Source: a virus
Strand: one strand, 5' to 3'
IMG/VR virus record: IMGVR_UViG_3300042509_001620
Span: 1-42,165 of that record
Length of the DNA: 42,165 nucleotides
Every line of letters starts with the position of its first letter. Position 1 is the first letter of the stretch. Positions 1 through 42,165 of this stretch are shown piece after piece. The notes under the pieces were generated by a model that searched no databases, was not told the DNA's origin, and was given only the letters and a program-made list of their open reading frames with translations. The position numbers and the translations under genes are program-made.

Positions 1-523
1 CTGTTCCATTTCCATATATATTTCCACCTAATTCTAGTTTTCCAACAGAATCAATAACATTAGATAATTCTACATTAGATGAAAGTTGCAATTCAAAGAA
101 TTCATTAAATGAACCTTTTGATTGACTGTAGTTATTGGAATTAACTACTTCTTTTTTGCTATTACCTTTTACGGTAAATAGACCAAATCCTATTATTTTT
201 TGACCATTACCAATCTCTTGAATAGTTGTTCCATCAGCTGCTTTAAATTCATCTGCCGGTAGCAACATATCTGGAACAACTCCTAAAGGAGTGGTGTCTG
301 GAACAAATGCGTAATAACAGTTTCTAGCAATTGGGAATGGAGCTATTCCTGCTCTAGCTAGAGCGGTAATAGCATCTTCTGCGCCAGCCCATTCGTTTTC
401 GCTTTTTGAAGATTTGCCATCTGACCAAAATTCTGATTCTATCGGAGTTAAATTTAATATTCCAAGAAAGTAAGCAGCATCAGGAGATACTATTGCAGAA
501 AGAGGAACCTCTTGCTCAAACAT
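1..523 (-). CDS. Partial phage structural protein downstream of the baseplate hub gene
   Basis: The gene is open from an ATG at 523 through the left edge, so only the first 174 codons are visible. It begins MFEQEVPLSAIVSPDAAYF and contains no motif I recognise. Its ATG overlaps the TGA of the 2486-residue gene by 8 bases, so the two are probably translationally coupled. A GGAGG lies 13 bases before the ATG, inside a small hairpin at 535-549. Position directly after the giant hub-like gene suggests a baseplate or tail-fibre-region structural protein, but this is inference from context only. The reading frame is clean across the whole visible part. Confidence 0.7.
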   Translation of the reverse strand, partial: MFEQEVPLSAIVSPDAAYFLGILNLTPIESEFWSDGKSSKSENEWAGAEDAITALARAGIAPFPIARNCYYAFVPDTTPLGVVPDMLLPADEFKAADGTTIQEIGNGQKIIGFGLFTVKGNSKKEVVNSNNYSQSKGSFNEFFELQLSSNVELSNVIDSVGKLELGGNIYGNGT

Positions 524-3500
524 AAGTTGGTTTGTGCCTCCGTGAGGCATCTCTATCTATGCTTGTTGCGTTTCCAAATTCATCACGATTTTTACCAGAA
601 GCTTGTTCAGGTATTCTTACGGTGCTATTTCCCCACATAAAATAAGCTGGTTTACAAACAACTGCTTTTCCTGTACTTGGACTATAAACCATAACTTTTC
701 TATTTTTATAATCTTTTACATTTCCAAATGTTTCAGTAATACCATAGTGATCAAGAAAAGCTTCTGCGCTTGAATTTGATGCATCAAACGGAATTGATGA
801 ATCAAGGTTTACCCCGCCACCTTCTGATAAAGGTTTATACGGCCATTGCATAGCGATGTAAAATTGCTCTTCAAGAGCATTTGATGGAGCAGTCCACTCT
901 TGAAGAGCTGCTGCGTTAGAGGTAGTATTATACATTTTAAGTATTTCATAATCTTTTGCAACTTCTCTATCTTGTGCAAAAGTTACGCCGATCTGTGCAA
1001 GGTCGATCTGTGGAAGTGGCATTCTAATAATTTTAGAAATACTCCCATTTAATCTTTCTGAAAATATATAAGCATCTCCGGATATAGATGAGTCAGCGGA
1101 GAAAATGGGAGTATTTCCCATTTCCATATTAATAGCAATTTTTAATTTGTTTCTATTTTCAAGGTTAACACTATCTGTCGTGTTAGTGGTTACTATCTGT
1201 GATTCTTTTTTAAGTAAATTCACCCAGTTTGTTTCGCCTTTACTTCCGCCACCACCATTATATGACCAGTTGTCTAAGGCTAGTGTTTGATAATCAGACT
1301 TATAATCATCGTTACTCCAAGTACCAAGCTCATCAGCTAAAGCATAATAGGCAAAATCTTCTAGAATTACAGTGTCTTTTCTTTCTGTAAAGAAAGGAAA
1401 TCTGTATCTATATGGGAGCTCGCTTATCTGTCTATGGCTAGAAAGTTGCTCTTCATTTAATTCAGTTTCAGTTAAGTCACCTCCAATAGGAAGGTGATAG
1501 CCTATTGTTGCGTATCCCATTGATACGGGAAGTTTAGAAATAATAGTTCCATTTGAACCCGTAAATTCCATAGTGGATTTATATCCAAATGGTACTACTT
1601 TTCCCTTAAAACTACCATCCCCAGATGAAGGTAGAAAAACGCTTCCTTCAGCGGTTGTATTCATTTGCATAGACAGCGTATCAGTTATAGAAATAAGTGA
1701 TGAATTACCAGCACTAAATGCTGCTGAATCAGCTAATGGACTTGATTCTTTATTTAATTGCTCCATTGTTTTTGTTAAGAAATCATCAACATCTATTTCT
1801 GTTGGAGCAATAATTCCAAGCTCTTTAGCTTTTGATCTTACCGGGAACCCAGTAGTTAGTGGAACAACTCCAGAAGTATACAGCCAATGCGGTTTGCCAT
1901 AAAAAACAGTTGACCTATCTTCAAATGGTCTTATTGCTACAATGTAGTTTGGAAGTAATCTTGCACACATCTGGAATAAATCCCAAACACTTCTCATATA
2001 TGTTTGAGCTCTAAATGAAACTTCATCAAGCCCAGGAAGATCGTCATCCATCCCTGATGTAATTCCTAGCGTATTCATTATGTGAGTTCCGCCTCTTCCG
2101 CTAAGAACTCCCCCTAGACCAGTTAGAGCTAATGCTCCTCCGATTATTGGAGCACCCAAACCTCCTGTTATTGCTATTCCAGCTGCAGCTATTGCTCCAC
2201 CTATCATAGCTCTACCAACGTCTGCAGAACCATTGCTATTATTGATCTGATTAGCCGATGAATTAGTATCAATTAATGACTTGGCATCTGCTCCAGCAGG
2301 ACTATAACCTTGACTGTACTGAGCGGTAAGCTTGTTCCAAGAGTAATCACTAACTCTTCCTATGTAATTTATTCTTTCATTTGTTTTTTCATCTGGAGTT
2401 AGACTTGCTACCGAGGCCCATCCATCGCCTAAGTCTCCTCCTAAAAATTGTGCTATTCCAGTTCCATTTCCTGGATAAATATTTCTTTTAAAAATTTCAA
2501 AATCTCTTTGAGCGGAAAAGTTAGCCCACAAAGTGTGCATCAGACCCACTCCAGCGGGTCTTATCTCTGGACCAAAATTTCTCATTCCTTCAATTGTTCC
2601 AGAAGTCAAAACATCAACAGAGGAACCACTTCCCGAAGAGTTTCCAGAACCTGGTCCCAACGAACTGTGAGCCTCTTTGACTGAGGAAACTACAGCTTCA
2701 TTTTTTGCTTTTTCTATATCGTTGAGTGGCTCATATGTCATTGAGCCAAAATGTCTTATTCCAAATTTATTTTGAGAAAATACTACTCCTCTTGAAGCGT
2801 GAGCAAGACCTTCCCTAAACCTAGAGCTGCCCATTGACAAAAGTCTTACCATTAGATCTCTTGGTTCGGAAAGCCAAAATCCAGTGTTTATGCCACCATC
2901 TATTTTTCCACTATCACCTTTTTTATTAGTAGAGTTAACTATAGGGCTAAGTTCTATTGCATCGGACTGAGCAGTAATTGTTACAATTTCACCGTTTTCA
3001 ACTTGAGTAATAATTCCATTAAAAAGCGTCTGCAAAGCATTAGGGTTTGACCCGTATCCACCTCTTAAGTGGACTCTAACGCCAGGTTTAAGTCTTATAT
3101 TATTGATATCTACTATGTAATCGTTTTGCATGTGTGCAGCTGCAAATCTGGCTCTACTCAAAACTCTATCAAGTATAGACTCTATACCCTCTACTGAATT
3201 AGTAGGCTGGTCATTGTATTCTTCGTCTACTCTAAAAATAGCACTTGATTCGGCTGTGGTTAATTTAGAGTACATATTTGACACTCTGAGTATTAGAGTA
3301 TCTCCAAGGATATCTTCAGATTGAACAATTGAAAAATCTATTACTGATTGCAGGCCATAAAAATTATCAAATACTTTTACGCCAGATACAAAACCGCCCT
3401 CATCAATAAGCCACAGCATGTATGTTGGAAACGCTCTAATCATTCGACCAGATATGTCACGATACTTAGTATCGATCAACATTCTTTCCCAGTGTTTTGC

Positions 3501-6500
3501 TACTGACCCTTCAGTGCTACTGGTAGATGTTACTTCTGCTGTATTTGCATCGCTTTTAGTATAGGGATCATGAGTTCTAGCTAAGTTAGAACCAGTTCCG
3601 CCCAATGATGTTATATGAGCTGCGCCCATCTCTTTACCTTTTGCATCTCTTGCAGCGTATGCTTTTGATGGACTATCAGTATCTCCAAAAGGTATAGCTA
3701 CTGGCCTATACTCTATCTTGCCATCACTTGGATCATTAGAACTTCCCTTAGTTAATTGAACTCCATCAGAAGTAAAGTAGAATCTATTATCATATTTTCC
3801 AACATAACCAAGATGATAGCCATTTGCGTGATAAAGCATCGCTGGCAATTTATCGTCTGAAACGCTTTCTGATGCAGGTATTAGCGTTATGGTGTGGTGA
3901 ATATCTAATTCCTCAGTGTTAATACTGATAAACTCTTCATTGGAAGAAGAGTTTTGTGTTGAACTAAGGAGTTTTTGTATTTCTCCAATTGCATTGTCTG
4001 CCGAGTATTTAACATCTCCAACTTTGGTTTGATATTTTATTCCTTCTGAGCCAACAGTTCTTTCTACAGAAAGCTTTACGGCTTGACCATCTACCTCTGG
4101 GAATTCTTCAATGAAATCAGAAAGAAGATTTGACTTTTGACCTTTAAGGAATTCTCTTACAGCTCCCTCTACATAGGCAGCTGCTTCAGTTAATGTAATC
4201 TGTTGTTCATTAAAATAATTTTTTAAAGCTGCAATATCATTATTGATAATTAAGTTTTTAATATCATTAAGTATTTTACTATTTCTAGCTTGATTACTTG
4301 TTGTTGATTGAGAGTCTAATCCTTTTGGAGAAACAGTAAAGTTTTCTAACTTTTTTTCTTCACTTTGAAGATGATGAATAACATCATCATCAAACATCTC
4401 AAAAGATCTAAAATAATAATCAGGATCTAGTGTTCCAACAGTTTCTCCAGCTGAATCCTTAACCATTAATGGAAAATCTGGATAAGCATTGAATGATCCC
4501 CATAACTGCTTTATGCGAAGAAATGGATTTTTCTTTGTGCCAAATGTTTTAATCATATCAGCTTGTTGTTTTGATGAAAGTTTTTCTTTTTGCTGTTGAA
4601 ATATGTCAAAGTCCACAAAAGAAATTCTTACATCATAAACGTGAGGATAATTATTAATGGTGTCAACTTGATAGGTTAAAGGCATTACATACTTCATGCC
4701 GGCTAGACCAGCAATAATATTCTTTATGCCCATGAATCCTATTACTCCAGTAGAGTGCTCTAGTCTTGCAAGGCCGTTAATATGTTCAAAAACTTTTCTT
4801 AATTTTATTAATTCTTTTTCTCCAAATACAGTCATAGAGATATTCATATAAGTATCTTTGCCACCTATATGTTGATATGTTGGCTCGTCTTGCATCTGAA
4901 GTTGCATTTTTGCCAGGTTGTTTCCTAGGGTTAAAGAAACACCATTGACTATTACCGCCTTTGGATCTAGATCTACTCTCATCATGGGAACTTCCCATTC
5001 ATTGAATTGATAGTTGGCAGATCCTAATCTTTTAGCTTCCATCAATTTTTGGATAGGACCACTATTAAAATATCTATTATAGAATAAGACGTTAAACGCT
5101 CTACCAATATCTTCTTTGGATTGCTCAATAAACTCTTCTGATTTCTTACCAGTTGTCGATGCTTTTTCTTGAGCGTCTTGCTCAGAAAGATTATTTAAGA
5201 ACGCTTTAACTCCAGTAGATGATTTTTCAAATAAATCTCTGATGTTTTTTAAAGAATAGTTATCAGAAAAACCATCTGGCTTAGGTTTTTCAAGCGGTTT
5301 ACTTCTATAGTAGTATTTTGTTGCATTTGATGTATAATCACCTGGAGGTAAGCTGCCAGGTTTAGCTAAAATATAATTGATTTCAGGTTGATTTAATGAA
5401 TTTTTATTTTCAAATACAAAAGCTTTTGCATAGAAGTCATAAGCTTTCTCATTAAATTCTTTTCTATTTTTTCCAGCAAGAATGATGTCGATGCTCTCTA
5501 AGACTATCCTTCTAGCGGAAGGACTTATTGATCCTTCTATTGAAGTTTGAACTACTGAATCAAGACTTCTGCCATATGATTCTGATTCGTTTATGTCAAT
5601 ACCTATAGACTTAAGAGCGCTTTGCCAAAATGCTTGACCTGTATCTTCTAAGAGTTTTTCCTCTTCTCCTCTGAACGAAGATGTGTCTGGAGTAAATATT
5701 TTTGTTTGCGTTCTTTCTGGAATATATAGACTTATATTATTTCCATTACGCCATTCTTTTATAACATTCGTATTAAATACATCATTCTTAAACGGATCCT
5801 TTATAAGATCTGGCTCTTCTCCATCTTTTTCTTTAAGCTGTATTAGCTCATATCCTCTATCTCCAGCAAGGCGTGTTGCAGGTTCATTGGGGTCTATCTC
5901 GGTAAAGAATGATTCATTTATATAACTATGTAGACTTCCAGCGGCTTTACCCATGTAGTGTCTAAACTTACCCCAATGAACAGCTTGATTAAAATCTTTA
6001 ATCATTGGAAGGAATGGTTTATGATTAAAGCTAAGAAGCTCTAGGTCTACCACTAAAGCAAATGGATAGTTAGGAATAGTTGAGATGCTCATTGAAGAAA
6101 GAGCTACTCCAGTTATTCCATGAACAGAATTTAAGTATACGTTTTTAATTGGAAGTATCGGAGCATATTTAAATGCCGCTACAAGACCTCTTAATGAAGA
6201 AAGAAATTTATCTATCTGCTCTTCATTTCCTGCTTGTTTAAAATCAATTTTAAAATCTTTATCAATACTTAAATCTTTAATTCCATCTATTGATATTCCC
6301 CATATTTCTTCATAATTAGGAAAAAATAATTTAAGATTTATTGAAGTTTCTTTGTACCCAGCATTGAACTTTGGAGAACTCTTTTGCCTGATTGCTCCAC
6401 CGGTAAGACTTCCAGTTTTAAACTGAGAATTAATAGATATAGCAACTGGAGGAACATAAAAGTTTGATGCTCCAAGTCTTAGATGGAATGAGTCTGGTGT

Positions 6501-7976
6501 TTTAGGTGTAATGTTTTCCCTGAAAGGAAACTGCTTAAGTGCTTCTTGTATCCTTTGTCCAGTGTTAATGAAGTCCCATGCAGCTTCAAAAACTGGCTTA
6601 CCATCTTTGTCTAAACCAAAAGAATCAATTAGCGACTTAGCTAACGCTTCTACGTTATTTATTGGGTCATCTGAACTTCCACCAGAATAATCTGCTGCAG
6701 CTGCGGTAGCATTAAAAAATAATGTAACTAAATTTGGAAAATAGTTTTGTATTATAGAAAGAGTAATTGGATCTCTAGTTAGAGTTGTCATAACCCTGGA
6801 TAGGTCATTGAGCCACATCGTGTCTCTTACTGGATCAAGAGCATTTGTTGCACTTCCTTTTACTGGATCCAATAAGTCTGATCCAACTGAAAATCTTTTT
6901 TGAGCAAATTCAGCTATAGAACCAGCACTAACTGCTAGATCTAGTAGTCCACTAGTGCGTATTTTGTCCCATATGTTTTTGCCATATTTTTCATTTGCTG
7001 GGATAGTCGCCGCACCAGATGGTTTAAATAAATTATAAAAACCTTTTTTAATTGATTCTATTTTTGAGGAATCGTCAAGTACTCTTTCTGGAAGTTTAGT
7101 TGCTATATAACCATCAAGGTTGAAAGTAACCTTCCACTTTCCTAAAATTGTATTTAGTTGTTCTTCTAAAAATGTTGTATTGGCACCTTCGACTACCGAT
7201 GATTCTGGGTTTGATTTATAATCTTGACTTTCTGCATTGTAATTCTGTAATTTTTCTTTTACAGCTCTTAATGCAGCTAGCGTTCCGGCTATAGTTGTAC
7301 TATAAAGTCTATTGTAGACCATCCCCAAATCTTTACCTGGAAGGTCTGAATTTCTTGCTATATATTGTGTTACATATTTCTCTACCTCAGGCTCCTTAGT
7401 AGATTCTGAATTAAGAAGATACCTGAACATGTAGTCAGTAAATGCTATTGCGGAATATGTATCTTTTGAACCAAGCGATTGATATAAGTTTGTTCTTTTA
7501 TAAAGATTTGGTGGGTAAAATTCTTCGCCAAAAGATAGAATTCCAGCGCTCATTACTGGATAAGTTGGACCAGTTGTAGTTTTTAATCCACCAGTACTAG
7601 ACTTAACCTTTGGGTTTGTCCTAGTAATGCCTTTTCCAGCGTCTTTTATTGGTTTAAAATAAATATTATAAAGGTCTTTAATTCTATCTTGAGTAGCACT
7701 TGATGGACCATTCTGCGTTTCTATACGTGTATTTAATCCATTTTCTAAATAATCATATTCGAAATATGCACTATTGAACTGTGATAATGGGTTTAGAAAT
7801 TGTTGTTTCCATCCAACATTAGGATCATTATTAATTGCTGTTCTTATCGCTTGTAAACCAGGCTCATAGTAGTAATCAAATAAATCTTGAACATCAGCTA
7901 TAATTGCTTCAATCTCGACCTGCGTAAGGCCCTTCATGTATTCTGTTACTTCTGTATTTAATACCTGTTCAGCCAT
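516..7976 (-). CDS. Giant multidomain baseplate hub / virion structural protein (2486 aa)
   Basis: A single frame of 2486 residues, far longer than a typical myovirus hub protein. Two regions resemble each other. Around residues 630-655 the motif STIPNYPFALVVDLELLSFN ends a beta-rich segment. Around residues 1100-1125 QVDTINNYPHVYDVRISFVD ends a similar one. Both look like tail-tube or baseplate-initiator beta domains. Around residues 1530-1680 there is a segment with GVRVHLRGGYGSNPNALQTL and an NGIITQVE..IVTITAQ strand pattern, as in gp27/gpD-type hub proteins. A Gly/Ala-rich hydrophobic stretch lies near residues 1917-1962. The gene follows the tape-measure cluster, the usual place for hub genes. 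Start ATG at 7976 has no clear Shine-Dalgarno and lies two bases after the previous stop, so coupled translation is likely. Domain calls are by eye. Confidence 0.72.
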   Translation of the reverse strand: MAEQVLNTEVTEYMKGLTQVEIEAIIADVQDLFDYYYEPGLQAIRTAINNDPNVGWKQQFLNPLSQFNSAYFEYDYLENGLNTRIETQNGPSSATQDRIKDLYNIYFKPIKDAGKGITRTNPKVKSSTGGLKTTTGPTYPVMSAGILSFGEEFYPPNLYKRTNLYQSLGSKDTYSAIAFTDYMFRYLLNSESTKEPEVEKYVTQYIARNSDLPGKDLGMVYNRLYSTTIAGTLAALRAVKEKLQNYNAESQDYKSNPESSVVEGANTTFLEEQLNTILGKWKVTFNLDGYIATKLPERVLDDSSKIESIKKGFYNLFKPSGAATIPANEKYGKNIWDKIRTSGLLDLAVSAGSIAEFAQKRFSVGSDLLDPVKGSATNALDPVRDTMWLNDLSRVMTTLTRDPITLSIIQNYFPNLVTLFFNATAAAADYSGGSSDDPINNVEALAKSLIDSFGLDKDGKPVFEAAWDFINTGQRIQEALKQFPFRENITPKTPDSFHLRLGASNFYVPPVAISINSQFKTGSLTGGAIRQKSSPKFNAGYKETSINLKLFFPNYEEIWGISIDGIKDLSIDKDFKIDFKQAGNEEQIDKFLSSLRGLVAAFKYAPILPIKNVYLNSVHGITGVALSSMSISTIPNYPFALVVDLELLSFNHKPFLPMIKDFNQAVHWGKFRHYMGKAAGSLHSYINESFFTEIDPNEPATRLAGDRGYELIQLKEKDGEEPDLIKDPFKNDVFNTNVIKEWRNGNNISLYIPERTQTKIFTPDTSSFRGEEEKLLEDTGQAFWQSALKSIGIDINESESYGRSLDSVVQTSIEGSISPSARRIVLESIDIILAGKNRKEFNEKAYDFYAKAFVFENKNSLNQPEINYILAKPGSLPPGDYTSNATKYYYRSKPLEKPKPDGFSDNYSLKNIRDLFEKSSTGVKAFLNNLSEQDAQEKASTTGKKSEEFIEQSKEDIGRAFNVLFYNRYFNSGPIQKLMEAKRLGSANYQFNEWEVPMMRVDLDPKAVIVNGVSLTLGNNLAKMQLQMQDEPTYQHIGGKDTYMNISMTVFGEKELIKLRKVFEHINGLARLEHSTGVIGFMGIKNIIAGLAGMKYVMPLTYQVDTINNYPHVYDVRISFVDFDIFQQQKEKLSSKQQADMIKTFGTKKNPFLRIKQLWGSFNAYPDFPLMVKDSAGETVGTLDPDYYFRSFEMFDDDVIHHLQSEEKKLENFTVSPKGLDSQSTTSNQARNSKILNDIKNLIINNDIAALKNYFNEQQITLTEAAAYVEGAVREFLKGQKSNLLSDFIEEFPEVDGQAVKLSVERTVGSEGIKYQTKVGDVKYSADNAIGEIQKLLSSTQNSSSNEEFISINTEELDIHHTITLIPASESVSDDKLPAMLYHANGYHLGYVGKYDNRFYFTSDGVQLTKGSSNDPSDGKIEYRPVAIPFGDTDSPSKAYAARDAKGKEMGAAHITSLGGTGSNLARTHDPYTKSDANTAEVTSTSSTEGSVAKHWERMLIDTKYRDISGRMIRAFPTYMLWLIDEGGFVSGVKVFDNFYGLQSVIDFSIVQSEDILGDTLILRVSNMYSKLTTAESSAIFRVDEEYNDQPTNSVEGIESILDRVLSRARFAAAHMQNDYIVDINNIRLKPGVRVHLRGGYGSNPNALQTLFNGIITQVENGEIVTITAQSDAIELSPIVNSTNKKGDSGKIDGGINTGFWLSEPRDLMVRLLSMGSSRFREGLAHASRGVVFSQNKFGIRHFGSMTYEPLNDIEKAKNEAVVSSVKEAHSSLGPGSGNSSGSGSSVDVLTSGTIEGMRNFGPEIRPAGVGLMHTLWANFSAQRDFEIFKRNIYPGNGTGIAQFLGGDLGDGWASVASLTPDEKTNERINYIGRVSDYSWNKLTAQYSQGYSPAGADAKSLIDTNSSANQINNSNGSADVGRAMIGGAIAAAGIAITGGLGAPIIGGALALTGLGGVLSGRGGTHIMNTLGITSGMDDDLPGLDEVSFRAQTYMRSVWDLFQMCARLLPNYIVAIRPFEDRSTVFYGKPHWLYTSGVVPLTTGFPVRSKAKELGIIAPTEIDVDDFLTKTMEQLNKESSPLADSAAFSAGNSSLISITDTLSMQMNTTAEGSVFLPSSGDGSFKGKVVPFGYKSTMEFTGSNGTIISKLPVSMGYATIGYHLPIGGDLTETELNEEQLSSHRQISELPYRYRFPFFTERKDTVILEDFAYYALADELGTWSNDDYKSDYQTLALDNWSYNGGGGSKGETNWVNLLKKESQIVTTNTTDSVNLENRNKLKIAINMEMGNTPIFSADSSISGDAYIFSERLNGSISKIIRMPLPQIDLAQIGVTFAQDREVAKDYEILKMYNTTSNAAALQEWTAPSNALEEQFYIAMQWPYKPLSEGGGVNLDSSIPFDASNSSAEAFLDHYGITETFGNVKDYKNRKVMVYSPSTGKAVVCKPAYFMWGNSTVRIPEQASGKNRDEFGNATSIDRDASRRHKPTYV
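535..549 (-). promoter_or_regulatory. Hairpin sequestering the ribosome site of the leftmost gene
   Basis: On the minus strand TGCCTC-ACG-GAGGCA forms a perfect 6-bp stem with a 3-base loop. The GGAGG that would serve the ATG at 523 lies mostly in the 3' arm. Because this is within the last codons of the upstream gene, ribosomes finishing that gene would melt the hairpin, which would couple translation of the two. Seen directly; the function is inferred. Confidence 0.4.
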
Positions 7977-7978
7977 AG

Positions 7979-8443
7979 TTAAAACATTCCGTTAATATTA
8001 AGAGATTGATTTAGTCTATTACTGGAGCTACCAGTCATAGTTTCATTTGTATAATTATTAATTATACCTTGATTTTGTTTATTTGTAAAAAGAAAACTAG
8101 CACCCCTTTGAGTGCTAAAGTTTTTATCTTTAGATTTATACCTAGCTGTTTGAAGTTGAGTTGCATCATAACCTCTATTGTCCATCTGAACATGAGCTGA
8201 CTTACCAGTATCTAGACCCTCCATAGACCCTCTAATTGGATCTGGGTTGCCATCATTTAATTTACTTCTAGATTGATGAGCTGTAGTTCTTTGCGTTCTT
8301 GCAGAACTAGAAAATTCTGATGTCTTAGAAGTTGAGATTGAAGCTGAGTAGTGATTTGCTGTTCTTGTTTTTGTATTTGGATTCGACTTAATATTTGATG
8401 CTATTCTTAAATTTTTATTTTGATTGTCTGCACCAAGAATCAT
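7979..8443 (-). CDS. Hypothetical Ser/Asn/Thr-rich small virion-region protein (154 aa)
   Basis: A 154-residue polar protein beginning MILGADNQNKNLRIASNIKS and ending in NGMF, rich in Ser, Asn, Thr, Gln and Arg. It has no hydrophobic core, signal peptide or recognisable catalytic motif. The composition suggests a largely disordered or extended structural protein. An AGGTG sits about 8 bases before the ATG at 8443 and spans the end of the preceding gene. It lies between the tape-measure-like cluster and the giant hub gene in a tightly packed run, so a minor structural or assembly role is plausible. I do not recognise a family. Confidence 0.65.
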   Translation of the reverse strand: MILGADNQNKNLRIASNIKSNPNTKTRTANHYSASISTSKTSEFSSSARTQRTTAHQSRSKLNDGNPDPIRGSMEGLDTGKSAHVQMDNRGYDATQLQTARYKSKDKNFSTQRGASFLFTNKQNQGIINNYTNETMTGSSSNRLNQSLNINGMF

Positions 8444-8451
8444 ATCAACAC

Positions 8452-11400
8452 CTAAAAAGAGCTAGCTACTTCTGAGTAGGGATCTCTACCTAATTGAGGG
8501 AGTCCTCTAGACATAGTACTGTTAATTGGTCCTTTAGCAACGGATCTTGCACTATTGCCAAAAGCTTCTATCTGATTTCTTGAACCTTCAATGTGAACTG
8601 AATATCCAACTCCTGGTTTATAACCCGAGAACATAGAAGCATCTGGTATCTGAGGGGTTCTTTGAGGAAGAGTTTCATATGCTGATCCACCTGGCAAAAG
8701 TGGTGGACCTGATATTTCTTGTTCACCTCTATCTTTTGAACCAGAGTAAATAAAACTAGCTGCAATTAAACCTACTGCAGCATAGGCTGATTTTTTTACT
8801 ATTGGATTATCAAATGCTTCACCAAGTTTTCCATCTCTCCATGAGTCTGTCAACCTTTTATATTTTCCACGATTTGCTTGAGCTAAATTAGTAAGATCAT
8901 CCTCTTGATCAGACTCAGTTAGTCCAGACAAAACCCTAGACCTAACATCTTGATCTATGCCTTTGTCGTCTAAATCGATTCCACCAGTCCCAGAATAAGA
9001 TAAGATATCTTCCATCCCGGTATCTTTAAGATATCTTCTTGCATTAGAAAATTGTAATATTCTTCTAGAAATAAGTAATGTGTCTTCATCTAGACCCATC
9101 TTAGCTAGTCCAGTTTCTGATTCAGAGGCGGCAATAAAAGCTGCTGCAAGTCTGTGGTCATCAGAAACTCTCGATGTATTCATTCTTACATGTGATTCTA
9201 GAACATCTCTTGATTGTCTTAAGATATCTGCTCTGTCTTGCGGACTCATTGCATTAGCTTGAGCTATCATGTCATCTAGTTGATTTGCTAAAGATTCTAT
9301 ATTTTCTTGCTTTCTTAAGAACTTTAACTCTCTTGCTCTTTGAGATCCATAAACTAAATTTTTAATATCATTTTCGTCACCAGTTCCACTTAGTAATCCT
9401 TCGTAACCCCTTGTGCCTCTAAATCTAGATGTATTAGAAAGTCTCTCCATATTATCCAATATGTCTTGAACTGTAGTATTTTGAGTTCCTTGCACGCCAG
9501 CATAAATCATAGACCTTAGCTGCTCTCCTATTTGTTGCTTCTTTAATAGGCCCTCATAAATAAAACTCTCTGATTCAGCTCCAGTCTTAGCTGATATATT
9601 CGACAAAACATCTTCACTTTCAGCAGATAGTCTTGAATATTCGTTAAGTATATTTTCAGCTATTGTAGTAGCTTCTCTAGAGGTATTAATCTCTCCAAGA
9701 TATTGAGTTGTCCTTCTTGCATTTACCGAATCAGACAATGCGTCCACAGCATCTTTATTATTTTTTCCAATTTTAGCCATAGCACTTGCGTGAGCAAATT
9801 TGCTATCAGTTGCCATTCCAGCTATTCTTATAACCTGTTCATTTAATTCTGAAGAATCGTTTGCTTTTTTAGCTAAATCAATTTCAGAGATGTAACTCTT
9901 CATTGCTTCATTTGTTTGAAGCGTGTTTCCTGCTTCCTTAACAAATCCTTCTCTTAATGAATCAATTGCCATATTTAAAGCGTCTGGACTTTTAAGTCTT
10001 GCTTTAATAAATTCTGGATCTATTCCAGCAAGGTCTTCTCCGGACATTCCAGCCTCAAGTGCCATTGCCCTAAGTCTTCCTATTCTTTCGAACTTAGCCT
10101 GTATTGCTGCGTCAGCAACATTTTGCGAAAGTGATTTTCCATCTTGATAACCCTTTTGCTTAAGAATTCTTTCAACTGCAAGAGTTGCTTCTGGTCCATT
10201 GTTATCCATAAGCTCTTTTAGAACCTGGTATTGATTACCTACTGCAGCTTCTCCAAGAAGATATTGATCTCCAGAAAGATTAGTTACAATATCAACTACA
10301 TCAGATGGGGAAATAATTCCTGCGGTTGTTTTAGATATTATGTCATCAACTCTAGATCCTAAGCCTTTAGCTCTTAGCTTATCAACAATGTTCTGTTCTT
10401 GATCAGATGAAGCTGTTGCTATTAACATCTTGTTAATGTACTGACCAATATTTTCTTTTTTAGAAAGAGCTTCTATAGCTTTTTTCTGGTAGTCAGACTC
10501 AATAATAGCTTGAAGCTTTCTTGCTTTGCGACCACTTGATGTACTTAGTGCTTCTCCTATTTCTTCTTGGGTATATATTTTTCCTGTTTGATCACCAAAA
10601 AATTGTCTTAATTCTGATTGTGTTTCATCAAGAAAATTAAACTTTCCTGCCTCTTTAAATACTCTCAATATAGACCCGTAGTTATATTGATTAACTAAAA
10701 ATTGTTCATCAACAAACTTAGAACCTTTTGATATTAATTCTTCTACTTTTTCTTTTGTCAATTCAAGAGGGGAGGCTACACCTCCTCCTTCTCTTCTTAG
10801 CATTTCCATGATTTGGTCATCATGTTTAATAAGTTGTTTTGTATATAAACCTTTTGTTTCTGCTCCAGACATTAACTTTAAAATTGCATCCTCTACTGAG
10901 CCAGCTTTGTCTGGTCGATTAACTAAATCAGACTCTGCTAAATTGGCTAGTAGTATGTCTATGCTTTTTTTGTCCGTACCTTTAGCTGTCAATGAGCGGT
11001 TAATTAAATCAAAAATTTGATCTTGATCTTTTACCGAATCTAATTGCTCCATAAGGGCATCGTTATTTTCTAAAAACATTTTAATGGTATCAGAAGAACC
11101 AAATTTTGGCATTGCAAAAATAAATTCTGCTGGTCCAGTTGGCTGACGAAATATAAATGTACTTAACCTTTGATTTCCACTAGCATCTTGAAAGACCCTG
11201 GGCATAACTATGCCTTCGTCGTCTAAGTCGAATCCACCAAGAGCGTGTTTAAATTTAAGTGCAGCGTTTCCAGCAAACAACATTTTATGACCTTGCATTT
11301 GAAATTCAAGAGCATCTATTGCTTGTCCTTTAACATTAATAGACCTTCTTCCAGAGCCTAATATTGGCCCAAGTGTATTTGCGCTTGTTCTTCCACCGTA

Positions 11401-11874
11401 GAATGACTGTTCGGTATCAATAGCTACTCTAAATGCATCTTCTAATGCTGGCTGAAAGAATCCATCTTTTTCTCTATATAAATTTGATTGAACTTCTTTA
11501 AATAGATAATTAAAAAGCTGAGGCATTGTTCTTATGTCTAGACCACTTTCAATGGCGCCCTTTAACTCCCTCATGTACAGTCTTTGTCTTTCAGCGCTTG
11601 ATCTTTTTGCTGCTGGAAGTTCTGATAGATTTTTTTCAGCTCCTTCAAAAATTTGTTTTCTTAGAACTGGGCTAATTTCTCCGGTTTCTAATGCAGATTG
11701 AAGAGAATTTATTACTCTTGTAGTTCTTCTATTTTGAGCTTCACGAGTAGTTTCATTGTTAAAAACATTTCCATGAAACGCTGGAGCAAGTGGATCGTAA
11801 AAAACTTTTGAGCTTGGATCTCCCTGAAGAACTAAGTTTATAGAACTTGTTTGTCCGCATGATTGCAGTCTCAC
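8452..11874 (-). CDS. C-terminal part of a frameshifted tape-measure-region protein
   Basis: An 1140-codon frame whose only possible upstream start is a GTG at 11874 with no Shine-Dalgarno, lying 116 bases inside the upstream gene. Sense continuity suggests it is the continuation of the 11759-13306 frame. Removing one base from the T4 run at 11876-11879 (A4 in gene sense) joins them as ..TTDVAVNVRLQSCGQTSS.. into a protein of 1617 residues. The sequence is helical and charged, with long Leu/Glu/Lys/Ala-rich stretches typical of tape-measure or inner-tail proteins. A hydrophobic segment lies near residues 1025-1045 (AYAAVGLIAASFIY), possibly membrane-inserting at DNA delivery. Family assignment is by position and composition only. 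Confidence 0.65.
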   Translation of the reverse strand: MRLQSCGQTSSINLVLQGDPSSKVFYDPLAPAFHGNVFNNETTREAQNRRTTRVINSLQSALETGEISPVLRKQIFEGAEKNLSELPAAKRSSAERQRLYMRELKGAIESGLDIRTMPQLFNYLFKEVQSNLYREKDGFFQPALEDAFRVAIDTEQSFYGGRTSANTLGPILGSGRRSINVKGQAIDALEFQMQGHKMLFAGNAALKFKHALGGFDLDDEGIVMPRVFQDASGNQRLSTFIFRQPTGPAEFIFAMPKFGSSDTIKMFLENNDALMEQLDSVKDQDQIFDLINRSLTAKGTDKKSIDILLANLAESDLVNRPDKAGSVEDAILKLMSGAETKGLYTKQLIKHDDQIMEMLRREGGGVASPLELTKEKVEELISKGSKFVDEQFLVNQYNYGSILRVFKEAGKFNFLDETQSELRQFFGDQTGKIYTQEEIGEALSTSSGRKARKLQAIIESDYQKKAIEALSKKENIGQYINKMLIATASSDQEQNIVDKLRAKGLGSRVDDIISKTTAGIISPSDVVDIVTNLSGDQYLLGEAAVGNQYQVLKELMDNNGPEATLAVERILKQKGYQDGKSLSQNVADAAIQAKFERIGRLRAMALEAGMSGEDLAGIDPEFIKARLKSPDALNMAIDSLREGFVKEAGNTLQTNEAMKSYISEIDLAKKANDSSELNEQVIRIAGMATDSKFAHASAMAKIGKNNKDAVDALSDSVNARRTTQYLGEINTSREATTIAENILNEYSRLSAESEDVLSNISAKTGAESESFIYEGLLKKQQIGEQLRSMIYAGVQGTQNTTVQDILDNMERLSNTSRFRGTRGYEGLLSGTGDENDIKNLVYGSQRARELKFLRKQENIESLANQLDDMIAQANAMSPQDRADILRQSRDVLESHVRMNTSRVSDDHRLAAAFIAASESETGLAKMGLDEDTLLISRRILQFSNARRYLKDTGMEDILSYSGTGGIDLDDKGIDQDVRSRVLSGLTESDQEDDLTNLAQANRGKYKRLTDSWRDGKLGEAFDNPIVKKSAYAAVGLIAASFIYSGSKDRGEQEISGPPLLPGGSAYETLPQRTPQIPDASMFSGYKPGVGYSVHIEGSRNQIEAFGNSARSVAKGPINSTMSRGLPQLGRDPYSEVASSF

Positions 11875-13306
11875 GTTTTACTGCTACGTCTGTAGTAATT
11901 AATGCATACTTACTTAGTGGACCTCTAAGATTAGCTTGATCAACAACTGCTTTAACCATTCTTGGAGTATTATTATCTTGAAAAAATATTCTGCTAGTTA
12001 TTGCTTGAAAATTATCTGGAGTCATGTTTTGAAGCTGTGATCTTAGTTCTGTAATTCTAGATTCTATCTGAGGACTGCTACTACCAGATCTTACTGCAGC
12101 TTCTAGTGCAGTTAACTCTGACCTCATTTGTTTTGACATTGCATTAAAAACTTTTGAATTTATAACTGAAGTTCCGTCATACTGGGATTCAAAAGCACTT
12201 TCTAAAATTGATTTCATACTTTTAACTTGGTCATCTTGAGAATCTACTCCAGATAATATTGACTGAAGAGCAGCAGAACCTCTAGCACTAACTTTTCCTT
12301 GTTTATCTAAGAAAGTTGTTGTTTTAAGTGTTTCAGTTAAATCTTCAAAATTAACAATTCCACCATAAAAAGCTTTTTGTTCTTCGTCTAATCCTTGCAT
12401 TAAAAACTGTGATTTTAAAGAATCTGATTTGTTTATGTTAGCAAAATTAGGATCGTTTATTAGTCTTTCGTAGTTCTGAGTAATCTGAGAAAGATCTTTG
12501 GAAACATTAAATATTTTTACATTTGTTTCATTTAATGAATCACCTTGTATTCCAGCTAGTCCTAACATTTCTTTTAATTGGTCTCCAGCTAAAGAAATAT
12601 CCCTAAGACCTATTGCTCCTCTAACTCTTTTTCCAACTTTAGAAAATAATGAACCAGTTTTTCCGCTTTGAAGAGATTTAATTAACTCTTCTCTACCAAA
12701 TATTCCACCAACATCGTCAGACGTAAGACTAAACAATTCAGATATTTGCTTAAAAGACAATGCAGCACCTTTGCCTGGATCACCAACAAAAACTTTTAGT
12801 AAGTTAAATTCACCGTCATCTGGAATTACAACACCTTCTTTAATCTTATTACTTATTTGAGTATTGCCTTGTACTGATCTAAATGTTCCAATCTCAAAAT
12901 ATAATTTAGATGGATCGGATATTCCAAGCTCTGTTAATGTATTTTGTGATAGAGTTCCAAGTCTTTTTTGTATGTCGATAAGCCTTTGTTCCATTCCACC
13001 AAGACCCCTCATATTTAATGATGAGTCTTCAAGCCTTCCGGTTAACCTTGTAAAAGTCGTAACCCCATCTGTACTGGCTTTATTAAAAGCTTCTCTTACT
13101 GTAGAAAAAGCTTCACCTGTTCTAGCGTAAACAAACTTAACAACACCATCAATAACATCTGCTTTTACAATTCCACCTAGACCATACATCGTTCCACTTA
13201 GAGCTCGCTGATGCATAGCTAGGTTAACTGGATTGTAAGTGGTGTCTGGCAATGAGTTAAGAGACACATTAGTATTTGCTCTTTGCCCTTTAAGAAAATC
13301 AAACAT
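11759..13306 (-). CDS. N-terminal part of a frameshifted tape-measure-region protein
   Basis: A 515-codon frame starting MFDFLKGQRANTN at ATG 13306, with AGGT about 10 bases upstream and one base after the previous gene's TAG. It reads as good protein up to about ..KYALITTDVAVK. The last 35 or so residues are unusually rich in Ser, Arg, Lys and Cys, which looks like out-of-frame translation. The +1 frame (8452-11874) takes over at the homopolymer at 11876-11879. A one-base correction restores one frame from 13306 to 8452 with an integral 1618 codons including stop. Either the gene is truly interrupted, it uses programmed frameshifting, or the base is a read error. The protein is probably a structural or tape-measure-type component; no family motif was recognised. 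Confidence 0.65.
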   Translation of the reverse strand: MFDFLKGQRANTNVSLNSLPDTTYNPVNLAMHQRALSGTMYGLGGIVKADVIDGVVKFVYARTGEAFSTVREAFNKASTDGVTTFTRLTGRLEDSSLNMRGLGGMEQRLIDIQKRLGTLSQNTLTELGISDPSKLYFEIGTFRSVQGNTQISNKIKEGVVIPDDGEFNLLKVFVGDPGKGAALSFKQISELFSLTSDDVGGIFGREELIKSLQSGKTGSLFSKVGKRVRGAIGLRDISLAGDQLKEMLGLAGIQGDSLNETNVKIFNVSKDLSQITQNYERLINDPNFANINKSDSLKSQFLMQGLDEEQKAFYGGIVNFEDLTETLKTTTFLDKQGKVSARGSAALQSILSGVDSQDDQVKSMKSILESAFESQYDGTSVINSKVFNAMSKQMRSELTALEAAVRSGSSSPQIESRITELRSQLQNMTPDNFQAITSRIFFQDNNTPRMVKAVVDQANLRGPLSKYALITTDVAVKRETAIMRTNKFYKLSSSGRSKLKSFLRSTCSSVSWKCF

Positions 13307-13307
13307 A

Positions 13308-16300
13308 CTAAACTAACCTAAGGTTTGAGAATATATTTACTTCGCTTGATCCATATGGATTTCTATTTGCGTTCACGCTTCCTGAAACACCCATTCTTGA
13401 CATCATTGCTCTTAACTCTGCTCCAACATCTTCTTCTTTTGTATTTTCAAAGAATGATGGATATGAAGGATTAGTAAGATCAGCTTCTTTTATCTGTTGT
13501 GGATAGTAACCCATTTGAGACATTTCAAGACCCATCTGCTGACCCATTTTAATTTTAACATGTTCTAAATTGGTATTTGGATGCCAGCCTTCCCAGTGTT
13601 GATCTGGAAGTTCATGCCTACTAAAATATTCAGCTAAATCTGGTTTTTCTTCTACCTTCATACCCCATGCAGTTTGATAGATTCTTCTCTCTAATCTTCC
13701 TGCTGTAGAAAGTATTCTTTCTCTTTGCTCTGGATCAGTTTCTTGAACCATTGCTTTAAAGTGTTCTCTTTTTCTTTTTGGAACAGCTAATGATATATTC
13801 TCAACAGAAAAATTTTCTAAACTAGCACCATACATTGTTCTTTTTGCTGCAGACTGAAATGTGGCAGCAGAAGCTGAATCCCCTGATGCTTGGTACTTTG
13901 AAGCTAAACTTGTATTTTTAACATATCCTAATATATCAATATATTCTTCTAAGGCTATTTCTTTTACTCTAGCTTCTGGCATTACTCTTTGACCTGTTAA
14001 TGCTTCAGTTATATTACCTTTTGCTGATGCTGCAAAACCAGCCATTCCACCAACGATTGATCCAACAGTTTTGCCTGGTGCAGTTCTACCAAAAAGAGAT
14101 CCCGCAGCACCAGTGGCCAACGTAGCAGTAATTGGATCTCTTTGGGAAGCTCTATTCAATAGGGGTTCTATAAAACTTTCGTATGGTCTTTGCCATTCTG
14201 GAAAAGTTGCTCCATAAACATTTTTTCTTTCCCAATCTTCTACTGCAGTTCTTTTTTGTAGAAATTTAGTATTAAAAAAAGTATCCCTGTGAGCTATATA
14301 TTCACCAGCTCTGTTTAAAGTGTGTAGAGCGGGATTCATCCCCATTTCTTCTGGAGTTGTACCCTTATACTTATAAGGACTGAATTGATACTTGGTAGTT
14401 GTGTCTTCTACCTGTCCTCTTATCTCGTCAACTTTTATTCTTTCTGCCGGAGATAAATCACCCATTTTTATAGTTCTATTTAAAGATCTAAATTGAGTTG
14501 AATAAGGCGCAACATCGGCTAATATGTCTAACTGATTTACCTTACCATACCTTCCTGTTTCATCTCCATATAAAGTATTAAATCTTTCATAGCCTGTTCC
14601 AGGAAGTCTTATTTCACCCTCTTGAACCTTAGTGTATGGGTCACCTCTAGTAAAGTCAGTAAAATAATCTGCGCCTGGAAGGAAAGGATATTGTTGACCC
14701 ATTGTATTTTTAATTGGGTTTAAGTAGGTAACGTCATTTCTTTCTTTTGGTATGAATCTTCTAACTATTTCAGAAATTTCAATATTACCCATTGGCCCTT
14801 CGCCAGCAGTTGGAAGGTCGCCTAAACCACCAAGGTTCAAATCCCAAAAAGCTCTAGTAGTACCGTACCCTTTAGAGGCTGATTGAAGTACAGATACTTG
14901 AGGAGACATATCTTGATTTCCAAAACCAAGGCCCTCTCTAAGAGATCCAAATGCAAATCCATAGATACCAGCTGTTTCTTGAAGTCTATAACCTAGCTCG
15001 CTTGCTTGAAACTGAGTTGACCCATAGGATATGGGTTCACCAACAGGAATAATATTTGGAGGAATAATTCCTGATACCTTTGGAGGACCATAAGAAATTC
15101 CACTTCTTAATTGCTGGTTATAAGCGCCTATTTGACCAAGAACAGCTCTTGATGCAGTTGCAGTTGGCCCTGCTGCGTCAACCATTCTTGCGTTAATTTG
15201 CCCTATGTCATCATTTCCACCATATGCAAAACCCCCAGACGCCTGCATTGATAACGTGTAGGAACCCTGTGATGCTGGAGTATTTAACGCTGTAACTTTT
15301 CCTGAAGTTAATAATCCAGCAGAGTTGTAGGCACCTCTTTCTCCTGCTGGAACATAGTTAGCTAAAGCAGCATTAGTTTCTCTTTCATGCATCTGAACTT
15401 GTGGTTTTAATAATCTTCCTATTGTAAGATTTGCAACAGATGTAGCTGGACCAAATGGCCCAGTAAAGTATTCTCCAGTTACAGGATAAGGTCTATCAGA
15501 ATAATTTTCTCTTTCAAATCTATATGGATCAAGAGGTCTAAGTGGAGAAAAGTCATACCCAAAAGCCAGTTTTTCTATTGGACTTTCAAATGCAGATTCC
15601 GGAGTATATGCACTTCCTTCGGCTAATTTTCTATAATAAGAAGGTCTATAGTAGAGTACTTTTCCACCCTGAAATGGAGTAGTTCCAAGTGGCCAATATC
15701 TTCCTTGCCTAATTGGAACTTCGCCTTCAAGTAATTGCTCTTTTTTCTCTTCATACGACATTCCCCCTGGTATTAGGCCTGCACCGATTGATTGGCCCTC
15801 TACGGCGATTCTAGCAGCCTTTGTGGTGAAGAACGGAGAGTAAACCCTGTTGCCTTTTTCATCTCTTTCGTTTACTGCTCCACCTATGGTTCTATCTACA
15901 GCTAGTGCTGTTGCTCCAACGGCAGTAATTGGAAGAGCTCTTTTTGCAATCATTCCACGCATATAAAGATCTACCGGACCGCCATACTGACTTTGGTCAA
16001 GTTGCATGCCGAATGTTCCAAAGTATTTATTCAGTCTTCCAAACATATGAGACATTGGAATAGAACCACTTGAGAAGTTTTCTGGATTTTTATAAGTTCC
16101 AAATCCTAGTGCACTTTTTGTTGCTCCAAATGGATCTCTTGAAAAAGCTGTTCCAAAAGTTGGAAGCATAGTATAACTTTGACCAGAACCCAAAAGGTTA
16201 ACTGACATGTCATTTAATTCATAAGGTGCAGTTCCAAATTTACTGCTTAAAGATGGTAGAACTCTTGAAAGAGGTCTTCTGATCGATGTGTCAACCATGG

Positions 16301-18152
16301 ACACTTGACCCTTATTGAATACATTAAATAATGATCTTATTTCTTCATTATTCTCAGAAAGGTTTAGCACCTTTCTTAATGCGCTAGCTGCATTCTGTGT
16401 TGCTGTTTTTTCTCCAGCAAAGCTTGTAAATGCAGAAAAGTTGAACAAGGTAGATATAGCATAAGCTCTTGCTTCGACTGCAGCGTCTAAGCCTATTTTG
16501 CCCTGTGATTGAAGATCTCTAGTAATTTTAGATACTTGAGTAAATATGTCTTCAGTACTATGAGTTGCTCTAGAAGATGCAGGTGCTACCTGTCTTAGCA
16601 TTTGATTTTTTTGAGCTATGTATCTGAATATTTCGTTTTTTGCTTTATCGACATTAATTTCAGGTGAGTCAAGATACTTTTCAATTCTAGAAAAAGATCC
16701 TTGAAATTGCCTTACGTCAAAATCTCCACTGCGCAAAGTGGAGATAGTTGGAGATTGATCAAGTTTTAAAGACCTTACTGACTGTCTAACATCTTCACCA
16801 CTAGCTATGGAACTTGTTTTTACTCCAGCTGATGTAAATAAATCAGGTACATCATCTTCAAGTTTCTTCATTATCTTTTGATTTATATTAAACTTGAATG
16901 TGCTTTTTCTAAATGACTCAACAGCTTTTAATACTTCGGATTGGTTATACCTTATACTTCCAGATTCGTCAGTAATATTTAAAGAATTTTTATCAAGAGT
17001 AAGTTTTGATTTTTTAACACCTCTGCCATAAGAAAGACTTTGTTCTTTAGAGGAAATAATTTGTGAAATTATTCTACTATTGTTAATGTCAGAAGCTCTG
17101 TCTTTAAATCTTCTACCAAGTCTAAATAAAGAGTTAGGTTGTTCTGCATCTATATCAAATGCTTTTTTAAACCTAGAAAATTTACCTACTTGACCACCAA
17201 CTTGATCGACTCTTTCGCCAGCCATCCCTGTTGCATTTCTGGCTTCACGGCTAAATATTTCTGTACTAGAAGAAGGAATTGGCCTATAGAGACCAGCTAA
17301 GTCTTTTATTCTTCTATCACCAAAAGCTCCACCAAATTCTGTAAGAGTTCCTCTTGTTCCTTTGTTCTTATTTAAGAGAAAAAAGTCTGGCCTAGATTGG
17401 CCCTGAGGGACAAATGGCTGAACTGATCTTGAGCTTACATACTGCAGCATTGGAGAATTTCTTGCATCAGCAAGAGATCTCGCACCTAGCATGTCAGCTG
17501 GGTTAAATCCAACAATAGGTATTTTAAAATCAGAAGCTATAAAATCTTTTGCTCTAGTTAAAACATTGGAAACTTGAGTAAAGTCTAGTATTTCTCCAGA
17601 CCTAGTTTTATACATTCCTTTAATTGCACTTTGACCCATTGTTTGAGTAGCACTGCCGAGACCTCCAGTTACTGGATCAAACGTTGCTTGAGCAGAAGCT
17701 ATTTGTCTGATTGCAGCTTGTTGCTCTTCTGGAAGATATCTAAAGACTCCTCTTTCAAGAGCATCATCAACTAATACTGGTTTTAGTCCAAGAATATTAG
17801 ATTGACCACCAAAGAATCCTGTTGATAATTTTCTTTGATTAAGAAGAAAATCTCTCATGTATCCAAAGTCAGTTGGGTCTATTCCCTTTTTGGCGATGTC
17901 GGATCTTAGTACACTTGTCGATAATGACTTACCGGTTGAGTCAGTTAATTTAATTCCAAGAGTTTGTGCAGTTTTTCTAGTAAGGAAAGATTGTTTTCCT
18001 TCAGAAATATCTCCAATAAAATCAAGATAACTTTGTTTAGATGGCTTTAAGGTTTGTGATGCAGCTTGGGGTAGGTAACTAGATCTAACTTGATTCCAGT
18101 TAGATGCTATTTTTTGTGATAGATCCTTCCTGAACTCTTGGCTAAGAAACAT
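13308..18152 (-). CDS. Very large tape-measure-region / internal tail protein (1614 aa)
   Basis: A 1614-residue protein starting MFLSQEFRKDLSQKIASNWN. It is Gln/Ser/Gly-rich with mixed helical and extended regions, and has two hydrophobic stretches. One is near residues 735-755 (ALPITAVGATALAVDRT). A longer Gly/Ala-rich one is near 1337-1374 (TLATGAAGSLFGRT followed by GSIVGGMAGFAAS). Such segments are common in tape-measure and other ejected tail proteins that contact the host membrane. It sits between the assembly-chaperone genes and the hub gene, where tape-measure genes normally lie. No lysozyme or peptidase motif was identified. It has no strong ribosome site and follows the previous gene by 22 bases, so coupling is likely. 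Product naming rests on position and composition. Confidence 0.65.
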   Translation of the reverse strand: MFLSQEFRKDLSQKIASNWNQVRSSYLPQAASQTLKPSKQSYLDFIGDISEGKQSFLTRKTAQTLGIKLTDSTGKSLSTSVLRSDIAKKGIDPTDFGYMRDFLLNQRKLSTGFFGGQSNILGLKPVLVDDALERGVFRYLPEEQQAAIRQIASAQATFDPVTGGLGSATQTMGQSAIKGMYKTRSGEILDFTQVSNVLTRAKDFIASDFKIPIVGFNPADMLGARSLADARNSPMLQYVSSRSVQPFVPQGQSRPDFFLLNKNKGTRGTLTEFGGAFGDRRIKDLAGLYRPIPSSSTEIFSREARNATGMAGERVDQVGGQVGKFSRFKKAFDIDAEQPNSLFRLGRRFKDRASDINNSRIISQIISSKEQSLSYGRGVKKSKLTLDKNSLNITDESGSIRYNQSEVLKAVESFRKSTFKFNINQKIMKKLEDDVPDLFTSAGVKTSSIASGEDVRQSVRSLKLDQSPTISTLRSGDFDVRQFQGSFSRIEKYLDSPEINVDKAKNEIFRYIAQKNQMLRQVAPASSRATHSTEDIFTQVSKITRDLQSQGKIGLDAAVEARAYAISTLFNFSAFTSFAGEKTATQNAASALRKVLNLSENNEEIRSLFNVFNKGQVSMVDTSIRRPLSRVLPSLSSKFGTAPYELNDMSVNLLGSGQSYTMLPTFGTAFSRDPFGATKSALGFGTYKNPENFSSGSIPMSHMFGRLNKYFGTFGMQLDQSQYGGPVDLYMRGMIAKRALPITAVGATALAVDRTIGGAVNERDEKGNRVYSPFFTTKAARIAVEGQSIGAGLIPGGMSYEEKKEQLLEGEVPIRQGRYWPLGTTPFQGGKVLYYRPSYYRKLAEGSAYTPESAFESPIEKLAFGYDFSPLRPLDPYRFERENYSDRPYPVTGEYFTGPFGPATSVANLTIGRLLKPQVQMHERETNAALANYVPAGERGAYNSAGLLTSGKVTALNTPASQGSYTLSMQASGGFAYGGNDDIGQINARMVDAAGPTATASRAVLGQIGAYNQQLRSGISYGPPKVSGIIPPNIIPVGEPISYGSTQFQASELGYRLQETAGIYGFAFGSLREGLGFGNQDMSPQVSVLQSASKGYGTTRAFWDLNLGGLGDLPTAGEGPMGNIEISEIVRRFIPKERNDVTYLNPIKNTMGQQYPFLPGADYFTDFTRGDPYTKVQEGEIRLPGTGYERFNTLYGDETGRYGKVNQLDILADVAPYSTQFRSLNRTIKMGDLSPAERIKVDEIRGQVEDTTTKYQFSPYKYKGTTPEEMGMNPALHTLNRAGEYIAHRDTFFNTKFLQKRTAVEDWERKNVYGATFPEWQRPYESFIEPLLNRASQRDPITATLATGAAGSLFGRTAPGKTVGSIVGGMAGFAASAKGNITEALTGQRVMPEARVKEIALEEYIDILGYVKNTSLASKYQASGDSASAATFQSAAKRTMYGASLENFSVENISLAVPKRKREHFKAMVQETDPEQRERILSTAGRLERRIYQTAWGMKVEEKPDLAEYFSRHELPDQHWEGWHPNTNLEHVKIKMGQQMGLEMSQMGYYPQQIKEADLTNPSYPSFFENTKEEDVGAELRAMMSRMGVSGSVNANRNPYGSSEVNIFSNLRLV
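16722..16745. other. Intragenic 9-bp perfect hairpin
   Basis: ATCTCCACT and AGTGGAGAT form a perfect 9-bp inverted repeat separated by 6 bases inside the 1614-residue gene. On the transcribed strand it is followed only by TTTGACG, too short a T run for a convincing terminator. It may be an mRNA structure or coincidence. Confidence 0.3.
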
Positions 18153-18174
18153 GGAATCTATTTCTTTTATAGAG

Positions 18175-20007
18175 TCAGCTAAAGCGTTTCCGACTCCCTA
18201 ATGCTTCTTGAAAATCTTTTCCACCTCTAACAGTTCTAAACTTTTCTAGAATGTCATCAAAGAAACCAGATGACTGGACTTCAATATCCATTGCATCATC
18301 AGTGAATGTAGATTTTCTACCTAAGGTTATTCTATTTGTAATGTCAGAAGGAGATCTTCTTGAAGGCAGTTGCTTAATGTCTATGTTGGCAACAAATCTA
18401 TCCGCAAGAGTTTCATTTACTCCTTTTTCCTTGATTAAATGTCTAGCTAATTGATTTTTATATTCATCTTCTAATTGACCTTTATAAAACGTACTTCCCC
18501 TAAAGGCTTCATTTGAATAGCCTCCAGTTGTTAAGTCTCCTGGACCACCTCTACCTAGAGTGTGGTAACCTTGTGCAAACTTACTTAGTTTACTTGAATG
18601 TTGGGATTGAACGGCATTAATAGACTTTTGCAAAAGATTTTCTGCACTAGTGGCATCTAATCCTTTTTGCTTTAGGTTTAGGGCATTATTAGATAAAGCG
18701 TCATCAAGAGCGCCTCTAGAAGAATATCCAAACTTTTGAACTATTTGACCAAGTGCAGCCTGTTCTGAAAGCCTGCCAGACACAACATCATGAGCAACTC
18801 CTAAAGCTTTAAATTGATTTTTTGCTACTACTGATCCAGATCTAAAACCCTTAAAACCTGGCATTGTATCAAGAATGCCAAGTCCATCATCTGATTCTCC
18901 AGTAAAAAAACCTCTAGCTCTTGCTGTGTTAACTTTTAGTCTATTTTTTGGATTCTTATTATAAGCTTCTTGAGCTGCTACTGAGGCGCCATGTCTAGCT
19001 GCCTTTAAACTTTGAACAAACTCTGGTTGCGAGTTTTTTACTTCGCCAATCCCAGCGGCAAAAGCTCCAGATGTTTGTGAAGATAACTTTAATGCCTTAC
19101 CTGTTATATTAGATATATCTTGCCCAACTTCTGCAAGTAGGGATCTTAGATCAATTGCTGTATTTGCAGCTTTTCTTTGTAGCGGGGATAGAGCCCTGAG
19201 GTCTTCCATTGAAGAAGCAAAAGTTGTTAAAGAACTTCTGCCTGCAGAACCAGCTGCACCTATTGCCTCAAATGGCAACATCATTGTTGTTAAGTTTATT
19301 GTTGATTGTTTAACAAAATCGCTTATTACGTCTGCGGGGTTGTACCATTTAAGTCTTGGTTTATCTTGATCCTCACCAAATAGTGGATCTATTACTGCCC
19401 TCTGCGTAGCATACATTGCCGGGAGTTCATATGGGAGCCTTCTTGCTAGACTAACCATCCTAGTTTGTATGTCGTCCCTAAGCGTCCATACTTCCGCTGA
19501 CTCAGATGTTCTTCCTCTGCCAGTTGTTCTTCTTCCATCTGCGCTTATTGGTCTTCTAAAGTATCTTCCAGAAAGCTTAGGGTCATAACCAGTAGTAAGT
19601 TTTCCATCTACTTCATGAACTACTTTTGAATACGGGTCATCAACTCCGTCTATAGTTCTAGATACTCCACCTAGTTCATCAAAAGCCTCACGTAAATCTC
19701 TAACAGATTTAACAAGCCTTGTTGAAGTGGCATTAGTTCTTCCTGCCCCTACAGCTTTATCTGAAGCTGACTGCAGAGATTGACCAAGTCTAAGTCCAGC
19801 ACCTCTTGAGACTCTTGAGGCTATTGTAGTAGCAACCATTGTAGTTGCTGCTGCTCCCAAGAATCTCATTATTGGGTGTTGATCTAAAGCTTTTGCTATG
19901 TAACCAGAATTAGGACTAGGGGTTTCTGTTTCCCCTTCCTTGGAAGGCATGTCTCTTGATGAGACGCCGTATCCTATATTTTGAATAGGTCCTTTGTCCC
20001 TAAACAT
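18175..20007 (-). CDS. Tape-measure-region virion protein with N-terminal hydrophobic segment (610 aa)
   Basis: A 610-residue protein beginning MFRDKGPIQNIGYGVSSRDM. An N-terminal hydrophobic or amphipathic segment at about residues 46-66 (IMRFLGAAATTMVATTIASR) may be membrane-active. The rest is basic and Ser/Ala/Gly-rich with predicted helices. The start is secured by the strongest ribosome site in the window, AGGAGG six bases before the ATG, presented in the loop of a hairpin (20006-20026). It directly follows the two assembly-chaperone-like genes, the classical location of the tape-measure gene. With the next two or three genes it would make a multi-polypeptide tape-measure or inner-tail cluster. 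Family not recognised; the role is inferred from context. Confidence 0.65.
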   Translation of the reverse strand: MFRDKGPIQNIGYGVSSRDMPSKEGETETPSPNSGYIAKALDQHPIMRFLGAAATTMVATTIASRVSRGAGLRLGQSLQSASDKAVGAGRTNATSTRLVKSVRDLREAFDELGGVSRTIDGVDDPYSKVVHEVDGKLTTGYDPKLSGRYFRRPISADGRRTTGRGRTSESAEVWTLRDDIQTRMVSLARRLPYELPAMYATQRAVIDPLFGEDQDKPRLKWYNPADVISDFVKQSTINLTTMMLPFEAIGAAGSAGRSSLTTFASSMEDLRALSPLQRKAANTAIDLRSLLAEVGQDISNITGKALKLSSQTSGAFAAGIGEVKNSQPEFVQSLKAARHGASVAAQEAYNKNPKNRLKVNTARARGFFTGESDDGLGILDTMPGFKGFRSGSVVAKNQFKALGVAHDVVSGRLSEQAALGQIVQKFGYSSRGALDDALSNNALNLKQKGLDATSAENLLQKSINAVQSQHSSKLSKFAQGYHTLGRGGPGDLTTGGYSNEAFRGSTFYKGQLEDEYKNQLARHLIKEKGVNETLADRFVANIDIKQLPSRRSPSDITNRITLGRKSTFTDDAMDIEVQSSGFFDDILEKFRTVRGGKDFQEALGSRKRFS

Positions 20008-20026
20008 TTAATCCTCCTGATTAAAT
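20006..20026 (-). promoter_or_regulatory. Shine-Dalgarno presented in a hairpin loop
   Basis: On the minus strand ATTTAATC-AGGAG-GATTAAAT is a perfect 8-bp inverted repeat with the AGGAG core in the loop. The 3' arm includes the first two bases of the ATG at 20007, and the 5' arm includes the stop codon of the upstream gene. A ribosome terminating upstream would open the stem. Exposing the SD in the loop while masking the start codon is a plausible translational control. Structure seen, function inferred. Confidence 0.5.
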
Positions 20027-20650
20027 TGATCCCCATAATTTTTTTGCCACAGGATCTTGGTAAACAGCTTCGCCTTCTTTTTTCAGAGCATTATAATTAG
20101 CTGCTCTTGCTTTTTCTTTTTCGATCTCTTCTTCTGGATCTATTAGATCAAGCCTCATGTCTGATGATTGGATTCCATTCATTGTCTGAGTTACTTCTAT
20201 AATTTTCTCAGCTAAAGCAACTTTATCTGCTAACTGAGAAAAGGTCATATTGTCTAGATCTTCTGGAGAATATGAATGTATAGTAGCTAGAACAAAGGCT
20301 TTCATTAAAGTTCTTACTTGACCAGCATTAGATCTTTTTTCATCTAATATTTTTTTTGCTGCTTTAGCTGAGGCAAAACCAGACCCGTCTAGTATTTCTT
20401 GAGAAAGACTTGATACTGCGCCAGCTGGAATTCTGTCAAGGGCTTTTAGATCAGGGTAAACAAGGGTTGCTTCTAAAATTTTATCTTCTGAATCTGCTGA
20501 AGAAAAATATCCACCATCTTGGATTTTTATTATATCATCAAATTCTTTAAACGTTAGTTCCCTGAAAAGCAGGTCGATCCCCTTAATGCTAATTGCAAAA
20601 AGGGGACCGTACTTTAGCTTAAGTTCTATGAGAACTTCGGGATCTATCAT
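20021..20650 (-). CDS. Tail assembly chaperone / baseplate-hub-assembly-like protein 2 (209 aa)
   Basis: A 209-residue acidic/basic helical protein beginning MIDPEVLIELKLKYGPLFAI. It carries ELTFKEFDDIIK at residues 31-42, then TLVYPD..(62-67) and SSLSQEILDGSGF at 80-92. This pattern repeats in the neighbouring 177-residue protein, so the two are paralogs. Arrangement and sequence pattern resemble T4 gp26/gp51-type hub assembly proteins or the chaperone pairs that precede tape-measure genes. These act in the cytoplasm during tail assembly and are usually absent from or minor in the virion. The ATG directly follows the TAA of the upstream gene and is in the same frame. Assignment to chaperone versus hub-assembly catalyst is uncertain. 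Confidence 0.65.
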   Translation of the reverse strand: MIDPEVLIELKLKYGPLFAISIKGIDLLFRELTFKEFDDIIKIQDGGYFSSADSEDKILEATLVYPDLKALDRIPAGAVSSLSQEILDGSGFASAKAAKKILDEKRSNAGQVRTLMKAFVLATIHSYSPEDLDNMTFSQLADKVALAEKIIEVTQTMNGIQSSDMRLDLIDPEEEIEKEKARAANYNALKKEGEAVYQDPVAKKLWGSI

Positions 20651-21184
20651 TTATAACTGACGAACCTCAAGAGCAACGAAGCCTGATGCTTCTAGAATTT
20701 CTTGAGAAAGAAGAGATGGCAATCCTGCCATTTCGTTTGAAAGAGCCATTCTATCATAGGCTGGGAATAACAAGCATATTTCGGTAATGGCTTCTTCGTT
20801 CCAAAGGTTGGCTTCTGCTGAAGAAAGCTGACCAGCTTGAACAAGCTGCTCCATCTTTTTTACTAGCTGCTTGTATTCATTTCTTGTAAGAGTTCTCCAT
20901 ACAATATGTTTATCATATGTAATTGAAGTTACGTATACATCTCCGTGAAGGCTTTTCCAATTTTTAATCTGACCAGCATTGGGTCCGCCTTCCCATATCT
21001 CTTCATTATCATCTAAGTCTTCGACTTTCATCGAAGCATTATCGTCATTAGGTTCTTCTGTTACATTTTCGCCTACATACTCTTGATCTGCATCTTCGGT
21101 AGACATGATCTTGTAATCATCAAAACCGTATTCATCTCTCGTAGCCTCATCTGTAGTGATAACTACTTTTTTTTCATTTGACAT
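20651..21184 (-). CDS. Tail assembly chaperone / baseplate-hub-assembly-like protein 1 (177 aa)
   Basis: A 177-residue protein with a very acidic N-terminal half (about residues 12-65, many Asp/Glu) followed by a folded C-terminal domain. VWRTLTRNEYKQLVKK (95-110), ICLLFPAYD (136-144) and SLLSQEILEASGF (157-169) align by eye with the 209-residue downstream neighbour. A good AAGGAG lies 8 bases before ATG 21184. The TAA is immediately followed by the next ATG in the same frame, so stop readthrough would give a fused product, as some chaperone pairs achieve by frameshifting. No slippery sequence is needed or evident here. The 80-base upstream gap (21185-21264) is AT-rich and may hold a promoter, but none is convincing. 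Confidence 0.65.
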   Translation of the reverse strand: MSNEKKVVITTDEATRDEYGFDDYKIMSTEDADQEYVGENVTEEPNDDNASMKVEDLDDNEEIWEGGPNAGQIKNWKSLHGDVYVTSITYDKHIVWRTLTRNEYKQLVKKMEQLVQAGQLSSAEANLWNEEAITEICLLFPAYDRMALSNEMAGLPSLLSQEILEASGFVALEVRQL

Positions 21185-21264
21185 TAGTTACTCCTTTTGC
21201 GCATGGACTTGTCAATATACAATATATCATAATTTAAAATATAAACAAAATAAATAATATTTTA

Positions 21265-22314
21265 TTATAACTCAGAAGCAATGCGAGAAGCGCTTTTGGT
21301 TCCAGTCGTAATTGTTTCAGTCTTAGTGGTAGCTTTAGGGCTAGACTTAGACTGCTCTGATTCAGAATTGCTAGGCACTGATGCTCTTTGTCCTTTAAGT
21401 GGCTGATCGCCAGTATTTTTATCTGTAAAATAAAAGTCTCTTGCAATAAATTGATAATTTTCGACCAATGGCTGACCACCACTTGTGTATGACGTAGACA
21501 TAGCAACTAGATTTACATTCTGTAAAACTATTTTCATAGGACTGCTAATACTAGTAAAAGTTTTTCTTTCGTTAGTATCTGTTGCCATAATTCTATCTGA
21601 ATTTAGCTGCCTATTAACCTCATTACCGGAAACGTAAGTGGCAATAGACGAATCTGTTACTGCACTTGATTCTAATCCATAGAATATTACCAAGTTAAAT
21701 GGCGGATGAGCGCTGAAGATATTATGACTTGGATCACCGGTGTCAACCATTGCATTCATCATTGGATCTGCAGTTATTCTATCTAATTCAGAGTTAAGCC
21801 AATATTTTTCAATATTTAATTCATCATCTTTTCTTGCAGCATCAACTCCAAGAGTAGAAATGACAGATCTAGAAGGGTTTGGATTAGAACTTTCGCTTCT
21901 TACCTTAGCTGCTTTTTCTAGCATCTCAGTCATTCTTCTTGGGTATCTAGAGTATATGGATAGCTCACCAGTAATTAGTCTGGTTCCGAGCATCATTGCA
22001 TCATAGTTATATGACCAAAATCCATATAACGGTTGCTTCTCTTGCTTTACGACATATCCTAGAGCTGCAATATCCATTTCATCTGAATCATCAAACAGTC
22101 CATCAATATAAACTTTTACATCTTCGCCAGAAAAGAAGTAATCAAAATAGTTATTGAATTTTTGATCTTCTCTTGTTCCGCCCCACTCTAAGTCTATGGC
22201 AGCATTTAAAGGGTCAAAAAAATCTCTTCCGTCTTTATCTCCAGTTTTTAAGTTATTAGGCATATAGGCAGTGAAGGGCCTATATGGGTTTCTTTTACTG
22301 GTTCTTTCTGCCAT
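21265..22314 (-). CDS. Tail-tube-like paralog 3 (349 aa)
   Basis: A 349-residue protein sharing the layout of the two upstream tube proteins. SGEDVKVYIDGLF (62-74) matches the strand that begins SGADIVATFGG in tube 1. PLYGFWSYNYDAM (95-107) then TRLITGELSIYSRYPRRM (111-128) matches the RGIAGSLIFTVF region. HPPFNLVIFYG corresponds to PPFDITVTFVNEYG. A 50-residue polar insertion and a Ser/Thr-rich tail make it longer. It may be a tube variant used at the baseplate end or a tube-initiator protein. It starts at ATG 22314, overlapping the upstream TAA (TAATG), with AAGGA eight bases upstream. The tube family relation is by eye and is weaker than between tube 1 and tube 2. Confidence 0.6.
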   Translation of the reverse strand: MAERTSKRNPYRPFTAYMPNNLKTGDKDGRDFFDPLNAAIDLEWGGTREDQKFNNYFDYFFSGEDVKVYIDGLFDDSDEMDIAALGYVVKQEKQPLYGFWSYNYDAMMLGTRLITGELSIYSRYPRRMTEMLEKAAKVRSESSNPNPSRSVISTLGVDAARKDDELNIEKYWLNSELDRITADPMMNAMVDTGDPSHNIFSAHPPFNLVIFYGLESSAVTDSSIATYVSGNEVNRQLNSDRIMATDTNERKTFTSISSPMKIVLQNVNLVAMSTSYTSGGQPLVENYQFIARDFYFTDKNTGDQPLKGQRASVPSNSESEQSKSSPKATTKTETITTGTKSASRIASEL

Positions 22315-23054
22315 TATGAAATCCTTGTGTTAATAAAATTTTTGTACAGTTCTATTCTATCACCAAAAAAATTAGTAGAACCCTGAAGATCAAGAGCCTG
22401 TCTAGTTAGGTCGTCTTTACTGTTGGAATACAAATTTCTATCTTCAGCTGTATCAAGGTGCATTAGTGGCTGTATTCCTCTTGCCATGTAAGTGTATGTC
22501 TGTTCAGTAATTAAGTCATCTACAGACATTGTTTGACCTTCGTCTACTATAGTAATTCCGAATAGTTTCATTTTAGCAGCTAAACCATATTCATTGAAAA
22601 AACTTAGTACCACATCAAATGGTGGAAGCATGTCAGCTAGTGGTGAATAATTTCCTTCTGCAATAGCTGTTTTAAACTGTTTAATTCTATAGAACGCATA
22701 CTCATTAAATACTGTAAAAATTAAAGATCCAGCTATTGTTCTTGATCCTTTTACAAATCCTCTTGGGTTTACATGACCCAGAGTTCTTATTGGACTGTTT
22801 TCCCTGTGTATAGAATATGATATTGTTTGTAATTCTCCAAGTTCAATAAAATCGCCATCATCACTTGATTTTCCATCTCCCATATGTTGGGAGAGTTTTG
22901 GCAGTATCATTGTTGCCTGAATATCAACTCCGGCAAAAGACATATTAGAGAATGGATCAGGTAGACCTCTTTCTCTTCTAGCAGATTCTACTTGGTTAGC
23001 ATAATCTACTAATTGTCTTTTTTCTATCTTTAACTGTTCATTATCTCTATACAT
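22314..23054 (-). CDS. Tail-tube-like paralog 2 (246 aa)
   Basis: A 246-residue protein clearly homologous to the 229-residue tube protein upstream. It has NSPIRTLGHVNPRGF (86-100), SRTIAGSLIFTVFNEY (104-119), MLPPFDVVLSFFNEYG and VDDLITEQTYTYMARG. An additional helical N-terminal extension of about 35 residues precedes the beta-rich tube domain. Its ribosome site (AGGAG, 5 bases from the ATG) directly follows the T-tract of a rho-independent terminator, so it is probably made from read-through transcripts at a lower level than tube 1. Candidate minor tube protein or tube-baseplate junction protein. Confidence 0.65.
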   Translation of the reverse strand: MYRDNEQLKIEKRQLVDYANQVESARRERGLPDPFSNMSFAGVDIQATMILPKLSQHMGDGKSSDDGDFIELGELQTISYSIHRENSPIRTLGHVNPRGFVKGSRTIAGSLIFTVFNEYAFYRIKQFKTAIAEGNYSPLADMLPPFDVVLSFFNEYGLAAKMKLFGITIVDEGQTMSVDDLITEQTYTYMARGIQPLMHLDTAEDRNLYSNSKDDLTRQALDLQGSTNFFGDRIELYKNFINTRIS

Positions 23055-23063
23055 GTTACTCCT

Positions 23064-23102
23064 AAAATAAAAACGTGGAGGACAACAAAGTCATCCTCCA
23101 CG
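23064..23102 (-). terminator. Rho-independent terminator between tube 1 and tube 2 genes
   Basis: On the minus strand CGTGGAGGA, an 11-base loop and TCCTCCACG form a perfect 9-bp GC-rich stem, followed by TTTTTATTTT. It lies 24 bases downstream of the 229-residue tube gene stop. It would trim most transcripts after sheath and tube 1, keeping those abundant and letting a fraction continue into tube 2 and the tape-measure genes. Stem and T tract are seen directly. Confidence 0.85.
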
Positions 23103-23125
23103 CTTTTAATTAACGTTTTTAAATA

Positions 23126-23815
23126 TTAAGGTCTGATAATTTCAGAATTAAGACCGCTGGAAGTTACAGCATCCTTTGAAATTATATCAGAAAGGCTTCC
23201 GCCAAATCTTGTAAGCTGACTGTTTGAAATGGTATACATTGGTCCGATTTCACGGGCAACGTAGGTCATGGTTTCTTCAATGACAATATCATCCATTGAA
23301 GCCCCTGATCCTTCATTCAAAAGCTCTACACCATAAATTGATCTTACTGCACCTTGGCCGTATTCGTTGACAAAGGTGACTGTGATATCAAATGGTGGGA
23401 TTTGGTCTGCGTAATATGGAACTTTGCTGACAACATCTCTGGCCTGATCGTCATGCTCTGCAATTCCTCTTCTGTGATTTGGATCACCAGGAAGTGTGTT
23501 GCTTGATCTTGTCCAGTATCTCATTTCCTGAGAAGTACCGTGATGTGTTTCAAGCATTTGGTATAGAGCTGGGCGATCAAAAACAGTGAAGATTAAAGAG
23601 CCAGCAATGCCTCTTTTTCCTCTTGAGAATGATCTTGGGTTTGGTGAACCCATTGTGTAAATAGGTGCTTTTTCTCTTGTGACTGAGAATGTAATACCCG
23701 AAAGTGCACCAATCTCTTTGCCGCCGAAAGTAGCAACTATATCTGCACCAGAGAAGGTGGTGTAAGTGTTAAGGTATTTATTAACCGGTGAATCGTAGTA
23801 CTCGCCTCCAGGCAT
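23126..23815 (-). CDS. Major tail tube protein (229 aa)
   Basis: A 229-residue beta-rich protein with APIYTMGSPNPRSFSRGKRG (50-69), IAGSLIFTVFD (70-80), PPFDITVTFVNEYG and ETMTYVAREIGPM. It lacks a signal peptide or transmembrane segment. It is immediately downstream of the sheath gene, as major tube genes are in contractile-tailed phages, and has a strong AGGAGG before ATG 23815. Polymerised hexameric rings of this protein would form the inner tail tube. The following terminator indicates high, separately controlled expression. Two longer paralogs follow in the same operon. The tube assignment rests on position, length and beta-rich pattern; I am fairly sure of it. Confidence 0.75.
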   Translation of the reverse strand: MPGGEYYDSPVNKYLNTYTTFSGADIVATFGGKEIGALSGITFSVTREKAPIYTMGSPNPRSFSRGKRGIAGSLIFTVFDRPALYQMLETHHGTSQEMRYWTRSSNTLPGDPNHRRGIAEHDDQARDVVSKVPYYADQIPPFDITVTFVNEYGQGAVRSIYGVELLNEGSGASMDDIVIEETMTYVAREIGPMYTISNSQLTRFGGSLSDIISKDAVTSSGLNSEIIRP

Positions 23816-23838
23816 CTGTGTACCCTCCTATCTAATTA

Positions 23839-25125
23839 TTAAAGGTTAACTGCTATCGAAATCTCAATTGACTTGAGTTCGAAAGCCGGTGTTACAACAA
23901 GGTCAACTAGTGCCTTGTTTTCTGCTGGGATATAGCTAACTGTAAAGTCGCTATCCAAGAGAGCGCCAAGTTGCTGCATTCCACGAAGACCTGAAGTAAT
24001 TGCCGTCTCCATTGAATTGCGAACCTGCATTGTTGAAGCTTCACCAACAAACTTCTGGCATACCTGACGAACGACAAGAGATGCTTCATTAACAATTCTT
24101 GAAGTAGAAATTCTTGTGTAGTCAGATACCGATGGTGCAAAAGTTACACCTTCTGCAAAAACTGGAACTTTATTAAAGTTAAGAACAATTGCATTAAGGC
24201 CCTTGTCTACTGCTCCAGTTGAAGTTTCATTTGACAACTGTGTTCTAGTTGGGTTATAGCGAAGTCTAGTTACGTTGAAGACTGTTTTATTTACAGGGCT
24301 AATATAAGAAGCCATTCTGCTCAACGAAGCAGCAAGTGTAGTTGCGCCATTTGCGTAACCAAAATCTGCAATATTTGCTGAAGAATAGTTAACTGGCTTA
24401 ACTTCTGCAGCGACTAAAATTACATATCTACCAATATTGCCCCAAACATATTCAGAACCACTAACTGCATCTCTTGATGGAAGGTTGGTGAGACTCATGT
24501 GACTAGACACATTGGCAGGAGTCATTACTTCTGCCGTAGCAGGAGTTGCGCCAGTGCCGATGTATGGTCTAATACCCATTACTGCTATACATGGATTTGT
24601 ATTCTCGCTAATGGCTCTTATTTTAGTAGCAACTTTATAAGCCCAGTTGTTTGCAACCACAGTTGTATTGTCAGCATGGAAGCCATACTCAACGTCATCA
24701 CTTGGGGTTGCTGGAGACTGCCAGTCTGAAGGTGTTCCACCTCTTCCGTAAGGAATAACTAGGTCTGGCATTGATACCTCTGCTGCTGCAAAAGCGTCAT
24801 CGAAAATATCAATTCCACCAGAAGTTAAAGCGCCAGTAGTATGATTATAAGCGGTATTGCTTGGCAGCGGAACCATAAAGATTCTATCTGCACCAGCGGA
24901 AACTAGTTCCTTATAAGCTTTGTGAAGTTGTGAACCTTCACCAAAAGCAGTAATAACATCTGATTCCTTGGTAACCTGAACTACGTCAAGGTCGGCAACA
25001 TTTCCTGTGCCATCAGCTGTAGTGCGTGTGCCAATAACGCATATTCTTGGGCCGACAGGAGTATCCTGTCTTGAGATGCTATAAAAGCGATCTTTTACTA
25101 TTGTTTTTACACCTGGTAGAGCCAT
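23839..25125 (-). CDS. Major tail sheath protein (428 aa)
   Basis: A 428-residue protein starting MALPGVKTIVKDRFYSISRQ. GSQLHKAYKELVSAGADRIF (about 83-102) is a characteristic sheath segment, in which a flavodoxin-like subdomain handles stacking. The C-terminal third (SRIVNEASLVVRQVCQKFVG, then EAFTSGLRGMQQLGALLDSD-like helices ending in ELKSIEISIAVNL) is the conserved sheath core that builds the contractile lattice. Length is near the minimum for the family. A GGAGGT lies 11 bases before the ATG, and a candidate promoter and a 16-bp near-palindrome precede the gene. Contraction of this protein around the tube drives injection. Confident call. Confidence 0.85.
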   Translation of the reverse strand: MALPGVKTIVKDRFYSISRQDTPVGPRICVIGTRTTADGTGNVADLDVVQVTKESDVITAFGEGSQLHKAYKELVSAGADRIFMVPLPSNTAYNHTTGALTSGGIDIFDDAFAAAEVSMPDLVIPYGRGGTPSDWQSPATPSDDVEYGFHADNTTVVANNWAYKVATKIRAISENTNPCIAVMGIRPYIGTGATPATAEVMTPANVSSHMSLTNLPSRDAVSGSEYVWGNIGRYVILVAAEVKPVNYSSANIADFGYANGATTLAASLSRMASYISPVNKTVFNVTRLRYNPTRTQLSNETSTGAVDKGLNAIVLNFNKVPVFAEGVTFAPSVSDYTRISTSRIVNEASLVVRQVCQKFVGEASTMQVRNSMETAITSGLRGMQQLGALLDSDFTVSYIPAENKALVDLVVTPAFELKSIEISIAVNL

Positions 25126-25152
25126 TGAATTTTAAACCTCCGATTAGCGAGT

Positions 25153-25168
25153 TTAGGTCTAGTCCTAA
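25153..25168. promoter_or_regulatory. 16-bp near-palindrome upstream of the sheath gene
   Basis: TTAGGTCTAGTCCTAA is a dyad with a single mismatched pair, lying between the candidate -10 box and the ribosome site of the sheath gene. It could be an operator or a 5' untranslated hairpin. Seen directly; no binding protein can be named. Confidence 0.35.
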
Positions 25169-25198
25169 TGTATAGTAACAAAGAACATATGAAAACAA
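25169..25198 (-). promoter_or_regulatory. Candidate promoter for the sheath-tube unit
   Basis: On the minus strand TTGTTT (25198-25193) and TATACA (25174-25169) are separated by 18 bases, a sigma70-like arrangement about 45 bases before the sheath start. Together with the terminator after tube 1 this would make a bicistronic high-expression unit. The -35 element is weak, so confidence is limited. Confidence 0.35.
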
Positions 25199-25200
25199 CC

Positions 25201-25953
25201 TCAATTAAAATCTGGAGTAGCTGTTTGATACAAGTCTCTAATATTCACTTCTGTTCCAGTAAAGTCTGGAGTAGATTTTTCAGTATTTTCTATAACTAGT
25301 TCTTTTTCATAAGCCATATATGTTCTAATGTCTATAGCTATTTGTTCTATCTGAGCAACTGATGTAACTAATAACTTTTCCGTAGTTAACATATACGTAA
25401 TTGTTCTTTTAACTATATCAGTATTTCCTTTATTTTCTTCTGAATCAGCTAATCTTCTAGCATATACAAATTCTGAAGCTCCTAATCTTTTAAAAACAGG
25501 AGTATACTCAAGCATAAAGTCTTCAAATATTTCAGCTATCGAATCTGCAACATCAGCTCCATCATATCTGGAAGCCAAAGTATTAGAGTCCGATGACCTT
25601 GATGCCCCACCCATCATTTTAGTGGTAACAGTAAAAGAAACAACATTTTGAAATCTTTGACCAAAGACCATTATATCTTTTTCGACTACATTTCTACTTC
25701 TTGGTTTTGGCTCCGTAGTATGTGCCTTCCTTAACTCAAGGCCATAAACAACACATGGATAAGTGGAGTATTGTGCTGGTTGAGTTGGAACTATTGGAAT
25801 ATCTGGATGTAAATTTTCCCACAACAATTTAACTATAGATATGAATTCTAAATAACTTAGATTTCCAGCAGCTTGTAAAGGGGCACCAAAAGCCCTGTCT
25901 ATTGACACTTCGTTAATTGAAGGAAGTGGAAAACCAAATGCGTTTTGTGCCAT
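25201..25953 (-). CDS. Probable tail terminator/completion protein (250 aa)
   Basis: A 250-residue protein beginning MAQNAFGFPLPSINEVSIDR. FQNVVSFTVTTK, ADVADSIAEIFEDFMLEY and a late strand region VKRTITYMLTTEKL give the alpha/beta order of small tail-terminator proteins of the gp15/gpU type, which cap the tail before joining to the head. It lies between the two sheath-like genes and one base after the stop of the upstream gene, in the neck-to-tail part of the operon. Not a strong sequence match; position supports a tail terminator or neck role. The C-terminal 50 residues are acidic and may be flexible. Confidence 0.5.
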   Translation of the reverse strand: MAQNAFGFPLPSINEVSIDRAFGAPLQAAGNLSYLEFISIVKLLWENLHPDIPIVPTQPAQYSTYPCVVYGLELRKAHTTEPKPRSRNVVEKDIMVFGQRFQNVVSFTVTTKMMGGASRSSDSNTLASRYDGADVADSIAEIFEDFMLEYTPVFKRLGASEFVYARRLADSEENKGNTDIVKRTITYMLTTEKLLVTSVAQIEQIAIDIRTYMAYEKELVIENTEKSTPDFTGTEVNIRDLYQTATPDFN

Positions 25954-25954
25954 T

Positions 25955-27592
25955 CTAAGTACCTTGACCTGACGATATGCTAAATGATATTTTCTTTAGA
26001 CCTAAGCTAGAAGTAACCGAAACATCAAAATACATTTTTCCTCTTATTTGCGAATCCATGTAAGCTTCTAGTTCAAAATCTGATATGATTCCATTTGATT
26101 TTAAGTACTGTAACATTTGTTGGACATCTGAAGAAGCTTTTTGTGGCGCAAATTTTCCAATTGTATTATTCGTTAATGCTCTAATCTCATTTATTAACAT
26201 TGATACAAGTCTTATTTGAGGAGCTTTTCTATAATTAGATGTTGAATGAGCGACTGTATTGTCGTTTGTTACGTATGTCTGATAAGAGTTTCCTCTTCTA
26301 GTTCTTGTATTTTTTGTAAATGTATTAATACCCAAACTATCTAAACGGTTTACTTGAGCTTGACTTAATGATATTCCGCTTAAACCAAATGCAGACGGTA
26401 CAATTTTTCTAATAAGACTTTGATTAACTGGATTGGACGAAAGCATTCCTGCGTATATTGCGGAACCGCTTGAAACATATGATATGGTCAAGAAGCTATG
26501 GTTCATTATTAGTTCCCCATAGATTGGAATAACAAATCTTCCCATATCGCCTATTATTTGGTTTTCAGAATCAAACATTGTATATTTATTTATAAATCTA
26601 CTATCAGCCTCTAGTGTATCTATATCTGAAGATGTGATTCCACCATTTCTAGAACCAATTATTCCAATCTGAATCATTCCACTATTGTTGTGAAACTCTT
26701 GACAATATGAAGCAAGTTGTGTCAGAAAATCAATTCCACCTGTATTAATAAAACTTATTTCTAATGGAACTATTATATCTAAATAATCATAGTCTTTAAT
26801 GATTGAATAAGTTTCAGATAATCTATCGTAATACCTTTGATAGAATGTCATAGTCAATGGAGTTGCATCATTAAGCCCATAGATGCCTTTGGAAACAAGT
26901 CTATCGTTCAAGTCTTCTACATATTCTGACATTGGTGCCGAAGCACATATGTAAATATCTCTACACCCAGACGCATATGCGTCAAATACCCCTCTTAACA
27001 ACGGTGAATTAAAATCAGCCTTAAGTAGATCTATTGCTTCTTGTATATTTGAAATTCTGTTAATATTATTTAATTCTACGCCATCTGCATGGCCAATAAG
27101 TAAAACAGAGTTTGTTCTATACTGCTCCATTGTTTGAAATGCTGGAACAAAAGATTTGGTAATTTCTTTTTCGCCTGCTGCATATAAAGTATTTATTGCG
27201 GCACTTGACTGCGGAACTTGAAATTGAGCTACATATTGAATAACTTCTGAATCATAACCAGTAGTAGCAACTACAGAATAGTTTCCCGGAAACAAATTCT
27301 CTGGAATTTTATATTCAAAAGAAAATTTAACAGCTTGCTCCGTGGAGTTATTAGATCCAGGTATATCTCCGTAGTCCCCAAAGTAAACTACATTATTAGA
27401 TGTCTTAACTATTTTAGTATCACCCGGAGTCGCAGCTTGAAACAAAAAAGAATATGGACCATCGATGGTTGCTCCAGAACCAAGATCTCCTCTATATATT
27501 GATATCAGTACATCAGAAGGTGTCGAGTTACTAGTTGGGTCGTAAAATACACCATCTTCATTAAAGATAAACTCAAATATTCCGAGTTTCAT
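25955..27592 (-). CDS. Second, divergent tail-sheath-like protein with N-terminal Ig-like domain (545 aa)
   Basis: A 545-residue protein. Residues about 25-130 look like an immunoglobulin-like beta domain ending PGNYSVVATTGYDSEVIQYV. The rest follows the sheath pattern. PLLRGVFDAYASGCRDIYIC parallels LHKAYKELVSAGADRIFMV of the major sheath. The C-terminal core AHSTSNYRKAPQIRLVSMLI plus IISDFELEAYMDSQ and VTSSLGLKKISFSISS ends like the sheath insertion strand. It may form a sheath cap, initiator ring or neck collar, or an alternative sheath. It lacks a good ribosome site. The sheath relation is convincing at the C-terminus; the exact role is inferred. Confidence 0.65.
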   Translation of the reverse strand: MKLGIFEFIFNEDGVFYDPTSNSTPSDVLISIYRGDLGSGATIDGPYSFLFQAATPGDTKIVKTSNNVVYFGDYGDIPGSNNSTEQAVKFSFEYKIPENLFPGNYSVVATTGYDSEVIQYVAQFQVPQSSAAINTLYAAGEKEITKSFVPAFQTMEQYRTNSVLLIGHADGVELNNINRISNIQEAIDLLKADFNSPLLRGVFDAYASGCRDIYICASAPMSEYVEDLNDRLVSKGIYGLNDATPLTMTFYQRYYDRLSETYSIIKDYDYLDIIVPLEISFINTGGIDFLTQLASYCQEFHNNSGMIQIGIIGSRNGGITSSDIDTLEADSRFINKYTMFDSENQIIGDMGRFVIPIYGELIMNHSFLTISYVSSGSAIYAGMLSSNPVNQSLIRKIVPSAFGLSGISLSQAQVNRLDSLGINTFTKNTRTRRGNSYQTYVTNDNTVAHSTSNYRKAPQIRLVSMLINEIRALTNNTIGKFAPQKASSDVQQMLQYLKSNGIISDFELEAYMDSQIRGKMYFDVSVTSSLGLKKISFSISSGQGT

Positions 27593-27610
27593 TTGGACTT
27601 AAGACTAGCA

Positions 27611-27988
27611 TTACATTGGTCTTTCTCTGGTGGCTCCGACTATCCAGTAAACAGTAATTCCCATTCTACCTTTAACTGGAGCAGCAAAGTCTATTAGGTA
27701 AATATTTGGATCATTAATATTTATTTCTGACTCTTCATATATTCTATCACCTTGCTTTGGATAAACAGAAGCTTCAAAGTAAAATATTAAGTCTACATTG
27801 GTATTGACTCCTTCTTTATCCTCTCTTTGAACTTGACTCAAAGTTTCGGAAGAAGGAAAAAAGTGTCTTGTTGTTACTCTTTCAAATGTATCAGAGTAAA
27901 TGAAGTTGTCATCTAATCTTCTCTGAAGAAGGATATCGTGACCCCATTCTCTAAGGATTTTATTAAAAGCTTTTTTTATATCAATCAT
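27611..27988 (-). CDS. Head-closure / neck protein (125 aa)
   Basis: A 125-residue protein, MIDIKKAFNKILREWGHDIL followed by LQRRLDDNFIYSDTFERVTTR. The N-terminal helix, then a central beta barrel with KQGDRIYEES and a final strand ITVYWIVGATRERP, matches the shape of small head-closure or stopper proteins (SPP1 gp16-like) that seal the connector. It overlaps the upstream adaptor gene by 8 bases and precedes tail genes, as expected for a neck gene. The family is inferred from size, order and strand pattern rather than from a catalytic motif, since such proteins have none. Confidence 0.6.
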   Translation of the reverse strand: MIDIKKAFNKILREWGHDILLQRRLDDNFIYSDTFERVTTRHFFPSSETLSQVQREDKEGVNTNVDLIFYFEASVYPKQGDRIYEESEININDPNIYLIDFAAPVKGRMGITVYWIVGATRERPM

Positions 27989-28880
27989 ACTTTCTTAAAC
28001 CCCTAGTTGGCATAGGGTCGTCCGGGTCCGTAGGGGTTGTTCTTCCAGGCCCATAAAGCTCTTTATCCGATAGGTATATTAATTTGCCAGTATCTGGGTC
28101 AAGAGTTTTATATGTTGAATGAATCTTTTTATTGGGCAAACCTTTTGGAATAACAGCTCTCATGCCCACTCTTTTCGACACTATTTCTTTTCTTAAAGCA
28201 GCTGCAATTTGACACCATGTTGTTGCATTGCCTCTGTTGATAGATTGCCTTGGGTTTGATCTGTTTGTAATTGAAAGATCTGCCAGCTTAATAGATAGCT
28301 CATCATCTCCACCAAAACCATATGTTCTACTCAACTCGCAACAAGCTGCTGCTTTAATGTATTCTTGAATTGTGAAGTTTAACTCAGATCCATCATCGAT
28401 ATCTTGTAGATTAAATATACTTTTAACTTCTAGCGAATAATGATGAACTAGCTCACCAATTTCCAATAAAGACGCATCAGGAAAAAATGACAAAATTTCT
28501 TCTGGATCTATATAAAGTGGATCAATATCTGGGGCAAAAGTAACCACCTCTTCTGACCTTAAGGTTACCGAGGGTCTATAGTCAACGTCTGCATCACTAA
28601 CGTAAAGATTTTGCTTAACTACTATCTGAGTACTATCTGCTAAAACCCCAGTAAATATTACCTCATACTGACCAGGATCTGCAGGAGTAAAATCGTAATA
28701 ATACTCAGATGAAGTTATAGAAGTAGCAGTAGTATTTACTATAATAGAATCATCAATATTCTTTATTACAACAAGAACTGTGCTAGGAGATACCTCTACT
28801 TGCTGTCCAGTTGAAGAATTAATGTCAACAAATTTAACTTTAATTCTTACCGTATCGTTTACCAAAACGGAATTTAACAT
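27981..28880 (-). CDS. Head-tail adaptor with N-terminal Ig-like domain (299 aa)
   Basis: A 299-residue two-part protein. Residues 1-95 form a beta-sandwich-like domain (VRIKVKFVDINSSTG, PADPGQYEVIFTGVLADSTQ). Residues about 115-230 form a helical domain with IDPEEILSFFPDASLLEIGE and FTIQEYIKAAACCELSRTYG, the usual composition of gp6/gp15-type connector adaptor proteins. A tail of about 55 residues ends RGLRKYD. The ATG at 28880 has GGAGA five bases upstream. It overlaps the neck gene by 8 bases. It would dock on the portal and receive the closure protein; the Ig-like domain may be exposed at the neck. Portal and capsid genes are not in this window. Confidence 0.6.
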   Translation of the reverse strand: MLNSVLVNDTVRIKVKFVDINSSTGQQVEVSPSTVLVVIKNIDDSIIVNTTATSITSSEYYYDFTPADPGQYEVIFTGVLADSTQIVVKQNLYVSDADVDYRPSVTLRSEEVVTFAPDIDPLYIDPEEILSFFPDASLLEIGELVHHYSLEVKSIFNLQDIDDGSELNFTIQEYIKAAACCELSRTYGFGGDDELSIKLADLSITNRSNPRQSINRGNATTWCQIAAALRKEIVSKRVGMRAVIPKGLPNKKIHSTYKTLDPDTGKLIYLSDKELYGPGRTTPTDPDDPMPTRGLRKYD

Positions 28881-28918
28881 TTTATCTCCAGTTGAATATT
28901 TAAATTAAGGTTTTTAAA

Positions 28919-29140
28919 TTAAACCACGTATACAGTTGTGACCTCAGCAGAAGCTCCAGATATATATATAGTACTAGCCTCAATCAATATATCAGCCTGT
29001 TCCTGGCTAGTCTCCATGGTTACTGTTCCAGTAGATGCTGACTGGAATGTCAAAGTTCCAAACGTTGTCGAATTGCCATAGCCAGTTTCTTGACCAGTCT
29101 CCATGGTTATAACCCCAGTAGATACTGACTCAATTGTCAA
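28919..29140 (-). CDS. C-terminal part of a small tandem-repeat structural protein, frameshifted
   Basis: The 73-codon part counted from a TTG at 29140 is really the tail of a longer frame that extends upstream to the frameshift near 29231 (..GINAPVIVSNVEIYFGGDID..). It has two copies of a roughly 27-residue repeat: TVGVLTIESVSTGVITMETG and FGTLTFQSASTGTVTMETSQ. These imply a regular beta structure such as a fibre or helix-like stack. The TTG has no ribosome site, so the start is not natural. Deleting one base of the A3 run at 29231-29233 joins it to the 29220-29303 fragment, giving 127 residues. Function unknown; adjacent to the head-tail adaptor gene. Confidence 0.5.
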   Translation of the reverse strand: MTIESVSTGVITMETGQETGYGNSTTFGTLTFQSASTGTVTMETSQEQADILIEASTIYISGASAEVTTVYVV

Positions 29141-29219
29141 AACTCCAACTGTTGTGAAGTTGCTGTAGTCAATATCTCCACCAAAATAAATTTCAACATT
29201 AGATACAATAACTGGAGCA

Positions 29220-29303
29220 TTAATTCCGTGAAATGTTTAAAACTAAAGTTCCAGAATAAATTACACCAGGTTGATTATAGGATATTATATCGTTGTACAG
29301 CAT
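29220..29303 (-). CDS. N-terminal fragment of the frameshifted small repeat protein
   Basis: ATG 29303 preceded by TTAGGA gives MLYNDIISYNQPGVIYSGTL then VLNISRN and a stop at 29220. After a single base is dropped from 29231-29233 it continues as ..LVLNIHGINAPVIVSNVE.. into the repeat protein. The ribosome site and sense-like sequence show this is the real 5' end of the gene. It is broken, uses frameshifting, or contains a read error. The 123 bases upstream (29304-29426) contain no gene. Confidence 0.5.
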   Translation of the reverse strand: MLYNDIISYNQPGVIYSGTLVLNISRN

Positions 29304-29426
29304 GTATTATTCCTAACTCTTGGCTTTATAGTAATAGTATTAATACGCTAGTTGTAGTCCATGCTTTAAGGCCAAAAAAGATCTATTTTATTTAAACTTA
29401 CTAAAAAACTTATTCTATGAGAAATT

Positions 29427-30347
29427 TTACTCATATGAAACACCATCCTTCTTTATGTACTCTTTCTCGTCTATCCCATAAAGAGTGGTAACTAATCCAG
29501 AGCAGTATTTGTTAATTTTTCTAGTTTTATCAATATTGTCTAAGTATACAAATTCTTCATCTTCATAAAATAAAGCGATTGAATTATGATCTTCAGATCT
29601 TTTTTTAGCTATTTCATACCATATATCTTTTCCGTATTCTTTTTCTCCATCTATCCACTTTTGTGTTGGACCTACAGTATGACGTAAATAGTTTCTTATT
29701 AATAGTTTGCTATGGTTTTTAACCATCTTCACAGCATGAAAATATGGTTCTTTTCCAGGAAATAGTGGAGAGCCGGATGGAAATACTATAATATCTCCTG
29801 CTTTAGGTTTATAAAAAATTAAATCGTCTTTTACTGAAAATACAATTTCCCCTCCTTCGTATTCATCATTCAAGTAAGTCGTACATGTCAATAAAAATTT
29901 TTCTCCAGGCCAATACCATTCTCCAATAGCATAGTCTGTATGAAATTGCATTGTTTTTCTCTCCCCAGTATCAACATCTTGGTCGTACCTAGCAAAATTC
30001 GGGCTATCTATATAGCTATTTTCTGGAAGAGATATATTATATTTTGTAATGTAGTTTGTAATTGCTGCTATATTTGCTTGACTTACTATATCAACTAAAC
30101 CCTTTTCCTCAATGTTTAATTGAATATCAAAATCTGATTCATAGAAACTTGCAAGAGTATCGTGACTATTTATGTGGGAATATTTTCCAAATATAAACCA
30201 ATCTTTCCATTCACTTATTACTCCGTTTGCATTATGCAATTCGGAATTACGCATAGCTCTTGCTAAGTTATCAGCGTATGGAAGTAACTTATTGTATACA
30301 TGTATGTATGGATATATCTCTTTATAACTTAAATCTAAATTAAACAT
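29427..30347 (-). CDS. 2OG/Fe(II) oxygenase (306 aa)
   Basis: The start is set at ATG 30347 ([15 protein letters not shown]), with AAAGGA upstream and just after the previous stop; a longer frame to 30449 would overlap the neighbour and lacks a ribosome site. The double-stranded beta-helix core is visible: FHTD with H136 and D138, [27 protein letters not shown], distal H204 (FHAVKMV) and R218 for 2-oxoglutarate. A 110-residue N-terminal helical region and a 75-residue charged C-terminal tail flank it. The enzyme should couple oxidation of 2OG to succinate and CO2 with hydroxylation of an unidentified substrate. It is the last oxygenase before the structural genes. Confidence 0.8.
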
Positions 30348-30349
30348 TT

Positions 30350-30895
30350 TTAATCCTTTAAAGTATAAAAATTTGTGTAAGAATACTTTACGCCAGAAAT
30401 AATAGGAATAGTAGAGTGAGTTTGAAGTGCGTCGAATAATATAACACAATTTTTTTTAGGTTTTATAAAAAAATACTTTTCTTTATTATTATTATAAAAA
30501 ACTAAATCTCCACCAGAATAATTATCATTGAAATAAAAAACAGAACTTAAATGAACTGTTTTTTTATTATTTAAAATAACCCATTCATCTTTGGGTTCCC
30601 AGTCTTTATGTATATCTATGAACTGACCCTCAACATACCTGACTATTGACTGCCCAGTATATGATTCAACTTCTTTGGAATAATGAGCTTTAATGTGGTT
30701 CTCTATTTTTTTATCTATTTTTTTTATAAAATCATAATAAGCAAAACTTTCACCTATAGGAAAATATCGCAATGTTGAATATGTTTCTTCTTTTGCAGAA
30801 GGATTTAATTGAAAATTTAAATCATGAAAAGAAGACTGAATTAAATTAAGCTTATCTTCTTCTATTAAATTTTCTACGATTACTGTTGGGTACAT
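30350..30895 (-). CDS. Small prolyl-4-hydroxylase-like 2OG/Fe(II) oxygenase (181 aa)
   Basis: A compact 181-residue single-domain protein. DIHKDW gives H96 and D98; [16 protein letters not shown] is the conserved strand pair. H160 (LQTHSTIP) completes the Fe triad and K170 takes the place of the more common Arg for 2OG binding, as in true prolyl 4-hydroxylases. A GGAGA lies about 10 bases before the ATG. No signal peptide, so cytoplasmic. Very Lys/Asn-rich, AT-rich coding compared with the structural genes. Substrate unknown: protein residue or glycan hydroxylation are the main options. Confidence 0.8.
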
Positions 30896-30898
30896 TTT

Positions 30899-31480
30899 TT
30901 ATAAAGTCTCCCATCTTAAATGTTTTCTAAAATCATTCATTGGAATTACATTTGGATCAACCCACCAATCCTCATGTTTTTCTCTTACGACTAGCGCATA
31001 TCCTAAACTATCTAATATTTCTCTTTGAGCATCTCTCATGGCAGAGTTTCTAAAATACATATTAGCATCGTGTTCAAAGGTAATAATAGAGAATCTATAT
31101 TGTGTTAATGGAAGAGATATTAAACCAAGTAAGCTCAGATAATGATTACCAAAAGGTCTTCCATCATGCTGATATCCCCCATCTATATCTACCTGTAGAT
31201 AATCAATCTGTTTTGGAAAATTATTATTTTCAAAATATGATATATAATTAAATTCAAGAGCATCTCCAAAACAAGGATTTTTTCTATTAGTTTGAAACTC
31301 AAGTTTTCTATCTTCTGATATCTCAAAAGATACGCCACTCCAATCATAGTCTGATTCAAGATAAAATGTATTACTTCCTAATTTAGAATCAAAAGCTCCT
31401 AATTCTACATATACTCCATCTTTTTTTCCATTAAAAATTTCTATTACAAATTTTTCTTGAGAAGAATTTCCTCTATACAT
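30899..31480 (-). CDS. FkbM-type SAM-dependent methyltransferase (193 aa)
   Basis: A 193-residue protein with the class I SAM-binding motif VYVELGAFD (23-31), an acidic end of the following strand (SGVSFEI, E53), and IDYLQVDIDGG (92-102), the equivalent of the FkbM-family DYLKIDIEG motif. These enzymes usually O-methylate sugars or small polyketide-like molecules. The gene lies between 2OG oxygenases in the same operon, which suggests the methyl group and hydroxyls may go onto the same target, for example a glycan. It is shorter than many FkbM proteins but contains the whole Rossmann core. No convincing ribosome site precedes ATG 31480. Confidence 0.75.
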   Translation of the reverse strand: MYRGNSSQEKFVIEIFNGKKDGVYVELGAFDSKLGSNTFYLESDYDWSGVSFEISEDRKLEFQTNRKNPCFGDALEFNYISYFENNNFPKQIDYLQVDIDGGYQHDGRPFGNHYLSLLGLISLPLTQYRFSIITFEHDANMYFRNSAMRDAQREILDSLGYALVVREKHEDWWVDPNVIPMNDFRKHLRWETL

Positions 31481-31495
31481 ATAAATTTTTCGATT

Positions 31496-32302
31496 CTACA
31501 ATGTGTATTGTTTATTTGTTCTTTTTTTATTAACATCGTTAATTATCTCTGGCATCCAAAACTTATTTGGATTTTCTTGCCCCACTATTTCTTTCTGCTC
31601 AAAAAAGGTGCCATAACAAGCAATGCTCAAGTAAGCATATCTCTCTCCTTTAATTACTGGAAGCACTTCATGTCTACCAATATAATTAGATGGATATATT
31701 GCTACTGATCCTGCTTTTGGTTTCCAAGTTGCTGGAACATTTGGAAAGTGGATCTCTCCACCAGTATATTTGAACACATCTAAATCCTCATCTGAGTCAA
31801 CACAGTCATTTAAATATAAATTAATACTAGAGCTATTGTGCATAGACACTTGACTGCCGGTTGGCTTACCCCATTCGTGAGGAACCTGATTGTCGCAGTG
31901 CTTACCTATGCCCTGCCCATTTTTGTATTGAACTATGTGACCGTTTGGTCTCCACCATGATGTTGTTGCTGCGTCTGGAAAATAACAGCAATACTCAACT
32001 AGGGCATCATAGATTGCATCTTCTAGTGAATTTATAAAATCTATGTACTTCTGAGGAGCTTGAATACCTGACTGGTTGCCTTTGGTGTCCAAAAATCTTT
32101 GAGGAGCTTTTTCTATATCTGATAAATTAAACTTAAAACCAGTTACATTTACTGCATACCTTTCGCCATCTTCTTCATGATAAGTAAAAGTTTTCTCTTC
32201 GTTAATGCGAAGCCAATTAATATATTCAAAAAGAAAGTTCTGGTCTACATCAATTACGTCTTCACATATTACTACGCCCATTCCAATGTGTCTTGATTTC
32301 AT
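31496..32302 (-). CDS. 2OG/Fe(II) oxygenase, WW-GHI subfamily copy A (268 aa)
   Basis: Member of the four-gene paralogous series in this operon. SWWRPNGHIVQY precedes the HxD (H135, D137 in KHCDN). Then come LYLNDCVD, TGGEIHF, KPKAGSVAIYPSNY, distal H211 (GRHEV) and R221 (GERYAYL). AAGGAT precedes the ATG at 32302. The C-terminal tail FWMPEIINDV recurs in copies C and, in part, B. The short stretch between its stop and the methyltransferase (31481-31495) holds no gene. Cytoplasmic 2OG-dependent hydroxylase; substrate unknown. Confidence 0.8.
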   Translation of the reverse strand: MKSRHIGMGVVICEDVIDVDQNFLFEYINWLRINEEKTFTYHEEDGERYAVNVTGFKFNLSDIEKAPQRFLDTKGNQSGIQAPQKYIDFINSLEDAIYDALVEYCCYFPDAATTSWWRPNGHIVQYKNGQGIGKHCDNQVPHEWGKPTGSQVSMHNSSSINLYLNDCVDSDEDLDVFKYTGGEIHFPNVPATWKPKAGSVAIYPSNYIGRHEVLPVIKGERYAYLSIACYGTFFEQKEIVGQENPNKFWMPEIINDVNKKRTNKQYTL

Positions 32303-32310
32303 AACTATCC

Positions 32311-33192
32311 TTAATAATTTGATTTCGTAATATAAAATTGTGGTGAATCTTCTTTGTATCCAGATTCTAATAAATGCTTCTTTAAATCTTCCCTAAGTGT
32401 AGGCATGTAAACATTTGTAGCTTTTTTTGACAATTCTGGGTCCTTTAATGGATCTGCTACATATTCGTGAACTGCTGGATTTGGAGTTCCCTGACTATAC
32501 CATCCAAGATAACTGTACCTAAAACCTTCCTTAACTGGCTTAACCTCATGGGCAGCCATGTAGTTGGATGGAAAAAATAATATATCACCTTTTTTTGGAG
32601 AATAATCTATGTCTAAATAATTAAAATAATGATGTCCACCAATATAATTTTGACCGTTTAATTGTTCTTCGGTATCAATAGAATCATTAAAGTATACTAA
32701 ACTTGTTACAACATTCCTCAAAGCTAATTGATCTTGAGGTTCTAATACGCCGTATATATAATCACCACTAATATCGGAATGGGAACCAAGATAAACATTT
32801 TTTGGATATTGCAATATGTGACCTTTAACTTTCCACCATACACATTTGTAAGCTAATGGAAATAATTCAAAATATTGCAACAAGCATTTGTCTTTTGCTG
32901 ACTCTATAAAACAAAAAAGATCAAGTAAATCTTCGTTGTCTTTGTAGTGTATAGCACTAGCTCTTTTTGGCATTAAGTCAATGCTATCCCTATTAAAGAA
33001 GTACCCACTTTTATTCACGTATATCTCTTCACCAGTTTCAGGGTCTATCCCCGGAGAGTACATCTCGTTCCATTCTTCTTCTATTAGGTTATTTGATCTC
33101 TTGAGTAAATTCTCCCAATCTAAATCTATACAACCTTCAAATACTACAACTCCACCACCTAAGTGTTTTGGTTCCACTTTATTGAATATCAT
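32311..33192 (-). CDS. 2OG/Fe(II) oxygenase, WW-GHI subfamily copy B (293 aa)
   Basis: VWWKVKGHILQY, then H138 and D140 (GSHSDIS), LVYFNDSID, YIGGHHYF, SPKKGDILFFPSNYM, H215 (AAHEV) and R225 (GFRYSYL). The second Gly-Gly strand carries HH where relatives have EI or HL, a local divergence near the active site. The start overlaps the stop of copy C (ATGA), so these genes are translationally coupled. The N-terminal 110 residues align in pattern with copies A, C and D (GVVVFEG..ID). Likely a paralog with a different substrate preference. Confidence 0.8.
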   Translation of the reverse strand: MIFNKVEPKHLGGGVVVFEGCIDLDWENLLKRSNNLIEEEWNEMYSPGIDPETGEEIYVNKSGYFFNRDSIDLMPKRASAIHYKDNEDLLDLFCFIESAKDKCLLQYFELFPLAYKCVWWKVKGHILQYPKNVYLGSHSDISGDYIYGVLEPQDQLALRNVVTSLVYFNDSIDTEEQLNGQNYIGGHHYFNYLDIDYSPKKGDILFFPSNYMAAHEVKPVKEGFRYSYLGWYSQGTPNPAVHEYVADPLKDPELSKKATNVYMPTLREDLKKHLLESGYKEDSPQFYITKSNY

Positions 33193-34106
33193 AATCTTCC
33201 AATTTCTTCATTGGTATTATTGCTTGTCATTGGCCTGTTAGCGGCTTCAGTTAAAAGTGACATTAACTCTGGATCTGTATTTGCATGTTTTCTTTCTATT
33301 GCCTCCAAATAGTCATTAACTATATCTGGCATCCATACTTGCCCGCTATCCATTACTTCAGAAGGCTGTCTGATATTTACGCCTCTATTTGGATCACTTG
33401 ATCCATGTGCAAAATAGCCAACATAAGCGTATCTTTCTCCCTCTTTACATTCCATAACCTTGTGTGTTCCTAAGTAATTAGAAGGAAACATTAAAACGTC
33501 TCCAGCTTTTGGGAAATAAGTAAATTTAGCGTAAGGAAAAACTATTTCACCGCCTACGTAATCATGTTTATCTTGAATCTCACTAACGGAATCATTAAAA
33601 TAAATAAGACCACCTAAAACATTTCTTATAGCTAACTGTTGATCGGGTTCTGCTCCTGGTTGGTAGTTAACATCATTGTCACAGTGCTTGCCAAATCTTG
33701 CACCTTTTCCATACCCCACTATATGACCTTGAGTTCTCCACCATAAACAAGTAAGCATCATGGGAAATATCTCTATGTATCTAATCATGCAGGCGTAGAG
33801 GGCATCCTCACATGCTTTAAAGAAATCAAAATACTCTTGACCCAACCCCTCGTGCATAAAGTTCATAATATGATTAGATGCAATTTCTACATCTTCTAAA
33901 GTATACCTATGTCCACTTCTGTTGATTGCATACAAGGGATTACCTAAATCGTCGTTAATAAAAGTAAAATCATCCTTTAAAGCCTGTAGGCGTACGCTTT
34001 TAGCAAAATCTAATATATAACCATGATCTTGCATTGGAAGTACATTCTTAAAAAGAACAATTCCCATATCATGCATTTCTATATTTTCTTCTTTTATCTC
34101 AAACAC
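33189..34106 (-). CDS. 2OG/Fe(II) oxygenase, WW-GHI subfamily copy C (305 aa)
   Basis: LWWRTQGHIVGY, H141/D143 (KHCDND), GLIYFNDSVS, VGGEIVFPY, PKAGDVLMFPSNYL, H215 (GTHKVM) and R225 (GERYAYV). It starts at a GTG at 34106 that shares its base with the TAG stop of copy D (TAGTG) and has AGGT upstream. QVWMPDIVNDY near residue 260 matches FWMPEIINDV in copy A. About 45 extra residues at the C-terminus are polar. All metal and cosubstrate ligands are present, so it should be active. Confidence 0.8.
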   Translation of the reverse strand: MFEIKEENIEMHDMGIVLFKNVLPMQDHGYILDFAKSVRLQALKDDFTFINDDLGNPLYAINRSGHRYTLEDVEIASNHIMNFMHEGLGQEYFDFFKACEDALYACMIRYIEIFPMMLTCLWWRTQGHIVGYGKGARFGKHCDNDVNYQPGAEPDQQLAIRNVLGGLIYFNDSVSEIQDKHDYVGGEIVFPYAKFTYFPKAGDVLMFPSNYLGTHKVMECKEGERYAYVGYFAHGSSDPNRGVNIRQPSEVMDSGQVWMPDIVNDYLEAIERKHANTDPELMSLLTEAANRPMTSNNTNEEIGRL

Positions 34107-35218
34107 TATATCAACCTAGGTTCTGTTCCGCATGGCCCTTCTGGGAAAGCATTATCTGATTGTTTTAATTCCTCTTGTTTATCAACTTCAACGATATCAT
34201 GACTTTGTGAGTATTGAGTGACTTCTCTACCCTGGTAAACTGGATTCCACCCAGCCTCTACTCCAAATTCTGCTGATCTGTTTTCCCATCTTGAATAAGG
34301 CGTTCTGCAATACATTTCGTAATCGTCATAAATATTATTGAACCACACAGGGGGACACCACTCAAAACTTTCTGATGGTTCAGATATCACCACATTGGCC
34401 GATATGTCAGACGATCCTTGACCGAAAAATGTTAGATAGGAGTATCTAACTCCGTTACCCATTCTTCCTACATCGTGTGCTGCGACGTAGTTTGTCGGAA
34501 AGAATATAATATCTCCTTTTTGAGGCTTATAAGAAACCCCTAAATGAACAAATCTTAGATGTCCACCAGTAAAGTTTCTGCCATCTAGTTCGCTTTCATC
34601 ATCGACGCAATCATTCAGATACAACAATGCTCCACAGGTCTGCCTAGAGGCGACCATGCCCTTAGGCATGTATCTAACGCCATTAGTCACTTTGTAATTT
34701 GTGTCGTTATCAGCGTGGCACCCTAGTATTCCACCATCACCATACCTAAGTATATGACCTCTAGTCTTCCACCAAATAGACCCAATCATTAATGGGTAAT
34801 AATCTATGTATTTAATTAAACCTTTGTATATTTGATCTTCTAAATAAATAAAGAAATTTTTTACTTCTTCTTCAGTTTTAGGGTTTACTGGATCTAATAT
34901 TCTTACTGGAGCTGCTGGAACATCTTCCATTCTATATTTAAATCCGTCTTCATTGATTCCATATGTAACGCCATCTACTTCTTTGTATGACCATCTATTT
35001 TTATGTGCTTCTTCAGCTCTTGAATCTATGTGGCCAAGAATTAAATCTTGGTCTATCGTAAACGCATTTCTAATCACAACTATACCAGGTGCTAATTCTT
35101 CGGTTTCAAAATCAGCTATTTCTTTTATGGTTGCTTCATCAAAATGAGGCGATACCGGATATGCAGTACTGCTCATTCTTGATTCATCTTTTTCAAAAAA
35201 AGAACTACTATCTTCCAT
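34106..35218 (-). CDS. 2OG/Fe(II) oxygenase, WW-GHI subfamily copy D (370 aa)
   Basis: The longest of the four paralogs. An extra 35-residue N-terminus (Ser/Asp/Glu-rich) and a 70-residue C-terminal tail (YSQSHDIVEVDKQEELKQSD) flank the same core. IWWKTRGHILRY, H168/D170 (CHADND), ALLYLNDCVDD, TGGHLRF, KPQKGDIIFFPTNYV, H248 (AAHDV) and R258 (GVRYSYL) are all present. The start overlaps the TAA of the peroxidase-like gene (TAATG). An internal ATG at 35173 (MSSTAYPVS) could be an alternative start. Function as for its paralogs; substrate unknown. Confidence 0.8.
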   Translation of the reverse strand: MEDSSSFFEKDESRMSSTAYPVSPHFDEATIKEIADFETEELAPGIVVIRNAFTIDQDLILGHIDSRAEEAHKNRWSYKEVDGVTYGINEDGFKYRMEDVPAAPVRILDPVNPKTEEEVKNFFIYLEDQIYKGLIKYIDYYPLMIGSIWWKTRGHILRYGDGGILGCHADNDTNYKVTNGVRYMPKGMVASRQTCGALLYLNDCVDDESELDGRNFTGGHLRFVHLGVSYKPQKGDIIFFPTNYVAAHDVGRMGNGVRYSYLTFFGQGSSDISANVVISEPSESFEWCPPVWFNNIYDDYEMYCRTPYSRWENRSAEFGVEAGWNPVYQGREVTQYSQSHDIVEVDKQEELKQSDNAFPEGPCGTEPRLI

Positions 35219-35835
35219 TATCCCAATACCTCATCTATAGCTTGCCTAATAGTCCACCCTGCACCTTGAATTCTAGGAGTTTCATCTAGTGGCATGTCTT
35301 GCCAGTTAAACCTAGATATCATCATTCCATCTCTGCTAATTAAAAACTTTTCATAGTTATGGGAGATTCTTGCCATTGCTTGGCCTGCTAAGTTTTGACC
35401 CTTTTGAGCCTCTTCACTACCGTCTGCTGCAAAGTCTGAATAAGCTCTTTTTTCATAACCCTTAAGAAAGGCAAAGGCTTCGTGTTCATTTTTTCCATTT
35501 ACTTCAACTTTTTCAAAAATAGGAAAAGTAACAAAAGAATAATTTTGTTTAATAAAATCTGCTATTTCTTCATTAGTACCAGGATCCATTGACCCAAACT
35601 GATTGCAAGGAAATGCTAATACAGAAAAACCTCTATCGCTAAACTCCTCATGTACGGACTGCAATTGTCCAAGTTGCCTACATGTTCTTGCGTATGACCA
35701 TAATTTTGAACACTGGGGTTCATAACCAAATTTGCTGGCTATATTTACGACTAATGTTATCTTGCCTTTAAATTCAGAAAGATAATCTTCTCTTCCATGT
35801 ATTGAAGAAGCTGAAAAATTGTAAAAAGACATCAT
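35218..35835 (-). CDS. Glutathione-peroxidase-like protein lacking the peroxidatic cysteine (205 aa)
   Basis: The thioredoxin-fold glutathione peroxidase family is clear from VVNIASKFG (29-37), LAFPCNQFGSMDPGTNEEI (73-91) and NYEKFLISRDG (160-170). Family members normally have ASKCG or Sec at the third motif; here position 36 is Phe (TTT codon). The usual Trp of WNF is His159. Gln79 and Asn160 of the tetrad remain. C42, C52 and C77 could form another redox centre. It also has an insertion of about 10 residues after that site. So it is unlikely to be a normal peroxidase. The gene sits between oxygenases and may be a redox partner or a structural scaffold. The second ATG (35832) has the better-spaced GGAG. 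Confidence 0.75.
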   Translation of the reverse strand: MMSFYNFSASSIHGREDYLSEFKGKITLVVNIASKFGYEPQCSKLWSYARTCRQLGQLQSVHEEFSDRGFSVLAFPCNQFGSMDPGTNEEIADFIKQNYSFVTFPIFEKVEVNGKNEHEAFAFLKGYEKRAYSDFAADGSEEAQKGQNLAGQAMARISHNYEKFLISRDGMMISRFNWQDMPLDETPRIQGAGWTIRQAIDEVLG

Positions 35836-36149
35836 TTAACTCCAATAAATGAAGTCGTTAGATACTGGTCCATCTTTAATATTCCAGCTATTTTATTATT
35901 TTCTATTAGATCTGCAGTTATTGATACGGTTGTTTTAATAGGAAACTCTGTTTGCACAAAACAATGAAAAGTATTATCTACAAAACTAGCATCATAGATT
36001 ACTGAAGAGCCTTTTTCGTGAGACACTGATCCGGAAAAAAAAGAATTTGTTGCCTCTATATTCAATGCATAATCTTCTTCGCCAAATGGGGTATTTACAG
36101 ATAGTGTCCATTTTCCTAAAATGTCTAATGAATTATTTACTTGAGTCAT
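35832..36149 (-). CDS. Small beta-barrel (lipocalin-like) protein (105 aa)
   Basis: Start set at ATG 36149 (MTQVNNSLDILGKWTLSVNT); a longer frame to 36200 would overlap the upstream gene. The protein is almost all short beta strands with alternating hydrophobics: GKWTLSVNTPFGEEDYALNI, SFFSGSVSHEKGSSVIYDAS, TTVSITADL, NKIAGILKMD. The pattern of G-W near the start, TPFG, and repeated G-x-V/I strands resembles small bacterial beta-barrel domains of unknown or binding function. No active-site residues stand out. It overlaps the peroxidase-like gene (ATGATGA) and may bind a product or substrate of the neighbouring enzymes; that is speculation. Confidence 0.55.
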   Translation of the reverse strand: MTQVNNSLDILGKWTLSVNTPFGEEDYALNIEATNSFFSGSVSHEKGSSVIYDASFVDNTFHCFVQTEFPIKTTVSITADLIENNKIAGILKMDQYLTTSFIGVK

Positions 36150-36177
36150 ATAATAATTATACCATATAATAATATTT

Positions 36178-36849
36178 TTATTCGTAGAAAAAACTTCCAT
36201 TAGATAACGCTAAGGGCGGATTGTCTTTATGCCAAATGTTAATAACAAGAACTTGCCTTATACCAGATTTTGACCCTACAGTGTTATGTAACACATGACC
36301 GGCGTCAAAAAAAATAGCTCTATTTCCTTTGTAGGTTATTTTTTCTCTATCCCTTTTTAAAGATATATATTTTTTAATATATTTTTTTTCTAGTATATTT
36401 TTTTTGCCATCTTCTAATGCTTTTTTGTGTATTTCTAAAAATCCACCATCTTTATTTTCTTTACCATAAAAAACACAGCCATATATTGGTCCAGTAAAAA
36501 TTTTTGACTCTGAGTAAAGGAATGTGTCTTCATCCACATGAACATCTAAGTATTGTCCTGGAAGATAAGTTCTTGTCCAATACTCAAATCCCAGAATATC
36601 ATCTAGATTCCAAATCATTAAATCTTGCCATAGAGATTGAATAACTTTTTTCTTTAATGTGTTAGCTGGAGTTCTCCACCAACCATCCCAAAACATATAT
36701 GGGGCGAAACAATCGCTTTTCTCATTGTGGTATGAATTTAGATGTTCTGCTATTTTTTCTCCATGATTCATTAGTTCAGGAAAAAAAGATGAATCATTTA
36801 ATACCTGATCATACAAGCTGTCGCTTAACGAGTTATCTTTTACTAACAA
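36178..36849 (-). CDS. 2OG/Fe(II) oxygenase with non-ATG start and duplicated 5' end (223 aa)
   Basis: TTG at 36849 is the best available start; the frame contains no ATG before residue 27. The core shows YLDVHVDED (H104, D106), YGCVFYGK, GGFLEIHKK, KGNRAIFFDAGHVLHNTVG with H188, and GIRQVLVINIWH with R198. A Lys-rich insertion of about 25 residues between strands is unusual. The first residues, LVKDNSLSDSLYDQVLNDSS, look like real coding. The 5' end lies in a 53-bp tandem duplication (36833-36938). The upstream copy gives only a mini-frame, TTG followed by LVKDNII and stop. Coding is very AT-rich. Confidence 0.75.
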   Translation of the reverse strand: MLVKDNSLSDSLYDQVLNDSSFFPELMNHGEKIAEHLNSYHNEKSDCFAPYMFWDGWWRTPANTLKKKVIQSLWQDLMIWNLDDILGFEYWTRTYLPGQYLDVHVDEDTFLYSESKIFTGPIYGCVFYGKENKDGGFLEIHKKALEDGKKNILEKKYIKKYISLKRDREKITYKGNRAIFFDAGHVLHNTVGSKSGIRQVLVINIWHKDNPPLALSNGSFFYE

Positions 36850-36938
36850 TTTATCTACTAAATTCTTTCTACTAATTATATAATATTATCTTTTACTAAC
36901 AATTTATCTACTAAATTCTTTCTACTAATTATATAATA
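36833..36938. repeat. 53-bp tandem duplication over a translation start
   Basis: Two identical adjacent copies, 36833-36885 and 36886-36938, each containing the TTG start and first codons of the oxygenase gene. The identity extends three more bases. 53 is not a multiple of three, so the copies are in different frames and the upstream one is a short dead-end frame. Confidence 0.9.
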
Positions 36939-36950
36939 TTAATAATAATA

Positions 36951-38153
36951 CTATTTATTTTCTTCAGAAAAATTTATTGGTTTTGTAGTTGAAAAAAGAT
37001 ATTCTTTTACCAATTCTCTTTCTTCTTTTTTAAGAAAACTAAAATATTTTATTATTACATCATCTACACTGTTATTTTTATGTTTAAGTTGTTCATAACC
37101 TGGAGATTCATAAATAATTTTTAATATATCAGCGCATGAAGTTGTATCTGGATCTAGAACATTTTCTAACAAAAAACCACTAACAATAGTTTCAAAGAAT
37201 TCATTTTCTTTATTTAACATAGAAGAAGGAATTTCTATTTCTAATGGATAATTATTATTTAATGAATAAAGAGTTTTATATCTTATCTTCGACATAAACC
37301 ACTGCTTGAACTTTGGTGGAATTTCTGAAGGTTCATTTATTGATTGTCTTGGATTTTCATCTCCGTTAAAATAGTACTCAAGCACTGTACTTGGCTGGTA
37401 GCTGACTATTTCTTCAAGCGCATCTTCTGGGATATCCCAGTCATCAAAAGCTGCCTTACACTTTAGGGCTATTGTATCATTAGAATTCCATGGCTCATTA
37501 GCAAGCGCTGCCCATTGATATGCCATTTTTAATATGTGCGGAAAAGTTTGAGACATAAAAACTCTTCCCGGCCAATCTTTATATGCCCTATCATTCATCT
37601 CACCATGAGTTAACTTATTTATATATAAGTTAGACATAGACGGAAGAACTAATTGCCACCCTATGACTGTATCGTTACCTAAATAAGTTCTATCTAAAAT
37701 ATCAGAAGCATTTTCTTTGTTTGCATCTAGAAAAGGCATAGAAATATAGTGATCATCTATTACATCGCACCTTCTTTTAGGATCTACTGCAGAACCAAGC
37801 CACTCACCGTGCTCTTCCTTAGATATGAGACCAACTGAGTTGTGCAATATGAATGTGTGAATATTTTTACTATATTCACCAGAAAGAATATCGTCAAGAG
37901 CCTCAAATGTTTCTGTGTTTATATCTTCAGAGTTATTCTCTGAAATAATTCTAAGAGTAAACTCTGACCTTAAAGTGTAGATTTTAGTAAAAGCTATTAA
38001 AGCTTTATTCCCTATCTCATAGACGTCATAGTGTTCATACTCCCTTAAGCCACTTGGATGAACTGTATATATTGCAAAATCTTCCTTGATAGAAGTAATA
38101 GCGTAACAAGCATAAAGAGATGGGTCATAATCTTCTGTATTTTTATAGATCAT
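36951..38153 (-). CDS. Hypothetical protein (400 aa)
   Basis: A 400-residue acidic protein (MIYKNTEDYDPSLYACYAIT) with no recognised motif. The N-terminal 130 residues are beta-rich (FAIYTVHPSGLREYEHYDVY); the middle has IGWQLVLPSMSNLYINKLTH, KDWPGRVFMSQTFPHILKMA and several Trp; the C-terminal half is helical and charged. No signal peptide or membrane segment. The phrase IGWQLVLP loosely recalls the GWELILQQ of the DUF6065-like protein encoded upstream, which may be chance. It follows two small proteins in a tight operon and precedes an oxygenase. Function unknown; possibly connected to the oxygenase block. Confidence 0.6.
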   Translation of the reverse strand: MIYKNTEDYDPSLYACYAITSIKEDFAIYTVHPSGLREYEHYDVYEIGNKALIAFTKIYTLRSEFTLRIISENNSEDINTETFEALDDILSGEYSKNIHTFILHNSVGLISKEEHGEWLGSAVDPKRRCDVIDDHYISMPFLDANKENASDILDRTYLGNDTVIGWQLVLPSMSNLYINKLTHGEMNDRAYKDWPGRVFMSQTFPHILKMAYQWAALANEPWNSNDTIALKCKAAFDDWDIPEDALEEIVSYQPSTVLEYYFNGDENPRQSINEPSEIPPKFKQWFMSKIRYKTLYSLNNNYPLEIEIPSSMLNKENEFFETIVSGFLLENVLDPDTTSCADILKIIYESPGYEQLKHKNNSVDDVIIKYFSFLKKEERELVKEYLFSTTKPINFSEENK

Positions 38154-38160
38154 TTAAAAT

Positions 38161-38409
38161 TTACTCTTCCTCTGACTTTACAAGTATTTCAAATTGTAAT
38201 ATTTTTTCTTCTACTTTTTTAATTTTTAACAGCAATTCTTTAATATAAAAATGTGACATTCTATCTTCTTCTGGAATAAACTCTTCTGCATTAAAGTCTT
38301 CTGGGTCTATTCCTACTGCACAAAGCCTTTGAACTAAGTCCATTTCAAAAGATTTTCTTGTTTGTTTGTAAACTGATAATTTTTCTTCTGAAGAAAGTTT
38401 AAATTCCAT
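38161..38409 (-). CDS. Small helical protein, paralog 2 (82 aa)
   Basis: 82 residues, MEFKLSSEEKLSVYKQTRKS. It shares with its 89-residue upstream neighbour the start M-x-F-x-x-S, KL.VY.., and G-I/M-DP...F......F (VGIDPEDFNAEEF). Helical, charged, Glu/Lys-rich, likely dimerising. It overlaps the upstream paralog's stop by 11 bases. Cytoplasmic; function unknown. Probably arose by tandem gene duplication. Confidence 0.6.
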   Translation of the reverse strand: MEFKLSSEEKLSVYKQTRKSFEMDLVQRLCAVGIDPEDFNAEEFIPEEDRMSHFYIKELLLKIKKVEEKILQFEILVKSEEE

Positions 38410-38668
38410 CTTCTTCTTTTTCTAGTAGATTAATTTTATTTTTTATAGACAAATAAGAAATAGCAAAATCATTGATAACTATTTGGATATCGTAATTATG
38501 AACTGATTTATCTATTGATTCAAAAGAATTGATAAATTCATTGAGATCAAAAAAATCAGGATCCATTCCTATTTCTAATACTCTAGAAAGTATTTCATGC
38601 TCTATTACGTTTATTCTTTTGTTATAAATTTGTAATTTTTGCTCTTTTGAAACATTTGAAAAATTCAT
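38399..38668 (-). CDS. Small helical protein, paralog 1 (89 aa)
   Basis: 89 residues, MNFSNVSKEQKLQIYNKRIN, with IGMDPDFFDLNEF matching VGIDPEDFNAEEF in the downstream 82-residue protein. Two helices flank this short loop. A candidate promoter dyad precedes it at 38705-38724. Function unknown. The pair together may be a small assembly or regulatory module; nothing in the sequence shows DNA-binding. Confidence 0.6.
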   Translation of the reverse strand: MNFSNVSKEQKLQIYNKRINVIEHEILSRVLEIGMDPDFFDLNEFINSFESIDKSVHNYDIQIVINDFAISYLSIKNKINLLEKEEDGI

Positions 38669-38704
38669 ATGAAACTACCTTACTTTGTAATTAAAATTTT
38701 TAGA

Positions 38705-38724
38705 TTATTACATTATAGTAATAA
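38705..38724. promoter_or_regulatory. Perfect dyad centred on a TATAAT box upstream of the small-protein pair
   Basis: On the minus strand TTATTAC-TATAAT-GTAATAA: a perfect 7-bp inverted repeat flanks a consensus -10 box (38717-38712), about 44 bases before the ATG at 38668. No good -35 is evident. It could be an operator over a -10 element or simply an AT-rich hairpin. Confidence 0.35.
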
Positions 38725-38738
38725 GATATAATCATTAA

Positions 38739-39446
38739 CTAATTGGAACTTGGTTCCTTTAGCTTTAATAAGCCATCATTTTTCGGACCTATGGAATTGC
38801 CATTTTCGTCTAAACCGGTTCTTATCCCGTTCATCCAGGTCCATGGTTGTTCGTGAAGCTTCTTCATTTTTGCGTCCCCGTATGATTGACGTTTAGCCAT
38901 TAGTTCTGGTTTATCCCAAAGGTTTTCAACTACTAATTCTGCATTTTCTAAGAGATCATTTTTATAAATATTAAAAAACATAAACGGCATTCCTGCTTCA
39001 AATTTAACTGGTTCACCAATCTTAGTTATCTTCCAGTTCATATTGAATTCATCAGGCCACCAAGAACTAGGTATTGAGGCAGACAAAGGTGATGCTCCAT
39101 CAATAAAATAATTAGGAGATCCGGTTATCCAAGTGTCGTAACTTTCCTCTGTATTAATAGCCCATCCCGTAGCAAAGGAAATAATCCCTATTATCGAAGG
39201 GATCACGATTGGTCTTCCATCCAAGAACTCACCCTCTAAAACTCTAGGAACAGTATTTCCACCATCCCATTGAATAACAACATCTTGTTGAAGAATTAAT
39301 TCCCAACCATTAACGTTGGCAGCTGACATAGGCAGACAACGGTAAGCATGTTTGTTGTAAGTTTCATCCATCCAGTCTCTTTTTAATCTAGACTGACTAA
39401 TTTTTGGTGGATTTTGATGAGTTTTAGTTAAGGTTATTTTAGTCAT
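38739..39446 (-). CDS. DUF6065-like protein (235 aa)
   Basis: Start set at ATG 39446 (MTKITLTKTHQNPPKISQSR), one base after the upstream TAA; a longer frame to 39491 would overlap the oxygenase. Residues 24-63 carry DWMDET...AYRCLP followed by ANVNGWELILQQDVVIQWDG, the pattern I associate with DUF6065. The rest has FATGWAINT, PSSWWPDEFNMNWKI and a Trp-rich C-terminus. No catalytic residues are known for the family. Co-transcription with the oxygenases suggests a shared pathway. Family call is from memory of the motif, so moderate. Confidence 0.65.
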   Translation of the reverse strand: MTKITLTKTHQNPPKISQSRLKRDWMDETYNKHAYRCLPMSAANVNGWELILQQDVVIQWDGGNTVPRVLEGEFLDGRPIVIPSIIGIISFATGWAINTEESYDTWITGSPNYFIDGASPLSASIPSSWWPDEFNMNWKITKIGEPVKFEAGMPFMFFNIYKNDLLENAELVVENLWDKPELMAKRQSYGDAKMKKLHEQPWTWMNGIRTGLDENGNSIGPKNDGLLKLKEPSSN

Positions 39447-39447
39447 C

Positions 39448-40131
39448 TTAAAGTTTTTTAAGGGTAACTCCAGATTCTTCCTTAGTTCCATCGCTAGTAT
39501 TTAGTGCTTGATGATATTCTTTATTGTTATCTTTATAATCAAACATGGTAACAGCAGAATATTTAATTCCTTCAGTTACCGGCATCGCTCCGTGGGCAAA
39601 TATATAAGTAGATGGGAAAAAGAGCACGTCTCCTTTTTTGGGTTTAAATTTTAAGTCAATATAAGGAAACCATAGTTCTCCCCCTTCATAGTCGTCATTT
39701 AGGTATACTAGAGAAGAAAGGGTACATGTATATGAAAAACCGTGATCAGTGTGAACTGAGAAATGTTGTCCAACTTCATATCTTACAAAGTTGATAGATT
39801 CCATAAATTCCATTTTAAAATTATATCTAGCTTCATAATCTGCTAGACACTTTTTTAATATTGCGTCTGTATCATCATAAATATTTTTAATTTCTTTTAA
39901 ATCCTCAGGAAGATGAGGCCAATGGGCTGGACCAACTTTTAGGTCAACACAATCTCTATAGTCAGGCATAGGCGTATTGTATCCAACCGTAGCGGTATTC
40001 CATTTAAAATATTCATGATCACTATCTTTTAGAGTTTCTTCTAATCGATTAACGAGATTAAGGTCTTCTGACATTACATCTCTATATAAAATTATACCAA
40101 ATTTTGGATCTTCTACATTATAAATTTCCAT
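39448..40131 (-). CDS. Prolyl-4-hydroxylase-like 2OG/Fe(II) oxygenase, first gene of the leftward operon (227 aa)
   Basis: ATG 40131 (MEIYNVEDPKFGIILYRDVM) has GAGGA five bases upstream; a longer frame to 40179 has no ribosome site. The core is FSVHTDHGF (H127, D129), LVYLNDDYEGGELWFPY, KPKKGDVLFFPSTY, H180 (FAHGAM) and K190 (GIKYSAV), the Lys type typical of prolyl hydroxylases. It is the first gene after the candidate leftward promoter, so probably the best-expressed oxygenase of the block. Substrate unknown. Confidence 0.8.
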   Translation of the reverse strand: MEIYNVEDPKFGIILYRDVMSEDLNLVNRLEETLKDSDHEYFKWNTATVGYNTPMPDYRDCVDLKVGPAHWPHLPEDLKEIKNIYDDTDAILKKCLADYEARYNFKMEFMESINFVRYEVGQHFSVHTDHGFSYTCTLSSLVYLNDDYEGGELWFPYIDLKFKPKKGDVLFFPSTYIFAHGAMPVTEGIKYSAVTMFDYKDNNKEYHQALNTSDGTKEESGVTLKKL

Positions 40132-40163
40132 TTTTTCCTCAATACTAATCGGACTTTTTGTTA

Positions 40164-40172
40164 TGATATAAT
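40164..40172 (+). promoter_or_regulatory. Extended -10 promoter for the rightward oxygenase operon
   Basis: TG-A-TATAAT gives an extended consensus -10 (TATAAT 40167-40172), about 45 bases before the ATG at 40218. A weak -35 would lie near 40144. It overlaps the leftward promoter. Confidence 0.5.
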
Positions 40173-40198
40173 ATAGCACAGGGCACAGGGCAAATCAA
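40170..40198 (-). promoter_or_regulatory. Leftward promoter of the oxygenase-to-tail operon
   Basis: On the minus strand TTGATT (40198-40193), 17 bases, TATATT (40175-40170): a good sigma70-type arrangement about 39 bases before ATG 40131. Its -10 overlaps the rightward -10, so the two promoters may compete for polymerase. The spacer is largely a 7-bp tandem repeat. Confidence 0.5.
40176..40189. repeat. 7-bp tandem repeat in the promoter spacer
   Basis: GCACAGG is present twice in tandem, followed by GC. It makes up most of the 17-base spacer of the leftward promoter; with one copy the spacer would be 10 bases. Confidence 0.7.
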
Positions 40199-40217
40199 GC
40201 TACATTGGAGTAATAAA

Positions 40218-40838
40218 ATGGATGAATCTCTAATAAAACCAGGGCACTTTGGGAAAGAAATTAACAACATTAAATTATATAAAAATTTTGTTGACTTAGA
40301 AGATCTTAAAATTATACAAAAGTTTTTACCTACAATTTCTGAATGGATGGATGCAGGGGAAAATCAGTATGCTGAAGATGGAACCTGCACATATGATGCT
40401 TCTTATTGGTCTAATAGACAATGCAGTTGGGACATACTTGAAAGAATTAATATTGACATTTATAATATTATAGAAAAATATATTCAAAAAATGAAAAAAT
40501 GTTTAGAAGATTCTTTTAAAGTAGAACTGTCGACAAGACCACCAGTGATAATAAAATGGCGTCCTGGGATGGAGCAGAGACCCCATGCCGACAAGCAGAT
40601 GAACGATGGAAGACCTAATCCTTTTCCTACGTATGATATAAATTCTTTAATTTACTATAATGATGACTTTGAAGGTGGAGAGCTGTACTATCCAGATTAC
40701 GATTTAGTCGTAAAGCCGGAACCAGGCTTAGCGGTTGCTCACCCTGGGGACATTAATTACCTTCACGGTGTAAAGTGTATTATCTCGGGAGAAAGATATA
40801 CTACACCATCTTTTTATACAATAACTAAGGTTTTATGA
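40218..40838 (+). CDS. 2OG/Fe(II) oxygenase, first gene of the rightward operon (206 aa)
   Basis: 206 residues, MDESLIKPGHFGKEINNIKL. RPHADKQ gives H123 and D125; SLIYYNDDFEGGELYYP and LVVKPEPGLAVAHPG are the strands between; H183 (YLHGVK) and R193 (GERYTTP) complete the site. GGAG lies 8 bases before the ATG. KPEPGL is shared with the partial oxygenase at the right edge, so these are paralogs with the TauD-like gene inserted between them. The next gene's ATG immediately follows this TGA. Confidence 0.8.
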   Translation: MDESLIKPGHFGKEINNIKLYKNFVDLEDLKIIQKFLPTISEWMDAGENQYAEDGTCTYDASYWSNRQCSWDILERINIDIYNIIEKYIQKMKKCLEDSFKVELSTRPPVIIKWRPGMEQRPHADKQMNDGRPNPFPTYDINSLIYYNDDFEGGELYYPDYDLVVKPEPGLAVAHPGDINYLHGVKCIISGERYTTPSFYTITKVL

Positions 40839-41627
40839 ATGATTAAACAGGCTTATATGGATGAATTATCATTTGATGATATTGAAAAAAATATTGATAA
40901 GTACTTTAGTTTATTTTTAAAATATGGTTTAGTATGTTTTAGGAGAAGTTTTTTTGATATTTTTGAGCAGGAAAAAATTACTAAATTATTTGCTAAAAAA
41001 TTAAATTGCAATTACATTTCTCCACAAGACAACGAAGATCATTCTTTTACTTTTGATAAAAATATTAAATTAATGTCTAAAAATGAAATTTTTATTCCGT
41101 GGCATCTGGAACATCTTAAAAAAGAACACCCTCAGGTAGCAGCTTCTTGGAATATGTTGTCTTTTGAATGTGAGACAGGTGTAGGAAATACAGGTTTTGT
41201 AAGTGCAATTGATTTGTATAACAAAATGCCTGTTGAATGGAAATCTTTCTTAGACGTGTGCGACGTAATGACTGAAGGTGTATATATTTTACCAAGAAAA
41301 TGTATACAAAATCATAGAATTAAAGATGAAAAAATTATTAGACTTTCTCCAAACTATCCCATTTATGAAGATGTTCTTTATTCTGTAAATAAAGAACATC
41401 CATCAAAAAAAGACATTAAATTATTTAATGAAATTGTTGTTTGGTATAAAGAACAAGTAGAGGATAATGTAAATATTCAAAATTGGTGGGAGTGGTCTAA
41501 TGGCGATTTGTTAATTGTAGACTTAAGCTATATGATTCATGCGGTAAAAGGTGGTTTTACTCCTGGCCAAAGAATTTTTTCTAGATACTGGATTTTCGTT
41601 AATGAAACAGATTATACTCTAGGTTAA
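40839..41627 (+). CDS. TauD/TfdA-family 2OG/Fe(II) dioxygenase (262 aa)
   Basis: A different branch from its neighbours. PWHLEHLK gives H89 and E91 (HxE/D motif), NMLSFECETGVGNTGFVSAI is the strand that follows, and IHAVKGG (H234) with GQRIFSRYW (R245, R249) is the C-terminal TauD signature. Family members oxidise small molecules such as sulfonates, betaine or amino acids. ATG 40839 directly follows the TGA of the upstream gene, so coupled translation is likely. Substrate cannot be read from the sequence. Confidence 0.75.
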   Translation: MIKQAYMDELSFDDIEKNIDKYFSLFLKYGLVCFRRSFFDIFEQEKITKLFAKKLNCNYISPQDNEDHSFTFDKNIKLMSKNEIFIPWHLEHLKKEHPQVAASWNMLSFECETGVGNTGFVSAIDLYNKMPVEWKSFLDVCDVMTEGVYILPRKCIQNHRIKDEKIIRLSPNYPIYEDVLYSVNKEHPSKKDIKLFNEIVVWYKEQVEDNVNIQNWWEWSNGDLLIVDLSYMIHAVKGGFTPGQRIFSRYWIFVNETDYTLG

Positions 41628-41664
41628 AATAAAATGGACAAGAGGTTAAAATAAAATGGACAAG
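41621..41664. repeat. 22-bp tandem duplication over a translation start
   Basis: AGGTTAAAATAAAATGGACA plus AG occurs twice (41621-41642, 41643-41664). Each copy contains an ATG GAC AAG. The first makes only MDKRLK and a stop; the second starts the oxygenase. The junction of the copies creates the AGAGGT ribosome site. Confidence 0.9.
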
Positions 41665-42165
41665 ATTTATATTATAAAAAATATTTTAGATAAAAAAGAT
41701 TCAGAACAAATTACATTTTATTTAAAAAATACCCCAGTTATACTTGATGAAACTGGATATTCTCCATATGGAGTATATACTGGAAACGGAAGTGAAACGT
41801 TGCCCAACTTGCTTGAAGTCTACTATAATAAAATAAAAAATATTATAGAAACTTCTTTTAATTGTAGCGTTTATGATGAGGGATTATGTAGTGTAGTAGA
41901 GATGAAGACTGGTGATTCAATGCCAGTGCATCTTGATCATGGATCCGCTCAAAATGAAAAGGTTGGCTTTAAAACAGGAGCTGGACATCCATCAAGAGAT
42001 ATTAGTTCAGTCCTTTACTACAATGACGATTTTGATGGCGGAGAAATATACTTTCCAAATCAAGATCTTTTAGTAAAGCCAGAACCTGGATTATTTGTTT
42101 GCTTTCCAGCTAATGACGACTTTCCTCATGGAGTCATGGAAATAACCAGTGGTTATCGTTGGTGC
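41656..42165 (+). CDS. Partial 2OG/Fe(II) oxygenase at the right edge
   Basis: 170 codons visible, MDKIYIIKNILDKKDSEQIT. H92 and D94 (PVHLDHG), SVLYYNDDFDGGEIYFP, LLVKPEPGLFVCFP, H158 (FPHGVME) and R168 (SGYRW) are all inside the window, so the catalytic core is almost complete and only the last strand is missing. Closely related to the 206-residue gene two genes upstream. Its start is the second copy of the 22-bp tandem duplication. Confidence 0.78.
   Translation, partial: MDKIYIIKNILDKKDSEQITFYLKNTPVILDETGYSPYGVYTGNGSETLPNLLEVYYNKIKNIIETSFNCSVYDEGLCSVVEMKTGDSMPVHLDHGSAQNEKVGFKTGAGHPSRDISSVLYYNDDFDGGEIYFPNQDLLVKPEPGLFVCFPANDDFPHGVMEITSGYRWC

Follow-up and report, generated by a model that had tools for sequence, protein, structure and literature searches.

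Oxygenase island

The window (the whole stretch of DNA analysed, 42,165 nucleotides of the IMG/VR virus record IMGVR_UViG_3300042509_001620) carries eleven oxygenase ORFs at positions 29427-42165, eight on the minus strand (29427-40179) and three on the plus strand (40218-42165). The genes of the island are listed below with their profile matches, the family alignment rows that keep the catalytic residues, and their presence among 79 loci of the phage family. These loci were collected with ox6 as the query, and ox6 occurs in all 79 because they were selected by it.

29427..30347, minus strand: ox1, P4H-like 2OG/Fe(II) oxygenase, variable; PF13640 34.4 bits; 15/79 loci
30350..30895, minus strand: ox2, 2OG/Fe(II) oxygenase, variable; PF13640 46 bits; residues 5/5; 12/79 loci
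30899..31480, minus strand: FkbM-like methyltransferase, variable; PF05050 E 0.015, below cut-off; 12/79 loci
31496..32302, minus strand: ox3, tandem paralogue, core; PF13640 40.8 bits; residues 37/37; 68/79 loci
32311..33192, minus strand: ox4, tandem paralogue, core; PF13640 42.4 bits; 76/79 loci
33189..34106, minus strand: ox5, tandem paralogue, core; PF13640 37.7 bits; 70/79 loci
34106..35218, minus strand: ox6, tandem paralogue, core; PF13640 37.5 bits; residues 48/48; 79/79 loci by selection
35218..35835, minus strand: GPx-fold protein without peroxidatic Cys/Sec; PF00255 E 8.8e-30; 75/79 loci, a count that may include a second GPx-like gene
35832..36200, minus strand: p122, small conserved protein, no convincing family; 68/79 loci
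36178..36849, minus strand: ox7, divergent 2OG/Fe(II) oxygenase; PF13640 19.8 bits, phrog_274 E 7e-4; 50/79 loci
36951..38153, minus strand: p400, variable, no family match; 26/79 loci
38161..38668, minus strand: p82 and p89, two small variable genes; 30/79 and 17/79 loci
38739..39491, minus strand: DUF6065 protein, core partner of the module; PF19541 148 bits
39448..40179, minus strand: ox8, P4H-like 2OG/Fe(II) oxygenase, core; PF13640 50.7 bits; 2OG residue Lys
40218..40838, plus strand: ox9, P4H-like 2OG/Fe(II) oxygenase, core, divergently transcribed here; PF13640 20.4 bits, phrog_61 E 1e-16; 65/79 loci
40839..41627, plus strand: ox10, TauD/TfdA-type 2OG oxygenase, variable; PF02668 40.6 bits; residues 11/11; 28/79 loci
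41656..42165, plus strand: ox11, 2OG/Fe(II) oxygenase, cut by the window end; PF13640 38.1 bits; residues 21/21; 44/79 loci

The start of ox1 is more likely the ATG at 30347 than the end of the listed ORF (29427-30449). All eleven proteins match profiles of 2OG/Fe(II) oxygenases, and nine exceed the Pfam cut-offs: PF13640 is above cut-off in eight (ox1-6, ox8 and ox11) and the TauD profile PF02668 in ox10. The remaining two, ox7 (19.8 bits, E 0.0016) and ox9 (20.4 bits, E 0.001), fall under the 27-bit PF13640 cut-off but match PHROG families (E 7e-4 and 1e-16, respectively). Family alignments cover ten of the eleven genes, and the HxD/E motif, distal H and R/K are conserved in every counted row with few exceptions (ox4 R in 42/43 rows, ox7 R in 32/34, ox8 H and ox8 K each in 37/38); the iron triad H/D/H of ox7 is present in 34/34 rows. 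The catalytic residues of ox1 are also present, as read by eye from its sequence. Profiles and residues thus confirm the sequence-only reading, which had placed eleven such oxygenase genes in this region.

We modelled one oxygenase of the eleven, ox8, and the model displays a double-stranded beta-helix fold. Prolyl hydroxylases make up 48 of the 50 Foldseek matches listed, with vCPH of Chlorella virus PBCV-1 (PDB 5c5t) at the top (E 1.7e-11), and PolD, a free amino acid hydroxylase, accounts for two. Structural alignment (VIA) of the model gives Z 19.8 with 6f0w (2.9 A, 193 aligned) and Z 19.3 with 3gze (2.4 A, 173 aligned). By sequence, the nearest to ox8 are BaP4H-type enzymes, and PiuC-type enzymes also score. 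Judged from the model, ox8 resembles prolyl hydroxylases most closely and is predicted to act on peptidyl proline; the modelled fold is also compatible with hydroxylases of free amino acids.

The partner genes only partly follow the sequence-only reading, which had listed an FkbM methyltransferase, a peroxidase-like protein and a DUF6065-like protein. The DUF6065 assignment holds (PF19541 148 bits against a cut-off of 26.6), as does the GPx profile (102.9 bits), and the FkbM-like match at 30899-31480 stays below its cut-off (15.9 against 22.7 bits). The GPx-like protein has Phe36 at the peroxidatic Cys/Sec position, while Cys42 is invariant; among 45 family rows the peroxidatic Cys is present in six and missing in 39. 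Lacking the peroxidatic residue, the protein is therefore not classed as a peroxidase. The DUF6065 model shows a dUTPase-like fold (pLDDT 92.5; against dUTPase, Foldseek E 2.6e-5 and TMt 0.69, structural alignment Z 10.7, 4.4 A, 125 aligned), and the protein has no sequence match in the PDB up to E 0.1. DUF6065 proteins split into two groups about 3.5 changes per site apart, and the module is present with both.

Conservation of the island in the phage family

The island is stably maintained in a phage family with genomes up to about 210 kb, and the gene order is identical in 46 of the 49 complete island cores. Its core oxygenases are ox8, ox9 and the tandem set ox6-ox5-ox4-ox3. The presence of ox1, ox2, the FkbM-like gene and p400 varies in the manner of cargo. 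Among isolated phages, megablast with the island and tblastn with ox6 and DUF6065 return no match in 50,697 phage records; ox8 itself matches cyanophages at <60% identity. A literature search, thin on subscription journals, shows no description of such an island or of the repeat discussed below among the matches listed.

A proline-repeat fibre protein beside the island

Upstream of the island, just outside the window, the phages encode a small protein in which Pro-Pro-[Phe/Tyr/Trp]-Phe units (PPxF) are repeated in tandem. This candidate substrate was missed by the earlier reading because its gene lies past the window end. The gene is found beside the island in L001 and L010, two records whose proteins match those of the window at 99-100%, and in L010 it lies about 2.7 kb beyond ox11. 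Taking 50 of the 79 family records, we find the repeat protein upstream in 42, and the eight misses are contigs that end before that place. The repeat is maintained while its codons vary. The version belonging to the window itself (a 118-aa frame, read in L010) lacks any recognised domain; in L038 a Peptidase_S74 fibre chaperone is fused to the repeat, the same junction recurs in L044, L045 and L158, and four of six other PPxF proteins tested contain FN3 domains. The virion-fibre domains fused in relatives suggest that the PPxF protein is a phage tail fibre.

Association of proline repeats with oxygenases beyond the family

Outside the family, a PF13640 gene is present in 43/50 PPxF records (loci L118-L168 without L135) compared with 9/50 records of a collagen-repeat (GPT) control (the first 50 control loci). 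The seven PPxF records without a match include L124, which has a long fibre on a 36.8-kb record. Oxygenase profiles built from the families of the window, which may miss other oxygenases, match 85 of 120 PPxF stretches and 15 of 119 control stretches. DUF6065 is found in 57 of these PPxF stretches and in one control stretch, and lies downstream on the same strand in all 57 loci that have both PPxF and DUF6065. These association counts, like those of the FN3-fibre test below, include copies of one phage and are not reduced to independent lineages. All 20 records of at least 40 kb among the 50 PPxF records lack the tail sheath of the window (0/20), and 17 of them have DUF6065, as do 22 of the 25 large records tested when five family records are added. 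Distant phages thus retain the combination of PPxF fibre, oxygenases and DUF6065.

The repeats that occur beside oxygenases (PPxF, PPVV and poly-P) have proline in common and differ in the other residues. In a proline-free control, GGxF, oxygenases are found in 0/22 loci. A random-pattern control gave three loci only and was left out of the comparison. Among 120 FN3-fibre loci, an oxygenase is present in 16/21 with a proline-rich stretch and in 2/99 without one. In this test the FN3 motif stems from fibres that bear the repeat, and proline richness follows a criterion defined once exceptions had been seen. The FN3, PPVV and GGxF counts use the same window-derived oxygenase profiles as above and may likewise miss other oxygenases. 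PPVV repeats overall have an oxygenase in only 20/120 loci, near the collagen control (15/119); with an FN3-like motif the figure is 7/8, the eight loci representing about five distinct fibre proteins. The repeat pattern also occurs in 11 bacterial contigs, all in metagenome bins and of different phyla, three of which (L240, L243 and L248) have oxygenases as well in the stretch examined. These may be phage contigs, and therefore no host is claimed.

Comparison with known systems

For the virus-encoded P4H of PBCV-1, vCPH, the title of Eriksson 1999, as cited in PMC9301287, claims 4-hydroxyproline in viral proteins. The ox8 model has a similar fold, but the two share 18-22% identity and vCPH comes from a virus of eukaryotic algae. 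The peptides of the 1999 study are reported to have come from proline-rich viral repeats. PBCV-1 is not known to have a PPxF fibre, a DUF6065 protein or an island of a dozen such enzymes.

T4-like cyanophages (for example S-SCSM1, P-SSM2 and S-SCSM2R) encode many oxygenases of the same superfamily (PF13640/phrog_61) per genome, scattered over the genome, whereas those of the island are clustered. Our search of nine phage records yields 11, 11, 9 and 7 PF13640 matches in four cyanophages, and a passage of PMC9602691 gives 24 2OG-Fe(II) oxygenases for S-SCSM1. The number of oxygenases, which the sequence-only reading took to be unusual, is therefore not exceptional; what is unusual here is their clustering together with a paired candidate substrate.

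Collagen-like phage tail fibres likewise form a proline-rich virion stalk, but PPxF lacks the Gly-X-Y pattern. Mussel adhesive proteins consist of hydroxylated proline-rich tandem repeats that form stiff extracellular filaments. The likeness of PPxF repeats to these proteins and to plant and algal glycoproteins is one of analogy only, with no homology, and hydroxylation of PPxF is a prediction. According to PMC11015965, 2OG oxygenases hydroxylate the proline-rich tandem repeats of plant and algal hydroxyproline-rich glycoproteins, which form stiff extracellular filaments. A statement in PMC3368898 holds that bacteria and viruses have no prolyl hydroxylases for collagen.

Proposed hydroxylation of fibre prolines and alternative explanations

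The oxygenase genes adjoin the gene of a proline-repeat fibre, which suggests that the fibre prolines are hydroxylated by the phage's own enzymes. We consider it fairly probable that the island hydroxylates prolines of a virion fibre. In the proposed division of labour, ox8, ox9 and the tandem set ox6-ox5-ox4-ox3 would hydroxylate prolines of the Pro-Pro-[Phe/Tyr/Trp]-Phe repeats with the help of O2, 2-oxoglutarate and Fe(II), late in infection and no later than tail assembly. A need for several enzymes could arise from the two prolines per unit, their differing flanking residues and possibly more than one hydroxylation. DUF6065 may act as a scaffold or adaptor, and some role of the GPx-like protein is likewise presumed. 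The product would be a hydroxyproline-rich fibre tip, stiffer and more polar, with altered adhesion or protease resistance as the putative benefit. The sequence-only reading had proposed a dedicated modification system, in which a virion protein or glycan might be hydroxylated step by step; such a system aimed at a virion protein is favoured by the conserved gene order, the kept catalytic residues, the adjoining proline-repeat fibre and the recurrence in distant phages, with the reaction itself predicted. Eleven enzymes are not explained by one repeat protein, and association alone falls short of enzyme-substrate proof.

A more elaborate version, which we put forward tentatively, likens the fibre tip to a mussel adhesive protein or a plant extensin: a hydroxyproline-rich adhesin whose Pro-Pro-aromatic tip would be hydroxylated at many positions, on its prolines and perhaps on Tyr/Phe as well. 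A dozen 2OG oxygenases dedicated to the task would do this, and DUF6065 would serve as their adaptor. The same logic would apply in the unrelated PPVV and poly-P phages.

Linkage might also exist without shared chemistry. The island and the repeat gene both lie within the fibre region, which could be a cargo hot spot whose repeat fibres, oxygenases and DUF6065 pass on as one block, by descent or by exchange, while the oxygenases act elsewhere; the block is common to close relatives, and its variable members (ox1, ox2, FkbM, p400) do behave like cargo. We regard this as unlikely, since the association recurs in phages without the tail sheath of the window and alongside different sets of oxygenases, in the smallest case a single gene beside PPVV or poly-P fibres, and since FN3 fibres without prolines so rarely have oxygenases (2/99 loci).

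The enzymes could instead act on collagen-like stalks, on other fibres, on Tyr/Phe side chains within the repeat, or on a glycan handled by the FkbM-like enzyme. The TauD-like ox10 and the number of enzymes, which suggests more than one product, would fit such targets, as would the collagen-like stalks of some relatives and the Trp halogenase that one record carries between its fibre genes. Yet L001 and L010 have no collagen-like repeat within about 3 kb upstream of ox11, the Pfam collagen profile stays under cut-off in both proteins tested, the FkbM-like gene is confined to 12/79 loci, and oxygenases also accompany PPVV and poly-P tails, whose repeats have no aromatics; another target is thus quite unlikely. 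Collagen GPT/GPA stalks lie beside the island in G001 but only in a subset of relatives, and were rejected as a general substrate. The Trp halogenase, seen in one record only, was also set aside.

Passages of PMC3037559 and PMC9602691 propose that in cyanophages such enzymes have an auxiliary metabolic role, acting on host metabolites or adjusting 2-oxoglutarate, which would agree with the 7-11 PF13640 matches in cyanophages. We find such a role improbable here: the cyanophage matches are scattered, whereas here the genes are grouped in a conserved block that includes a fibre gene, and the PPxF repeat is present in 0/9 phage records examined. Nucleic-acid modification or repair of a Tet/JBP or AlkB-like kind is very improbable, as the PHROG labels that point to it (including 'DNA endonuclease (V)') are probably mis-assigned because the stretch matched is the oxygenase core, the Tet_JBP matches (E 0.008 and 0.086) are weak and far under the family cut-off, and the ox8 model is nearest to prolyl hydroxylases.

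Significance

Aquatic phages commonly carry 2OG oxygenases as extra genes, whose viral function is called uninvestigated in PMC9602691 and cryptic in PMC9301287. With a short repeat protein and adjoining enzymes, the locus offers a concrete and cheap test case. If fibre prolines are indeed hydroxylated by the island, phages would make hydroxyproline-rich adhesive fibres, DUF6065 would gain its first functional context, and many genes of this type now labelled 'auxiliary metabolic' would have to be relabelled in the direction of virion modification.

The oxygenase island and its distribution

Eleven open reading frames within 29427-42165 match 2OG/Fe(II) oxygenase profiles in Pfam and PHROG searches, which bears out the number given by the sequence-only reading. 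Eight exceed the Pfam cut-off with the oxygenase profile PF13640 and one with TauD; ox7 and ox9 (genes numbered ox1 to ox11 in coordinate order) fall below it, at E about 0.001, with PHROG support. The genes ox3 to ox6 are tandem paralogues with pairwise identities of 30-35% (E 1e-34 to 1e-50). Family alignments of 10 of the 11 genes conserve the iron and 2OG residues in almost all rows, and the island oxygenases therefore look like working enzymes, not relics. For several of the genes (window 30350-30895, 36178-36849 and others) the oxygenase core is matched by PHROG families annotated as 'DNA endonuclease (V)' and 'ferrochelatase'; these labels look misleading.

The window is a virus record of 42,165 bases, and its oxygenase island is a trait of a phage family. 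A scan with ox6 as query yielded 79 loci, from source records of up to 210.8 kb, and all 22 large family records searched contain 4-9 PF13640 matches each. Of the 79 loci, 49 contain the whole core ox8 > DUF6065 > GPx-like > ox6 > ox5 > ox4 > ox3, and 46 of these retain the same order on one strand (the exceptions are loci L030, L033 and L072). Several other island genes are variable: ox1 occurs in 15 of the 79 loci, ox2 in 12, the FkbM-like gene in 12, ox10 in 28, and the island genes p400 and p89 in 26 and 17. The tail genes previously noted beside the oxygenases are indeed found downstream of the island: two tail-sheath-like proteins match phrog_16991, and the 299-aa gene adjoining the island is present in 59 of the 79 loci. 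Four large tail-region ORFs of the window gave no Pfam match at E 0.01:

516-7976, ORF of 2486 aa
8452-11874, ORF of 1140 aa
11759-13306, ORF of 515 aa
13308-18152, ORF of 1614 aa

The family record G001 has an extra PF13640 gene distant from the island (G001:104236-104844); records G004 and G010 show a PF13640 match with the same profile span, in a 203-aa frame.

The GPx-fold protein encoded at window 35218-35835 is probably not a peroxidase, judging from its alignment. In 39 of 45 rows the peroxidatic Cys/Sec gives way to Phe, Ala, Tyr, Leu or Ser, the Trp position is His in 43 of 45, and an invariant Cys lies six residues past the peroxidatic site. In 26 places (L011:4139, L014:5263 and others) another GPx-like gene, diverged to 24-28% identity, sits between ox8 and DUF6065.

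Structure models

The ox8 model (pLDDT 89.7) is closest to prolyl hydroxylases, which make up 48 of the 50 Foldseek rows listed, the other two being PolD. Viral vCPH is the first row (E 1.7e-11). The model superposes on 6f0w with Z 19.8 (2.9 Å, 193 aligned) and on the algal enzyme with a (Ser-Pro)5 peptide with Z 19.3 (2.4 Å, 173 aligned). The ox8 sequence profile, searched against the PDB, ranks BaP4H-type enzymes best (E 8e-7), followed by PiuC, LH3, a PKHD-type oxygenase, P3H1, vCPH and TM-P4H. The 2OG-binding residue of ox8 is Lys, also used by collagen-type P4Hs. The DUF6065 model (pLDDT 92.5) has a dUTPase-like fold; a PDB sequence search gave no support for relatedness to dUTPases, and that it serves as a trimeric adaptor is speculation.

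A proline-repeat protein beyond ox11

In G001, the genes past ox11 form a fibre module that encodes two collagen-like proteins and a Trp halogenase; some of the relatives have the collagen-like stalks, and a single record has the halogenase. The halogenase lies between fibre genes (L096:16597-18114; PF04820, 319 bits), and Synechococcus phage S-SRM01 also has a halogenase beside fibre genes. What recurs in relatives past ox11 is a small protein of tandem Pro-Pro-[Phe/Tyr/Trp]-Phe (PPxF) units. Loci L010 and L001, both matching the window at 99-100%, have 15 units each, and other relatives with the whole repeat have 9-27; in L010 the gene lies about 2.7 kb past ox11. A DNA pattern search found the repeat in 42 of 50 family records, and the other eight are contigs that stop either no more than 3.8 kb upstream of ox9 or short of ox9 itself. 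Across all loci collected, 92 distinct arrays comprise 1140 units, and neighbouring units differ by 1499 synonymous versus 291 non-synonymous codon changes, a count conditioned on the peptide motif.

No domain was recognised in the window-type repeat protein, which is short; in relatives, domain content marks the PPxF protein as a virion fibre component. In locus L038 a Peptidase_S74 fibre chaperone (E 2.9e-11) directly follows the repeat, a junction that recurs in L044 (alternatively read as L104), L045 and L158. Phages further removed from the family carry the repeat as the C-terminal tail of an FN3-domain fibre, with FN3 over the cut-off in four of six proteins tested. The fibre of L192 has a C-terminal Hint/intein-like stretch after the repeat, below Pfam cut-offs.

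Association outside the family

When viral contigs were scanned for the PPxF pattern, at least 120 stretches were obtained; 119 stretches with a GPT collagen pattern served as control, and 50 records of each set were searched for PF13640. Loci in these counts are not independent by descent. PF13640 is found in 43 of 50 PPxF records (42 over the cut-off, up to 11 copies) versus 9 of 50 GPT records, one of which belongs to the window's family. Among the matches listed, own profiles detect an oxygenase in 85/120 PPxF versus 15/119 GPT stretches, three or more in 53/120 versus 1/119, and DUF6065 in 57/120 versus 1/119. All 57 stretches that contain both PPxF and DUF6065 have the latter downstream on the same strand (median 2.9 kb). 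Among the 20 PPxF records that reach at least 40 kb, which are still fragments, 17 have DUF6065 and none has the window's tail sheath, found in 5 of 5 family records. The two main DUF6065 groups share 25-31% identity, about 3.5 changes per site apart. The GPT phage contigs G074, G076, G078, G079, G091 and G097 each have one or two PF13640 genes and may carry true collagen-type P4H pairs. PPxF repeats also occur in bacterial metagenome-bin contigs L240, L243, L247 and L248 (Verrucomicrobiales, Gammaproteobacteria, Chitinophagaceae), three with oxygenases in the stretch around the repeat; these may be phage contigs.

In a matched test on 120 stretches chosen by FN3 motif, oxygenases accompany 10 of 12 fibre loci with PPxF versus 8 of 108 without, and most of the exceptions carry a proline-rich tail of a different kind (FFPFFPP variants, poly-P, mixed PP). 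With proline-rich defined, after the exceptions were examined, as 10 or more prolines per 30 fibre residues, oxygenases occur in 16/21 proline-rich versus 2/99 other loci (Fisher 9e-14; loci not independent by descent); thresholds of 8 and 12 give 16/24 versus 2/96 and 14/18 versus 4/102. PPVV repeats were a new prediction tried after this measure. Their low overall rate (20/120), near that of the collagen control, speaks against a general proline-repeat/oxygenase rule. The rate is 7/8 (about five distinct proteins) where PPVV shares a frame with an FN3-like motif, and 16/51 with eight or more units versus 4/69 with fewer (p 3e-4). The proline-free control GGxF has oxygenases in 0 of 22 loci. 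On the FN3, PPVV and GGxF results, the feature common to the linked fibres is proline and not the aromatic residues.

Implications

The sequence-only reading took the oxygenase number to be unusual; known cyanophages equal it (nine records searched), and S-SCSM1 has 24 2OG oxygenases according to an excerpt of PMC9602691. Their genes, however, are dispersed over the genome, without a PPxF repeat in the nine records searched. Viral P4Hs are already known, for example from PBCV-1 (excerpt of PMC9301287); literature searches, which covered few subscription journals, turned up no earlier account of a phage with an oxygenase island linked to a proline-repeat fibre. Beyond the observed gene content, order, conservation, linkage and fold, we infer a hydroxylation reaction: most likely, ox8, ox9 and the ox3-ox6 set would hydroxylate the diproline repeats of the fibre. 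Eleven enzymes seem a large set for a single repeat protein, and some of them (ox7, ox10) may have other targets.
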